Shown here: one piece after another, positions 1 to 64,000 of the stretch | Layout: every line of letters starts with the position of its first letter | Numbering within the stretch: position 1 is the stretch's first letter | Origin: Anadara kagoshimensis | Lineage: Eukaryota; Mollusca; Bivalvia; Arcoida; Arcidae | DNA length: 64,000 nt | Direction of reading: 5' to 3' | NCBI GenBank assembly: GCA_021292105.1 | Contig: CM037871.1 | Span: 22,006,057-22,070,056, forward strand | Notes under the pieces: generated by a model | Seen by the model: the letters and a program-made list of their open reading frames with translations, nothing else | The model's database searches: none | What the model was told of the DNA's origin: nothing | Position numbers and translations under genes: made by a program

Positions 1-345
1 GACGGTGGCAGTGATGCTGTTGACGTTAATACTGTCGACGGTTGCAGTGATGTCGTTGATGGTGACACTATTGACGGTGGCAGTGATGCTGGTAATGGTG
101 GTACTGTTGTTGGGGATGGTTTAGTTGATTTCGTTGTCGTTGTTTTCGTTGATGATGTTTTTGTTGTTGTTGTTTTCGTTGTTGGTGATGTTGTTATTGT
201 TTTCGTTGTTGGTGATGTTGTTGTCGTTTTCGTTGTTGGTGATGTTGTTGTTGTTTTCGTTGTTGGTGATGTTGTTGTTGTTTTCGTTGTTGGTGATGTT
301 GTTGTTGTTTTCGTTGTTGGTAATGTTGTTGTTGGTGTAATTGTT
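1..345. repeat. GTT-rich minisatellite
   Basis: Low-complexity GTT/GAC-rich DNA. Positions 1-120 are an imperfect repeat of TTGACGGTGGCAGTGATGCT-like units. From about 171 to 330 a 27-bp unit (TTTTCGTTGTTGGTGATG plus GTT triplets) is repeated about six times. The unit is a multiple of three, so both strands stay open: Asn-rich on the minus strand, Leu/Val-rich on the plus strand. These reading frames are by-products of the repeat; no start context, splice site or conserved domain supports a gene. Confidence 0.85.
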
Positions 346-1725
346 GTTGTTATTGGCGTAGTTGTTGGTGGTGTAGGTGTTGATGTTGTTACTGCTTCTG
401 TTGAATTTATTGATACGTTTGCGACTGCAGTAACTGATACTGCATCTGTTGCTTTTCCCTGGAAGTATATAAGACATTATGAAGTAGACATTGTTGCTCA
501 TGAAAGATTTTATAACAATCAATCAGAAAATCGCCGAAATTGATTATCACAATTGTCTTAAGCGCTAATTAACTTGAACATATATAGTACAATGTTTTTT
601 ATATTAGACTTTAGAAGATCCCAATGCCTTTTTCTATTTAAAAATATGACAACCAAAATACATTGATCTTTGACCGGGACCGTCATGCACTGCCATGTGC
701 ACATCTATTAAATATGAAGACTTTCGTATAGTTCAAGAAATATTAACATACACATGAACGTTCGTACGGAGAGACAGAGAAATAAATGCAACACGTCCAT
801 GTACACTGGGGTAAAAAGAAACCATTTATGATGCTTACTAGAATCGAACTTTGTAATTCTTTGTCGCGACACCATTGTACGATTGTACATAATATGGGGT
901 CTATTAGTACGGGTGATTGACAAAATAATCACTCACAATTTTGCCCCTCGTGATGTACCATTTTGAAAACGAATGAGATACACTGAAATTTGTGGCAGCC
1001 ATTTTAAAATTTAAAATGGAAAATTCACATTATACAATAGGGAAAAGTTTCTTGTTATCTCAATTTAATCTAAACTTATAACAATCATACTAGTTATTGG
1101 TATTTGAAAGATCTTGGGTTTCCACCAATGGTAACAATGATCGACACACTATTGTCGTTAGCATCCATGCTCACTTACTTGGTGGAATTTCCGATATTTA
1201 ACTTAATTTGTCAGTTTTCACTTTGCTTTTGACGCTGTGTTTTGGACATGGATGGGTATGTTAGTTTTTTTTTACTAAAAATTAGACGTCAATGACAAGG
1301 AATACTGCACTACTAGTATTACCAACCGCATTTAGCATCTTTTTAAAAAGGTCTTTAATTAAACTTTCTATTTATACTTTGCTATCGCCAATTCGTACAA
1401 TAGTGTTACAGTTGTTCAAGGAATGGTTTACAAACAATGAACCACAAGCAAATTACCATTACAATAGCTTATATTGAGGTTTTAGAAGTACATTTGATAA
1501 AAACCAAAACTTATAATACCAAATGACTTGAAATGAGTGTCTAGTACATAGAACCAAAATAACATCTACGTATTCTATGTGTAAAATAGGAAGAGAGGTC
1601 TGCTTTATATAAACCACTTAGCTGTATTAGAACAAGCATGGAATCATGCAGCTTTCTCGTTATTGTCAGAAATATACTATAATTGTCTAAATTTCCTGCA
1701 GATTGAAATTTTAAATTTCTCAAAA
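346..1725. other. No gene seen; one dispersed-repeat fragment
   Basis: No ORF over 75 codons and no recognisable exon. Positions about 1160-1265 contain a diverged plus-strand copy of a dispersed repeat also found at 32500-32650 and, inverted, at 61125-61255. Shared blocks are TTTTCACTTTGCTTnTTG and GGACATGGATnGGnATG. The rest is AT-rich unique-looking DNA. Confidence 0.5.
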
Positions 1726-1728
1726 ACT

Positions 1729-1908
1729 AAGGTATACAAAGTATTTCCTAAGTTTAATTTGGTAAAATATATTTTGGTCCTTTGGGTAGCTTTTCAACAT
1801 CTTCAAAATAATTTTGGTTTCATAATTTTGGTCCAAGCACTACTGATGAGGAATTGTATTCCGAAACGGCCGTCTAGTGCTGTAAAATTAAAACTGGTAT
1901 AATATGCA
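1729..1908 (+). mobile_element. Hammerhead-bearing retroelement fragment (Penelope-like LTR or retrozyme)
   Basis: About 180 bp that recurs, diverged, at 36780-36946. Shared blocks include AAAATATATTTTGGTnCTTT, TTTTGGTTTCATAATTTTG and CCAAGCACTACTGA. A complete hammerhead ribozyme core lies at 1836-1881. Known: hammerhead motifs of this minimal type, with a very short palindromic stem III, occur in Penelope-like retroelements and metazoan retrozymes. Inferred: this is a solo remnant of such an element. No reverse transcriptase reading frame adjoins it; a decayed one lies 30 kb away at 31600-32450. Confidence 0.7.
1836..1881 (+). ncRNA. Type I hammerhead ribozyme, intact core
   Basis: All parts are visible. 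Stem I 5' strand AGCACTA (1836-1842); core CTGATGA (1843-1849); stem II GGAAT/ATTCC (1850-1854 with 1858-1862) closed by a TGT loop; GAAA (1863-1866), whose last A pairs with T1873 in stem III; stem III is the self-complementary ACGGCCGT (1866-1873); cleavage-site C at 1874; stem I 3' strand TAGTGCT (1875-1881), a perfect 7-bp complement of the 5' strand. Stem III has no loop, so self-cleavage would need a dimer or a transcript carrying two copies, as proposed for Penelope-like hammerheads. Activity is not shown by sequence alone. Confidence 0.85.
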
Positions 1909-2509
1909 TTTAGATACACGGTTAAGGTAATTTCTTACTGTCCCGGAATCAATATCCCGGTATGCCATGGTCAAAAAGATATTTTTCAGGCACACGTGAA
2001 AATTACTACTAGTAATTGTTGATCGTAGTTGTGATTGTATCTTCTCTTCTTAGAAACTTTAGGTATATAAGCTATGGGACAATTTTTTGACACGATGGAG
2101 GAATTGTTCGATTGTTTTGACTACATATACAATGTTTGGTACAAATTCTTCAGCAGGCGATAAGAACTGAGTTAAGAACCATTGACTCCTGACTGTCTAG
2201 TACTTTCCAGTTTACTTAATATCTATCTTTGATTCAATTTGGTCCACTTAAACACACAGTCTCAACAATTTTTCAACAAAGTAATAATGAACACTAATTG
2301 ATGGTTGAGAACCATTGTCTCCACACTGTTGAATACTTTACAGTTTAGTTATCTTTGATTCAATTTGGTCCATTCAAACACGTAATCACTTAAATTAAAT
2401 AATAATGACAACTAATTGATGTAGTTTCTTTTTTTATTTAGCAATGTAACGAAACTTTTAAAAATGGATTAATTTGGTAAGCTGCCAAACTGGTGTTGTT
2501 AAAATCAGT

Positions 2510-2705
2510 GTACGAGTGGAGTGCCATGGTGGTGTTTACGCCCCAGTCTAAATTCGTTCACCTATATCAAAGTAGTCAGTTCAGGGATGGTGGAGGAAAC
2601 CAGAGTACCCGGAGAAAACCACCCACCTTTGGCAAGCGAACTGACAAAGTTGCTGACACTAGGAACTGCCCGAGTCGGATTCGAACCTAGACGGTGAGAG
2701 GTGTT
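2510..2705 (-). mobile_element. tRNA-derived SINE, family B
   Basis: On the minus strand the head carries a Pol III B-box-like AGGTTCGAATCC, followed by GGCAAG, a body with GGTTTTCTCCGGGTACTCTG and a TTGATATAGGTGAA-like tail. Related minus-strand copies lie at 26640-26812, 39420-39600, 47993-48110, 48498-48740 and 53325-53800. The plus-strand ORF over it (2493-2690) is repeat sequence, not a gene. Confidence 0.7.
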
Positions 2706-3026
2706 GTTTAATTCATTTAAAATGATTCAGATATTACCAGTTACATTTTACTGAAAAATAAAGTAATAAAACTTCGCCTTTCAGGTGTTCGTGGACATTT
2801 GCATAGTGTACAACTATATGGTAGATTAAAAAAATACTCAAATATTTTTTCTAATAATACCAAATATGATGGGGAATAGTGCTATTGAGATTATAATAAG
2901 CAAACCTTTCCCCATCCCTTACTGCAATCATACCGTTTTTAGAATTGTCTATTGCCCTTCAAAGGACAAACTTATCCCGCGTGACAATGTTAGAAATGTG
3001 ATTGACACTCAAAACAAGCCAGAAAT

Positions 3027-3060
<34 letters not shown>

Positions 3061-4850
3061 GGGGGGGGGAGAGAAAGATTTACCTTAGGAGATGTTGTAC
3101 TACTACTAGCGGCACCAGTGGTGACACCACTAATGACGTTAATTATAATTATCCATATAAAACTTATTAGTAATACTGTTTTCTTCATCACGATAGTATT
3201 TCTGTGTTCAATCCGTCATGAGTTAAGACAGCGTGGTGGGTTTATCAGAATGTTGTAGATTTGTGTGTACATTTATTGTAGATAACGGCTTGATTTCGTA
3301 AGAGCAAAGTTCAAACTAAAAGACGGTTAATAATCAAACATTTTCTTTCCTTTTACGATAAAGATTGTACTAATATATACCTGTAAAAAGGAGTGTAGTG
3401 TTTAAGATATAATTCAATAAACCAGGGATTTACACAACAACAGGAAAGACATGGTCTCTCAGCTTAACAAAGCAACGCTTGTCAAATTAATAAGCGATAG
3501 TAAACTTACTGATTAATATAGAAGTTTAAAATGGACATAACGATATTAGGACACAACAAAAATATCTTATGCGAAGGCTTGACAATCATGTCAAAGATTT
3601 TCTCTGTCAAGTCAAGCTGCTTCAACATCGGTAATTTGAGCCAACTAGTCTTCTTAAAGCTGACATTTATTACAATCAGATGGGTAAAGCTTGATGAGTT
3701 TCCACGATGAATATTTACAATTAATTTGTTTTTTTTTTTTTTTGTTCCCAAACTGACACTCCAAAAATTGACAGTCTCGAAGAAAAAAATATTTGTCTAA
3801 TATAAAAGATGGATGTATATTCCCAATAATTCAATTTCGTGTACCTTTATTTACAAACTCACTGGTTTACAGCAAAAATTTTGATGATGCCGTCTCTTTT
3901 TTACAGCAACATCATTAATATTTGTTTATGAATTGAGTTTGTGAAGATGTTTTATGCAACACACCGACTTGCATTATTGTAACATTTTTTTTCAAAAAAA
4001 TACAGCTGCATACATGTATATTTTTTCAGCTGATAAAATTGTTTGTCAACTATCATTTGTTGGTGTTGGTTAATTACTTCAGAATAACTCAGGTTGAAGA
4101 TGGTGTTATGCAAGGATATATATGTTATCCTATTTTGTTTTCTCTTCAAAGAAAGATAATTTGATAGGCTAGCAATAAGGCCACCAGTATACTAGTATAT
4201 AAACGTATATTACAGAGGAGTTTTACAACCTTTAGACACCTAGATGTTTGCATATAATATTTTGTACGTATATACTATTTTTTTTCCTAAAATGAATGGA
4301 TATCAGAAGTGTAAAACTCTAAATTTTGATAAATCTATAAGTCTTGTTGACCAAAAGTAAAGTGCATCAAGAGAACTTAAATATGATTTGGCAATCATAT
4401 TATACCAGACCTCACACAATTTTGATAATGATATTGGTTATCTTTATTATATCCCCGTCGATTACATACATGTGCAGCAATCCTTGCATTTTTTAAAAAC
4501 AAAATTTAACACAAACATACTAGTTCATGTCCAAATCACAGTACAGTTTTTTGTTTGAAGACAATATTGTCAGACTTATCAGCATATTTTACAAGCAAGA
4601 TAAAAACCAGATTGTTCTCTGGTATTGATTTATCTTCAGCCTTAGACAACTGGGATATGTCTTATATGTCATATCGATTTTAAAAATCAATCTCTGCATT
4701 TTTATGTCTGATGTAAATATCTTTTTACATGAAGAAGTATGTGCATGCACATGCATTGAAGTATAAGTACGGTTGATAAATTATCCTTTGATTGGTTAGT
4801 TAATTAATTTGTTTGCAAAATATACTTCTTGTTAATCTGTTGTATTTTTA
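2706..4850. other. No gene seen
   Basis: AT-rich DNA. ORFs here are short (up to 130 codons) and one crosses the GA-repeat. No exon-like conservation or domain is recognised. Short poly-T runs occur near 3730 and 3985. Confidence 0.4.
3026..3077. repeat. (GA)n/(G)n microsatellite
   Basis: Roughly 20 GA dinucleotides with one short interruption, running into a poly-G tract and more GA. The Arg-Glu stretch in the plus-strand ORF at 2866-3258 comes from it. Confidence 0.95.
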
Positions 4851-4852
4851 TA

Positions 4853-5034
4853 ATCAAACCTGTTTTTAATGCCCATCTGATAGAAAACCAGTAAAAGTGG
4901 TCTTTATGGGCAGGTGGCCCTTACATACATGTTCAAATAACATGAAGAAAAAGCATTGGGATAAAATTTTACTGGTCTTTAAAAGCAGGTGACCTTTATA
5001 TAGAGGTGGCCTTTAAGGCTGGTTTGACGGCTTA
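4853..5034. mobile_element. MITE, 'AAACCTG...AAAGGCC' family
   Basis: Inverted ends: the left end begins TCAAACCTGTTTTTAATGCC and the right end reads GGTGGCCTTTAAGGCTGGTT then TGAC, i.e. the same terminus inverted. Internal inverted blocks (ACCAGTAAAAGTGGTCTTTA and ACTGGTCTTTAAAAGC) give further pairing. A second member lies at 36201-36382. No coding capacity. Confidence 0.6.
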
Positions 5035-5039
5035 ATAAA

Positions 5040-7230
5040 AGAAAATAATGACATGATTGTATTTTGGGCGTCGTCAGAACAGCTAAAACAGGCAAGATCC
5101 CAATGGAACTTGTGACAAATAGAACTCATGGGGACACACCTTCATTGCACAAACATATTACTGGCAATACATCATCTTTATTATCGACCAAGGAAGTATA
5201 TAAACTTCCGCATGACAGTGGTAACTGTAATTTACTTGGATACTATCATGTTTTGTATAAAATACGTGCTAATAACTTATCTACGATAGTGGAAAAAAAG
5301 TGGTGAAACAATTTATAGAATAACAGGTAGCAAGTTAATTTTGAACCACGATACAAATATTTCAGATCGATAAAATATAATTACCTCTCCGGTTTTCTAT
5401 ATGTAAGACTTGCTCTTATCATTACCGGGAAGATTAGTAATTTAGTGCGGACAAGGAAATATTTATTTGGGAACATGATGTCACTGAACTAGCAATTTCG
5501 AGGATTTTACCACTGTTACTTTTCGTGATGTTCCAATTTTCATGGACAATCTGGCCCTCAAAGTTACTTTAAGAGTATATACATCATTTATTTTTGGGGT
5601 GTTCAATTTTCGTGAATGTATAGTATTACAATTCTGTGGTTTGTGGTAAAAGGTAAATTCTAAATACTTTTTAAGATCCACGAAAATTGATCACTACAAA
5701 AAAATAAAAAGATTCACAGTATTAATGTTTTAATTTCGTGTTTTTCATACCAACGGCCTCTGCATGTGTTCGTCTAATTGTGTCCCCGTTTCTTCAGACA
5801 TATGTTATGTTCTTGTTTATCTCAGCTATTACAGGTTATTCTGCTGTCATAATTATGCTACTTTTGAAATATTGATGAAAATATCTAACTCAAAAGCAGC
5901 ACATGTTTAAGCATTTAACCTGTCTTTTTTAAAACAATTTGGCAATATTTGTAGTATATCATTAAAAGGAACTACATTCTGACATGGATCTTCAGGGAGT
6001 GCAACAAGATGTTAGATAGAATCAAAACAAAACGTTCATGTCAATGTTTTATTCAAAATGTCAAAATAAATAATAAATATAAAATATACGTTACATATAC
6101 TACAAATAGGTAAGTAATATTGCATGTGAAGTGAACAGACAGTAAAGGCACATATAAGTATTACAAAAATAGCCATCACAGTAGTATAAGCACTAACATT
6201 TAGATATACTAATAACAAAGATGTCAAGAGCCCCAACTGTTCCGATGTCCCAGAGCCCCAACTGTTCCGATGTCCCAGAGCCCCAGCTGTTCCATTGTCC
6301 AGGGTCCCAGCTGTTCCATGAACTGTTTGATTAACTAAATTATTGGTGGAATTCAAAACATCTTAACAACACATAAACATTTCTTTGAAACGCCCATTTT
6401 CATTAAAGTAAACATAAACAACATCGGTGGATACGAGTGCCAGCAAATTTCCACAAATCATAACGGTTAAGCTAACAAAACAGAATACAAGGACCTTGAA
6501 CATTTATTGCAATGACAATGTAATGCTGTAAACTGATAATGGAGTTCACCATTGTACCACGTGATCTCCACTAAAGTTAGTGAGGGGATGGATTATTTCC
6601 ATACCGAGTCGCATCAGATGACGTTTTCTCGTAAGAACGATGTCATTCTGAGAAAATTCGACATAAATGTTTTTCCAAACGTCTACACAAACGATAAAGA
6701 GCAATGCTCACGTGGTAGACTTGTGAACTCTACTGAACCACTATGTAACTTGTTCTATAGTACTTCAAAATTGTATCCGGTATATGACTCCAAAACTCCC
6801 AAAATGAAATCGGGCATAATACTTGTAGAGGAAATAAGGAATCACTGACATTTTCTTGACAAGAACACAAAGCTGCTGCAGCATTAACAGACGCAAAAGG
6901 TGGTTTAAATAGGGTATAACGTGGTACCTAAACGTAATGATGGATAATGTTCTCGTCACTGGTACAGCTAATATGAAGAAGTACCAATTCTTATTGTAAT
7001 AATGTATAAAAATAAGAATAAATAAATAATATCAAATACATCCGATTCAAAATAACAAATTTAAAAAAATCATACAAGTGGTTTTTACTAGCTGAATGTA
7101 TTGTTTCCATGGTAATTCAAAAACATGACAAACATCGCACGTTTTCTACAGCAATGACGCCAAACAAACATCGCAATAGGAAGACTAACACGTGTTTTTA
7201 TAAGCAGCAGAAGCCCAGGCAGTACAGGTA
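5040..7230. other. No confident gene
   Basis: Contains unassigned ORFs at 5064-5306 (+, 80 aa), 6552-6848 (+, 98 aa) and 6036-6356 (-, 106 aa). None shows a recognisable domain. The last has a hydrophobic C-terminal half, and its N-terminal half is written by a 25-bp tandem repeat (6230-6318). Without conservation or transcripts none can be called. Confidence 0.4.
6230..6318. repeat. 25-bp tandem repeat, about 3.5 copies
   Basis: Unit GAGCCCCAACTGTTCCGATG followed by TCCCA. The first two copies are nearly identical; later copies carry substitutions and short changes. Confidence 0.85.
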
Positions 7231-7231
7231 T

Positions 7232-7282
7232 TGTCATATTATAATTATTTGAATGTAATATTCAAAAATTTATAATATGACA
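7232..7282. repeat. Short foldback element
   Basis: Imperfect palindrome with ends TGTCATATTATAA and TTATAATATGACA around an AT-rich centre. It belongs to a local group with TGTCATA/TATGACA termini (7927-8025, 8262-8308, 8658-8713, 13112-13168). Confidence 0.7.
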
Positions 7283-7926
7283 GTATTAAAACAATAATAC
7301 AATGGAAATTATACGAGATGAGATGGATTTTATCAACTTTGTATAAGGTATGTATTAGAGTGGAGTCACCACTTGAATATTACATACACATTAAAGAAAA
7401 GGTGTATGAACACTAAACGATTCTGCACACGCAACATGATAATAATATACATATTACATATATCTTATGCACAAACTTTTACAACTCTTGTCTTTAATGA
7501 ACTAGTTGTGTAATTACTGGTCTAGGAAACAAATCATCTCCTGTTTTATTGGGGGATATTGTGTAAGTTATAATGTATATCAAAACAAGTATATCATATA
7601 GCATATGGATGATAAATTGTCGACCAAACAATATGGCAAGATTGTTACTTTTCATATAACAGAGTACATAAAATAAAAAAACAGTACACGTACTGCTGTT
7701 TTGCAAACATTGCCTTAAACAAACTATCCCGCCAAACAAAGATAATTTAAGACTATCATTAATGCAAAATTATTAATTTTCATGGTGTCTTAATTGCTGT
7801 TGTTTGTAAGGACACTCTGACCAACAGATTTATGTCAGCTGAATAGTATATCTTGCAGCCTTATTCTGAACGGAAACCACTGAAACAACGAATTTACCAC
7901 CCCACAACAAGGTATTTTTCTTAAAA

Positions 7927-8025
7927 CTGTCATATACCATTTTGAATGTAGTCATAAAATACATTAAAAAATAGTATATGTATTGCCATTTTTGAATGCA
8001 TTTTATGATAAAAAAGGTATGACAG
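7927..8025. repeat. Short foldback element
   Basis: Begins CTGTCATATACCATTTTGAA and ends AAAAAAGGTATGACAG; internal ATAAAATACATT and GCATTTTATGAT also pair. Same group as 7232-7282. Confidence 0.65.
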
Positions 8026-8261
8026 AACCATGAACAATTGGACATCGCGAAAATAATTGATTTCACAATAATCAATGACCCTGATTCAAAGCAGTTGTTA
8101 CTATTCTTTGGAGATAGTGTACATTCTCAGTGATTCTGTCATGTTCATTTCAGGATATGAAACGATTTGTTCCACAACGAGGTAAAAAGTAAGTAATCCT
8201 ACATGTACATTTGAAACAGAATAAACACAAAAAAGAAACAATGTCAAATTATAAACTTGGC

Positions 8262-8308
8262 AGTGCTATTTTTCAATTTTTATGACATAAAGTATTCAAA
8301 AATAGCAC
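8262..8308. repeat. Short foldback element
   Basis: Arms GTGCTATTTTT and AAAAATAGCAC enclose an AT-rich spacer with further partial pairing; the right flank continues ATGAC as in related elements. Confidence 0.65.
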
Positions 8309-8657
8309 ATGACAAAGGTGCAAAAAAATTACCCAACGATTAAATCAATTAACATAAATTACAATTCAAAATAACTTAAATTAAACTCTAGTTTAATACA
8401 AATAATAATACAACACAAATACAGTAAAAAAGAATGTAAAAAACCTAACAAAATTATCAACAGAAATATCATTACGGTATGCACAGAATTTTAAGGTTGA
8501 AAACCCTCTACACGTGACTAAATTTAGATTTTCCACCCCAAAACCCCACAGTTGACAGACAACTAAAGAACCAGCTTTAGCAATATATAATGCATCAACT
8601 GCAGTAAAAACTGAATTACGGTGTACATGTCGAGACACAATACTTTATTTTAAATTT

Positions 8658-8713
8658 AATCATAAAATACATTCAAAAAGACAATATACCATTTTTAATG
8701 TATTTTATGATTA
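8658..8713. repeat. Short foldback with perfect 17-bp arms
   Basis: TAATCATAAAATACATT (8658-8674) is the exact reverse complement of AATGTATTTTATGATTA (8697-8713), separated by 22 nt. Member of the same local foldback group. Confidence 0.8.
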
Positions 8714-9726
8714 TTTAAAAAAAGGGTACATGTATATGACACTTCTGAACATTTTACAGGCAAAACATACTAATTTTTAGACAACAGTATACTGAATACC
8801 ATACTGTCAGGCGCTACTTTGTAATACCATTGAAATGTAGCATATGACAGTACGATGTGAAGGACGGATAGTTTACGTGTACGCATAAGAAGGGGAATAA
8901 CTCGTGTTAGAAAATGTGTGTTACAATATACTACACTACTACTGAAATGGAATGGAACTGACAAAACTTAAGCTGAAAGCACCTGGCTTCATATAAAAAG
9001 CTGAAAACATATTTGGCTTCAAATTTTTCCAATACTGTAAGCTATCACATTACTAAATGCTACGTGAGGACCATCTGATGAGTTCAATGTATCTCACAGA
9101 TTCCTTTATCTCACAAAGTCCGTTACCTAAGTCTGAAACGATAATGCCCGCCAAACCATGCATATGTACATGTATCCCAATATATTATCGCCAATCGATA
9201 CGATAAAAATACATTAAAACGGCAGTTGTTTGGAAAGATTCGGAAACTTAAGTATGATGTTTTTCTATTTTTTTAAAGAAAATAAAGTTTTTGCGATGAC
9301 TTATTTCAAATAGAAAATCGAGTGTGCTAGATAAACACCTAAAGTACAGATCTGACGAAAGTTTAACACCAAGTTAACAACATTAGTGTCTGATCGAAAG
9401 CTCATCTTCATCTCAACAACTCTTCAGCAGCTGTTGTCTATATTTAGCAGTTTTTTTTAGTTAATAGCTATTCTAATCTCGGCAGCCATGCTTCGACTAA
9501 ATATCTTTTCATTAGATCAGTGTTAAATTTTCTTCAGATCTGTACTATAGGTGATGTACTGTATGCTACAAGGAAAAGATGACAAAGAAAGTCGTTTTTT
9601 AAACAAAACATGAGTTGAAATGTATAAAAAGTATCTATCGTGTTGTATCATATCATCGTGACAAAATATCAGGATACAAATGTATTAGCGATGAATCGCT
9701 TCATCCCTACTAGCTGTTAACACGAT

Positions 9727-11910
9727 TTACAGTAGGAAGAACTCGTATTCCCACATTTCTGGGGAGTATACGTCATTGATACACCTTTTGAGTTGTGTCT
9801 CGGCTAACCTTTTCTGTATATAATGTCTGGTCTTATCAACTAAGTCATCTGTTATGTCTCCCAACAAATTGTCCTGATGACCCTTAGTAAGAAATGTCCA
9901 CGACTGTATGATCGGCATTTGTTTTACAAGGTACAAGTTGTTGACGAAGAAGCTTGGCAGACGACGGTTCTGTAGCGCGCCATGGAGGAATATGATACAA
10001 TCCGATAGCCGGTCCTGTAACTTGTCAAAGTTCCAGAGTTGTGGAGAACTTTCTAACAGTAAGTGATATACAATTGTCTCTAATACATATGGCGACACCT
10101 CTCCTCGATCTAGAAGGGTTTTCTTTGTTACGGATGTAAGCAAAGTCTTCAAAATAGACAAACACACACGATGACAACTATGAACACCAGCCATTTCCAT
10201 TTTCTGATCGATTCGTTCCAAGTAACTGGACTCGAGTTCTCCAAACGACAAACTCCATATGATATCAGATCTGTCAATCTGTGAGTCAATATCGTCTGAA
10301 AGGGAATTAGGTTTTCTCTTGAAATCCATATTCACCCACGGCGGAACTGCGTAGACATAAACCGGATGTAACCAAGTATCGACTGCAACTGGAAACGACG
10401 GAATGAGACGAACTTTGATTTCCGGTAAATTTAATCCAATCAAATTCTTCGTGTCAATGGATAGAGTAAGATCCGGAGTGGCAGATCTTTGAATTCTAAA
10501 CGGTAATCTGTCAATGAGTGAACGTGTTTCAGTGTAAAGCCTCTGCAAAGCCCTGTCAACAAATTCTTCTGTCACACTTAGAACTTCCTGTGAAGATATG
10601 CAACATAATCTAGACCCATTTAATGAAAACGATTTCAGACACTTGGATATCCACGGCGCTCTAGCAGTTTGTGTCTGTTTAGCACAAAGAATGAGTTTTC
10701 CTGGTGGTATGTTATTACATTGATTTTGATCAATAAACATACACGGATTAAAGTCAACACCTTGTATGACCATATGGACATCAAATTGATTCACAGGATA
10801 TATTTTCAACCCCTTCCTTATACTTCCTGCGCTGCTGAATTTGACAAATCTTAATCCATGCATCGAACCAATAACCTCGAGTTCTTTCTGTATCAGAACG
10901 AGACTATAACCGACAACCAGAGATGCAACATACCACTGGTCATACTGTATAGAACAGTTCTCTATATAAAACTGTAACAAGGTTTTGATATGACCCCCAT
11001 AATTGTGTATCATGCCTTCATCTACATCACAGAAATAAGGGTTCATTGAGTTATGAACAACTTCTTGGAATTCTTTAATGGACTTTTTTCTTTCTCCATC
11101 GTCATAGTCCCCGGTGCCGTTTAAAGCGGGGGAACTTCCGCTCCGAGCACGCCTGATGTGCCGAGTTGCGTCTAACCTTGGAGAAGAAGCATTATTGTTT
11201 CTGCGCAAGACCGGAATGTTTGACGGAATATTTTGACAAATCAAAAACTTGTCAAGTTCTATAAAGAAAAAGTCAATGGTGTTTTTCAAAAACCAGCTGA
11301 CATCTGAAACAGTCGGACATATTGTGTATCTGTATGAATCTCTTTTGATGTATCTCTGTGAGACTATGTAGTTGCTGATAGTATTTGATGAACGACAACT
11401 GCGTGCAGTCCCGTTATCAGCCTTCGAGTCGTCTACATTATTTGAAGTGTTTTCGTCTTCCTGGAGTGAATTGTTGGGTGTTTTCCCATTTTGAACAACT
11501 TTAGAGTCCACCACATTCACTTTCTTCAATATTTCTTTCCAGTTAAACTGTATTGCCTTTCGAATCAAATATCTAACCAACAAGACGGTAAATGAAAGTA
11601 GCATTATCACAGAAAACCAATATAAAACATTCAATGGATACAGATCTACTTCCGTCCTCCATTCTGTTTTACTGCCACATCCGGGTTGTTCTATAATGAC
11701 ATTAGTCTCGTTGTCACGAGAACAAAACATACACTGAAACATTTCTGCCATTTCATGCCCACCATATTGTCGTATATAATATTCAATCAGATCTTTCCAA
11801 TTCCAGGTGCTATCAGTTTTTATGTCTAACTCATATGGTCCTGTTTGGTTGATACATCTCCAAACGTGAACTCTGAACAAAAATCTGTAAAACTCCGAGT
11901 AGTTAAACAT
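9727..11910 (-). CDS. Membrane-anchored Mab-21/ITPRIP-like protein
   Basis: A 727-residue protein in one exon. It opens with a short extracellular-type region rich in Cys, Trp and N-glycosylation sequons, then one membrane segment (about residues 93-115, LYWFSVIMLLSFTVLLVRYL), a polar low-complexity linker, and a C-terminal Mab-21 domain. The nucleotidyltransferase signature is visible: a GS pair at 362-363, then NQFDVHM at 374-380, and the third acidic residue in PDLTLS (Asp480). Compared with the NEFDV of cGAS, the first acidic residue is Gln375 (codon 10786-10788, CAA); Asp377 is kept. Family knowledge: Mab-21 proteins include cGAS-like receptors and the single-pass ITPRIP group; the architecture fits ITPRIP-like. 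A nucleotide-dependent reaction is doubtful with Gln375. Start: ATG at 11910 sits in GCCGCCATG, a strong Kozak match; an in-frame ATG at 11934 has a weak context and would add 8 residues. A splice acceptor lies just upstream. Confidence 0.9.
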   Translation of the reverse strand: MFNYSEFYRFLFRVHVWRCINQTGPYELDIKTDSTWNWKDLIEYYIRQYGGHEMAEMFQCMFCSRDNETNVIIEQPGCGSKTEWRTEVDLYPLNVLYWFSVIMLLSFTVLLVRYLIRKAIQFNWKEILKKVNVVDSKVVQNGKTPNNSLQEDENTSNNVDDSKADNGTARSCRSSNTISNYIVSQRYIKRDSYRYTICPTVSDVSWFLKNTIDFFFIELDKFLICQNIPSNIPVLRRNNNASSPRLDATRHIRRARSGSSPALNGTGDYDDGERKKSIKEFQEVVHNSMNPYFCDVDEGMIHNYGGHIKTLLQFYIENCSIQYDQWYVASLVVGYSLVLIQKELEVIGSMHGLRFVKFSSAGSIRKGLKIYPVNQFDVHMVIQGVDFNPCMFIDQNQCNNIPPGKLILCAKQTQTARAPWISKCLKSFSLNGSRLCCISSQEVLSVTEEFVDRALQRLYTETRSLIDRLPFRIQRSATPDLTLSIDTKNLIGLNLPEIKVRLIPSFPVAVDTWLHPVYVYAVPPWVNMDFKRKPNSLSDDIDSQIDRSDIIWSLSFGELESSYLERIDQKMEMAGVHSCHRVCLSILKTLLTSVTKKTLLDRGEVSPYVLETIVYHLLLESSPQLWNFDKLQDRLSDCIIFLHGALQNRRLPSFFVNNLYLVKQMPIIQSWTFLTKGHQDNLLGDITDDLVDKTRHYIQKRLAETQLKRCINDVYSPEMWEYEFFLL

Positions 11911-11937
11911 GGCGGCCAATATCTTAGTAAACATCAA

Positions 11938-11957
11938 ACTAAAAAGAAAAAGATATA
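11938..11957 (-). other. Probable 3' splice acceptor upstream of Mab-21-like exon
   Basis: Minus strand reads ATCTTTTTCTTTTTAG then TTTGATG: a pyrimidine tract and TAG ending at 11939, four nt before the first in-frame ATG. It implies an upstream exon (5' UTR, or a few codons) and places the palindrome at 11968-12098 inside an intron. No upstream exon was identified. Confidence 0.55.
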
Positions 11958-11967
11958 TTATATAAAT

Positions 11968-12098
11968 ATTACATTTCTGACAGGGTGCCAGTACATATTG
12001 TCACCTCGAGGAAGCATTGTTTGCCGAGGCGACAGCCGAGGCTGACAATGCTTTTCGAGAGGTGACAATATGTACTGGCACCCTGTCAGAAATGTAAT
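11968..12098. repeat. Foldback element with perfect 40-bp arms
   Basis: The arm at 11968-12007 (starts ATTACATTTCTGACAGGGTG) is the exact reverse complement of 12059-12098 (starts GAGGTGACAATATGTACTGG). The 51-nt centre holds a second stem, AAGCATTGT with ACAATGCTT, around GCCGAGGC repeats. It belongs to the same family as 12534-12611. Confidence 0.95.
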
Positions 12099-12533
12099 AT
12101 CTATTTTATTACACCGAATGTTTGTTTTATTTTACCAATACATGATGTGCATCTTTTGTCTTTAGTAATGCCCATACCAATTTTCATTCAATTTATCGAC
12201 CGGGAATGCCTCAAATCCACAGTCATTTGAGCCAAGAAATTTAAGAAACACGGTCCGCTTAATGATCCGATTAGTTGATGCAGAGTCTTTAGACTCTAAC
12301 AAATTGCCAAGAAAGTCATTGTCAACCTCGACAAACATCCGATCCGTTGTTGTTACAGACGAATGTAAACAATATCTATAACAATGAGACGCTTGCCGTA
12401 AACAAAACTGAAAACATGTTTTGTTCAAAGCGCTGATGTGATCCAGTGAAGGGAGGCGACTCGAACAAACGTACTGTCACATAGTCACGCGCGTTGCTAT
12501 GTGACATTATAAATTTTATGTGACAGTATATAA

Positions 12534-12611
12534 ATATTGTCACCCCTCGAAATTCATTGTCAACCTCGGCTTCGCCTCGTTTGACAATGAAATTTCTCGG
12601 GGTGACAATAT
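12534..12611. repeat. Second foldback of the GTGACAATAT family
   Basis: Arms ATATTGTCACCCCTCGAAAT and TTTCTCGGGGTGACAATAT, then inner ATTCATTGTCAA with TTGACAATGAAA, around the centre CCTCGGCTTCGCCTCG. The right flank (ATCAGAAATGTAATAT then TTATTTTATTATACCGA) repeats the right flank of 11968-12098, so the two are duplicated copies. A decayed third piece (TATTGTCACCCTGTGACGTC) is near 12868. Confidence 0.9.
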
Positions 12612-13111
12612 GGACTGTCACCCTATCAGAAATGTAATATTTATTTTATTATACCGATTGTTGATGTTAATTATACTGTGCAACCAAAGTATACTGGATT
12701 GAAAATCATGACAGTCAGCTGTCGTCCGTAAGCAACTTGTGAGACGCTTGTAGCATTTATCATTACTTTAGAAAAGCGTTTTACTGATTTAGAAGACGAA
12801 TGCGATCGAACCGCATACGCAGTTTTTCTGCGCATGTGACATTTTTCGTAATGTCAACCGCTCACGTATTGTCACCCTGTGACGTCAGATTTTCTGCAAT
12901 CCGAGGGTGACATTAAATTTATCCAAACGCTTATTAACCAATCAGATTTCGAGAAATTTACAAAAGGTATAATAATACAAATTGTTACATAGCTCTTATC
13001 CAATGAAATTGCTAGATTTTTACATAAGGTGTAATAAATTAAAATAACTTAAATATGTCACAAATAACCTTTATAGATTCAAATTCTATCCGTTAATAAT
13101 ATGATTGACTG

Positions 13112-13168
13112 TGTCATATACCACTATTTGAATTTAATCATAAAATGCATTAAAAAAGTGGTATATGG
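13112..13168. repeat. Short foldback element
   Basis: Begins TGTCATATACCAC and ends GTGGTATATGGCA; perfect 10-bp arms CATATACCAC/GTGGTATATG at 13115-13124 and 13159-13168. Same group as the foldbacks at 7.2-8.7 kb, on the other side of the Mab-21-like gene. Confidence 0.75.
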
Positions 13169-13179
13169 CAACTGTGTGG

Positions 13180-14460
13180 CCTTGTAGAAAGCGCAAATAA
13201 CATGACATTTTCCAGGAATGTATTCTTAAATAAAGGTAATGAAGTTATCTTTCATTTAATTTAAAATTAGGTTTCACTCAGATTGTAACCAATGATAAGT
13301 TCAATGTTATTTTCTAAGTTAATCCGCCAAACGCCTTTCCTTTATTCACGTGATATCTTTGTATGAGCTCAAAACATACACAGTGTAGAAAATACGTACA
13401 GACAAGAAAGAAGAACCCGCGCTCTCCTGGCGCCATATTAACCAATACTGAAAAAAGCAGCCATAAATTTCACGAGAATATGACAAAAAGGTTTGAAACA
13501 TTAAGTATGTTTATTCTAATCCAAAACTTATACTTTTATGCCGAGTTCAAAGAATGGGAATCTGCGTTCCAACTGAACTTCGATAAATCATATCCACATG
13601 TATATGTTGGACTTCCTGTAATTTCACCTTTTATGCACATTTCGATAAATCATGTCATTTCTGTAATTTCACCTCCAAAAGGTACAATTTTGTACATAAA
13701 TAATATTCGTGTTTAATATTAAACACTACCGTATGATATTAATAAAACACATGTTCTTAACCCCATGAAGGTTAACGCATTATACAAATACATCAGATTA
13801 TTAATTAAATTGATATATTTATGCAATAACCAATAAAACACGCGACATCTCAACACGTTTGACACCTTCCATTACTCAATAAACTTAGTGTAGACATGAT
13901 TGAATTCTCGTTATTTTTTCTTAAAAGTACCTTTTATAAATACAATAAGCTCATTTTTACAAAAAAACTTCCATTTGTACCCTCCACTAAAATTTTAGTT
14001 TTTGACTGAAACTGTAAGTCTAAAAATGACAGATTCAAGCCATTTTGAACATTTCTGTGAAATATGATTTTTCAAATGTTTTATATAGAATATATTTGGG
14101 GACACAAAAGGAAGTCCTGCCATCTTTGCTACCCACCCAACCAAATACTTGGGAAATAACACTTTCAACTTGGCATTGGGTATGCAGCAAGTTAACTGCT
14201 CAAAACCAAAGAAATAATAATTCAAATGTTGTGTGCTGAATATTTTATTTTATGTTCTGTGCACGCAATTTTTAGACGGAAATATAAAGATTTTAAACAA
14301 AAACAATAAATTAATAATCAATAAATGACTCAAAATAAAATTAATTACTTTCAATTTCTAAATGAAAAAAAGGGCAGATAGATCTATATGGAATTTCCTA
14401 CTTTTATTCTATATTTATTTACACCTAATTCTTTTTAAAGGCAGACAGTAGTTCATATAA
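13180..14460. other. No confident gene
   Basis: The longest ORF is 13363-13716 (+, 117 aa): lysine-rich N-terminal third, mixed hydrophobic remainder, no domain recognised, and an internal repeat (TTCGATAAATCAT twice, near 13578 and 13640) that suggests repeat DNA. Not called as a gene. Confidence 0.4.
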
Positions 14461-14471
14461 CAAGACCTAAC

Positions 14472-14702
14472 AGGGGCGGATCCAGGATTTTTTGAAAGGT
14501 GGGGTTTGAGAATTACATCAATGCTAGGTGCGAGCGCCGAAGGCGAGGCTTCCAGAGACGAGGGGTCTAGGGCAGAGCCTCGATGGGGGCCAAGAAAATA
14601 ATTTTTAATATTTCTGAGGAATTCTGGTCACATTTCTCTCTCTCTCCCTTTTTAAATTTTTCAAAGGGGGGAGGGGGATTGCAACCCCCCCCCCTTAAAA
14701 CC
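14472..14702. mobile_element. Repeat fragment with 'GGGGCGGATCCAGGATTTTT' end
   Basis: Starts AGGGGCGGATCCAGGATTTT, holds GCGAGCGCCGAAGGCGAGGC and ends in poly-C after GGGGGGAGGGGGATTGCAAC. GC-rich against an AT-rich background. Ends of this type recur in many invertebrate genomes; the transposon class is not determined here. Confidence 0.5.
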
Positions 14703-15647
14703 GCAACTGCCTAATGGAATTCATGGCTCCGAATGGATTGTTTTATGATAGGCCTACTGATGTTGCTGTTTAATTTTCGGGTCTAGTCATATAACATTAA
14801 TTTAACGGGTTTTGATTGTTTTTGGAATAAAAGCACAAACCCTAAATAAAACAATCACACTTTCGATTTTTATCGTTTGAAAAAAGGACAGATGGAATGT
14901 ATGGAAATCCCCTTAACGATAGCACTGATATTACCAACACTGAACAGTGCTCTAGATAGCTCGAAAATCTATATAAAACACAATTAAATATTCTCGCAAA
15001 GATAACTATTTGCAATTAAAATCATTGTTTTTATCAATATCATTACCTATCACATTCCATATGGTCATCGGTATCTGCTGTAGCCGTCCAGCATCATGAC
15101 GACGATGAATTTACGTTATCAGTTCAATGTTATATTTGTCATGCCTGAAAAAAGAAACAACAATTATCTCCCTTAAACAACACTATAATACTAAATTGAA
15201 AAACGCATTGGAACGAATCGAAATACGGATTTACTGTATACCCCGCAAACTAGTTTGATGGACATATTTCATCAATGCTTATGACGACTGTCATAAAACT
15301 TCACGGGAATAATCTGCATTGTCCCAAGGTGTGCCATGACATTGAATCAAGGTCATATAAGAAAGGCCAAGGTCGCGGGAAAACATTAAATGTTGGGGGT
15401 GGTGGGTATTTGGCTCTAGATAAATCTGTCCTTTCTTTTCATGCTCAGTTCAGTTACCATTAGTAATTGTTAATTTTTAGTATGTTAACACGTTTTAGGA
15501 ACATTTTTATGTTTTGTCAGGTACTATTGCATAACTATACCCATCATAATTTAAAAAAAAAATGGTATGTGCAACTAAAACATTCATTTGTTTAAAATTG
15601 CGGCTTTACCTATTCTAAATAGGTCTTTCGGTTACATTTGAATCTGA
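14703..15647. other. No gene seen
   Basis: AT-rich, with only one short unassigned ORF (15275-15463, +, 62 aa). No repeat or exon signature recognised. Confidence 0.4.
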
Positions 15648-15651
15648 CTAT

Positions 15652-15710
<59 letters not shown>

Positions 15711-15711
15711 T
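15648..15711. repeat. (ATTT)n microsatellite
   Basis: About 15 uninterrupted TTTA tetranucleotides. Confidence 0.95.
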
Positions 15712-15735
15712 ACACAAGGTATATTACATACTATT

Positions 15736-16536
15736 CAGTACCGTAACTAGGCCCTTAAATAAACCGAGGCAAGAAATTTCAAGAAAGAATTTAAGACCAA
15801 TATATATATAACAACAGTCTCAATGTTTTACACAGTATACTGTAATAGGAAAGCTCAAAACTAGACCAGCTGTTGTAAATTAAGTGGGATTGTTTTGTGC
15901 CATGAAAACTAGTTTAACCACACCACGAAACTTCAAATTCAGGGTAGTTCAAAAGTTTAAATAGTATGTGGGCGGGTATCAGACAAAAAAAAAAAGCCTA
16001 TCATTTCCAGAATATTTTTGGGTTTTTATAAGAAAGATCACTTGATACCTGGATTTTTTCAGAATATTTTTGGGTTTTTATAAGAAAGATCACTTGATAC
16101 ATTAACATAAGACAAGACGTTAAATGTCGTAGACAGTACCGCAATAAGCCAGTTACCAGAATGAGAAATTGAATGATATGCAAACGTTTCATGTGACAAT
16201 ATGTAGAGAAGTCCGAGTCTCACTCTGATCGAAGTCTTGGAACGCCAGTTCAAGTCTCCTGGTCGGATTCCCCAGACCAGCTTATCGCTATAAGGCGTCT
16301 AGTTTTTTAATCAGTCAGGCGTCATCATATCATCCCGATATCAGACAGTATGTTATCTGAGATACTGCTTCTCTTTCATTTTTTCAGTCTGCGTAGTGCT
16401 GAGAAGGATCGTTCGTAACTTCACGATCCAAAGTCGCTAACACTTGCTAAATAATCATTGTGACGTTTGGGTAATACTTGGTTAAATTTTTACCGAGGCA
16501 GTTGCCTCGGTTGCCTCATAGATAGTTACGGCACTG
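15736..16536. mobile_element. Non-autonomous TIR DNA transposon, 801 bp
   Basis: Left end CAGTACCGTAACTA and right end TAGTTACGGCACTG are inverted copies (13 of 14). Subterminal ACCGAGGCA / TGCCTCGGT also pair. It is flanked on both sides by CTATT (15731-15735 and 16537-16541), a likely 5-bp target duplication. Inside is a 57-bp tandem duplication at about 16010-16100. No transposase reading frame. The CAGTGCCGTAACTA terminus resembles hAT-like ends, but the 5-bp duplication is short for hAT (normally 8), so the superfamily is left open. Confidence 0.7.
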
Positions 16537-16809
16537 CTATTTAATATCCTAGGTTGCGTGTCATTACAGAACGGTACCAGTATACCAGTAAGGTATGCTG
16601 AGCTCTCGTAAATGGCAAACGAGTCGACAATGTCTATCATAAGGGGTCGAATCTACGGATTTTCTCTAACACTGCAGCCATTAATTTTCATTGCATCTTG
16701 CAAATGGTCCACAAAACATACGAACAATCATGACAAAGTTCAGCTCGACTATCGATTTATGCTCAACTAGTTCAACAATGTGAAATATCCATGTATCATA
16801 ATTTCATCT

Positions 16810-18285
16810 TTCAATTGGACCAACGATATTTTCATGAATCTTGCAAATGCGAATATGGACCAACAGTATTCACCATGCCATCCCGCTACTGTCTTAATGT
16901 CGATATTTGTCATCTACAGGACCAACAATATTTGCCATGCAAACGCTCAATTGAACCAACCATATTTGTCATCACGCAGACCAAAGCTCAAATAGGACCA
17001 ACAATATTGGTCATCTTGCCGACCAAAGTTCAACTGGACCAACAATATTTGTCATCTTGCCGACCAAACTCAACTGGACAAACAATATTTGTTAGTTTGC
17101 CAACCAAAGCTCAACTGGACAAACAATATTGCAATCGTCAAAGCTCAACTGGACCAACAATATTTATCATCTAGCCAAAGCTCAACTTGACCATCAATAT
17201 CTGTCATCATGCCAAAGCTGAACTAGACCAACAATATCTGTCATCATGCCAAAGTTCGACTGGACCAACAATATTTGCCTTCATGCCAAAGCTCTACTGG
17301 ACCAACAATATCTGTCATCATACCAAAGCTGAACTGGACCAAAAATATATGTCATCTTGCCAAAGCTCAGCTGGACCAACAACATATGTCATCTTGCCAA
17401 CGCTCAACTGCGCCAACAATATTCGCATCTTGCCAAAGCTTTACTGGACCAACAATATTCGCATCTTGCCAAAGCTAACCTGGGCCAACAATATTTGACA
17501 TCATGCCATATCCAAACTGGACCAACAATATATGTCATCATACCAAAGCTGAACTGGACCAAAAATATCTGTCATCATACCAAAGCTGAACTGGATCAAC
17601 AATATCTGTCATCTTGCCAAAGCTCAGCTGGACCAACTATATATGTCATCTTACCAACGCTCAACTGGACCAACAATTTCTGTCATGTCATCTTGCCAAA
17701 GTTCGGCTGGACCAACAATATATGTCATCTTGCCAACGCTCAATTGGGCCAACAATATTCGCATCTTGCCAAAGCTCAACTGGGCCAACAATATTTGACA
17801 TCATGCCAAAGCTGAACTGGACCAACAATATCTGTCATCTTGCCAAAGCTCAGCTGGACCAACAATACATGTCATCTTGCCAACGCTCAACTGGACCAAC
17901 AATATATGTCATCTTGTCAAAGCTCAACTGGGCCAACAATATTTGGCATCATGCCAAAGCTGAACTGGACCAACAATATGGCATCTTGCTAAAGCTCAGC
18001 TGGACCAACAATATATGTCATTTTGCCAAAGCTCAGCTGGACCAACAATATATGTCATCTTGCCAACGCTCAGCTGGACCAACAATACATGTCATCTTGC
18101 CAACGCTCAACTGGACCAACAATATATGTCATCTTGTCAAAGCTCAACTGGGCCAACAATATTTGGCATCATGCCAAAGCTGAACTGAACCAACAATATG
18201 TCATCTTGCCAAAGCTGAACTGGACCATCAATATCAGCTCAACTTGACCAACAATATTTGCCTTCTTTCCAATGCTCTTATGTGC
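16810..18285. repeat. 37-bp minisatellite, about 38-40 copies
   Basis: Consensus unit CAAAGCTCAACTGGACCAAC then AATATnTGTCATCTTGC. Because 37 is not a multiple of three and the unit lacks plus-strand stops, all three plus frames stay open over long stretches, which explains the overlapping ORFs of 67-189 codons (rich in QQYLSSCQSSTGPTI). Copies at the left edge are diverged. Near 17850-18180 a multi-unit block appears twice (TGGACCAACAATACATGTCA recurs at about 17855 and 18075), showing block duplication. Confidence 0.95.
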
Positions 18286-18299
18286 CAATATGCCAATTA

Positions 18300-18958
18300 A
18301 CACTCAACTTGACCAGCAATACTCAGTCTTGTCAATGTCGTTTTTACTTAGTATAGTATTTAGTAAGTTTAACAAAATGACTCAGTAGTTTTCGAGGGAG
18401 GAAATGATTGAAATGTAAAATGTTGACGCATGACAAGGACAGACGAGGGGTGGTTAATAATTGAAATAGGGCATTTTAGCTTTCAGTCCAGGTGAGCTAA
18501 ATTTCCACACGATAAGAATCTTTGCCTGGTCTTCAATGCATTCATATCTTGTCAAGAAACCAACATTATTCAGATTTAAAATAAACCAGATTTACGTTAA
18601 GAAAAATCTTAATAAATCTGGGGTTAGGGATAGTATATCTTTGACAGTTTGAAGACAACCTATTGCAATGAATGTTATCAGTTGTGTTACAGTAGACCAT
18701 GTAAGATACACGTGATACAAGTTTAACTATAAGATAGGGGAATTCCGTAGAATTGTTGATACTGAGCACGTGACTGAAAATAGAAAGCATCTATTGGTTT
18801 ATATATATATTTATAGGTCAACAAACTATTCCAATAGGATTTAATTTTGTTTACATTCGTCAATCAGCTGATATCATCCAGGGAACAGAGTATGACATGT
18901 AAGTGAGGGTTTGCATATTTCTTTTTTTAATCCGCGATTTAACATGCATTGATAATAA

Positions 18959-18998
<40 letters not shown>

Positions 18999-19136
18999 TT
19001 TGTACACCGTGAATAACCTGCATATAAAGACCATGCGGTATTTTTAATGTCGAGGTTCATTTGATATAGATCTGATTATAATTTTGAAATCAGAAGGTTT
19101 CTGTTATAAAACCTCAGGTCTTCATAAACAAGTTCT
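18300..19136. other. No gene seen; (TG)n microsatellite
   Basis: A (TG)16 tract at 18962-18993. A short CAGGTGAGCTAAATTT block at 18488-18503 resembles the end of the pearl-like repeats at 53990-56220. Nothing else recognised. Confidence 0.5.
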
Positions 19137-19148
19137 TTTTATACAGAG

Positions 19149-19473
19149 TAGAGTAACGGTGTTTAACGGCATAGTCGTGAATATTTCACTTATATCGAGA
19201 CGTCGCCAATTATAGGCGAAGGTGCAGAAATTTTGCCTGTGCGTTGCGTTGCGTTGATGGCATTGCAGAGCAGGATTCTTTATCGTGGAACGCCTTCGGT
19301 GACACGGGACCTCGTTTGTTTTAAGAACCGTGACTTCCATTCCGTAATGCCGAGCTTGGCTAAAGAACAGTTGCTACCGACTTTCAAGTATTGGGTCAGA
19401 CCTAGTTGGGGTTCGAACCCAGAACCTCCCATTTACGGAGCGAGCAATCTTACAACTGAGCTACCGCAGTGGG
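19149..19473 (-). mobile_element. tRNA-derived SINE, family A, with 12-bp target duplication
   Basis: Read on the minus strand: CACTGCGGTAGCTCAGTTGT (A box), then GGGTTCGAACCCC (B box), a body, TATAGGCGAAG/CGATATAAGTGAAATATTC and the tail end CCGTTAAACACCGTTACTCT. It is flanked by TTTTATACAGAG at 19137-19148 and 19474-19485. Other copies: 23930-24120, 35350-35665, 37581-37876, 42085-42444, 53469-53731. The layout resembles the V-SINE type described in molluscs (e.g. RUDI), which is an inference. Confidence 0.88.
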
Positions 19474-19489
19474 TTTTATACAGAGGTCT

Positions 19490-20311
19490 ACAATATAGAC
19501 AGGTGACTGTTGTATAGAGGTGCACAGATTAGGGAAGGATGGTCAATCCTTATACATTGTTATAAACTCTTAAGATTTCTTTTATCATAAAATCACAATT
19601 GGTTACACAAAAAACTACATTATCGATAGTTTTGTTATATGTTTAACATACTTATTATATCAATTTAGGTTAGTGTGTTACTATCTGACACACATTCAGT
19701 ACACATGTTGGGTTATATCATATTAGTCGCTGTCTACACAGTCTGCATTCAATGTGTTTTCGTGAACGCTTTCATTTGTTTTAAACATACTGTCACGTCG
19801 TAGTTTATGTCATTCAGACAACTTGCATATTGACGCGAAAAGAAGGGGGTCCATTTTATTTACAGATGGTTAAATGTACATGTATTTATTTGACCACTTG
19901 TAGATGACCAGTACTATGATAATTTAATCAGAAAGGTAAACATTTTACAAATCATCGTTGATTTTAGATAAAGTCAAGTTGAATGAGACAAAGGATTAAA
20001 ATTCGACGGTTTACATTTAAAATGTCAAACTAATTTAAAGCTTTACGTATTTCCATATGTGGAAATAAAAAGGCTAACAGGGACCATCACTATAACTGAT
20101 GTCACAGTGAGGTGGAAATACAACTTTTAAGGACATAATATAAACAAAACCGTAGTATCTTGCGATTAAGCATATGGTTGATAGTATTAAAAATCAACTT
20201 TTACTAATTACTATCCTATATATTTCTGTACTACATATAACAAATTTACTCACACATAATTTGTGTGAAGGATTGTGAATTCTATAGAATAAAAACACAG
20301 TACAACTGTAT

Positions 20312-20342
<31 letters not shown>

Positions 20343-21275
20343 CATGTATCTTTGTTTATTTTATTTTAGTCGACATGACATTTTACAAGGTCAATGTTCT
20401 CAAGTTTCTTTATCTCGAACATGTTAAATACTAACACACTTACAAAAAACCGCAAGTATACAATAATTATGAATCAATCTAGTAAAGAGGCCAGAGTCCC
20501 GAATCCGAGTCAAACAGCTGTACCAGTGATTTTTTCCCAGTAGTGGGATAGACCTAAGCAAAGATGATAGAGACATACTTGCAGAGTATATGTTTGGTAT
20601 AAGTTACCGGGGAGAAAACTGTTTTGGATGATCGTCCAGATTGTAGGCCTGTTATAACTCCTATCTTGGTCGTACAATTTTTTTTGTTTTGCCCTTACTT
20701 AAGTTGTATTTGGCTTTCAGCGGCGTAGCCAGAACTGAATGAATGTGCAAGCCTGGTACCAAAGTCACCACACGGGCAGCAGACCGCTCCACGCTATGAG
20801 GGTCCGGGTGCGTGTTCAACCGGAAAATTTTGGAAAAATGTAGCAATTTGGTGCCTTTTCTGCATTCTTAAAGAATATATACATGTGTAAAAAGATAATT
20901 AGATTCGGATTTGTCCGTTTTTATTCGGACAAAAACAGTGATACAGCTGCTGAAAAAATGTTCTTGAAATAACTGTAGTCATCGAAATTACACAAATACA
21001 CTGAAAAACAATTATATCACAATTTGTCATTTGTAATTGAATTTTCTTATTTCATTATACATGCCAATAGATAATAGAAGACAAACCAGATAGTAAACCG
21101 TGACATAATGGCTCTAATACTTAACTCCCGACTTTAGTGAAACTGAGTGAGGAACGCACGTAATTGAAAAAAAATATCGATTTAAATATCGTACCTAACT
21201 ATATAAGGTGTGTCGTTGTTATGGAGACGAAACTGTTGACTAGATAAACATCTTCAATCAAAAAAGGAGGTAAAA
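19490..21275. other. No gene seen; (TTTA)n microsatellite
   Basis: (TTTA)n at 20310-20342. At 20717-20850 a minus-strand-oriented repeat fragment is GC-richer than its surroundings and includes GGCGTAGCCAGAACTGAATG. No gene signature. Confidence 0.4.
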
Positions 21276-21279
21276 CGGT

Positions 21280-22356
21280 TTTGATATTCAGTTTTAGCTC
21301 AACTCGCTAAAAATAGGTAAACTATTGACTTGATGCATGCAGTCGTGTGTGCGTGCAACCGTAAACAGCAATAACTTTGAAAGTATTAGGTGAATTGAAA
21401 TCAAATTTGACGTGAAAGGTCCTTGTTAGAGTCTAACTGTAGTTTGTTCAAATCATGGCGATCGGATATCCTAGATGTTAGTGAAAATAGAAAAAAAAAC
21501 CTAACCAAAATATCCTTTTCCAGAACCATTCATTGGAGGCAAATTCTGATGCAATATTTGGCTCCTACATGGTCTTAACCTACAAGTTTGTACATTTCGT
21601 AAAATTCAGACAAAAAATAGGTTACGCGTTTTTGCGTTTAATTGTGCAAAAAGCGTAAATAGCTTCAAATTGTCACAACTTGACTATTTGATCAAATAAG
21701 GGGTTTTCGGTTTTGACATATTCTTATAATTACCTTCAAAATGGGGTCAAGGTCAATTGTGAAGGTCATGACCTATTTTTTTTTTTACCTTTTTGATTTT
21801 ATTTATTATCTGGAAAACTATAAACTTTTTGTATAGGCATGTATATTAGAATTTTGTTGGTATTTATGTAACGTTCATGTTAATATATAGATTAAGGTCA
21901 TGGGTTCAAAGGTCAAGGTCACAGATGCGCTGGTTAATTATTTTAAATGTATAAGCGAGTATATTAGAATGTTGTAGGTATTGATACAACGATTATTTTG
22001 ATGTATAGATAAAGGTCATAGGTTCAAAGGTCAAGATAGAGATGCAAAACAATACCAAAATGGTAAATTATCTCGAAAACTATAAAGATTTCAGCTCAAC
22101 TGGCTACTATAGCCAGGTGTCCCTAGGTGGAGTAGCTCAAAATTTGTACCTTGTATGATATCCAAGATCGCCGCCGTTACTTAAATAGCGAAATCACTAA
22201 AATGGTCATTGTGCATTCAATTTTCCACCAATTTTCTTCACAAATGGATACCTAGCCTAATAGCATATGTAAAGGGATTTTTATTGACCCAATTTTAGCA
22301 AATTAGGTCTAATTTTGCTTGTTGAGCATTACAGGCCTTCTTGGGCCTCTTGTTGT
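21280..22356 (-). mobile_element. Bivalve 'GAGGCCC' repeat element, short copy
   Basis: The right end GGGCCTCTTGTTG is the inverse of ACAAGAGGCCCATGGGCC at 62241-62258. The interior has two diverged copies of the 145-bp unit seen in that array, with GGTCATGGGTTCAAAGGTCA and ATTAGAATGTTGTAGGTATT. The left end TTTAGCTCAACTCGCTA and internal AGCTCAACTGGCTACTATAG mark the other terminus. Architecture fits pearl or non-autonomous Helitron-type (HINE) elements of bivalves. Confidence 0.65.
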
Positions 22357-22990
22357 GTCACGTTCTGCTAAGATCATTTTCAGATTCCCTTTTCTCTCTC
22401 TATTTTTAAATGCATAATTTAACTGCAGAAATCAAGCATTTTTCATTAAAAAATGATGTGCGAGCACAGAATTATTGGGTTACATTCACGCTACATCACC
22501 GGTTTTTATATTCTAGTATACAGTCGAATACGACCAAAAGTTTATCCCCTATACCTGTATCACTAAGAGTACAAAAAAGTAGCTCATCTTAGCGAGAGCG
22601 AGGATAGCTGACAGTTTTTGCTTTCAACATAGATATCCTTATTTGAATTAATGCTTTTTGGGTCGCCATTTTGATTTTTTTTCTTATAACGAGCAAATCC
22701 TTTTCAGTAGTTTTCTTCTTTTTCTGGAGAGGACTTAAAGAGATGTGACGTTTTCACATTACCTCCTGCTTAAACTAGTGTATTCATGAGCTATATTTAA
22801 CGACAGTTGTACTTAAAGGAAGACAACTCCTCAACATTTTGTGATTACATGGCATAATCATAATAATTATAATAACCATATTTTATTATTTCCGGACTCC
22901 CCTAGTTGTTATTTCCTGTTAATTTTGGGACATTCCATTTTAATTTCCTGTCTGGTTGATTTACAGATGTAATGAAATATTGATTTGGAT
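22357..22990. other. No gene seen
   Basis: AT-rich. A short ORF at 22410-22592 (+, 60 aa) is unassigned. Confidence 0.35.
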
Positions 22991-23040
22991 TACACCTGAT
23001 GCAATACGTGTTAATTGTCGATTGATTTGCCAAAAGAGGG

Positions 23041-23060
23041 CTTTAGATCACGTGACCAAA
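23041..23060 (+). promoter_or_regulatory. E-box-containing site upstream of proposed first exon
   Basis: TCACGTGACC, a USF/MITF/TFE-type E-box, lies about 170 bp upstream of the ATG at 23224. As one short motif it is only suggestive of a promoter for the SOCS-box gene. Confidence 0.3.
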
Positions 23061-23223
23061 CAGCTGACTGTGAATAAAACACAATAAGATTTAAAATAAG
23101 CAGTCAAACGCACGACGAACAGCGACTTATACAGGCCAGAAATAAGTGTGTGTGATTATTACTGTGCTAGTGATTTAATATGTTCTGGATTGAGTTGAAA
23201 CAAGGATATATAACACCTAAATC

Positions 23224-23230
23224 ATGGGGA
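23224..23230 (+). CDS. Proposed first coding exon of the ankyrin/SOCS-box gene
   Basis: ATGGGGA followed directly by the donor GTAAGA. Splicing (intron 23231-27001) to the acceptor TTTCTTGTTGTAG at 27001 joins phase 1 to phase 1 and reads MGNGY into the SOCS-box ORF without a stop. The fit of phase and sites is the only evidence. The alternative donor in ATCAGGTATGT gives a phase that hits a stop. The real first exon could be elsewhere, or translation could begin at 27010. Confidence 0.35.
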
Positions 23231-23447
23231 GTAAGAACATCAGGTATGTCAGACTCGGGCTAGATATCAGCTGTATCAGTTGTACTATAGTAACATTCAT
23301 GTCAAATACACATTATGTTCTGTATAGTGTCGATGAATCAATGCATATAATAAGTGTTTTACATATAAAAAAAACAGTAATGTGTGACTATATGCTTAAA
23401 CTATTCTTGTTTACTATAAGTGTTCTATATAAATAATATAGATAAAA

Positions 23448-23815
23448 TCACGGTACTGTACATATAGTATCCATACTGTACAGTAACATATAGTATCCGT
23501 ACTGTACAGTAAAATATAGTATTCGTACTGTAAAATAGTGTCCGTACTGTACATATAGTGTCTTACTGTACATATAATATCCGTACTGTACATATAGTAT
23601 CCGCACTACATATGGTATCCGCACTGTACATATAGTATCTGTACTGTACATATAGTGTCCGTACTGTACATATAATATCCGTACTGTACATATAGTATCC
23701 GCACTGTACATATAGTATCCGTACTGTACATATAGTGTCCGTACTGTACATATAGTATCTGTACTGTACATATAGTGTCCGTACTGTACATATAGTATCC
23801 GTATATATACATAAC
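23448..23815. repeat. 20-bp minisatellite, about 17 copies
   Basis: Unit GTACTGTACATATAGTATCC, with some shortened copies at the left. The unit has no stop in any minus-strand frame, so three frames are open (MYSTDTICTVRILYVQYG pattern). Lies in the proposed first intron of the SOCS-box gene. Confidence 0.95.
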
Positions 23816-23929
23816 AGTATATTTTATTATCGGCCGGATATGACTTCCTTTGTGTCAAAGCCAATGCATTCATTAAATATCTTTGTGAATGTAAGCAAAT
23901 GAAAAATGTTTTCCACAGAAATATTCAAA

Positions 23930-24120
23930 ATGGCTTGGCCCCCGTCATTTGGGGTGGGTGGGGTGTTGGTTTCTTTAATGTGCCATGCCTGCCGTTACAA
24001 GGGGCATCGGTTTTTAAGAACACCGTCACTTGACCCTTTGTAAGTGCCAAATATTTGGTGAAAGAACAGTCGGGGTTCGAACATATACCAAGCGAGCACT
24101 CGCACTGAGCTACCACAGTG
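23930..24120 (-). mobile_element. tRNA-derived SINE, family A, truncated
   Basis: The minus-strand head has CACTGTGGTAGCTCAGTGCG and TGTTCGAACCCC; the tail half is missing or replaced by the G-rich GGGGTGGGTGGGGTG. Compare 42085-42444. Confidence 0.7.
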
Positions 24121-24129
24121 GTAGGGTTT

Positions 24130-25920
24130 CAGAACGAGATACTTTTTGTTTGTTATTTACAAATGTAAAATAACATTCTGATAAAAACAAAATGTAGATA
24201 AACATATGGTAGTGAAAATTTGCATAATAATGTTGTTGACCCCTTCATAATATAATTAATCACCAAGAATCCGTCAGCATGATTGACCCTTATCCATATA
24301 ATTAATGACCGACACCTCGCGATATTATTCATGGACCTTCAAACTACATAAAACATAATAACGATGTTGCCAACAAAGTGCTGGCTGTGTATCATGTACG
24401 TGCTTTTACATCAAATACTTGTCATATTTATATAAAGCACGTATAACTGATATACACACACAACGGTATTCAACACAGAGTAAACATAACTATTGTGCTT
24501 GTATCTACAGACACATTGTACTTTTAGTTTCCTGTAAAATGATTCTATACCACTATACATAATAAATATATACCCATAAACATTTCTCTTACAAAAATTA
24601 CAATTGAATTGCCCTGTATCGGACTTGACCCATTCGGGTGTGAATAATAATAATAAAAATTACAAAAACATGCTGATTTCTCGGCCTAACCTTGACATAA
24701 CATTTATGATTTTCTATATTTGAAGTCAAGCGGAAATTGAAAAAAGTTTTCACAAGCCTTGGGGTTTAGTAAGAACAAATGTTGAATAACAAACGAAATT
24801 TGTATATTGAAGTTCTGTAAATAAACCGCAAGTGTATCTAAATTATACCGTGAGCGTTTTATTGTCCAAGTTCGGTTAATCTGTTTTATCCTATTTTTTA
24901 CACTCAGATAATGATTCGTCTTTTTATGAATTGTTTAATTTGTCTCACTGTTTCATTACAATGACTATAGGATAGGTCAGTATCATGATGGCAGGATCGA
25001 TGTTAAACATTTAGCGTGACTATGTTCTAAGTTAGGCGATAGAACGTACAGTTCATTGTAGTATGACAGGGTAGGTCTTAATAAAAAGTAAACATACACC
25101 ACACCCCTCGGTTCATATTGCTATATAAATAAAAGAGTACAAATATTACGTTAAGATCAGTAATATAGAAACTCGTACCGTAGTAGTTGTTAGGAGTAAA
25201 ACAAAACTATAGTGGAAAGTCGAGGACTATGATACTTTTAGTGTACTGAAGTATTTGCTTAAATCGGTTTATAAGTATATTCAAGTTTGTAGTGTATACT
25301 TACGTAATTTTAGTGCCTCTATTAAAATAGTCTATCAGTCCAAGCGAGTACCTTTTCAACATGCACGTGTATAATGTCGATTATTTTTATTTTCGCGTTT
25401 TTATCGCTTAGACGCAAGTTTGCCTCATGAACGAAGCCTATAATGATGTGTCCGTAACTAATTTTGCGCACCCGAAGTTTCACTTTTAGATGGGCGTCAC
25501 CAGTCACTATAGTTTCACTTTCTGATCTGCGTCTTAATATTGGCACCGTATGAAAATTGCTCACGATTGAGGGAGGGCGGGGTCGTATTTATACATATCT
25601 GAAGTGAATGCATTCAGTATTTTATAGGGTTGCTTATAAACTGCAAGCGACTCTAGATATTACATATTTATTAATCATAATTATGTACATTGTTTGGTCA
25701 TTTTATCCTGTCTAAACTCAGGTGCTTTCTATTGTTTGTCTTCATGTATTTTGTACAAGTGGACTCGTTGGTGCCAACCAATAGTACTACATTTGTATAA
25801 CCACACCACTGGAAAATTCCATCGCCACAGTAGAGTTATATGATAATTAATCAATGTTTCCGATATGTGTTTGTTTATTCTTGTTTGTTTGGTTGTTTCA
25901 ATCATTAATTTGTATTACTT
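24130..25920. other. No gene seen
   Basis: AT-rich DNA with one unassigned minus ORF (25322-25564, 80 aa). If the proposed first exon at 23224 is right, this is intron. Confidence 0.4.
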
Positions 25921-25934
25921 CGTGTTCTTGTGTC

Positions 25935-26345
25935 TTTTGGCTGTCACGTTCCTCATTTATTTGTTTTGCTTCATGTTGTTTCTTTTAGCCGTTTTCCCCA
26001 TTTATTTGTTTTGCTTTGTGTTTTTTCTTTTGGCCGTTTTCCTCATTTATTTGTTTTTGTTTTTTTTGTTTTTTTTCCGTTTTCTTCATTTATTTGTTTT
26101 GCTTTGTGTTGTTTCTTTTGGCCGTTTTCCTCATTTATTTGTTTTGCTTTGTGTTGTTTCTTTTGCCCCTTTTCCTCATTTATTTGTTTTGCTTTGTGTT
26201 GTTTCTTTTGGCCGTTTTCCCCGTTTATTTGTTTTGCTTTGTGTTGTTTCTTTTGGCCGTTTTTCCCATTTATTTGTCTTGCTTTGTGTTGTTTCTTTTG
26301 GCCGTTTCCTCATTTATTTGTCTTGCTTTTTGTTATCTCTTTTTG
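25935..26345. repeat. 45-bp minisatellite, about 9 copies
   Basis: Unit TTTTCCTCATTTATTTGTTT then TGCTTTGTGTTGTTTCTTTT then GGCCG. T-rich on the plus strand and a multiple of three, so each frame gives a repeated hydrophobic 15-mer (e.g. FSSFICFALCCFFWP). The plus-strand ORFs of 143-175 codons are products of the repeat. Confidence 0.95.
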
Positions 26346-26639
26346 TCGTTTGTGTCATTAATTAATTTGTCCCGTGTTCTTGGTATACCATTGTCTATCG
26401 ACCAGTACATTTTTCAAGTTTCTATAGTATATTTCTTATTTTACTTATATTGTGGTCTTGGTCTGTTCTATACTATTTTACCAGGTTTAGTTCATGCAAT
26501 GCATTTACAACTTCCTATTATAATTAAAACAAATACATTGTAATTTACAATAATTCTATTGTATATATCCGATCTTTGGCTTTCCCTGTACCATATACCG
26601 CACCCTTTAAGAACGTGCAAAACATGTGAGCGGAGTTTT

Positions 26640-26812
26640 CCTTTGTGGGAGTGAAGTAATGGAGTTTTACGTCCAGTCAAGATTCTTTCACTTATATCGA
26701 GGCGTCGGATCTGGGATAGTGGAGAAAATCGATTTCCTAAGCCCTTCGGCAAGCGAACGGGCCAACTTTTTTCTCACTAGGATCTGTTGGAGAGGGATTC
26801 GATGAGGAATCG
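26640..26812 (-). mobile_element. tRNA-derived SINE, family B
   Basis: Shares GTCAAGATTCTTTCACTTAT, ATCGAGGCGTC and CTTCGGCAAGCGAAC with the copy at 2510-2705; the head at the right (GGGATTCGATG) is decayed. Confidence 0.65.
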
Positions 26813-27009
26813 TGGTTTTACAAACACTCGGTTCTTTCGTCTAGCAACTGAGGTGCTTGACCTTAAGCTAATCTTGAACAGTATAAATTCTTATTTAAGT
26901 TTTATAGGATTATCGTTCTATATGATTTCATTATGGTTATATGGTATAGGATTATCGTTCTTTTTGACATTATTATTTTAATTCTACCTTTCTTGTTGTA
27001 GATGGTTAT

Positions 27010-27870
27010 ATGGAGGATTTGAGGATGAGTTACAGAGATCCACAATCACTGTTATTTGAAGCCATATTTGGTGGAAACACGTTACAAGTCAAACAGCTAA
27101 TAAATAGCGGAATAGATAAAAATACCGTACTTCATAGCCCTGTACGATGGGAAGGCGCCTCAGTATTAGGAACGGCAGCCTTTGAAGGACATATCGATAT
27201 TGTGAAATTCCTCGTTGACGTCGGTACAGCAGTTAATTTTACAGACCCGTGTCTGGGTAGGAGTGCTCTCCATTGGGCCTGCATGGGTAATCAGTACCAA
27301 GTAGTGAAGTATCTTCTAAATCACGGAGCAGACGTTAACTGTACTGATAAAGACAAAGTAACGCCCATCATACGGGCAACTATTAATAACAACTTAGATA
27401 TTACCGCGCTACTTATCGAACGTGGCGCCAAAGTAAACTGTACCGATCGCCTGCGATCGTCCCCGCTCCATTACGCCAGTGTACACGGCAACTCGAAACT
27501 CGTACAGACGGTTATAAGAGCCGGATGTATCCATAATGGACACGCTATATTAGGTAAAGGGACTCCTCTGGCCAACTTATTTCATCATAATGACAGAATT
27601 AGTTGTTTTTTGCTGCTAGAAGCCGGCTACGATATTTCCAATGATTTGTCATGGATATTACAGTTAAAGGACGTCAACGCCAATGACAGCCATCTTAACA
27701 ATGATATCATAGACGGGGTCTTTAGACGAAAGGGGAATCCTTTATCATTAATGAGCAGTTGTAGATTGGCTGTACGTTCACAGATGGGCGGGGTTTGTGT
27801 CGATGGTAAAATACAGAAACTTGATGTTCCAAGTAGAATAAAACAGTATTTACTATTCGAGATAGAGTGA
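27010..27870 (+). CDS. Ankyrin-repeat and SOCS-box protein (ASB-like)
   Basis: 286 residues from the ATG at 27010, ending at TGA. Five to six ankyrin repeats fill residues about 10-225; the clearest are LGTAAFEGHIDIVKFLVDVG, SALHWACMGNQYQVVKYLLN and SPLHYASVHGNSKLVQTVI. The C-terminus is a SOCS box: BC-box SLMSSCRLAV (246-255, Leu247 and Cys251 in the expected LxxxC spacing), then LDVP at 271-274 in place of a Cul5-box LPxP, and the typical end IKQYLLFEI. Known: ASB proteins recruit Elongin B/C and Cullin-5 and present substrates through the ankyrin stack. Inferred: a cytosolic E3 substrate receptor; the substrate is unknown and the exact ASB number is not assignable. The exon begins at 27002 after an acceptor; the reading frame is open back to it, so a few upstream residues may exist. 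Confidence 0.88.
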   Translation: MEDLRMSYRDPQSLLFEAIFGGNTLQVKQLINSGIDKNTVLHSPVRWEGASVLGTAAFEGHIDIVKFLVDVGTAVNFTDPCLGRSALHWACMGNQYQVVKYLLNHGADVNCTDKDKVTPIIRATINNNLDITALLIERGAKVNCTDRLRSSPLHYASVHGNSKLVQTVIRAGCIHNGHAILGKGTPLANLFHHNDRISCFLLLEAGYDISNDLSWILQLKDVNANDSHLNNDIIDGVFRRKGNPLSLMSSCRLAVRSQMGGVCVDGKIQKLDVPSRIKQYLLFEIE

Positions 27871-27978
27871 GAGTTAGTACTGTTCGGGATAGTATAGAAC
27901 GCAACGTGAAACATCAAATAAACATTACTGTTCAAGATGGACTGATGTAAAATAATTGTACTGCATCAGACTGAAAAC

Positions 27979-28840
27979 AACACTGAAACACAATGTACCT
28001 TACCAAATCCAAGAGTAAAAACTAACAACACTGAAACACAATGTACCTTACCAAATCCAAGAGTAGAAACTAACAACACTGAAACACAATGTACCTTACC
28101 AAATCCAAGAGTAAAAACTAACAACACTGAAACACAATGTACCTTACCAAATCCAAGAGTAGAAACTAACAACACTGAAACACAATGTACCTTACCAAAT
28201 CCAAGAGTAGAAACTAACAACACTGAAACACAATGTACCTTACCAAATCCAAGAGTAGAAACTAACAACACTGAAACACAATGTACCTTACCAAATCCAA
28301 GAGTAGAAACTAACAACACTGAAACACAATGTACCTTACCAAATCCAAGAGTAGAAACTAACAACACTGAAACACAATGTACCTTACCAAATCCAAGAGT
28401 AGAAACTAACAACACTGAAACACAATGTACCTTACCAAATCCAAGAGTAGAAACTAACAACACTGAAACACAATGTACCTTACCAAATCCAAGAGTAGAA
28501 ACTAACAACACTGAAACACAATGTACCTTACCAAATCCAAGAGTAGAAACTAACAACACTGAAACACAATGTACCTTACCAAATCCAAGAGTAGAAACTA
28601 ACAACACTGAAACACAATGTACCTTACCAAATCCAAGAGTAGAAACTAACAACACTGAAACACAATGTACCTTACCAAATCCAAGAGTAAAAACTAACAA
28701 CACTGAAACACAATGTACCTTACCAAATCCAAGAGTAGAAACTAACAACACTGAAACACAATGTACCTTACCAAATCCAAGAGTAAAAACTAACAACACT
28801 GAAACACAATGTACCTTACCAAATCCAAGAGTAGAAACTA
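27979..28840. repeat. 48-bp minisatellite, 18 near-identical copies
   Basis: Unit AACACTGAAACACAATGTAC then CTTACCAAATCCAAGAGTAG then AAACTAAC. Copies differ almost only at one site (GTAAAAAC or GTAGAAAC); in plus order the site reads A G A, then eleven G, then A G A G. It starts 108 bp after the SOCS-box stop codon. The 277-codon minus ORF is a by-product (48 = 16 codons). Each minus-strand unit contains TTTGGTAAG, a match to a 5' splice site. Confidence 0.98.
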
Positions 28841-28849
28841 CTCGAATTT

Positions 28850-29960
28850 TAAGTTATTCATATACATGTATTGCAAGGGTAAAAAATAGCTATGTACTTG
28901 AACGTAAGCTCATTAAACGACGAAGTTAAACTTGCGTACAAATAATGTAATAAGAGTGCGACCGGAGATTTTTAATACAAAATGGCGTTATTTTACGTAT
29001 ATTGGTTTAAAACTACGTTATTTTAAAGTACGCAAAACTACGTTACTCTACCTGTGCTTGATCAGGCTTTGTTACAATATCATCAGGTATTTTATGCAGT
29101 TCGTTAATTTTAATATTCGTGTTTACTCCAGCAGGTTTATGATTAACCACCAGAATTTTTTTACAGTTGCTAGATTTAATGCTTTGTGCCTTCCGGTGGA
29201 AACGCGTAGTTACGAATAAGTTATTATTATTTTTGTTAATAAATGACTACATAATAAAGTATTGCCTTCTGAAATAATTCATTCTGGCAACAGCTTTTAT
29301 ATAAATTGTATATAGTTTTGTTTATAATGTGTTTTAAATCAACAAAACTAATATTGTAGAATAATGAATATTCGTGGGTTTAAAATCTCGTGGTTATGTA
29401 ATTAGAAAAAATCTTTGAGAGGAAATTTTGTGAAGCTGTAGTGCTTTTTGAAAGTATCTCATTACGTGCATGGTTAATAAAAAAAATAGCTGACAGATTT
29501 TGTGGTACTTACTAACACATAAAAATAACCAAATCATAAGCTAAACCCACGAAAATTTAAGATTTTACATTCTTAAAGGCAAATATGGTCCTACTCTAAT
29601 ATTTCATAATATATTAATCCCTTTGTGATAGAATAACTGTACATGGAATTAAACGAAACAACAACAACAAAAATCAACACAAGAACACGAAATCAGAAAT
29701 CAAGACACAAGATATACAGCCACACAAAACTTGTTAGAAAACAGAACCTCAAACTGGACAAAACGGTGTAAGATAGACGCATCACTATAGACAACCAAGG
29801 GGAACAAGGCGCAACATAAACATAATGAGAAAATCCAGACTTTTAAACGGGCTCAGACAATAATAACAAAATGATATCAACTGCTGAAAAGAAATGATAT
29901 ATTTAAAATACCTAGTACAGCAGGGACGATTTTAAAACGCATAAAGGCTTGAACATTCAA
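28850..29960. other. No gene seen
   Basis: AT-rich. A 95-codon plus ORF (28932-29219) is unassigned. Pieces such as ATTCGTGGGTTTAAAATCTC resemble the CGAAAATAAA MITE family in base composition only. Confidence 0.35.
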
Positions 29961-29967
29961 ACATCCA

Positions 29968-30250
29968 TAAGTATGATTTCAAAACGCCCACAAGAACGAT
30001 TTATAAACACAAAGACATGATTTCAAAACGCCCACAAGAACGATTTATAAACACAAAGACATGATTTCAAAACGCCCACAAGAACGATTTATAAACACAA
30101 AGACATGATTTCAAAACGCCCACAAGAACGATTTAAAAACACAAAGACATGATTTCAAAACGCCCACAAGAACGATTTATAAACACAAAGACATGATTTC
30201 AAAACGCCCACAAGAACGATTTAAAAACACAAAGACGTGATTTCAAAACT
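29968..30250. repeat. 44-bp tandem repeat, about 6 copies
   Basis: Unit AACGATTTATAAACACAAAG then ACATGATTTCAAAACGCCCA then CAAG. Two internal copies carry TTTAAAAAC in place of TTTATAAAC. The first and last copies are diverged. Confidence 0.95.
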
Positions 30251-30694
30251 CCTAAAACATGAAAATACTTCTAATACACATTGCATTATTTCAACACACC
30301 TATAGGTGTCGCCTTTTCAGGCTACTATGGTATGATTTCAAAACTGAAAGACGGACAACGTGTAGTTAACCAGCGTATGTGAATTACATGTATATGGAAA
30401 TACAGTAGAATCAGTTTATAACAAACTCATGCTTTAAGAAGTCTTGAGTTTTCGAAAACATGGTTATAGTATATTTTGCAATGCTTATACCAAACGTCTT
30501 GTAATAAATATACTCCACTATACTTCTATGCCTTCAATGTAAAATATGTAGCTAAAAAGGGAAACCCACAACATTTATACACAACCAAGAAAGTTCCACA
30601 ACAAACCAGCCAACCAAACAAACAAGACTCTCCAGATTTCATACAGATACTGAAAATAAAAAATTATTTATTTCAATATTAACATGCCGCTTTT

Positions 30695-30872
30695 ATTGAT
30701 ACTGTAAACGTATTTTTTCGCGGTGTACAGATTTTCGCTTATTTTGCGCGAAAATTCATACCGAGCGAAAATTCTATTTTGCATAACGTTTTATAAGTTT
30801 CACTACGCGGTTATGTCTAATTTTCATATACCTCGAAAATAAAAACACGCGAAATAACATACGTTGACAGTA
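30695..30872. mobile_element. MITE, 'TACTGTAAA...TTTTCGCGGTGTAC' family
   Basis: The left end GATACTGTAAACGTATTTTT runs into TCGCGGTGTACAGATTTTCG; the right end CGAAAATAAAAACACGCGAA leads to TTGACAGTAA, the inverted counterpart. Other members are at 35930-36122 and 61600-61838. Confidence 0.6.
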
Positions 30873-30879
30873 ACTTCCA

Positions 30880-31590
30880 TGGATTGGTATTATATAAGTT
30901 GTATATAACATAGTTAGTGTTCATCATGTGTGTCGTTTTTACTTTTAGGAGATATTCATGATAGTATTTATTTATGTAACAGCTTTGAATAAATTAACTA
31001 TAAAAACGTTAAAACTACCAATTCACATGAAAAACCCATTAAGATCAATCCTGCTATACGACGAACGATCCCATAAAACAAGTATGACGTGTATTCAAAT
31101 AAAATAATTCATGTATAGGTCACAAGTCGTTCCTTAAACATTAATGACAGGAACTACATGTGTACATGAGAACGAAGTCACTCATGTTATGTCCCGGATA
31201 TCCTTTGTACAATTTAAATTGTATACATGCCAATTTATAGGTTATACATCGATAACTAAAAAGAAAATATTATACATTCATTTAGTATAGATAGTATATC
31301 AAATAACCCTGTATATACTAGAACTAATTTTACCAAAGATAACGTCTTTCCAACCATAGGGAATTTATCGAGTCTTTCGGTATCAAAGAGGATAAACTTG
31401 ATCTTCCTTACTTGTATTGGATTCCTAAACTCCATACAAGGAAAGATATATAGCAGGCTCATCTAAATGTACTACTAAATCATTATCGGTAACACTTAAC
31501 ACAAATTTTGACAATTGTCAAAGATGGTCTTCAGTCTTTTTCAGAAAAATATACATCAACCAAATGTGGATTCTCAAAAACATCTTGCTT
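30880..31590. other. No gene seen
   Basis: AT-rich, with a short minus ORF (31256-31462) of no recognised family. Confidence 0.35.
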
Positions 31591-31599
31591 CTAGTAAAA

Positions 31600-32450
31600 A
31601 AGTATAAATACCATTTGATTTTTCTACACTATACACCACTATCCCTCATTCTAAATTTTAAGAACACCTTAAAGAAATTATTCACTTGTCATTCTTTAAT
31701 AAAAACGGTAACCCAAGATACCAATATCTAGTGCTGAACAGGGATTCCGGTTATTTTGTCAAGCATCATACGGATTCCAAACAAAACTATACTGAAGATA
31801 CAACATGTTTGAGTTTTTGATAGATAACGTATTTGTTGTGTTTGGTAATATAATTGTTCAGCAAACAATCGGTATACCAATGGGTACAGACTGTGTACCA
31901 TTGCTTGCTGATTTGTTTCTTTATTCTTATGAAGCAGAATTTCTGCAGAACCTAATTAAATTTGGAGAAGACTGTCGCCAAATCATTCAACTCAACATAC
32001 AGATATATAGATGACATTCTGTCTCTTAACAATCCTAAATTTGGGGACTATTTGAATATCATCTAGCTTGAAATAAAAGACACGACTGATTCCTCAAGTT
32101 CTGCTTCATATTTAGACTTATACTTGAATTATGACGCCCATGAAAGGCTACATTTGAAACTTAATGACAAACGTGATGACTTCATTTTTTCTATTGTCAA
32201 CTTTTCTCTTCTGTGCAGAAATATACCCAGTTCTCCTACTTTTAATTTATATGTTTCCCAATTAATATACTATGGTAGAGCTTGTTCCCTATACGGGGAC
32301 TTTGTACAACGAAGCAGGCTGTTTGCAAATAAATTGTTGACTCGGAGATATTGCAAGGGTCTAAAAAGTTTAATGGCCATCATCACAGTATTGTTGATAA
32401 ATTGATATCTCTGTGTCCAGAATTGCCCTGGATATATTTGACGTCCCAAA
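31600..32450 (+). pseudogene. Decayed retroelement reverse transcriptase (Penelope-like suspected)
   Basis: Translation in pieces gives a reverse-transcriptase core. An upstream block with DFSTLYTTIPHSKF is broken by a stop near 31665. The 31805-32014 piece has TIGIPMGTDCVPLLADLFL (thumb-side GxPxG block). The catalytic YIDD is encoded at 32004-32015 but in another frame, and 32124-32405 continues with KRDDFIFSIVNFSLLCRNIP and LYVSQLIYYGRACSLYGDF. At least two frameshifts and several stops make it non-functional. RTs with this GIPMGT...ADLFLYSYEAEF block are common in mollusc genomes. Assignment to Penelope-like elements is an inference, favoured by the hammerhead copies in this window. No integrase or GIY-YIG domain was found. 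Confidence 0.8.
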
Positions 32451-32499
32451 GTTCCATTTTCCTTTCACACAATTTTGATTACACACGTGACAGGTGCAG

Positions 32500-32650
32500 C
32501 TAGCTAAACAGGAGGTGCTTACCCTTCCGGAGCACCCGGCCTCACTTCCCTGGTGGAAGTTCACGTGTCTAACCTGACTTGTCAGTTCCAAAGTTTTCAC
32601 TTTGCTTCTTGATTGTGATTCGGACATGGATAGGCATGTTTGTTTTTGAT
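32500..32650 (+). mobile_element. Probable 3' tail of the retroelement; dispersed repeat
   Basis: It follows the RT remnant directly: CTTACCCTTCCGGAGCACCC, GGCCTCACTTCCCTGGTGGA, then TTTTCACTTTGCTTCTTG and GGACATGGATAGGCATG. Related sequence without an RT lies at about 1160-1265 (+) and 61125-61255 (-), consistent with 3'-biased, truncated retrotransposition. Confidence 0.6.
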
Positions 32651-32659
32651 TAGCCTATG

Positions 32660-33775
32660 AAATTTTTGTGCAACAATTTAATCAAGAGGCCAAACAGAAC
32701 AAAATGGCAACTCATGTTTAACCATTTCCATAATGTACTAATGCTATTTTGAAGTTCTGGTTTATCATGTTTAAAGGGTATACTCTTCAAACCATGTGGA
32801 ATACACCATCCACCTTCGACTTCGATAAACCTTTATGTCCTTATGCTATACATTACATTTTAAGCGTCTTAACCTTTTGGTTCACGAGGCAAGCTGTTAA
32901 AAGGGTTTACTACTTCAAGACACTGTCATTTTGAATGTAGGTCAAGGTCAACCAACTGTACAAACTGTAAAGCTCCATATTGTGATGATATATAGGACGT
33001 TTCAAGATTCTATGCTATTTGTTTCTTAACAAGATGATTAAATGCTCTACTAATTCAGGCCAATGTTACCTTGGATATCAGACGATGTCAACCAGCTTTA
33101 CAAACTGAAAATATTAACATTTTATTGCATAAAATCACATTCATCTTGGTACCAGTAGTCAACAATAAGGAAAATGCAGATGACCATGGTAAAGCTCACA
33201 TTGATGGACCATCTTGAATGTTTTAACAACTGTACACTGGTACAACATGCATGTACAGTAATATCTCGTTATAATTCCTCTCAATGACTCCATCTCAAAT
33301 ATGGTCAAAGCATTTTGAAATCCCAAAGTCTACTACTATTGGCCTCTTTTAATTTATTACCAAATCCCCTTTATAGTGCCGAAATCCCAACAAATGGTGG
33401 CATTGAATTGAGGTTTTACTGTATGTAACCAGAGGAAGATTTAAACATTATCATATTGTACCTAAAACTTTACTGGTACTTGTTTTTTTTGGTCCAGATT
33501 TTTAGATTAAAATATCTCAATCGATGGGGATCACCAGTGTATCGTGTAATAATCCATATTATTTGTGCAAAACTATATTTCAAATAGATATGGAACATTT
33601 GAGTTAAAATTTTCTCATAAAAAACATAATTCAAGGAGTTTATGTTGTAATCATTTTCCAAAATATTATGCACAAATGTTAAAATGGGTTATTGATCTCA
33701 TGGTACTCTAGCAAACTCCATTGTAACTGGAGCATAATAAACAGTTTCTTAAAACAAATATAAATTTGAATATTT
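32660..33775. other. No coding sequence; probable DDX49 3' untranslated region at right
   Basis: Nothing coding recognised. The part adjacent to 33780 should hold the 3' UTR of the minus-strand DDX49 gene; its end was not fixed. Confidence 0.4.
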
Positions 33776-33779
33776 TAAT

Positions 33780-33875
33780 TCAAGTTTTTTCTTCTTGTTC
33801 TTTATGTTTTTGCTTCTTCTTGTGTTGCTGTTTCATTAATTTCTGTTTCTTTTTTTCTTCTTCTTCTTCAGGATC
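33780..33875 (-). CDS. DDX49: DDX49 exon 12 (last)
   Basis: Encodes [17 protein letters not shown] then a Lys/His-rich end and TGA at 33782-33780. Acceptor TTTGATGTAG. Low-complexity basic tail. Confidence 0.92.
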   Translation of the reverse strand, partial: DPEEEEEKKKQKLMKQQHKKKQKHKEQEEKT

Positions 33876-36800
33876 CTACATCAAAACATAAACACAAGAT
33901 AATTATTAAGTACAGGCAATGTTTTGTTAAACTTGTATCAATTACAATCAATGGGTTTCACAGACCTACCATGACCAATACCCCTTAACATTTTTGTAGG
34001 ACATTTTGGAAAAAGTTCATGATACGAAATAACCTCATTTTTATGGAGAAACCTGAACTCATATGACTCCATATCCAATGGAAATAATTATTCTGAACAA
34101 ATGTTATTGGGGCACCACATGGTACAGCAGGGAACCCCATTCCTACAATGTTTTTCAGTGGCCAAGGAGTTAAGGTGTCGATAGCCTTGAAACCAAATGT
34201 GTCTCACCAATGTGAGTTCGATCCCAGTTGGCTTGGAGGTTTTTCTTGTCATAAGCCTTTAATGGTTGGTTGATGGACTGAGTGGTTGTGTTTATCATCT
34301 GTGACATTGAAGGCAAATGTGTTAGCACTCTACATGCTCTAAGATCATCACAAGTGTGCTAGCACTTTTAAGATCATCTCAAGTGTACAACAAAACAGAT
34401 AAGAAACACTTGTAAAAACTCACATGTGCTTGTGATTAAGATTTATCTTTGAGAAATAATAAGAAAATTTGTCTTGTGACAAATAGCTCTTAAAACAAAT
34501 CTCTTGATAAACCAAAATACTTTTAATCTATAAGATCTTTGGTTTATACAAGTTTTACTGTATAATGACATACTATACATAACATACTAACCAGTCCCTC
34601 TAGTATTAACTTCTTTCTTTTGTTGGTTTCTTTCTGTTGTCCAAAATCCCTTTCATCAAGTTTCTGCAGAACAGAAATACACTAAGTAATTGTATAGGGA
34701 GGTAGAACCAATAAATGGGAGGAGTTTATATATATGACCACCATAAATACTTGATATGAATCAGAAATATCTCTAAATGATGTATAGACATCTTTTATTT
34801 AACCTTATTTATAGAGATATAGATATATATTTTCATGTTTTAGAGATAATGTTCATTATTAAGCAATTTTGTTTAGATATATTTCTAAATAGATTTTAAT
34901 ACATGTATGTTTGATTTAGCTACATGTATATCCCTAAATGATTTAGATATATCTTTAACTATTTGAGATATACGGAAAAATTGCCCTCCATAACTTTTTT
35001 ATATTAGAACTATAGAATTACAGTTCTAGAATGAATAAAAGCACATTCTAACTAATTGCTTCATGTGATTTAAAGAACCTTTTTGTAGTCAAGGTGTTAG
35101 CCTTGAAAAAAGTGTCTCAACATGGTTAGACCCTGGTTTACCCCAAGTGAGAAAAGTTTTTCTTTGTTGTAGTCCTTTACTGGTAGGCCTAGTACCAATT
35201 TAGTGGGCTAAGTAGTCCGTGGTGTTTATTTGGGACTATGTGGGCGAATGCACTAGTACTCTAAAGGCCAACATAAGTATGCTCTAGTATAAAATGCAGA
35301 TCAGAAATACTTGCATAAAATATATTTTGTAACACATAGCTGAAATTTTTTGGTGTGATTGAATGGGATTTTATGTCTCAGTCGAGAGTATTTCACTCAT
35401 ATCTAGAATCACCAGCTATAATTGAAGTGGCAGAAATTTCAACTTTTGCCGTGTGCTCAGGGCAATGTGCAGGGAGGGTTCTTTAATGTACCACACCTGT
35501 CATGGTAGGGGGCATAGGATTTTAGAGTCTCTTCCTGTGACTTTCATTTCTAAATCCCAAATGCTTAGCAAAAGAACAGTCGCTTCCTATTTTCAGGTCT
35601 TGGTCACGCCCTGACTTGGATTTGAACAGATATGAAGTAAGCACTCTACCAGCTAAGCCACAGTCATCTCTGATGTCATGTAAAACAACATTTAACCAAC
35701 TGTGTGACCTTAATAACACTAGAAGATCTTAAACAAATATCCTAGTATTAACTTACAATTTCTGCTTCCCGTTTTGAGACAGCAACTTCTGTTAATATTT
35801 TCATCATTTCTTTCTCATCTGTTTTATATTCTTCCATCTTCTTGTCTGAATTCAGAAAGCAGTTAATATACATTTTATTATATACACATACAAATATACT
35901 ATACACAATATATAATATACATTGTATACTGTAAAAGTATTTAATTTCAGGCTATAGGAAATTTAGAGATATCTGCATTGTTAAATTTTTGCATTTTTTA
36001 AATATGTACTATAACACAATAAGCATAATATAATTTCCGCTTGGTATAAATTTTCGCACAAGACTAATGACCGGGAAATAAGTGAAAATTAGTACACCGC
36101 GAAAATAAATTCATTTACAGTAATATACTAATAATAATATACAACACATGATATACATATAGCAGTATATGTTATATAATATACATGTATTACTAAATGT
36201 ACAGTCCAACCTGACTTAAAGGTCACCTCTATAAATGGACCACCTGCCTATAAAGGCCAGTAGAATTGTATCCCAACTGTTCTTTATTCGTATTATTTGA
36301 ACCTGTATATAAAGGCCACCTGTCAATAAAGGCCACTTTTACTGGTTCCTTAGGTGGCCTTTATAGACAGGTTTGACTGTATTTCAAAATAAAGTTTCTA
36401 GAATATCTAGTGTTTTTACAGGTTACACATTTCTTTTTTTATATTAAATAACAAATTTATGACATTACTCAATATTAATCACATTTGCAGCTGTTACTAA
36501 CTTATTACTGTAATAACTTCAAAGTAAAAGGATATACAATTATCACATATAGATTTCTTTAATTTAACATCTCATTCAATAACAAATTTATGACATCACT
36601 CAATATCAATCACAAATGCAGCTTATGCAGTTTTAACTACAAAGTACAAGGATATACATTCATTTATCATATAAAGATTTAACATCTAGTCTGTACCTGA
36701 TAATTATCGATTTACTTTATGTATATATATTAGATCTATATATAATAAAATGAAGTAAAGATGTTTTAGGTATAAGCCCTGATGCAAAGTATTTCTTTAG

Positions 36801-39800
36801 GTAAATTTGTTAAAATATATTTTGGTTCTTTGGGTATCTCTTCAACTTCTTGAAAACATTTTGGTTTCATAATTTTGATCCAAGCACTACTGACAAGAAA
36901 TTGTATTCCAAAACGGCCCTCTAGTGAAAACTGGTATAATATGTAATTATGTCCAAGTCAAAACTCTTACAAAGAAATCAGTTCTTGCAAGGCTATCTTT
37001 AAATTATTTGTGCATGGGGCCAAAGGTCTTGTTATTGTGAAAATTAGCAGTGCAATAGTCTAAATTGATACAAAAAAGACACAGAAATTTGGCCAGGCAG
37101 TTTAGATGATTACACTAAAATGTTACGCATAATGCACAACGGGCTTTGAGTTATTGCAATAGCTTGTCGGAGCTTAAAACTTGACTTATCCATTATTAAT
37201 ATTACATAGATGTATACTCACTGACAAAAGCTTCTATAGCATGGACTAACTTAATATCAAACTGTGTTACCAAAGTAATGGACATACCACCTCTACCTAA
37301 AATTTAAAACAATACAATGCTTGTACAATAAAACCCGGATTTATTGCCAAAAAAATACATTGCAGGTATGTCAGCCAAATATTTTATATGTGATCAATTT
37401 CAAAAGAATTGCCAGCACCATTCCTTTTTGGAATGAACATATTTTGATTATAAACCCAATATTGCTAATACATGTACAAAACTTGAATGCAAAAGTTTAA
37501 CATTGTGTTAAAGATACTTTGTAGGTCGATGGTAAAAAATCTAATAAATCGTGATGCTAATCATAATTCCTATTTCTTTACTTTACCACTGTAGCAGCTT
37601 AGTTGGTAGAGTGCTCACCAAGTAAGTGGGAGGTCATGGGTTTGAACCCTGAACAGGTCTGACCCAAGACTTAAAAGAGGGAAGTGACTGTTCTTTCTCC
37701 AAGCACTCAGCATTATGATATGAATGTCATCCTTCTTTTGGATGGGAACTTAATACAAACAAAATCTCTTGTCATGGTAGGTTTGGCACGATAAACAGGC
37801 AAAATATTTCCACCTTCTTCTATAGCTGTTGATATCTCAATATAAGTGAAATATTCGTGATTGGGATGTTCAACACTTCTTTATTTGTTCTACCCAATCT
37901 GTGGGTCTGTTTGGTACAACTCCAAATATTACTACTGTATTTCCAAAAATTGAGTGCACATGGTTTTTAATATTTATTTCTTTTAATTGAAAATATTTCC
38001 ATTAAACTATCAATAAAATGCATTTAAAATGCACTGACCTTACCAAATTATATTTTTGATTAAAAACATTATTGTTCCGTTCTCCTGCACATAGGGAAAT
38101 TTTGCGAACATTTTGGAAATTTGATCAAGTTTATACACCAGTTGGACCTCATTCAAAGTTACAACAGGGCATTTAGGGTCAGGTAGGTCATTGTTGTTCG
38201 GGGTTTTTCCAGGTGTGATCATCATGAATATTCCAATTATGACATAACATTTATAGTTGTTCCAAGTAAGAAGGTACAGAAGGGATAATTTTGACATAGT
38301 CATATTCGTTTTCTTCAAAAGTTCGAAAATTGCTCTATGTACAGAATTAAGTTCACATTTTCATGAATGAAAATTATTTTTTCCTATTAGGTCAGTATAT
38401 TTTTTATTAAGTTTTGACAAAATTTGTGAGTTTGTTGGAAAATACAACTTTATTTTTGCATTTTCCATGTGCACTGAATTTATGGAAATACATGTACAGT
38501 AGTATCTTATACATAACAGCATGAGCCATTTTGCCAACTCTGTGTACATAATCTGTAGCTCTGCTTGATACTACCCCTCAACCATCATCCATTTCTTATA
38601 CATACCAACAAAAGGGGCTATTAAGCCAACTCTGTGTACACAGGACTGCTTGGTACTCACCCCTAACCCTGCCCCACCCCACCCCTTATTTCATTATCTT
38701 ATACATACCAGCACGAGCTGTTCGACCAACTCTGTGTACATAGTCTTTAGGTCTGTTTGGTACATTATGATTGATAATCAGATCAACAGTTGGAATATCT
38801 AATCCTCTACAATAATAAAGAAAAATTAATAGCATTCTATAATTAAAATCATAGTTACCCATTTCTGATTAGGAGCCTAAGTGGCTGTATGGTCTAAACA
38901 ACCAGCTCATAAATTAAATCACATTTCATTGCCAAAGTTCAAAATTCCCAGGCATATCCTATTACAAGAAAATTTGTCAGTTTGCTTTTGGAAGTTGGTG
39001 TTTTTTTCAGGCACTCTTATTTCCTCCATCATGTTAACATTCAAGTATTGTATGTCCACAGAGTAATATGTTTATTTAAAACGTAAATAGATTTTATGTG
39101 TTTTGTATTACATTAAGGGTGGACTGGGGAGTGCAGGTTACTCCTTAAGGGAGGTTAAAATTAAGAATATATAGCATGTTTTAGTATTACATACCGACTG
39201 GCGACATCAGTAGCTATTAATATGTTGACTTGATTTGACTTGAATCGAGCTAATGATGCTAAACGTTCTTTCTGTCTGATCATAGAGTGAAGTACAACAC
39301 TTTGTATACCCAAATCTGCAAACACCATACCAAGAATCTGTGTATATCTACAATTGGAAATAAATTAAAATGTTAGTCATTAACAAAATTAATTACAGAA
39401 TGAAAAATATTTTTAAAAGGGGTGTAGTGGAGTTTGGTAATGGTGTTTTATGCCTCTGTTTAGATTCTTTGGCTTATATACAGGCAGTCAGTTCTGGGAT
39501 GATGGAGGAAATTGGAATGACAGTGAAAACCAATAAACAAACTTTCTCACATTAGGATTTGTCTTAGTGGGATTTTTAACCTAGATGGTGAAGGCTGTGA
39601 TTTGTTTTAGATGACTGATGACCTTCTCTTTAAAAGATAATTTGTCTTAAAAATGTACTTTTAGGGTCATGCTGGATACATTTTCAAAATGGTATCAAAA
39701 TAATAAGCAAACTTAACTATAAAACAAATTAATTAAACATCCACACCTTAATAAAGAAATTGACAACATATTGCTTTTTCCTTAGGCAGTTAATCCTCTT

Positions 39801-42800
39801 ATTTATGAATATAATTGACAGAAGAACTGTTGGTCAGAGATTCAACTGACCAGTTGAATTATCAGTTAAATTGTAAACTTGTTTGCTAAATTATTTATAA
39901 AATTACAACTCAAATCAAAATAAAAAGATAAATAGTAAAGAGGTAAAACTAGATTTACTCAAAACTTAACCACAGTAAGCTTGAATAGATGAGCCAAGGT
40001 TAGGTCACATAGAGTATGTTTATGAGACAAAATTAACACTTTTGGGATCAACAGTAAAAGAGCCAATTCTAGATTAAATGCTGTATCAATGTATAATATC
40101 TTACTTGCATGTATTTGTAAATATCATGATAGAGCTCCTAGGAAGTTTCTCTAAATATTTATCTACAATGTGTACTAAGTAGGCATCTTTAACATCAGCA
40201 GGCATTAGTACATAATACTGACTCAGTTCATCTACTGTAGCTGTTCTGTAAAAATAAAACAAAATACATGTTAATGACAAGACATGTTTGTGAAATTTAC
40301 ACACCTCATGAAAATAAGGTAAAAACAGAAGAATACTGGTAAAAGATTTTACTTGTGATGAAAAACTCTTACTACACTTACTGCAGGTAAAACATGTCCC
40401 CAAATCATTTTATCTAGTGCATAGCAAATGGACATACATATAAAAGAACTATGAAGATATGTGTAACTTGAATGTCCATTTTTCAGAACATCTTAGATGA
40501 TTGGATTGTAGTCAATAGTTTGTCTTGCTGATCTTTCTTATAAATTTTTTTTAAATTCAAAAACTTAAACACTCCTATAAATTGAAGTCTAGAGATGGGT
40601 GCTATTAAAATTTTCGTATTGTGATATACATATATTCTGATACACAGATGCTGTATCACGATATGTATCATAATATAGTATTTCAAAGGTGCAGAAAATA
40701 AAGACCTTTAACTTTTTGTTGATAACTCATCAAAATATTGTTGTTTGTACATCGTCAGACATCTTGATTTTATACCACGTTGTTATGGATGTCGTTTCCA
40801 TATCTTTATATGTGACGTAATGTGTTTATGGGAGACGTAATGTGTTTAAAAAGGAAGAAAAATAAATTCATTAAGTAGACAATTTGGAACTAGACTAATT
40901 AATGACACAAGGTTTTAGAGTTTATTTTAATCGACACTTCAGTCAGAACATGATGGACTTATGTTTCGTGCATGAAATGTGTTTATATTAGGGCTATATG
41001 GAGCACTGTGAAAATTTCAAACACCATCCAGTTTACTCAATTTGAAAAAAATATATATATCGGTATTATCGGATCTGGACAGTCGTATCGTAATAGGTAT
41101 GTATTGGGAAATCTAGTCTTGATATATCGGTATACCAATAATACTGCACATCACTATTGAAGTCTAAATTGAAAAATTATGAACTTCCAGTTAAAATCTG
41201 TCCTAAGCCCATAGACTGAGAGTACATTACTTCCCCTTGGATGGGACATCAGTTCATTAAAGGATATTTGCCAGTACCCATTTCTTTGGTCGGTGGGTGG
41301 GCAAACCACACACCTTTGAATCATGAGCCCTCAAACCTAACCACTCAGCCACCTGTCTCCGCTTCAGTTAACAAGTTTGACTGTATATGGTACCTATTCC
41401 GACACACATAATAATAAAATCGCCCAAACGAACCTTTATGTGACCTCTTTAGATCCAAGATTTTAGTCCAAGTCAGAAAATTTGTACTAATGAAAAATAT
41501 ACATATATCAAGATTACAAGAACATACTGTTTATAGTTATGTTTCCAACCATGCCTTGATTCTCTTTATAAGAATAATTTTATTTCTATCAGTTAAACTT
41601 ACTCAGACTTCTGTTGCCAGAAAAATGGAGTATTCATGGCTACATCTTGAAGATCGTTCAGTGATTTTGTCATGGTAGCACTAAATAATAATGTCTGTCT
41701 TTTCTTTGGTAAAACTTTGAACACTGTTTCCAACTGCTCACCAAAATCATCTTCTATTAACCTGTCTGCTTCATCTAATACCTAAGGGAGATAAAAGTCT
41801 GTTATTAAAAATAAAGGATTTGTCTCCCTTTGATAAACATGCTGTTACAGCCTGTATCTTCATAGTGGTATGTCGGGGATTAGATACAGTAAAATGTATT
41901 ATGGACAGACAGACAGACAGAAGACAGACCAAACAATACAGGTACATACAAATACTTTGTGGTGGAATAATCATTTATGCAATAATATTTTATTAGTATT
42001 TAAGAAGATTTACAACTAGCAAAATTTAAATATGGAATGTTGCAGTTAAATACCTTATACGTCTATAGATCGATATTTCGTAGGAACCACTGCGGTAGCT
42101 CAGTTGGTAGAGTGCTCGCTTCGTAAATGGGAGGTCGTGGGTTCGAACCCCGGCCGAGTCTGACCCAAGACTTGAAAGTGGGTAGTGACTGTTCTTTCCC
42201 CAAGCACTCTGCATTACGAAATGAAATGAAATGAAATGAAATGCACAGTTCTTTCGGATGGGAACTTAAAATAAACGAGGTCCTGTGTCACGGTGGGCTT
42301 GGCATGCTAAAGAACCCTGCTGTATAATGCCATCAGCGCAACGCACAGGCAAAATTTTTACACCTTCGCCTATAGCTGGCGACGTCTCGATATAGGTGAA
42401 ATATTCTTGACTGGGACGTTAAACACCATTACTCAACTCAACTCATATTTCGTAGGCCTTTACATACAGGTTTTACTGTATAAACAAGGAGAATCTGAAA
42501 ATGTTTGATTGACCTCAACCAAAGTTTCTATAAAAAGAATCTAGAGGCTGTTTAACAGTATCAGTGTTATAATATTATAACTAGGGCTGGGATAATACAG
42601 GAATGCTGTGATATGATATGTATCGTGATATACAATTTGTATCATGATATATTAGTTATACAGGTAAATGTTATCATATAAAGGCACTTTTATATGTTCA
42701 AAAATTTATTTTTGAATCACATTAAATGGCAATATTTCCATTCTTATCCAATCTGATATCAAATAATGACTTATGCAACCACATATAATTTATATATAAC

Positions 42801-45800
42801 CCCTTTGAATCTGGGTATAATGTCCCATTTAGGATGTCCAAAACTTCCTTAAACATCTGACTTTTTTGAAGGCACAATTACAGTGTACTCATGTAGATCT
42901 ATTACTGGATCAGAGGTGGCCATGTTGTATTTTCACATTTTTATATGTTACAGTGAGTATAAAAGTCAAACAAAGAGATTTCAGGAATTTAAGTGCCGAT
43001 TTATCAATTATTTACAGCTTGTTTAAATAAGTATATCATAATTCTAAATATTAATTAAAATCAATCATCGTACCAATCCTAATTATAATTAAGTATCATA
43101 CCAGATATCTAATTTTCTTTAGACTAAATGTATCACAGCTTTCTAAGTGGTCAGCTAGACGTCCTGGTGTTGATATCACTATGTGTGGCTTCACTGACAA
43201 ATCTATACCCTGCTGCATCATATCTAGTAAATATCAAAATACAAGTATAAATAATGTTATAACTGAAGTGGGATGACATTTCAAAAGTGTCCCCCCAAAA
43301 CGAACCCAAACTGGGAAATTCCCAATAATGTGCAAGATCAAACATGAATAGCCAATGACACATACACACCACCCAAACATTGTTCCTGTGACATTTCATA
43401 AATAGTTTTTTAGAAAAGTGGTGAAGAAAAACTTGACTAAGAAATGGAGTAAGTACTATATGTCCACTCTACTTTATTTGGGAGACATAATAAATATTAA
43501 AAATATCTTTAAGTTTATTAACACAAAACAATTTTTTAAAAAGCTGACATAATCTTTTCGTCTTAATTTTTAATGTGTGTAAAAAGTTATATATATTATA
43601 TTATAACACTTTCTTCTTATTTGCAGAAAAAGCAGTCTTTATAAAACAAATATAGGCCTGAATATGTTTGATTTTTTAATATGTGCATTTGTTTCATCTG
43701 TGTTAATTTGCCAAAAGATTATTAATGATATATTCTAATCAATATTTTAAGAAAGACAGGTGAATATGATGTTTTGACTACCGGTAGTTGCAATCAAGAT
43801 ACAACTTTCAACAAAATTTTTAACCTGTTTCAAAGTCTTCATAACTAAGTGTTAGAAAGTGTTTGTGGATTGTTTCTAAGCCATAAAGTTCAGTATTACT
43901 GCACCTATATGCTTGCCTAAAACATGAAGTTGTTCATTTTGACAATCTGAAACACCTACCTAAACCACCAGTTATCACAGTTACTCGTACACCTATAGGT
44001 TTGCCTAACACATTAAACTGTTCAGCTATCTGGAAAGCTAACTCCCTGTAATAAAATAAAATAAATAGCCATTTTATCAAAAGCAGAGGTATAGCAATAT
44101 ATTCATATCTAAAATCACCATGATAACTGATGAAAAACATAATACTGATACACTGCATATAAAACATACCATACACTTGTTCCAAAACTAATTGCTTATC
44201 TGGAACAGTCAAACTTGCTATAGTAACCTCTATGAAGACCACCTGTTCATTAAGACCAGTGTTTAAGGTAAATGTAGAGATGTAATAATATGCTAAAAAT
44301 TGTATTGTGATATACTACTGCAACTCATATTGACATACATGTACATACAAGTTTTACTGTGCATATGAATATTTTGTTACACATAACAAACTGTTACTCT
44401 AAATTTCTAAAACTGATGTTTTATACCTTGTTGGAGTTAGGACTAGAGCAAATATTCCATAAGGATCTTCTGATAATTTCTGTAAGATGGGTAATGCAAA
44501 TGCTGCAGTTTTACCACTTCCTGTTTTAGCACAACCAATACAATCTTTACCTGGAATAAATAAATAATGTGTTAACAATGCATGCTTTACCTGGAATAAA
44601 TCAATAAGGTATTAACAATGCAATCTTGTTACTGTTTTACATACTCTGAAAGACTGAGTGAGGAGAATTAGCTTTACTGTGGTTTTAAATTTATGTCAGT
44701 TATGAGGTATGTATCCTTTCAGTTAGATCTGTAATACTTTGATAATTCTCTAATGTGTACCATTGAAATTACTAGATTTGTGCCAGGTAAATTTCAATCA
44801 AGTTTCGGACAATGGACCACTTTACATCTCAATCAAAATTACTTCAATTATATCAAGAAAACACAAAAAGCTATAAATGATGTTGACTATAATTTGTTCC
44901 ATTCAAATGTGCCTATGGCAAAGAGCAGTGCCATTGTTGGTGTTCATAATGAGGCTTTTTTCTATACCATTTGATAACATTTAGTTAATTTATTAAACAT
45001 AAACAATGCACCACAAGCAATACAAATCCTCTCCATTGGCGTTATATAAAACTGTCTCAAATTTGGTGAAATTCCTTTTACAAATACCTGTACACTTGGT
45101 AGTTATTAGTGCTGACTAAAAAACAAATGACCCTGTTTATAAGGGAGTAAGGATTATGAAACAATAATTTGTTCAGATATCACCATACTTAAGGTAGTTC
45201 CATACCATGGTGACTGCATTGTTTTGTGTGCACGGTCGAAATGTCTGATTTGACGTCTTTTTCATCTATGACGTCACGAATATGTGGTCTTCAGTGCCTA
45301 CAGAATTATGCCGGGAACAATGTTACGCATACCATCTAGAATTATTTTCTGCATTCACAAAAGATTATAATTCACAATATCAATTTTGAGTGTGATTTTT
45401 AAGAACTAAACTAAATGTATACTTTTAATGGAAATTAGAAAAATCTACACTGTTGAGGGTACAGTTCTAAATAATTTGAGTACACCATTTAAAATTTGAA
45501 GTAGTGTGTTGTAAATGCTGCTTCATGTGACTTTTTTAGAGAATTTAAATACAGATAGTATGACCATTCTTCAATAAACATACTGTATAATAAATTTTCT
45601 TGGTGTCAAATTGACTATGCTTTTGTATTTGTGTTTCATTTCGGCGGCCTAGAATCAAGAACGCTTCATCAATATATACGAATTCCCTTTCCACTTTAAT
45701 TCATCTGTTTGGTAATGGTTGCTATGGGTACAGACCATATGATATTTAAAATTGGTTTTGTTTTGCACAACCAAAATAGCTCAAAATCAGTGTTTTTGTT

Positions 45801-47441
45801 TATTTCTTAATACCAAAGAAAATATTGAGTTCATAGTAGTATACTAGGACATAAATGGTATCTTCTTATGTAAGGAATAAATCTTTTTTTTTTCCTGTTT
45901 CAGGATTTTGAAGCAATTTTATGAAAAAAGTAGCTTGACGACCCCCTATTTTTTGTTTCAGAAATTCAAACTTATATATCCATGTGTAATATATGTGAAA
46001 ATCAGGGGTCGTATTCGACTTAGATTTTTAAGTATCTAAAAATTAACAAAAGGGTGTTACTTTTAATTTTCTGAAATTTCAATATTCTCTCTTGATAGGT
46101 GACACTGTAGAAAATCAGCATGTGACCGGAAGTGAAATTCTATTGATCCAAATAATGTTCATGACATAATGGTTAATTTAAATGCAAGACACATTGGGTT
46201 TCTAAGCATGACAAAAAATTATTAAAGCTTATTTGTTGACACCGGTGGTTATAATTTGATCATTTATCCCATGAAAATGGCCACCATGTGGGGCGTCAGA
46301 ACTTATTAAGCAAGTCCAAAACCTACCCTGAAATTTTGGCATGTGAATGGTTGATGCCCATGTACAACATGTTTTCAAGTGATTTGTAAAGTTTGAAACT
46401 ACCTTAAACTTTGTATCAAGATGAAAATCTGTTCTGCAAAAAAAGCTGATAAGAGCACTGACTAGAAAATCATAATCCATACCATACAAACATATGGGCC
46501 AAATCTTATATACCTTCTTAAAACTTCAGGGAAAATTAATCAGTAAAGACAGAAAATATCAGTAATGTCCTTCTGAAACAATCAACTTGATTGAAAAAAA
46601 TACACCTACTGCTGTAGCATGGACTGCTGTTTGTGCAGACTCTATACTATACCAACTACAGCAATATTACAAGGAACACAATTTTTTAAGTCTCACAAAA
46701 TCCAAAAGACCCTATGGCTTTCACAAGTCACTCGGATACCTACTGATGGAATTCAAACAGGCCGACATGGTTGCATGGTACCGTCACTGGCTTTCGAAGT
46801 CAAGTTGTGTGTTCGAATCTAAATCAGGACATTTTCTGAGATGATTTTCATCTCCTGCTCATAGTCACACTAGAGCTTTAAAGGTCATTACTAAAATAGT
46901 CTTTTGGATGAGACGCAAAACTGAGGTCTATGTCTCTGCACATTAACAACACATTATAGAGTTCAAGGAGTAGGTCACAACTAGAATTGATTAAAACAGA
47001 CTAAGCAAGATAAGAAGAAATGGGGTAATGTTGATACCTCTGATATTCAGTTTCACAAATACCTACTACACTACTTTCATTATCCACATTACATAGATCA
47101 TGAAGTATTGCGCTTTCACAAAATAATTCCTGATTGTCATCTCCCAGGTTAAATTTGTACAGCTAACTTTTGGGAATTGTGTTTGGTGAAAACAGTTTGC
47201 AATCGTTTTCACTATGCATCCGTTTACCTTGTGCATCTCCCTAGAAACAGCAGTGAGCACATGGTAAACAGATACAAGAGATTTTAATTTACAATTTACC
47301 TTCTAAAATTGGTGGAATACAGTTTGTTTGAATTTGTGTTGGTTTCGTTAATCCCATGGCTTTACACTGATTGTAAAGCCATTCATTTAAACCCAGTTCT
47401 TTAAATGGGTTATTTCTGTCCATTTTCAACATGCTGTCCAT
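33780..47441 (-). CDS. DDX49: DEAD-box ATP-dependent RNA helicase DDX49 (12 exons, complete)
   Basis: Joining 12 exons, all with GT-AG introns and matching phases, gives 458 residues (human DDX49: 483). Motifs: Q-motif LTKPTQIQ (31-38), Walker A AKTGSGKT (55-62), PTR (87-89), GG (115-116), TPGR (136-139), DEAD (161-164), SAT (192-194), IFTNTCK (259-265), RGLDIP (316-321) and HRVGRTAR (340-347); the tail after about 428 is Glu/Lys-rich and probably nucleolar-targeting. Known: DDX49 (yeast Dbp8 group) unwinds RNA during 18S/small-subunit ribosome assembly in the nucleolus. Exons (5' to 3'): 47441-47300, 44550-44427, 44045-43960, 43223-43102, 41781-41603, 40245-40105, 39347-39195, 38806-38709, 37296-37222, 35845-35757, 34663-34592, 33875-33780. 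Start ATG at 47441 has G at -3 and +4; in-frame ATGs at codons 4 and 7 are alternatives. Introns are full of SINEs and MITEs; partial duplicates of exon 8 and of the exon 2 acceptor are present. Confidence 0.97.
34155..34335 (+). mobile_element. tRNA-derived SINE, family C (Ser/Leu-like head)
   Basis: GTGGCCAAGGAGTTAAGG-like A-box region, then GAGTTCGATCCC (B box), followed by TGGTTGATGGACTGAGTGG. A decayed relative is at 35085-35285 (CAAGGTGTTAGCCTTGA). Lies in DDX49 intron 11. Confidence 0.6.
34592..34663 (-). CDS. DDX49: DDX49 exon 11
   Basis: Encodes [20 protein letters not shown] then LEGL, the family's C-terminal extension. Acceptor TTCTGCAG, donor ACTG|GTTAGT, phase 0. Confidence 0.92.
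35085..35285 (+). mobile_element. tRNA-derived SINE, family C, decayed
   Basis: Shares AAGGTGTnAGCCTTGA, CCCnAGT, CTTTACTGGT/TTTAATGGTT and the TnGTGGTGTTTAT block with 34155-34335; the B box is destroyed. Confidence 0.5.
35350..35665 (-). mobile_element. tRNA-derived SINE, family A
   Basis: The minus strand shows TGGCTTAGCTGGTAGAGTGC, a weak B box (TGTTCAAATCC), CTTTTGCTAAGC, and a tail near GAGTATTTCACTCATAT. Diverged; no clear target duplication. Lies in DDX49 intron 10. Confidence 0.7.
35757..35845 (-). CDS. DDX49: DDX49 exon 10
   Basis: Encodes [16 protein letters not shown] to SKREAEI. Acceptor CTGAATTCAG, donor AATT|GTAAGT, phase 0. Confidence 0.93.
35930..36122. mobile_element. MITE, 'TACTGTAAA...CGCGAAAATAAA' family
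   Basis: The left end ATACTGTAAAAGTATTTAAT and the right end CACCGCGAAAATAAATTCAT then TTACAGTAAT are inverted relatives of 30695-30872 (TTTTCGCGGTGTAC is shared). Confidence 0.6.
36201..36382. mobile_element. MITE, 'AAACCTG...AAAGGCC' family
   Basis: Left GTCCAACCTGACTTAAAGGT and right GGCCTTTATAGACAGGTTTG then ACTGT form inverted ends; internal CCTATAAAGGCCAGTAGAAT and ATAAAGGCCACTTTTACTGG pair with each other's family. Sister of 4853-5034. Confidence 0.65.
36780..36946 (+). mobile_element. Second hammerhead-repeat copy, ribozyme core mutated
   Basis: Homologous to 1729-1908 over its whole length. At 36883-36926 the ribozyme has CTGACAA for CTGATGA, AAAA for GAAA, and CCCTC for CCGTC; stem I 5' strand AGCACTA and most of stem II survive. 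Self-cleavage is not expected. Lies in DDX49 intron 9. Confidence 0.75.
37222..37296 (-). CDS. DDX49: DDX49 exon 9
   Basis: Encodes [20 protein letters not shown] then EAFV. Acceptor AAATTTTAG, donor GTCA|GTGAGT, phase 1. Confidence 0.95.
37581..37876 (+). mobile_element. tRNA-derived SINE, family A
   Basis: Head CCACTGTAGCAGCTTAGTTG, B box GGGTTTGAACCC, then TCTGACCCAAGACTTAAAAG, TCTATAGCTGTTGATATCTC and GTGAAATATTCGTGATTGGG. A possible 7-bp duplication TTCTTTA flanks it (37574-37580 and 37877-37883). In DDX49 intron 8, antisense to the gene. Confidence 0.8.
38031..38505. repeat. Dispersed repeat, about 450 bp, copy 1
   Basis: Collinear with 48771-49230: shared blocks include TTTTGGAAATTTGATCAAGT, GGTGTGATCATCATGAATAT, CATTTATAGTTGTTC and GAGTTTGTTGGAAAATACAA. 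Same orientation. It abuts the decayed duplicate of DDX49 exon 8. Class unknown; no terminal repeats or ORF. Confidence 0.75.
38506..38656 (-). pseudogene. Two tandem decayed partial copies of DDX49 exon 8
   Basis: 38506-38571 and 38595-38656 each repeat the 3' half of exon 8 and the start of intron 8. The first still reads [14 protein letters not shown], altering motif VI, and has lost the GGTATG donor. The second keeps the donor TTGGTATGTATAAG but has a deletion and an in-frame stop (VYTELA*). Neither has an acceptor, so they are probably spliced out with intron 8. Confidence 0.85.
38709..38806 (-). CDS. DDX49: DDX49 exon 8
   Basis: Encodes [14 protein letters not shown] and motif [11 protein letters not shown]. 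Acceptor TATTGTAG, donor GCTG|GTATGT, phase 1. Two decayed copies of its 3' half plus donor follow it in tandem (38595-38656 and 38506-38571). Confidence 0.95.
39195..39347 (-). CDS. DDX49: DDX49 exon 7
   Basis: Encodes [13 protein letters not shown] through [10 protein letters not shown]. Acceptor CAATTGTAG, donor AGTCG|GTATGT, phase 2. Confidence 0.95.
39420..39600 (-). mobile_element. tRNA-derived SINE, family B, decayed
   Basis: GGTGTTTTATGCCTCTGTTT, TATATACAGGCAGTCAGTTC and GATGATGGAGGAAA match the 2510-2705 copy; the head reads TTTTAACCTAGATGGTG at right. In DDX49 intron 6. Confidence 0.6.
40105..40245 (-). CDS. DDX49: DDX49 exon 6
   Basis: Encodes [20 protein letters not shown] and IMIFTNTC (motif IV). 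Acceptor TTTTTACAG, donor TGCAA|GTAAGA, phase 2. Confidence 0.95.
41220..41362 (-). mobile_element. tRNA-derived SINE fragment (Ser/Leu-like head)
   Basis: The minus strand starts ACAGGTGGCTGAGTGGTTAG, a perfect A box (TGGCTGAGTGG), then a weak B box (TGATTCAAAGG). In DDX49 intron 5. Confidence 0.5.
41603..41781 (-). CDS. DDX49: DDX49 exon 5
   Basis: Encodes VLDEADRL (Walker B/DEAD) and LLFSATM. Acceptor CTCCCTTAG, donor TCTGA|GTAAGT, phase 2. Confidence 0.95.
41903..41928. repeat. (ACAG)n microsatellite
   Basis: Six ACAG units with one interruption, in DDX49 intron 4. Confidence 0.85.
42085..42444 (+). mobile_element. tRNA-derived SINE, family A, with 12-bp target duplication
   Basis: The best-preserved copy. 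GCGGTAGCTCAGTTGGTAGA (A box) and GTGGGTTCGAACCCCGG (B box), then TCTGACCCAAGACTTGAAAG, an (AAATG)5 tract at 42218-42243, GCCTATAGCTGGCGACGTCT and CTTGACTGGGACGTTAAACA, ending in an (ACTCA)3-like tail. ATATTTCGTAGG flanks it at 42073-42084 and 42445-42456. Antisense within DDX49 intron 4. Confidence 0.92.
43102..43223 (-). CDS. DDX49: DDX49 exon 4
   Basis: Encodes [16 protein letters not shown], the TPGR motif and KKIRYL. Acceptor ATTTACTAG, donor ATCTG|GTATGA, phase 0. Confidence 0.95.
43960..44045 (-). CDS. DDX49: DDX49 exon 3
   Basis: Encodes [16 protein letters not shown] to ITGGL. Acceptor TTATTACAG, donor TTTAG|GTAGGT, phase 1. Confidence 0.95.
44427..44550 (-). CDS. DDX49: DDX49 exon 2
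   Basis: Encodes Walker [10 protein letters not shown] through LTPTR. Acceptor TTTATTCCAG|GTAAAG; the same acceptor sequence is repeated 40 bp upstream (44590). Donor ACAAG|GTATAA, phase 2. Confidence 0.95.
45000..46220. other. No gene seen (DDX49 intron 1)
   Basis: Intronic DNA between exons 1 and 2. A (T)n run near 45885. Short ORFs here are not exon-like. Confidence 0.5.
46755..46960 (+). mobile_element. tRNA-derived SINE, another type
   Basis: TGTGTTCGAATCT (B box) follows GGTTGCATGGTACCGTCACT; the body has TTTTGGATGAGACGCAAAAC and TGAGGTCTATGTCTCTGCAC, the kind of conserved central block seen in metazoan SINEs. In DDX49 intron 1; the plus ORF at 46587-46844 overlaps it and is not a gene. 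Confidence 0.6.
47300..47441 (-). CDS. DDX49: DDX49 exon 1
   Basis: Residues 1-47 and one base of Gly48; contains the Q motif. Donor GAAG|GTAAAT, phase 1. Confidence 0.93.
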
Positions 47442-47485
47442 TTCCGCATTCTGTGCTGAAAAGAAGCTCTAGAACGTCATGACAA

Positions 47486-47579
47486 TTTCCGGTTATCTCA
47501 AACGCTATTGCGATCACGATCATAAAGAATACTAAAACACAAAATGAATTACCGGAACGACTACAATGTGTTTCCGGAA
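47486..47579 (-). promoter_or_regulatory. Candidate DDX49 promoter with ETS-type sites
   Basis: Three TTCCGG/CCGGAA cores (47486-47492, 47552-47557, 47572-47579) lie 45-140 bp upstream of the start codon. ETS/GABP-type sites are typical of housekeeping promoters. No TATA box is evident. Confidence 0.45.
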
Positions 47580-47599
47580 ATAAAATAAAAATAATAAAT

Positions 47600-48770
47600 A
47601 AATGGAATTCTTTATATACATGACATGTATATACATCTTGGACAAGGTCACATGGAGAATAGAAAAAATAGGTAACTTTTTTGTACTAATTTTCTCTTAT
47701 TTTGTGAATGACCTTTTTTTAATAAAAAAGAATCTGTATCTTAACAGCACATATTTGCTGATAAACATTGAAAATTCATCTAAATGAAATGGTCTTAAAG
47801 CCATGAAAATATGAACCCACGAAATCATCACAAAAGGCATTACTTTGTGACAGGACTAGGTCCCATCACACAACGCATTACCCGGTACTTTGTGACTAGT
47901 AATACTCCCTCCTTAAATCCTTATTACTATGAAGGTGCTTATTAATTCACGAGGAAAATGTGCAGCCAATCAACCAGCAATATTGCAAGAAAAGTGGAGT
48001 GATGGAGTTACCACCCAAGTCAAGATTCTTTCATTTATATCAAGGTCAGTCCATGGATAGTTGAGGAAACCAGAGTGCCAAGAGAAAATCATCAACCAAG
48101 AAGCACTGTGATCTATAATGGTACTTTAGCCCACTTGACCTCTGAGGCCCGAGATCTCAAGAAGGCTACAAGTAACACACAACTCTAATCCCTGTTTATT
48201 CTAATAACAATATTTATTATGCTATATTAATTTTATACAATAATATTTAATAACAAAAAATACACAAGTATTTACTATTACAAACATTGATAAAGACACA
48301 TATAAATACAGATATAGTGACATGTTGTTAATATTCAATAACATTCTACCTTTTATGTAACAGAAATGAAGGTGTCAGTATGTATTTCAGCATCACCATC
48401 TGATCAACAGATGAACACACACAGAATGATTATCTTTGAATTACAGTGATACCTGTATAATCCTAACCTATCTAAGCTGAACTTCATTTGTAACAGGAGT
48501 GAAGTAATGGCTGTTTTATGCTCCAGTCAAGACTTTCTCTTGATATGGTATGTTCTGGATGGTGGAGGAAACCTGAGTGCCTTGAGAAAACCATGGCCTT
48601 CAGAAAGCAACTTTTTATTAAGAGTGGAGTAATGGTGATTTTATGCCCCAGTCAAGATTCTTTCACCATCAGCTCTGAGCAATGGAGGAAACCTGAGTAC
48701 CGGTACCTTAAGAAAACTACTAACATCAGCAAGTAACTTTTAAGGATGTACCATGAATCATCAATGCAAA
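47600..48770. other. Intergenic between DDX49 and GNB5; family B SINE copies
   Basis: No gene. Family B SINE remnants at 47993-48110 and a tandem pair at 48498-48740 (CCCAGTCAAGATTCTTTCA, GGAGGAAACCTGAGT twice). The rest is AT-rich. Confidence 0.6.
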
Positions 48771-49230
48771 ATGCACTGACCTAACCAAATTATACTTTTA
48801 AATGAAAACATCGTTATTCAGTTCTCCTGTACATAAGAGAAATTTTGGGAAAATTTTGGAAATTTGATCAAGTTTGTATACCAATTGGGCCTCATTCAAA
48901 ATTACATCATGGTATTTAGGATCAGGTAGTCATTGTTGTTTGGGGCTTTCCAGGTGTGATCATCATGAATATTCCAATTATTACATAACATTTATAGTTG
49001 TTCAGTGTAAGAAGATACAGAAGGGATAATTTTGACATAGTTATATTTGTTGTTTTGTACAGAATTAAATTCACTTTTGGATGAATGAAAAATATTTTTC
49101 CTATTAGGTCAGTAGATTCTGTATCAAGTTTTGACAATTTATTTGGAGTTTGTTGGAAAATACAACCTTATTCTTGCATTTTCCATGTGCATTCAATTTT
49201 TAGAAATACATTAATATTCAATCTCAAGTA
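48771..49230. repeat. Dispersed repeat, about 450 bp, copy 2
   Basis: Collinear sister of 38031-38505 in the same orientation, with small indels. It lies outside the genes. Confidence 0.75.
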
Positions 49231-49269
49231 TCATGAAAACCTAATTCTGAAAATGAGAAAAAAGTACAT

Positions 49270-52200
49270 TTAACATCTAATCTAGCATGAACATGTACAT
49301 GTAATCCTAAACTACATCACAGAAAAAGAAATAAAAAATTCTTTAAATAAACAATAAAGAAAACAACTTAAATAATAATTATAATATTGCACCTTGAACA
49401 AAAAATATTATTATCTCCCCTGATAATCTATAGCTAATCACAGATGTAAAAGAATTTTGTTTACCTTAAAAACAAACATGTCATGTCACCCTCATATTGC
49501 AAACATTGTATTTGGGATCACAATATTTAAATCCAGAATGGTACTGATTCCACAATGGTACTCATAATAAGTAAAGAGTAGACACTTGAACTTCTACTAT
49601 TTTCATTCCGATTCTATTATCCAATGGAAATAATTGTTCTGTTCCGGAACCTTATTTTTTTTTAGTGTAAAGTGAATTAAAAACTCCACCAGATTAGTTT
49701 AGGATTTCATTAACCATTAATCATGATTGAGTACCTTATTTGGTCTTTATATAGTCACTGTCAAATTTAGACACAATTATTTATAACACTTTTCTATTAC
49801 CTATCTAATCAATGTTCCCATAGATACTATTCTCCATAAAAGGAATTTACTGATCTTGTCAAGTATCAAAAGTCTGTTGAAAAATCAAAAACATGCACAC
49901 AGTAAATGAGTTTTTTTTAAAAAAAAAAAGAACATTATTACCTGGTCATTTGTAATCAGACTACTACGAGCCTTAAGGATGGAGTTGAGTGAAGTAATAT
50001 AAATAATAATAAACATAATAATAATAACTCAGAGTATAAATACAACAACAAAATCAAAGTTAAATTATATTGCACTTAAAGATAAAATAATTAAATTGTG
50101 AAAATGATAAAAGTATTTGATGTCCATTATCGGTGATCTGAATTTATGGCACAAAATGGGACTAGCTGATATAATGCACACTTATAAGATTATATGTGTC
50201 AATTGTACAAAATGATACTAGCTAAAATAATATGAATGTGATGAAACAGAAATTAAATTTGTGATTGATTGATTGTATTGAAATTCTATAACTTTATCAG
50301 TTTTCATCATTTTTAACTCTTTATAAAATTAGTCCACTAAATTAGACCAGACCCTTTATATTATACACACTGTAAACAGGCTGTTAACACTACAAAAGTG
50401 TATGTACGTAAAAAAGCTGAGTATGTAATTAACTGAAGTATAAATGTATAGCAGTTCATATTGCAATTGTTTGCTAAAATGCATGTGAATGAAGGGATTA
50501 CAGTAGTTTCTTAATACAGTTCTGAATTATTTTATTGGAAAATTTGACATACTATTTACTGGTAGTCTACCAAATTATCATGTACCACAATGCCATGTTT
50601 CAGGAACACTTGTGAAAACAAAAATATAAAATATATTACTGGTAATGCAAAAGTAATAATGAGTGTCTAAATTGTAATATCATGAACAATAAAAAAAGTG
50701 ATACTCCAAAAATATCTGATGTCAATTTCTATTCATTTTCAGGCTATGATAAAACTAATGCATACTTTTCTGAAAAATTCTATATCAGATTCTGTCATTT
50801 TGGACAAAGGGGCTAGACAAAAACAAATTTCCACTCGCGCAAAACCAATAATTCTCTGAATTCAGGGCCAAATGAGTTCTAAACTCAAAACATGCATATT
50901 TATTATCTAGAGAACTGGCAGTATGTATGAAATGTTTACTGTTCTGATGGCAGTAAAAAGGGAAGAACATGGCAGACTTGACACCAATGAAATTTCCAAG
51001 CCCTGTGAAGTTACATGCATGTTAGAATTGTCATAAGACTGTAATGATTTGATATAATGTGTTTAAGTTACAAAAAATTGTAACAATGGCAGCTTTTATT
51101 TTTTCTCAACAAACATCTGAATTGAATTTTTTATTGATATATAAAATTTATTATTATTAACACAATGAATCTGTACATTTTTTCTTATAAAACTCTTAAA
51201 ACATCTAATATTATAACAATCTACAATTTACTGGATTTTATACATATTTATTAATAATAAAACATATATATTTATTTATATATCATAACTAAAAACATAT
51301 ACCTATAAAAGTTTTAACATAAAATAAAAAATATTTTGATCTCAAAAAGCATTATATATGAAATAAAAAGACTTTTAAAAGATTAAAAACAAAAAATTGT
51401 ATTTAACCAATATACTATTTAATGCTAGAAATAATACTTCTTGTAACAGTACAGTAGTTCCACATGTACCAGTACTTTATAATTTATATAGAATAAATAA
51501 CACAAAGTGGTCGGTACAAATACTCAACTACATTGGGCCTAAAAATAACTAATAACTAAAAAATCAACACCATCAAGACAATCTAGTGATTGTTGGGGAC
51601 GTCCTGGCCCAGGTAAAAAGGAGGCCATATTTTCAGACTGTGCCGATATAAAAACATATTTTGTTGCCTTTAATATGAAAAGATCAGTATTAAGTATTAA
51701 GGAGAAAAAAGTAGAATTGGTTTTTATCAAAACTCAACTAAGACTATGAACATGGACCAAGGTTGGCTGAAACAGTATTTTTGGTGGGACAAAATTATTA
51801 TTTTGGGACTAACGATGCAAGGGCCCCTTAGGGTTGGTCCAAAGACAGTATTTTGGGGGGACAAAATAATTATTATGGGACTAATGATGTGATGGCCCCC
51901 TTCTAGATTGAACACTATGAGATGATAGATTCAATAGAGTTCTGAACCAAACTAATAATAAACTTGACATACAACACTTCATAGCATGTTTCATTTACAG
52001 ACGGCATCTTCAGTATTCTCTTGTTCTCTTGTTAGTGTTGATTAGTTAAACTCTCTCAATTTTTTTGTGGAGTGTAATATAACAAGTCTCAATTGCACAT
52101 CCATTGCATGCTGCTTCAGTTTGATGTTCTTATTTCCAATGTATTTAAAGTGAACAGGTTAAACTTTTTACATTTTGGGGTACTTCAATCAGAAATCATG

Positions 52201-52660
52201 GTTTACAGCCTGGTCTGCTACAATATGAAATGAAGTAATCTGAACCATGCTAAGTTCTTAAGAGCATGTGTAAACTATTTTGAAGTACATGCACTTCATT
52301 ATCACATCAAATAGCGAACCAGAGTTGAGTTCTATAATCAATGTCGCCATGGTTGCTGATTAAACTATCTCTTTATGAACATTAGTACTGAAAATAGCAT
52401 GATGATTTTGTGAAATTTTGAACTTTACTGGTACTCCCAATATAATAAGTAATATTCTGTACATGTAGTATGTGAATTACAACATGAACAACTCGTATAA
52501 AACTCCTATATGTATATATTAGGAAATTTGAAAAAAATATTTCTAACATTAAATAGTAGTTTTACATTTTACACAATAAAATTATTGCAAAAAACTTTTA
52601 AATCATGTCTAATACTTATGTATGACTATCAATGTATAAAAACATTTTGACTAGATAAAT
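49270..52660. other. No coding sequence; may include GNB5 3' UTR
   Basis: Very AT-rich. A two-copy tandem repeat at about 51770-51905 (GACAAAATnATTATTnTGGGACTAA blocks, each ending in GGGCCCC- or GGCCCCC-like DNA). The ORFs are short and unassigned. The proximal part may be the 3' UTR of GNB5, whose end was not fixed. Confidence 0.45.
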
Positions 52661-52668
52661 CGTCAACA

Positions 52669-52764
52669 GATCACATGTGACAATACACATGACAGATCAC
52701 GTATGAAAATACACATGTGACAATACACATGACAGATCACGTGTGACAATACACATGACAGATA
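52669..52764. repeat. Short tandem repeat with CACATGTG/CACGTG palindromes
   Basis: TGACAATACACATGACAGAT recurs three times with intervening CACATGTG, CACGTATG and CACGTGTG. It lies 37-132 bp downstream of the GNB5 stop codon, so probably in the 3' UTR. Confidence 0.8.
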
Positions 52765-52800
52765 TAGTTTGTGCCCAATATATAAAGCATTTCTTGACAA

Positions 52801-52812
52801 TTACGCCCAGAT
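52801..52812 (-). CDS. GNB5: GNB5 last coding micro-exon (12 nt)
   Basis: ATCTGGGCGTAA: Ile-Trp-Ala-stop, after the acceptor TTTTTCTGTTTCAG. It completes ...DNTLK with IWA, matching the conserved C-terminal [VI]WA of G-beta proteins. The intron is 3.5 kb and contains a nested SINE and the pearl-like element. Confidence 0.88.
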   Translation of the reverse strand: MWA

Positions 52813-55800
52813 CTGAAACAGAAAAAAAGCATACAGTTGACTATAAAATAGTACATGTATATAGACAAGATGACTGACAAGATACAACAGCAATGTATAG
52901 ACTATTTTCGCAAGTTTCCTTTCTTGCAGTTCTTTTATTACAGAACTGACTGACTTGTTATAAGTGAAAGAATCATGACTGTGGTATCACTCTGCTTTTC
53001 TCATAGAATTTACCTATTTTCTATTTAAATACCTGTACCTTTGTACTGTGGAGAAGGAAATGAAAGAACATAGACTAACTTGGAAAGAACTGGAGAGGAT
53101 GGCACAAAATAGAGAAAAGTGGAAAATCTAGTCCTTGCCCTATGTGCCCCCGGTCAAAAAAAGGACTAGGTAGGTAGGTACTAGGTAGGTACCTTTTTAT
53201 GTCACCAATAGGGAACTCTGATCTATAATTACACCTAGTGTTTTATATGTACCAATATATATGTTATAAATATAAAATCATTAATGCAAGTGACTAACAG
53301 TTTGTGTATCGAGGCTTTAGTGTTGGGTGTGTTGAATGGTGTTAAATGTCTCAGTCAAGATTATTTCACTCATATCAGTCATGTCTGGTTTGTTGGATGA
53401 AACCCAAATATCTGAATAAAACCTCAGACTTCAGCAAGCAAACTGAAAACTTTTTCACATTAGGATCTCATCACTATGGTAGCTCAGTTGGTAGAGTGCT
53501 TGTTCTGTATATGGTAGGTGTGGATTCAAACTCCAGCTAGGTCTGATCAAGACTTCAAAATCAAAAGTGACTGCTTGCCAAGCACTCTGCATTTTAAAGA
53601 ACCCTGTCTGGCAAATTGCCCTAAATGCAACACAAAGGTAAAAATTTCTGCCACTTTACCTATAGCTGGTGGTGTCTCAATATAAGTGACATATTCCAGA
53701 CTGGGATGTAAAACCCCATTTATTCAATCAATCACATTAGGATCTGCCCTACTAGCATTTCAATCCAAGTATTGAGAGACTGTGATCTGAAAACTGGCAT
53801 TAACATAAAGTTACATACAAAGTTAAAGGTGGTTTTTGTTGTTAGGGATTGTGTGAAATATCTAAGGTTATTTTTAACTTCTACTATTAAACTATGGACC
53901 TATAAAAAGCTTGTTACAATAAGTCTCTCTTATAAAAGAAATTTGGTGTAAAGGTATATGCAAAAAATAAATCCTATGTCATGTGGAAAAGAACCAGAGG
54001 CTCAGTGTGGCTGAGCCTGTATCGCTCACCTGACTAAAATGCTTTTAAAGCAAATTTGTATTCCAGTGATGAAAAAATGCACTGTTTATATCAGACAGAA
54101 TGGCTAAGGAAATCACTGTAGAACTATATGTACCATTCACAGTTTTTTTCAATCTGATTAAAATCACATCTCTCACTTGCTCCCCCATTTTTGATATAGA
54201 CGCGGAGTGGGAGATCTGAGGAAACACCGTTTAGGGGCATATGTGAATGAGCTATTGTTGTAACATTTATTGTCCAATGAAATTTCAGCTTCCGAGATTT
54301 TGAAAGTGTTTTGCCTTTATTGTAAATGAAACGGGCAATTTGAATTTGTCAATCTAAGTAAAAGACCTTCCATACATCATTACCATAAAGTTTGGTTCTA
54401 TTTGCTTCAGTAGCTTTAGAGGAGATAGCAAATACATGTATATGCTATTCCCATAGGGTTAAACTATGATCTGTGCTGGCAGCCATCTTTTTTTGTGGAT
54501 CAAAAAAATGTCCACAATCTAAGTAAAGAACCATCTATACATCATTCCTGTAAAGTTTGATTCAATTTGCTTTAGTAGCTTCAAAGGAAATAGCAAATAT
54601 ATGCTTTTCCCATAGGGTCCAATGTGAAACAATGTTCTCCACTGGCAGCCATGTTTTATGACAGATCAGGAAAATTTTGGCAATCTATGTAAAGGACCTT
54701 CTATACATCATTCCTGTAAAGTTTGGTTCAATTTGCTTCAGTCATTTCTGAAGACATAGTCAAAAATGTGTTTTTCCCATAAAGTCCAATGTTAAACTAT
54801 CTTTTGCGCTGACAGCCATGTTTTTTGGCAGATCAGAAAATTTTTGGCAATCTATGTAAAGGACCTTTTATACATCATTCCTGTAAAGTTTGGTTCAATT
54901 TGCTTCAGTCATTTCTGAGGACATAGTCAAAAATGTGTTTTTCCCATAGGGTCCAATGTTAAACTATCGTCTACCCTGGCGGCCATGTTTTTTGGCGGAT
55001 CAAAAAAATTTGGGCAATCTATGTAAAGGACCTTCTATACATCATTCCTGTAAAGTTTGGTTCAATTTGCTTCAGTCATTTCTGAGGACATAGTCAAAAA
55101 TGCGTTTTTCCCATAGGGTCCAATGTTAAACTACCTTTTGCGCTGGCAGCCATGTTTTTTGGCCAATCAGGAAAATTTTGGCAATCTATGTAAAGGACCT
55201 TCTATACATCATTCCTGTAAAGTTTGGTTCAATTTGCTTCCCAAGCTTCAGAGGAAATAGCATATATATGCTTTTCCCATAGGGTCCAATGTTAAACTAT
55301 CTTCTGCGCTGGCGGCCATGTTTTTTGGTGGATCAGAAAAATTTTGGCAATCTAAGTAAAGGACCTTCTATACATCATTTCTGTAAAGTTTGGTTAAATT
55401 CGCTTCAGTCATTTCTGAGGAGATAGCCAAAATGCGTTTTTCCCATAGGGTCCCATGTTAAACTACCTTTTGCTCTGGCAGCCATGTTTTTTGGCCAATC
55501 AGAAAAATTTTGGCAATCTATGTAAAGGACCTCCAATACATCATTCCTCTAAAGTTTGGTTAAGTTTGCTTCAATAGTTTCAGAGGAGATAGCCAAAATG
55601 TGTTTTTCCCATAGGCTCCAATGTTAAACTATGTTCCCCGCTGGCAGCCATATTTTTAGGCGGATCAGAAAAATTTGGGCAATCTTTGCAAAAGACCTTC
55701 TATACATTATTCCTGGAAAGTTTAATTGAATTCGCTTCAGTTGTTTCAGAGGAGATAGCCAAAATGTGCGTTTTCCCATAGGGCCCAATGTTAAACTTTG

Positions 55801-58800
55801 TTTGGCCCTGGCGGCCATTTTTTTTGGCGGATCAGAAAAGTTTGGGCAATCTTAGTAAATGACCTTGCATACATTATTCCTGTAAAGTTTGGTTCAAATT
55901 GGCTCTGTGGTTTCAAAGAAGATAGCAAATATATGCTTTTCCCATAGGGTCCAATGTTAAACTATCTTCTGCGCTGGCAGCCATGTTTTTTGGCGGATCA
56001 AAAAAATTTCGGCAATCTAAGTAAAGGACCTTCCATACATCATTCCTGTAAAGTTTGGTTAAAATTGGTTCAGGGGTTTCAGAGGAGATAGCCAAAATGT
56101 GAAAAGTTTACAGACGGACTGACAGACTGACAGACTGACGGACGGACTGACGGACGGACTGACGGACGACGGACGCTGAGTGATGGCAAAAGCTCACATG
56201 GCCTTTAGGCCAGGTGAGCTAAAAAGGTTATGTACCTGGGGTGGATATGGAAGAAGCTTACTACTTAAGCAGTGTAAAGTTTTTTTTCAAATGTTAAAAA
56301 CAAATGTAGAGTATATTCCACTAACCTTCAGTGTATTATCCCAGCTTCCTGTACATAGAGCTGTACCATCAGGTGACACCCCTAAACAACTGACTCTGTT
56401 GTCATGGGCGTACAATATTGTAACTCTATTACCTTTAAGAACATCCCATATATTAACAGTATAGTCGTTGTAGCCACCAAATAAAAGTCGACCTGTCAAA
56501 AAGTAATAATAATACATTATATAATAAACAATAATATAAAGTGTATACCATAATATATTTTATATCAAAAAGGTTATTTTACAAGAGCATAAACCCACAG
56601 ACTTTGAAGGATTGATAAATGAAATGAACTGTTTTATCAAATGTTTCTGCTACCAAGATGTAATACTATCGCCTTTTACACCAGGATAATTATGTCCCGA
56701 GTGGGATTCGAACCTAGGTGGTTAGAGGCACTTAGATCCATATACATGTATTTTAAACCACTTTGCTACTGAGGACAGGAGAGGGAGACTGTTAAGTTTT
56801 TCAATTAATTATAGAGATTCTTAACTGGCTGCAAAATTACTTGTAATTATTGGTAGTGTTTGTTGTATATGTGCCTACCTTAATGATATGGTAAAGAGAA
56901 TGTCTGAGTGTAGTTTTACACTCAAGTCAATAGTATTTCACTTTAATAAATATCAAGGCAGTCACTGTAGTTCAAGAATGGTGAGAAAACTGTAGTCCCT
57001 AGAGAAAGTATTTGCTGATCAAAACATACTTGTGATACCGGAAAAATGACATTTACAACATGATTCTGCTCTGGTGCCATTTCAAAAGAAAAACTACAAA
57101 TTATCCTGCACCATAAAACATATTTAAAAGCCAACATAATAGACAAATGAACAAAAACAAAGATTTGTGAGGTCCAATTTCTTGGCAACAACTTACCACT
57201 TATAGAAAAATCTACAGAGTTGCAACCAAATATTATACTTTCTTTTTTGTAACAGTTAACCTCTCTATCAGCTCTCAAGTCAAAAAGTCGACACTACAAT
57301 GTATAAGCAACCAGAAATAGTATCAAAATAACACATACATGTAATACTCTACCCAAAGATTATAAATTTATTTTACGAAACATTTCAAATTAGGTACAAG
57401 ATACATTTCAAGGGATAATTTTGAAAAGTGTATTATTTTATTGTTTTGTAATACATTCTTCCATATACCTTTTAATATCATATTATATATAGTTTAGATG
57501 TGAATAAGTTAATTCAGTGAATTCAGATTCCCTGCCAGCAGGTTCTATTTTGTCACTAATGTTCAAAGGGCAATAACTCCCAGGAAAATAAGCAAACCTA
57601 TTCAAGTTAATGATATGTGCATCTCTTATCAAAGCTAATGGTATGCACTAGGTTTCATAGTTTTGGAGAACTTGTGCAGACAAGAATTTCGGATGGAAGG
57701 AAGAACAGATGTAAACTCTAGTTTAAAATCCCACTCTTTCTCCGAAAGGCAAAGGATAAAAATTCCTGCTAAATATGTTCTGCAATCTAGAATGGCCAAT
57801 GCAAGATGTTTCTTGACATCCATGCTGCCGAAAAAGCCTTCTAATTTTCAATAACACCTTTCAAATACTCTTAACTATGAACCATAAATGTATTTGTTAT
57901 GTTTTATGTGATATTTTCATCCCTAAAGTTCTACAGGTACTGGTGTTGTACCTATTGTTGGCATCAATGCAAGACCTTTGTTGTATTTGGATAAAATGAA
58001 AAATTGTCTGTGATTTAAGTCTATTTTTCTTGTTCACATTGCATACATTTTTCCAAAATTATTATTGCATAAAAAGTATGATGGTCAGAATAGGTACACC
58101 ACCAGTACATACATGTATGCATACAGGTACTACAATGTACTATATTTCCTTTCCTAGTACATAGCCACTGGCTACTGATTTCTGATAAATTCTTTTGAAA
58201 AGTAACCAATTTTAGCAAAATTTTGAAAAAATTAAGAAGAACTATATTTTCACAATTTTCAGATTATTTATAATTTCAAAACTGTTATAACTGAATATAT
58301 CAAAGTATAAGTTAAATATAATTTTCCTTTACAAGAGTGCCCCGTGAGTAGGTGCCAAGTAGTTCAAGAACAAGTTAATGTCTTACCGTTGCATCATCTG
58401 ATCCTGTGGCAAAAGCATCACCACTAGGATAAAATCTAACACTGTTTATATCCGACTCATGTCCCTCAAACACCTGTACACATTCTCCTGTCCTCATGTC
58501 CCATACCATTGCTACTTTGTCACACCCCTTAAATACAAAATAAAGAAAGACATTAAAAAGTATAAAGTAATTTTATCTAGGTGTAAAAGCTCTGGATAGC
58601 ATGAAAACCCTGGTAACTATGAACCAAGTCTGTAAATAGGAAACTGATCACATGTAGGTTGATGACAGAGATAGTTTTTGACAATGTGCTGTCACCACAC
58701 ACCTCTTAAATTGTAGGAGCAACTTTCTTCCATGTAAAAATGATACTTGCTAGTGATATCTTGATAATTATAGTTTGCTAAATGAGAACGCTTTCTTCAT

Positions 58801-61800
58801 TTTTCATTATTTATTTCAAACAATTTCATAAAGTTGAAACAATTATACAAGTTGTAGCCTTGTAGTCCATTTGTTAAGAATAATTTACTAGTATCATACC
58901 TATCTATATATCTAATATCACAGTGCACTGATAAACTTTTTCATACTAGAAGCTGCCCAAAAAAGGGGTTCAAAGCTAGATGAGATTTAATGCAGATGCT
59001 GGTGCTAAATGTCGTTCCCATTTTGTGAATTTTTTACACAAGTAATGGGTACTGGTATACACAAAGCATGTTGAAAACAATTTTTTTTTAAAATATGTTC
59101 TTACCCCAGATACAAATAAATTTCCTGTCTCTGAAGGTGAAAGGTCAATACTCATGACATCACCAGCATGACCATGAAAACTCTGTATGAGCTGTCCACT
59201 CTCAACATCCCATAATGCACAGGTGCTATCTCCACTTCCTGTTAAAATCTAAAATCAAAGATTGAGTTCATGTAATACATGTATATTGTATCTAGAAAAT
59301 GTTGAAATGTTTTTAAAAAACAACAACTTTTTTTTCATTTTTAAACTTTTCTTTAAAACTGCATGACTCAATGGTTGTATGTAATAACACAAAGATAATA
59401 TGTGATAATTTGATGTTCAACGTTTTTCTTACATTAGATTATATAACCTTGTCCTTATCATCTGGGAAAAAAGATACTCAACATGCTCAAGCTACAAAGT
59501 TTTGACAAAACTTCCAAAATGGTTTTATAAGTGTCATTTTCACCATTTGTACATTTTTGACATGCAATTAATTCATGCATCATACATGCATGTAACAGAA
59601 TATTTAAAGTACAAGGGTATTTTTTTTAAATAAAATCTACCGATAACCACAGCAACACTGTATTAAATACCTGTTTATCAGAACTTGTAAATGTACAACA
59701 TGACAGATAACTTGTATGTGTAGCTACGGCTTTTTTCTTGGAGGCAGGATCTTCCTCAAATGTTAACGGATAAATGGTACATTTATTATCCAATCCACTG
59801 AAAAACCAATAACAATTTCATGTAAACTTTTAATACAAAGTGTATATAATATAAATTGTAATTTGATAGTTTATTTTTTTTACTGATTAAGAAAGCCTAG
59901 GTAGCCAAATGTTCTAAAGTGCTGGCAAATGGATGACAGCACTTTAAAACACTGATTATATGTGGGTTTGAATCCCACTCAGGCAGATCCTGGGGTAGTA
60001 AACAGCATTACACCACTCCACTCAATTATTACTGTTTAAATTCTATCAGTAATACTGCATAGTTGTTTAATTCTGTGGGGGAAAAATTCCGCAGTTCAAA
60101 CACTGGAACTTATTCACGGGTATGAAATTTTGTGGTGCAGTTGCCAGTGTTAAAAATTTTCTTTACGGATTATCTCAGTCTATGTTTCATAAATGCTACA
60201 TGAAAATGTTCACTTTGTATTTAATTTCATGCCATAAACCCAAACCGGGAATATAGCAAAATTAAATCCCCAGTTAATTAAAGCAACTACGGTATACACT
60301 ATTTTAAGTATTTAAACAGAAATTCCTGTAACACAGCTTATATCAAAACATCACCAGCTATGTAAGCATATTAATTACAATACAGTATGAAAATTATCCT
60401 TACATGTAATTATAAACTATATCAAATCATAAAATAATATTTTATGATTTGATATAGTTTATAATTACATGTAAGGATAATTTTCATATATATATATAAA
60501 ATTGTAATGGATAATTTTGGGTGCTTCAATAGATATAATTATAATGATCCTTACCCACAGGCTACTACATCTCCTGTTGGTCCATATGAACAAGCCATCA
60601 CCCAGGTTGTTGGCATGGTAACAGCATGTTCCTGAAAAAAAAAATTAATAACAGTAAATGTGTAGGTTGATATCAAGATATCAATCCCTACTTTATCATA
60701 ATGTTAGCACACATTTCTATAACTTTAAATAACACATGTACTTATAATATAAGCTATATCAAAATGAAAATGACAAAATGACCACAAACCATTTCATTTA
60801 GTGAATAGGTAGGTTTTAATCTTATAAATCATCACGTGTCATTGGATAAGGTCAGTTCAAATGCGAGTGAATTGTATCAAAATAAATTATTGGAGAAAGT
60901 TTCATTTTTGTGTCTTGTTAAACTTGCAAAATTTAGACGAAAATTTCCCTGATTTACAGTATTGTACTACACATGTACTCTTATAAAATATTTACCTTAT
61001 TGGTTGTAAATGCATCCCAAACCAACATTTTACCATCCTAAAATATAACGAAAAAGAACTTATATATCCAAGATCATAAAGAATATAATTCATAAAACAG
61101 CTTCAAATCAATAACAAAGATGCTAGTCCATGTCCAAATCACAATGGTTACCCCAAAAGCAAAGTACAAACTCTGAAAACTGGCAAATTAAGTTAAACAT
61201 GTGATCTTCCATCAGTGAAGTGAGGCCAGGTGCTGTGGAAGGGCAAGTACTGGTACTTGAGATCTAATATTGGTGTTACTGACTGACTGTACCATATACT
61301 GTGTAACATGATATCACCATGTTTTTTCTGATATTTATACTTGATGCATATCAATGCTCATTCATTGAAAACTTTTGGATGCAAATTTTGTCAGCATGTC
61401 CATGATCTAGAGTTCTATAATCAGTGATCTACATGTTTTTTACACACAAATAATTGGGCTTGCACATTCACTAGTATAAGATCTAAATCCACTTGGTTTT
61501 TCTCTTCTTCTAGTAAAACTTTCGTGGGAAAATTGATGTTTTTAACATGTAATGAAACTTGTCATCCTAGGGTCCACTATCATCAATAAAAAGGGCTGTT
61601 GATACTGTATAATGCTTACATTTCGCTGTAGTTTTATTTTCGCTATATTAACAGTCCAGTCTATTTCAATGATAACAAAACCACCACGAATTTAAATGGG
61701 TATTACCAGCCCATTAATCTTGCTACAGTTGTTTTCCTTTAACCAGATAAGACCGCAAAAATATGACCGTGAATACACTATTCATTGTCAAACCACGAAA

Positions 61801-62121
61801 ATTTGACACTGTGAAAATAAAGCAATATACAGTAACAGAAATAATTTGGTCCCTTGATGTTTGTTGTTTAATATCATTATAGTAGAGTGGTACATTGACA
61901 ACACAATGTCACATACATATAGTAACAGAAATTTTATAATAGTACATTTAGTAGTAGATCTATAGCACTGGTGTTTTTCCTCACCTGTGATGAACTAACT
62001 ATATGTCTTTTATCTGTAGACCAGTTCATACATAACACTTTACCATGGTGACCTTTCAGAACCTTCCTTTGTTTTATATTAAACTGTGTCAACCCGTCAA
62101 TGGGACGCGTTGCTACACACA
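52801..62121 (-). CDS. GNB5: G protein subunit beta-5, N-terminus missing (9 exons)
   Basis: Nine exons with matching phases and GT-AG introns encode 313 residues plus stop, collinear with human G-beta-5 (353 aa, short form); about 40 N-terminal residues, including the coiled coil, lie upstream. WD-repeat strands: [49 protein letters not shown] and the final KIWA. G-beta-5 hallmarks are [18 protein letters not shown] and KESIIFG. Known: G-beta-5 pairs with the GGL domain of R7-family RGS proteins rather than ordinary gamma subunits and speeds Gi/o deactivation in neurons. Exons (5' to 3'): 62121-61985, 61037-60996, 60631-60555, 59797-59671, 59248-59105, 58527-58387, 57293-57197, 56492-56326, 52812-52801. 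The first in-window exon starts in phase 1; the upstream exon is beyond 64000 or hidden in 62122-64000, which is mostly repeat array. Confidence 0.96.
53325..53800 (-). mobile_element. tRNA-derived SINE, family B, interrupted by a family A SINE
   Basis: The left part 53325-53468 (GTCAAGATTATTTCACTCAT, CAGACTTCAGCAAGCAAACT) continues after the insertion at 53746-53800 (CCCTACTAGCATTTCAATCC). The two halves join exactly at the duplicated TCACATTAGGATCT. Confidence 0.8.
53469..53731 (+). mobile_element. tRNA-derived SINE, family A, nested, 14-bp target duplication
   Basis: CACTATGGTAGCTCAGTTGG (A box), TGGATTCAAACTCC (B box), ACCTATAGCTGGTGGTGTCT, and a (CAAT)n-like tail. TCACATTAGGATCT flanks it at 53455-53468 and 53732-53745. 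It sits in the last GNB5 intron. Confidence 0.92.
53990..56220. mobile_element. Pearl/HINE-like element with about 11 internal ~165-bp repeats
   Basis: The left end GTGGCTGAGCCTGTATCGCT then CACCTGACT and the right end GCCTTTAGGCCAGGTGAGCT are inverted relatives (AGCTCACCTG). Between them, CCCATAGGGTCCAATGTTAA recurs about every 165 bp (near 54453, 54610, 54777, 54945, 55110, 55277, 55440, 55608, 55778, 55940). A (GACTGACGGACG)-type microsatellite at 56110-56170 precedes the right end. This layout of short termini, central satellite units and an ACGG-type microsatellite is that reported for bivalve pearl/HINE elements. Short minus ORFs inside are not genes. In the last GNB5 intron. Confidence 0.8.
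56326..56492 (-). CDS. GNB5: GNB5 exon (penultimate)
   Basis: Encodes [20 protein letters not shown] to GSWDNTLK. Acceptor CTTTTTGACAG, donor TGAAG|GTTAGT, phase 0. Confidence 0.95.
56690..56775 (-). mobile_element. tRNA-like SINE head
   Basis: The minus strand has CAGTAGCAAAGTGGTTTAAA (A box) and CTAGGTTCGAATCCCACTCG (B box). A body is not clear. In a GNB5 intron. Confidence 0.55.
57197..57293 (-). CDS. GNB5: GNB5 exon
   Basis: Encodes [20 protein letters not shown] to VDFSIS. Acceptor TACATTGTAG, donor AAGTG|GTAAGT, phase 1. Confidence 0.95.
58387..58527 (-). CDS. GNB5: GNB5 exon
   Basis: Encodes [20 protein letters not shown] to ATGSDDAT. Acceptor TTGTATTTAAG, donor CAACG|GTAAGA. Confidence 0.95.
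59105..59248 (-). CDS. GNB5: GNB5 exon
   Basis: Encodes [20 protein letters not shown] to LFVSG. Acceptor TTGATTTTAG, donor CTGGG|GTAAGA. Confidence 0.95.
59671..59797 (-). CDS. GNB5: GNB5 exon
   Basis: Encodes [20 protein letters not shown] then [16 protein letters not shown]. Acceptor GGTTTTTCAG, donor AACAG|GTATTT. Confidence 0.95.
59890..60010 (+). mobile_element. tRNA-like SINE remnant
   Basis: CCTAGGTAGCCAAATGTTCT then GGGTTTGAATCCCACTCAGG (B box), ending near CACCACTCCACTCAATT. In the GNB5 intron that also holds the perfect palindrome. Confidence 0.5.
60386..60488. repeat. Perfect 103-nt palindrome (51-bp arms, 1-nt centre)
   Basis: 60386-60436 (starts TATGAAAATTATCCTTACAT) is the exact reverse complement of 60438-60488 (ends TACATGTAAGGATAATTTTC then ATA); the centre is A at 60437. 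It lies in GNB5 intron 59798-60554 and is followed by (TA)n. Confidence 0.97.
60555..60631 (-). CDS. GNB5: GNB5 exon
   Basis: Encodes [20 protein letters not shown] to VACG. Acceptor TTTTTTTCAG, donor TGTGG|GTAAGG, phase 2. Confidence 0.95.
60996..61037 (-). CDS. GNB5: GNB5 42-nt exon
   Basis: Encodes [14 protein letters not shown]. Acceptor TTATATTTTAG, donor ATAAG|GTAAAT. Confidence 0.95.
61125..61255 (-). mobile_element. Dispersed repeat, retroelement-tail copy
   Basis: On the minus strand: CTTGCCCTTCCACAGCACCT, GGCCTCACTTCACTGATGGA, CAGTTTTCAGAGTTTGTACT and TTTGGACATGGAC, matching 32500-32650. In a GNB5 intron. Confidence 0.65.
61600..61838. mobile_element. MITE, 'TACTGTA...GAAAATAAA' family
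   Basis: Left GATACTGTATAATGCTTACA then TTTCGCTGTAG; right TTTGACACTGTGAAAATAAA then GCAATATACAGTAAC. Same terminal pattern as 30695-30872 and 35930-36122, more diverged. Confidence 0.5.
61985..62121 (-). CDS. GNB5: GNB5 exon (first in window)
   Basis: Encodes [20 protein letters not shown] and [13 protein letters not shown] to VSSSQ. Acceptor TTTCATTTCAG, donor CACAG|GTGAGG. Phase 1 at its 5' side. Confidence 0.93.
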
Positions 62122-62240
62122 CTGAAATGAAAAAAAAATCATTTTATACATCATTCTTTAGCGAAATATATGTAGAAAAGAATGGTATATGTTATGTTTT
62201 TGAATTGCCAAGCAATTTGTTTACGTAAAGAAAACCAAAC

Positions 62241-64000
62241 AAGAGGCCCATGGGCCTTATACGCTCACCTGATAACTAATGGCTAGCTGATAGATTTAAA
62301 GAAAACGTAAATACTAAACCCCAATGACTTTTTTCTTTACATCAAAATGATCATTGTATCAATACCTACAACATTCTAATATACATGCCTATACAAAACG
62401 TTTATAGTTTTCAAGATAATTAACCATTTCAGTATTGTTTTACATCTGTGACCTTGACCTTAAAACCCATGACCTTTTTCTATACAACGAAATGATTGTT
62501 TTATCGATACCTACAACATTCTAATATACATGCCTATACAAAAAGTTTATAGTTTTCGAGATAATTAACCATTTCGGTATTGTTTTCGCATCTGTGACCT
62601 TGACCTTTGAACCCATGACCTTATTCTATACATCAAAATGATCGTTGTATCAATACCTACAACATTCTAATATACATGCCTATACAAAAAGTTTATAGTT
62701 TTCGAGATAATTAACCATTTCAGTATTGATTCGCATCTGTGACCTTGACCTTTGAACCCATGACCTTTTTCTATACATCAAAATGATCCTCGTATCAATA
62801 CCTACAACATTCTAATATACATGCCTATACAAAAAGTTTATAGTTTTCGAGATAATTAACCATTTCGGTATTGTTTTCGCATCTGTGACCTTGACCTTTG
62901 AACCCATGACCTTTTTCTATGCATCAAAATGATCGTTGTATCAATACCTACAACATTCTAATATACATGCCTATACAAAAAGTTTATAGTTTTCGAGATA
63001 ATTAACCATTTCAGTATTGATTCGCATCTGTGACCTTGACCTTTGAACCCATGACCTTTTTCTATACATCAAAATGATCGTTGTATCAATACCTACAACA
63101 TTATAATATACATGCCTATACAAAAAGTTTATAGTTTTCGAGATTATTAACCATTTTAGTGTTGTTTCGCATCTGTGACCTTGACCTTTGAACCCATGAC
63201 CTTTTTCTATATATCAAAATGATTGTTGTATCAATACCTACAACATTCTAATATACATGCCTATACAAAAAGTTTATAGTTTTCGAGATAATTAACCATT
63301 TCAGTATTGATTCGCATCTGTGACCTTGACCTTTGAACCCATGACCTTTTTCTATACATCAAAATGATCGTTGTATCAATACCTACAACATTATAATATA
63401 CATGCCTATACAAAAAGTTTATAGTTTTCGAGATAATTAACCATTTCGGTATTGTTTTCGCATCTGTGACCTTGACCTTTGAACCCATGACCTTTTTCTA
63501 TACATCAAAATGATTGTTGTATCAATACCTACAACATTCTAATATACATGCCTATACAAAAAATTTATAGTTTTCGAGATAATTAATTATTTCCGTATTG
63601 TTTCGCATCTGTGACCTTTACCTTTGAACCCATGACCTTTTTCTATACATCAAAATGATCGTCGTATCAATACCTACAACATTCTAATATATATGCCTAT
63701 ACAAAAAGTTTATAGTTTTCGAGATAATTAACCATTTCTGTATTGATTCGCATCTGTGACCTTGACCTTTGAACCCATGACCTTTTTCTATACATCAAAA
63801 TGATCCTCGTATCAATACCTACATTATTCTAATATACATGCCTATACAAAAAGTTTATAGTTTTCAAGATAATTAACCATTCCGGTGTTGTTTCGCATCT
63901 GTGACCTTGACCTTTGAACCCATGACCTTTTTCTATACATCAAAATGATTGTTGTATCAATACCTACAACATTCTAATATACATGCCTATACAAAAAGTT
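62241..64000 (+). mobile_element. Bivalve 'ACAAGAGGCCC' element with 145-bp tandem array, cut by the window edge
   Basis: Begins ACAAGAGGCCCATGGGCCTT then ATACGCTCACCTGAT. From about 62400 a 145-146-bp unit is repeated at least 11 times; the GACCTTGACCTTTGAACCC block starts at 62450, 62596, 62741, 62887, 63032, 63177, 63322, 63468, 63613, 63758 and 63903. The unit also has TATACAAAAAGTTTATAGTT and ATACCTACAACATTCTAATA. The array runs off the right end. It is the inverted, larger relative of 21280-22356. Short minus ORFs in it are repeat products. Confidence 0.9.

Follow-up and report, generated by a model that had tools for sequence, protein, structure and literature searches.

Metazoan non-LTR retrozymes (Mytilus galloprovincialis, Acropora millepora and Ambystoma; Cervera and de la Pena 2020, PMC7229834) are, according to the available parts of their description, AT-rich elements without LTRs that form tandem units of 150-450 bp with one type I hammerhead ribozyme each; in the mussel, the units measure about 350-390 bp and number about 5,000 copies. 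In this current study, a 64,000-nt stretch of the Anadara kagoshimensis genome (GCA_021292105.1, contig CM037871.1, positions 22,006,057 to 22,070,056; hereafter the window) was analyzed. The element found there likewise contains a type I hammerhead, is AT-rich, and recurs in thousands of copies with a unit of 339 bp, a length at which coding capacity is not expected; no LTR was found in the copies sampled. This likeness is one of described features. A fixed 3' end combined with 5' truncation, as seen here, was not found in the available parts of the published retrozyme descriptions (PMC7229834).

Plant LTR retrozymes, as far as the accessible text of their report goes (PMC4918200), are also non-autonomous and hammerhead-bearing, but carry a type III hammerhead, an LTR, a PBS, a PPT, and a 4-bp target duplication, whereas the element here has a type I hammerhead and no clear short duplication (its flank matches resemble the control). 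Penelope-like elements (PLEs) with minimal hammerheads resemble it in the hammerhead, an internal start downstream of the cut, an optional tail of 30-40 bp, and an ATT site; however, PLEs encode a reverse transcriptase and a GIY-YIG endonuclease, whereas the element here consists of back-to-back 339-bp units with no PLE frame (PMC11167929). The distance from cut to start also differs, being about 85-92 nt in the PLE studied (start 111-118 bp and cut 26 bp into the frame; PMC11167929) and about 36 nt here. We conclude, with a probability of about 85%, that the window holds a decayed copy of a non-autonomous, non-LTR retrozyme that was copied from an unbroken template with a fixed internal start.

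The hammerhead and its repeat unit

The first-pass annotation had described a structurally complete hammerhead on the forward strand at positions 1836-1881. When both strands of the window were scanned with a descriptor (stem I of at least 4 bp, stem II of at least 3, stem III of at least 2), this stretch was the sole match, and all elements were found where they had been placed. Stem I, of 7 bp, is formed by AGCACTA (1836-1842) and TAGTGCT (1875-1881). The catalytic CTGATGA (1843-1849) is followed by a 5-bp stem II (1850-1854 paired with 1858-1862) with the loop TGT, and by the catalytic GAAA (1863-1866). The palindrome ACGGCCGT (1866-1873) would give a 2-bp stem III with a GGCC tetraloop in cis, or an 8-bp helix between two copies. 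C1874 is presumably C17, and cleavage is predicted between 1874 and 1875 by homology to type I hammerheads. In the predicted fold, an outer stem I (stem Ib) pairs 1823-1830 with 1883-1890, and an internal loop (1831-1833) is present together with the TGT loop. The order of these elements is that of a complete type I hammerhead. The earlier boundaries, correct for the elements within them, were nevertheless too narrow for the whole element (about 1660-1911) and slightly so for the ribozyme, which spans 1823-1890 when the predicted outer stem is included.

A descriptor match was also obtained in 2 of 300 dinucleotide-shuffled controls. The covariance-model check proposed in the first-pass annotation gave a match, as Rfam model RF00163 (Hammerhead_1) aligned to 1837-1880, but the score of 28.1 bits (E 1e-5, 66 nt scanned) was below the gathering score of 34 bits. 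For this reason, a scan of the whole window at the gathering score missed 1836-1881; it was missed as well when 801 nt were scanned at E<=10. Among four other loci, the model reported a single core in L003, which has five, also at 28.1 bits, and none in L067, L089, or L032. Over the whole genome, RF00163 yielded 0 matches at E <= 0.001, a result that is uninformative because control genomes likewise yielded none. The consensus of the model in the alignment, GAAACGcgCGUC, has a palindromic, loopless stem III, and such a stem III is thus usual for the family. The model and the window hammerhead agree in the core and in this loopless palindrome, and differ in that the consensus reads CGcgCG where the window reads CGGCCG.

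Decisive support for the hammerhead came from the genome-wide count of its core. In the 1,115,223,567 bases (1.1 Gb; 36 contigs) of this genome, the exact pattern CTGATGAG-N11-CGAAACGGCCGTC occurred 2,173 times on the forward and 2,066 times on the reverse strand (4,239 in all), whereas the same pattern reversed occurred 0 times on either strand; the exact core also had 0 matches in each of two separate collections of viral contigs and genome contigs. On contig C1, five cores of a tandem array with intact cores (310.5-312 kb) are spaced 339, 339, 339, and 338 bp apart, and its three 339-bp units are 98.5-98.8% identical to one another; judged by sequence, the cut of these units is predicted to fall after the C of CGGCCGTC. 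Exact junction-type sites, in which the tail is joined to a unit start, numbered 1,085 in the genome. The earlier assignment to type I hammerheads of the retrozyme or Penelope-like kind was right. Separately, at least 11 variants of the tail were seen among the matches listed at C1:41288567-41301755, irregularly spaced over about 13 kb; this cluster is perhaps a satellite-like derivative.

The copy in the window (about 1660-1911, forward strand) is a 5'-truncated single unit covering unit positions 80 to 339/2, with one predicted cut site, and is not itself a tandem array. It is 91% identical to a unit of the C1 array, with a GC content of 29% (34% in the array unit). Its 3' tail past the predicted cleavage site occupies 1875-1911, within which 1891-1909 differs from the common tail at 2 of 19 positions. 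A second, degenerate copy (36768-36948, forward strand; unit positions 150 to 2) has a mutated core (CTGACAA, CAAAA, and CCTC) and has lost the end of stem I. The two copies are 82.7% identical over 179 columns (36782-36949 against 1734-1912), in agreement with the earlier description of a dispersed repeat.

Other features were noted in the window. Another dispersed repeat lies at 2496-2627, and pieces resembling it occur near 48000, 48557, and 39410. Long tandem arrays occupy 16919-18234, 27976-28840, 54345-56101, and 62324-64000, with periods of 37, 48, 166, and 145, respectively. A tRNA-like stretch at 42089-42160 (30.7 bits in Rfam, no ARAGORN call) is perhaps a SINE or a pseudogene. Long coding-looking frames are found at 9727-11937 on the reverse strand (by eye, Mab-21/ITPR-interacting-like) and at 27010-27870 on the forward strand (by eye, ankyrin-repeat).

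The energy of the 58-nt fold was ordinary (z -1.03; 33 of 200 shuffles as good). For a single strand (1818-1900), an alternative pairing was predicted at -14.7 kcal/mol, compared with -10.2 kcal/mol for the cis hammerhead, in which the GGCC loop closes a stem III of two pairs, and -11.0 kcal/mol when stem III was omitted. By default, two strands folded together as a double hammerhead whose helix III has 8 bp; its predicted energy of -39.3 kcal/mol compares with 2 x -14.7 kcal/mol for the strands taken singly. These predicted energies fit the proposal, made previously from sequence, that the ribozyme acts as a dimer. The accompanying statement that stem III cannot close in cis went too far, as the cis fold is possible but unfavorable in the energy model. 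In the available parts of two reports (PMC7229834; PMC7761336), the type I hammerheads of invertebrates are said to carry a two-pair helix III that ends in a tetraloop and, for the most part, to cleave efficiently in monomeric form, and those of amphibians to require dimers; mussel hammerheads are said to lack most conserved letters of the loop-loop contact between helices I and II (PMC7229834). Cleavage here may take place in cis, or better in pairs through the palindromic stem III.

Ends and decay of the copies

Copy ends were examined in the window and in loci on contigs C1 and C2 fetched by core or junction. For the 3' ends, 90 unique copies with an exact intact core were counted. The 3' end fell 30-42 nt past the cleavage site in 77 of these (69 directly and 8 after further whole units) and elsewhere in 13, a single one of which stopped no more than 5 nt from the cut; in 83 of the 90, the copy included 28 nt or more of sequence past the cut. 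Copies ending at the cut would be present in this sample, because the core pattern reaches the last letter before the cut, whereas copies ending upstream would not. The 5' ends, in contrast, were variably truncated and scattered over the whole unit, and the copies measured between 74 and about 1,700 nt. Sampled copies mostly passed straight from the tail into unrelated flanks. If linear cleaved monomers had served as template, copies would end at the cut; continuity across it points to a ligated circle or an uncut multimer. We conclude that in most cases the template ran across the cut without a break and that copying started at a fixed internal site.

Of 83 unique copies, 52 have ATT at the start of the flank that follows ATATGTA. 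Since the unit itself also runs on with ATT after ATATGTA, a target preference and the end of copying are inseparable in this count. Target-site duplications were for the most part not observed: long flank matches were absent in 79 of 81 copies, and short matches resembled the control. In L009, a 32-bp flank repeat lies beside the element; it may be local, because the flank contains another similar repeat. In L082, a TA-rich 23-bp flank match lies about 19 nt off both ends.

Of 28 clean 5' ends from junction loci whose copies exceed one unit, 15 lay in the 41-nt ribozyme, where 3.4 would be expected if ends were uniform. These 28 remained from 40 loci after 10 were dropped for residual upstream similarity and 2 as duplicates; the flanks of L115 and L096 are doubtful. 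Under a null model of decaying length, the ribozyme stretch reached 15 in 13 of 3,000 draws, but at least one 41-nt stretch reached the observed best (16) in 423 of 3,000. Among the core-selected copies longer than one unit, a hand count placed 4 of 11 clean 5' ends inside the ribozyme or at its border. The 5' end of L055 lies exactly at the cut, as does that of L088 in one alignment but not under a stricter one. This clustering of 5' ends inside the ribozyme is suggestive only.

The conserved core beside mutated flanks had been taken as a sign of recent activity, a claim that the copies do not support. For this comparison, 40 loci were picked by the exact unit junction rather than by the core, of which 36 reached the tail (two pairs with common flanks included). 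In these 36 copies, mismatches to the column majority, gaps included, amounted to 4.9% in the 46-nt ribozyme and 5.3% elsewhere in unit positions 26-335. All catalytic positions were kept in 20 of the 36. One-sided changes in stem I broke the pair in 18 of 22 cases, and the single two-sided change was compensated. Moreover, the core of the second window copy is mutated. No selection on the ribozyme is visible in the decay of inserted copies, and since the ribozyme diverges like the rest of the copy, little can be said about activity from the intact core of any one copy. Recent spread, or array homogenization, is better indicated by the near-identity of the array units. The copy in the window is a decayed, probably dead-on-arrival insertion.

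Penelope-like frames and rival explanations

The genome was also searched for enzymes that might serve the element. At locus L133 (1518-3803, reverse strand), a Penelope-like frame of 762 aa with RVT_1 and GIY-YIG domains was found, and at least 50 GIY-YIG matches were obtained in the genome, where 150 of 248 candidates were scored. L133 holds a second GIY-YIG match, in the opposite orientation, about 3.2 kb from the frame. The best GIY-YIG match (L129, C22:287804-288031) is by eye a UvrC-like frame with an in-frame TGA; given this frame and its length of only 728,465 bp, C22 is perhaps a bacterial contig (symbiont or contaminant). The hammerhead pattern CTGANGA ... CGAAAC was absent from the retrieved DNA of L130-L132, and that of L133, in which about 200 nt were covered 5' of the frame, had one loose CTGANGA ... 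GAAA match only. A helper sharing the tail was sought among 361 genomic sites in which the 19-nt tail follows other upstream letters; of the 100 listed, 99 were by eye the same element with insertions or deletions and 1 was unclear, and no helper was found.

These frames bear on the possibility that the hammerhead belongs to the pseudo-LTR of an autonomous PLE with a minimal hammerhead and not to a separate retrozyme. The minimal palindromic stem III and the PLE-type frames in the genome would suit such an origin; however, the back-to-back 339-bp array units are too short for a coding PLE, and the retrieved DNA of L130-L133 lacks the hammerhead pattern apart from the loose match in L133, making this origin very unlikely. 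If the repeat were simple satellite DNA carrying a hammerhead relic, and had spread through recombination and segmental duplication rather than by reverse transcription, this would account for the tandem arrays, the irregular C1 cluster near 41.29 Mb, and those loci that share flanks like segmental duplicates (e.g. L121/L122 and L075/L076). Most sampled solo copies, in contrast, have unrelated flanks, a common 3' end, and scattered 5' ends, which is the pattern of reverse transcription, and a satellite origin is accordingly most improbable.

The element might also be a LINE-mobilized SINE in which the hammerhead is incidental, an explanation that overlaps the retrozyme reading as to the helper. 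A fixed 3' end with 5' truncation is consistent with it, and the accessible part of one report describes Nematostella hammerhead repeats with LINE-like 15-bp duplications (PMC4918200). Against it, the 3' ends show by eye neither an A tail nor simple sequence, flank duplications are mostly absent, and the listed tail sites belong almost entirely to the same element. Multimers of whole units are, moreover, unusual for SINEs. We therefore consider a SINE unlikely, and favor the non-LTR retrozyme.

A predicted cycle and its helper

For the retrozyme, the following cycle would fit these data. Tandem 339-bp units would be transcribed, and the hammerhead of each unit would cut the RNA, in cis or better pairwise, into monomers. 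These may then be circularized, as published for other animals, and a reverse transcriptase would presumably be supplied by another retroelement. Reverse transcription would begin at one fixed position inside the RNA, about 36 nt past the point where the ribozyme cuts, and nicked target DNA at ATT-like sites might serve as the primer. Copying for a variable distance on an unbroken template would leave a fixed 3' end, a variable 5' truncation, and sometimes several units; for the copy in the window, it would have halted after about 250 nt, with decay since. Copies could also arise in a circle-free manner from an uncut multimeric transcript, and uncut RNA was the main substrate of a Penelope-like element in vitro (PMC11167929).

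Animal retrozymes give rise to abundant self-cut circular RNAs, but which enzyme converts them back into DNA is not known. In the available parts of two reports (PMC7229834; PMC7761336), PLEs count as strong helper candidates, and the helper is said not to be deducible from the repeats; the second of these, a review, states that the repeats have no conserved motif pointing to it (PMC7761336). With a purified PLE, reverse transcription starts inside the RNA, downstream of the hammerhead and at a site that shares no homology with the cut DNA; ATT sites are preferred, the start sites explain the optional tail, and the ribozyme is dispensable for insertion in vitro (PMC11167929). The retrozyme ends, by analogy, resemble the PLE tail, which does not prove a PLE helper. 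We tentatively suggest, as a possibility that is still doubtful, that PLE enzymes mobilize animal retrozymes, with an ATT-primed start of reverse transcription fixed about 36 nt past the cut on a closed circle and a tendency to halt within the ribozyme when it is reached on a second round. The LINE-like duplications in Nematostella and the other cut-to-start distance in the one PLE studied lower its odds.

Among the listed results of a literature search, judged by title and start of abstract and lying mostly outside the subscription literature, no earlier report on retrozyme copy ends appeared, a result of little weight. The element belongs to a known kind, and its end pattern is the part worth following. 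If the PLE reading is true, the copy ends would record circle-templated priming of the PLE type, a question left open by the authors of the retrozyme reports. With thousands of copies whose 3' ends can be mapped, and with a template that ran on past the cut, the question of the helper becomes testable by setting these ends against those left by candidate enzymes.
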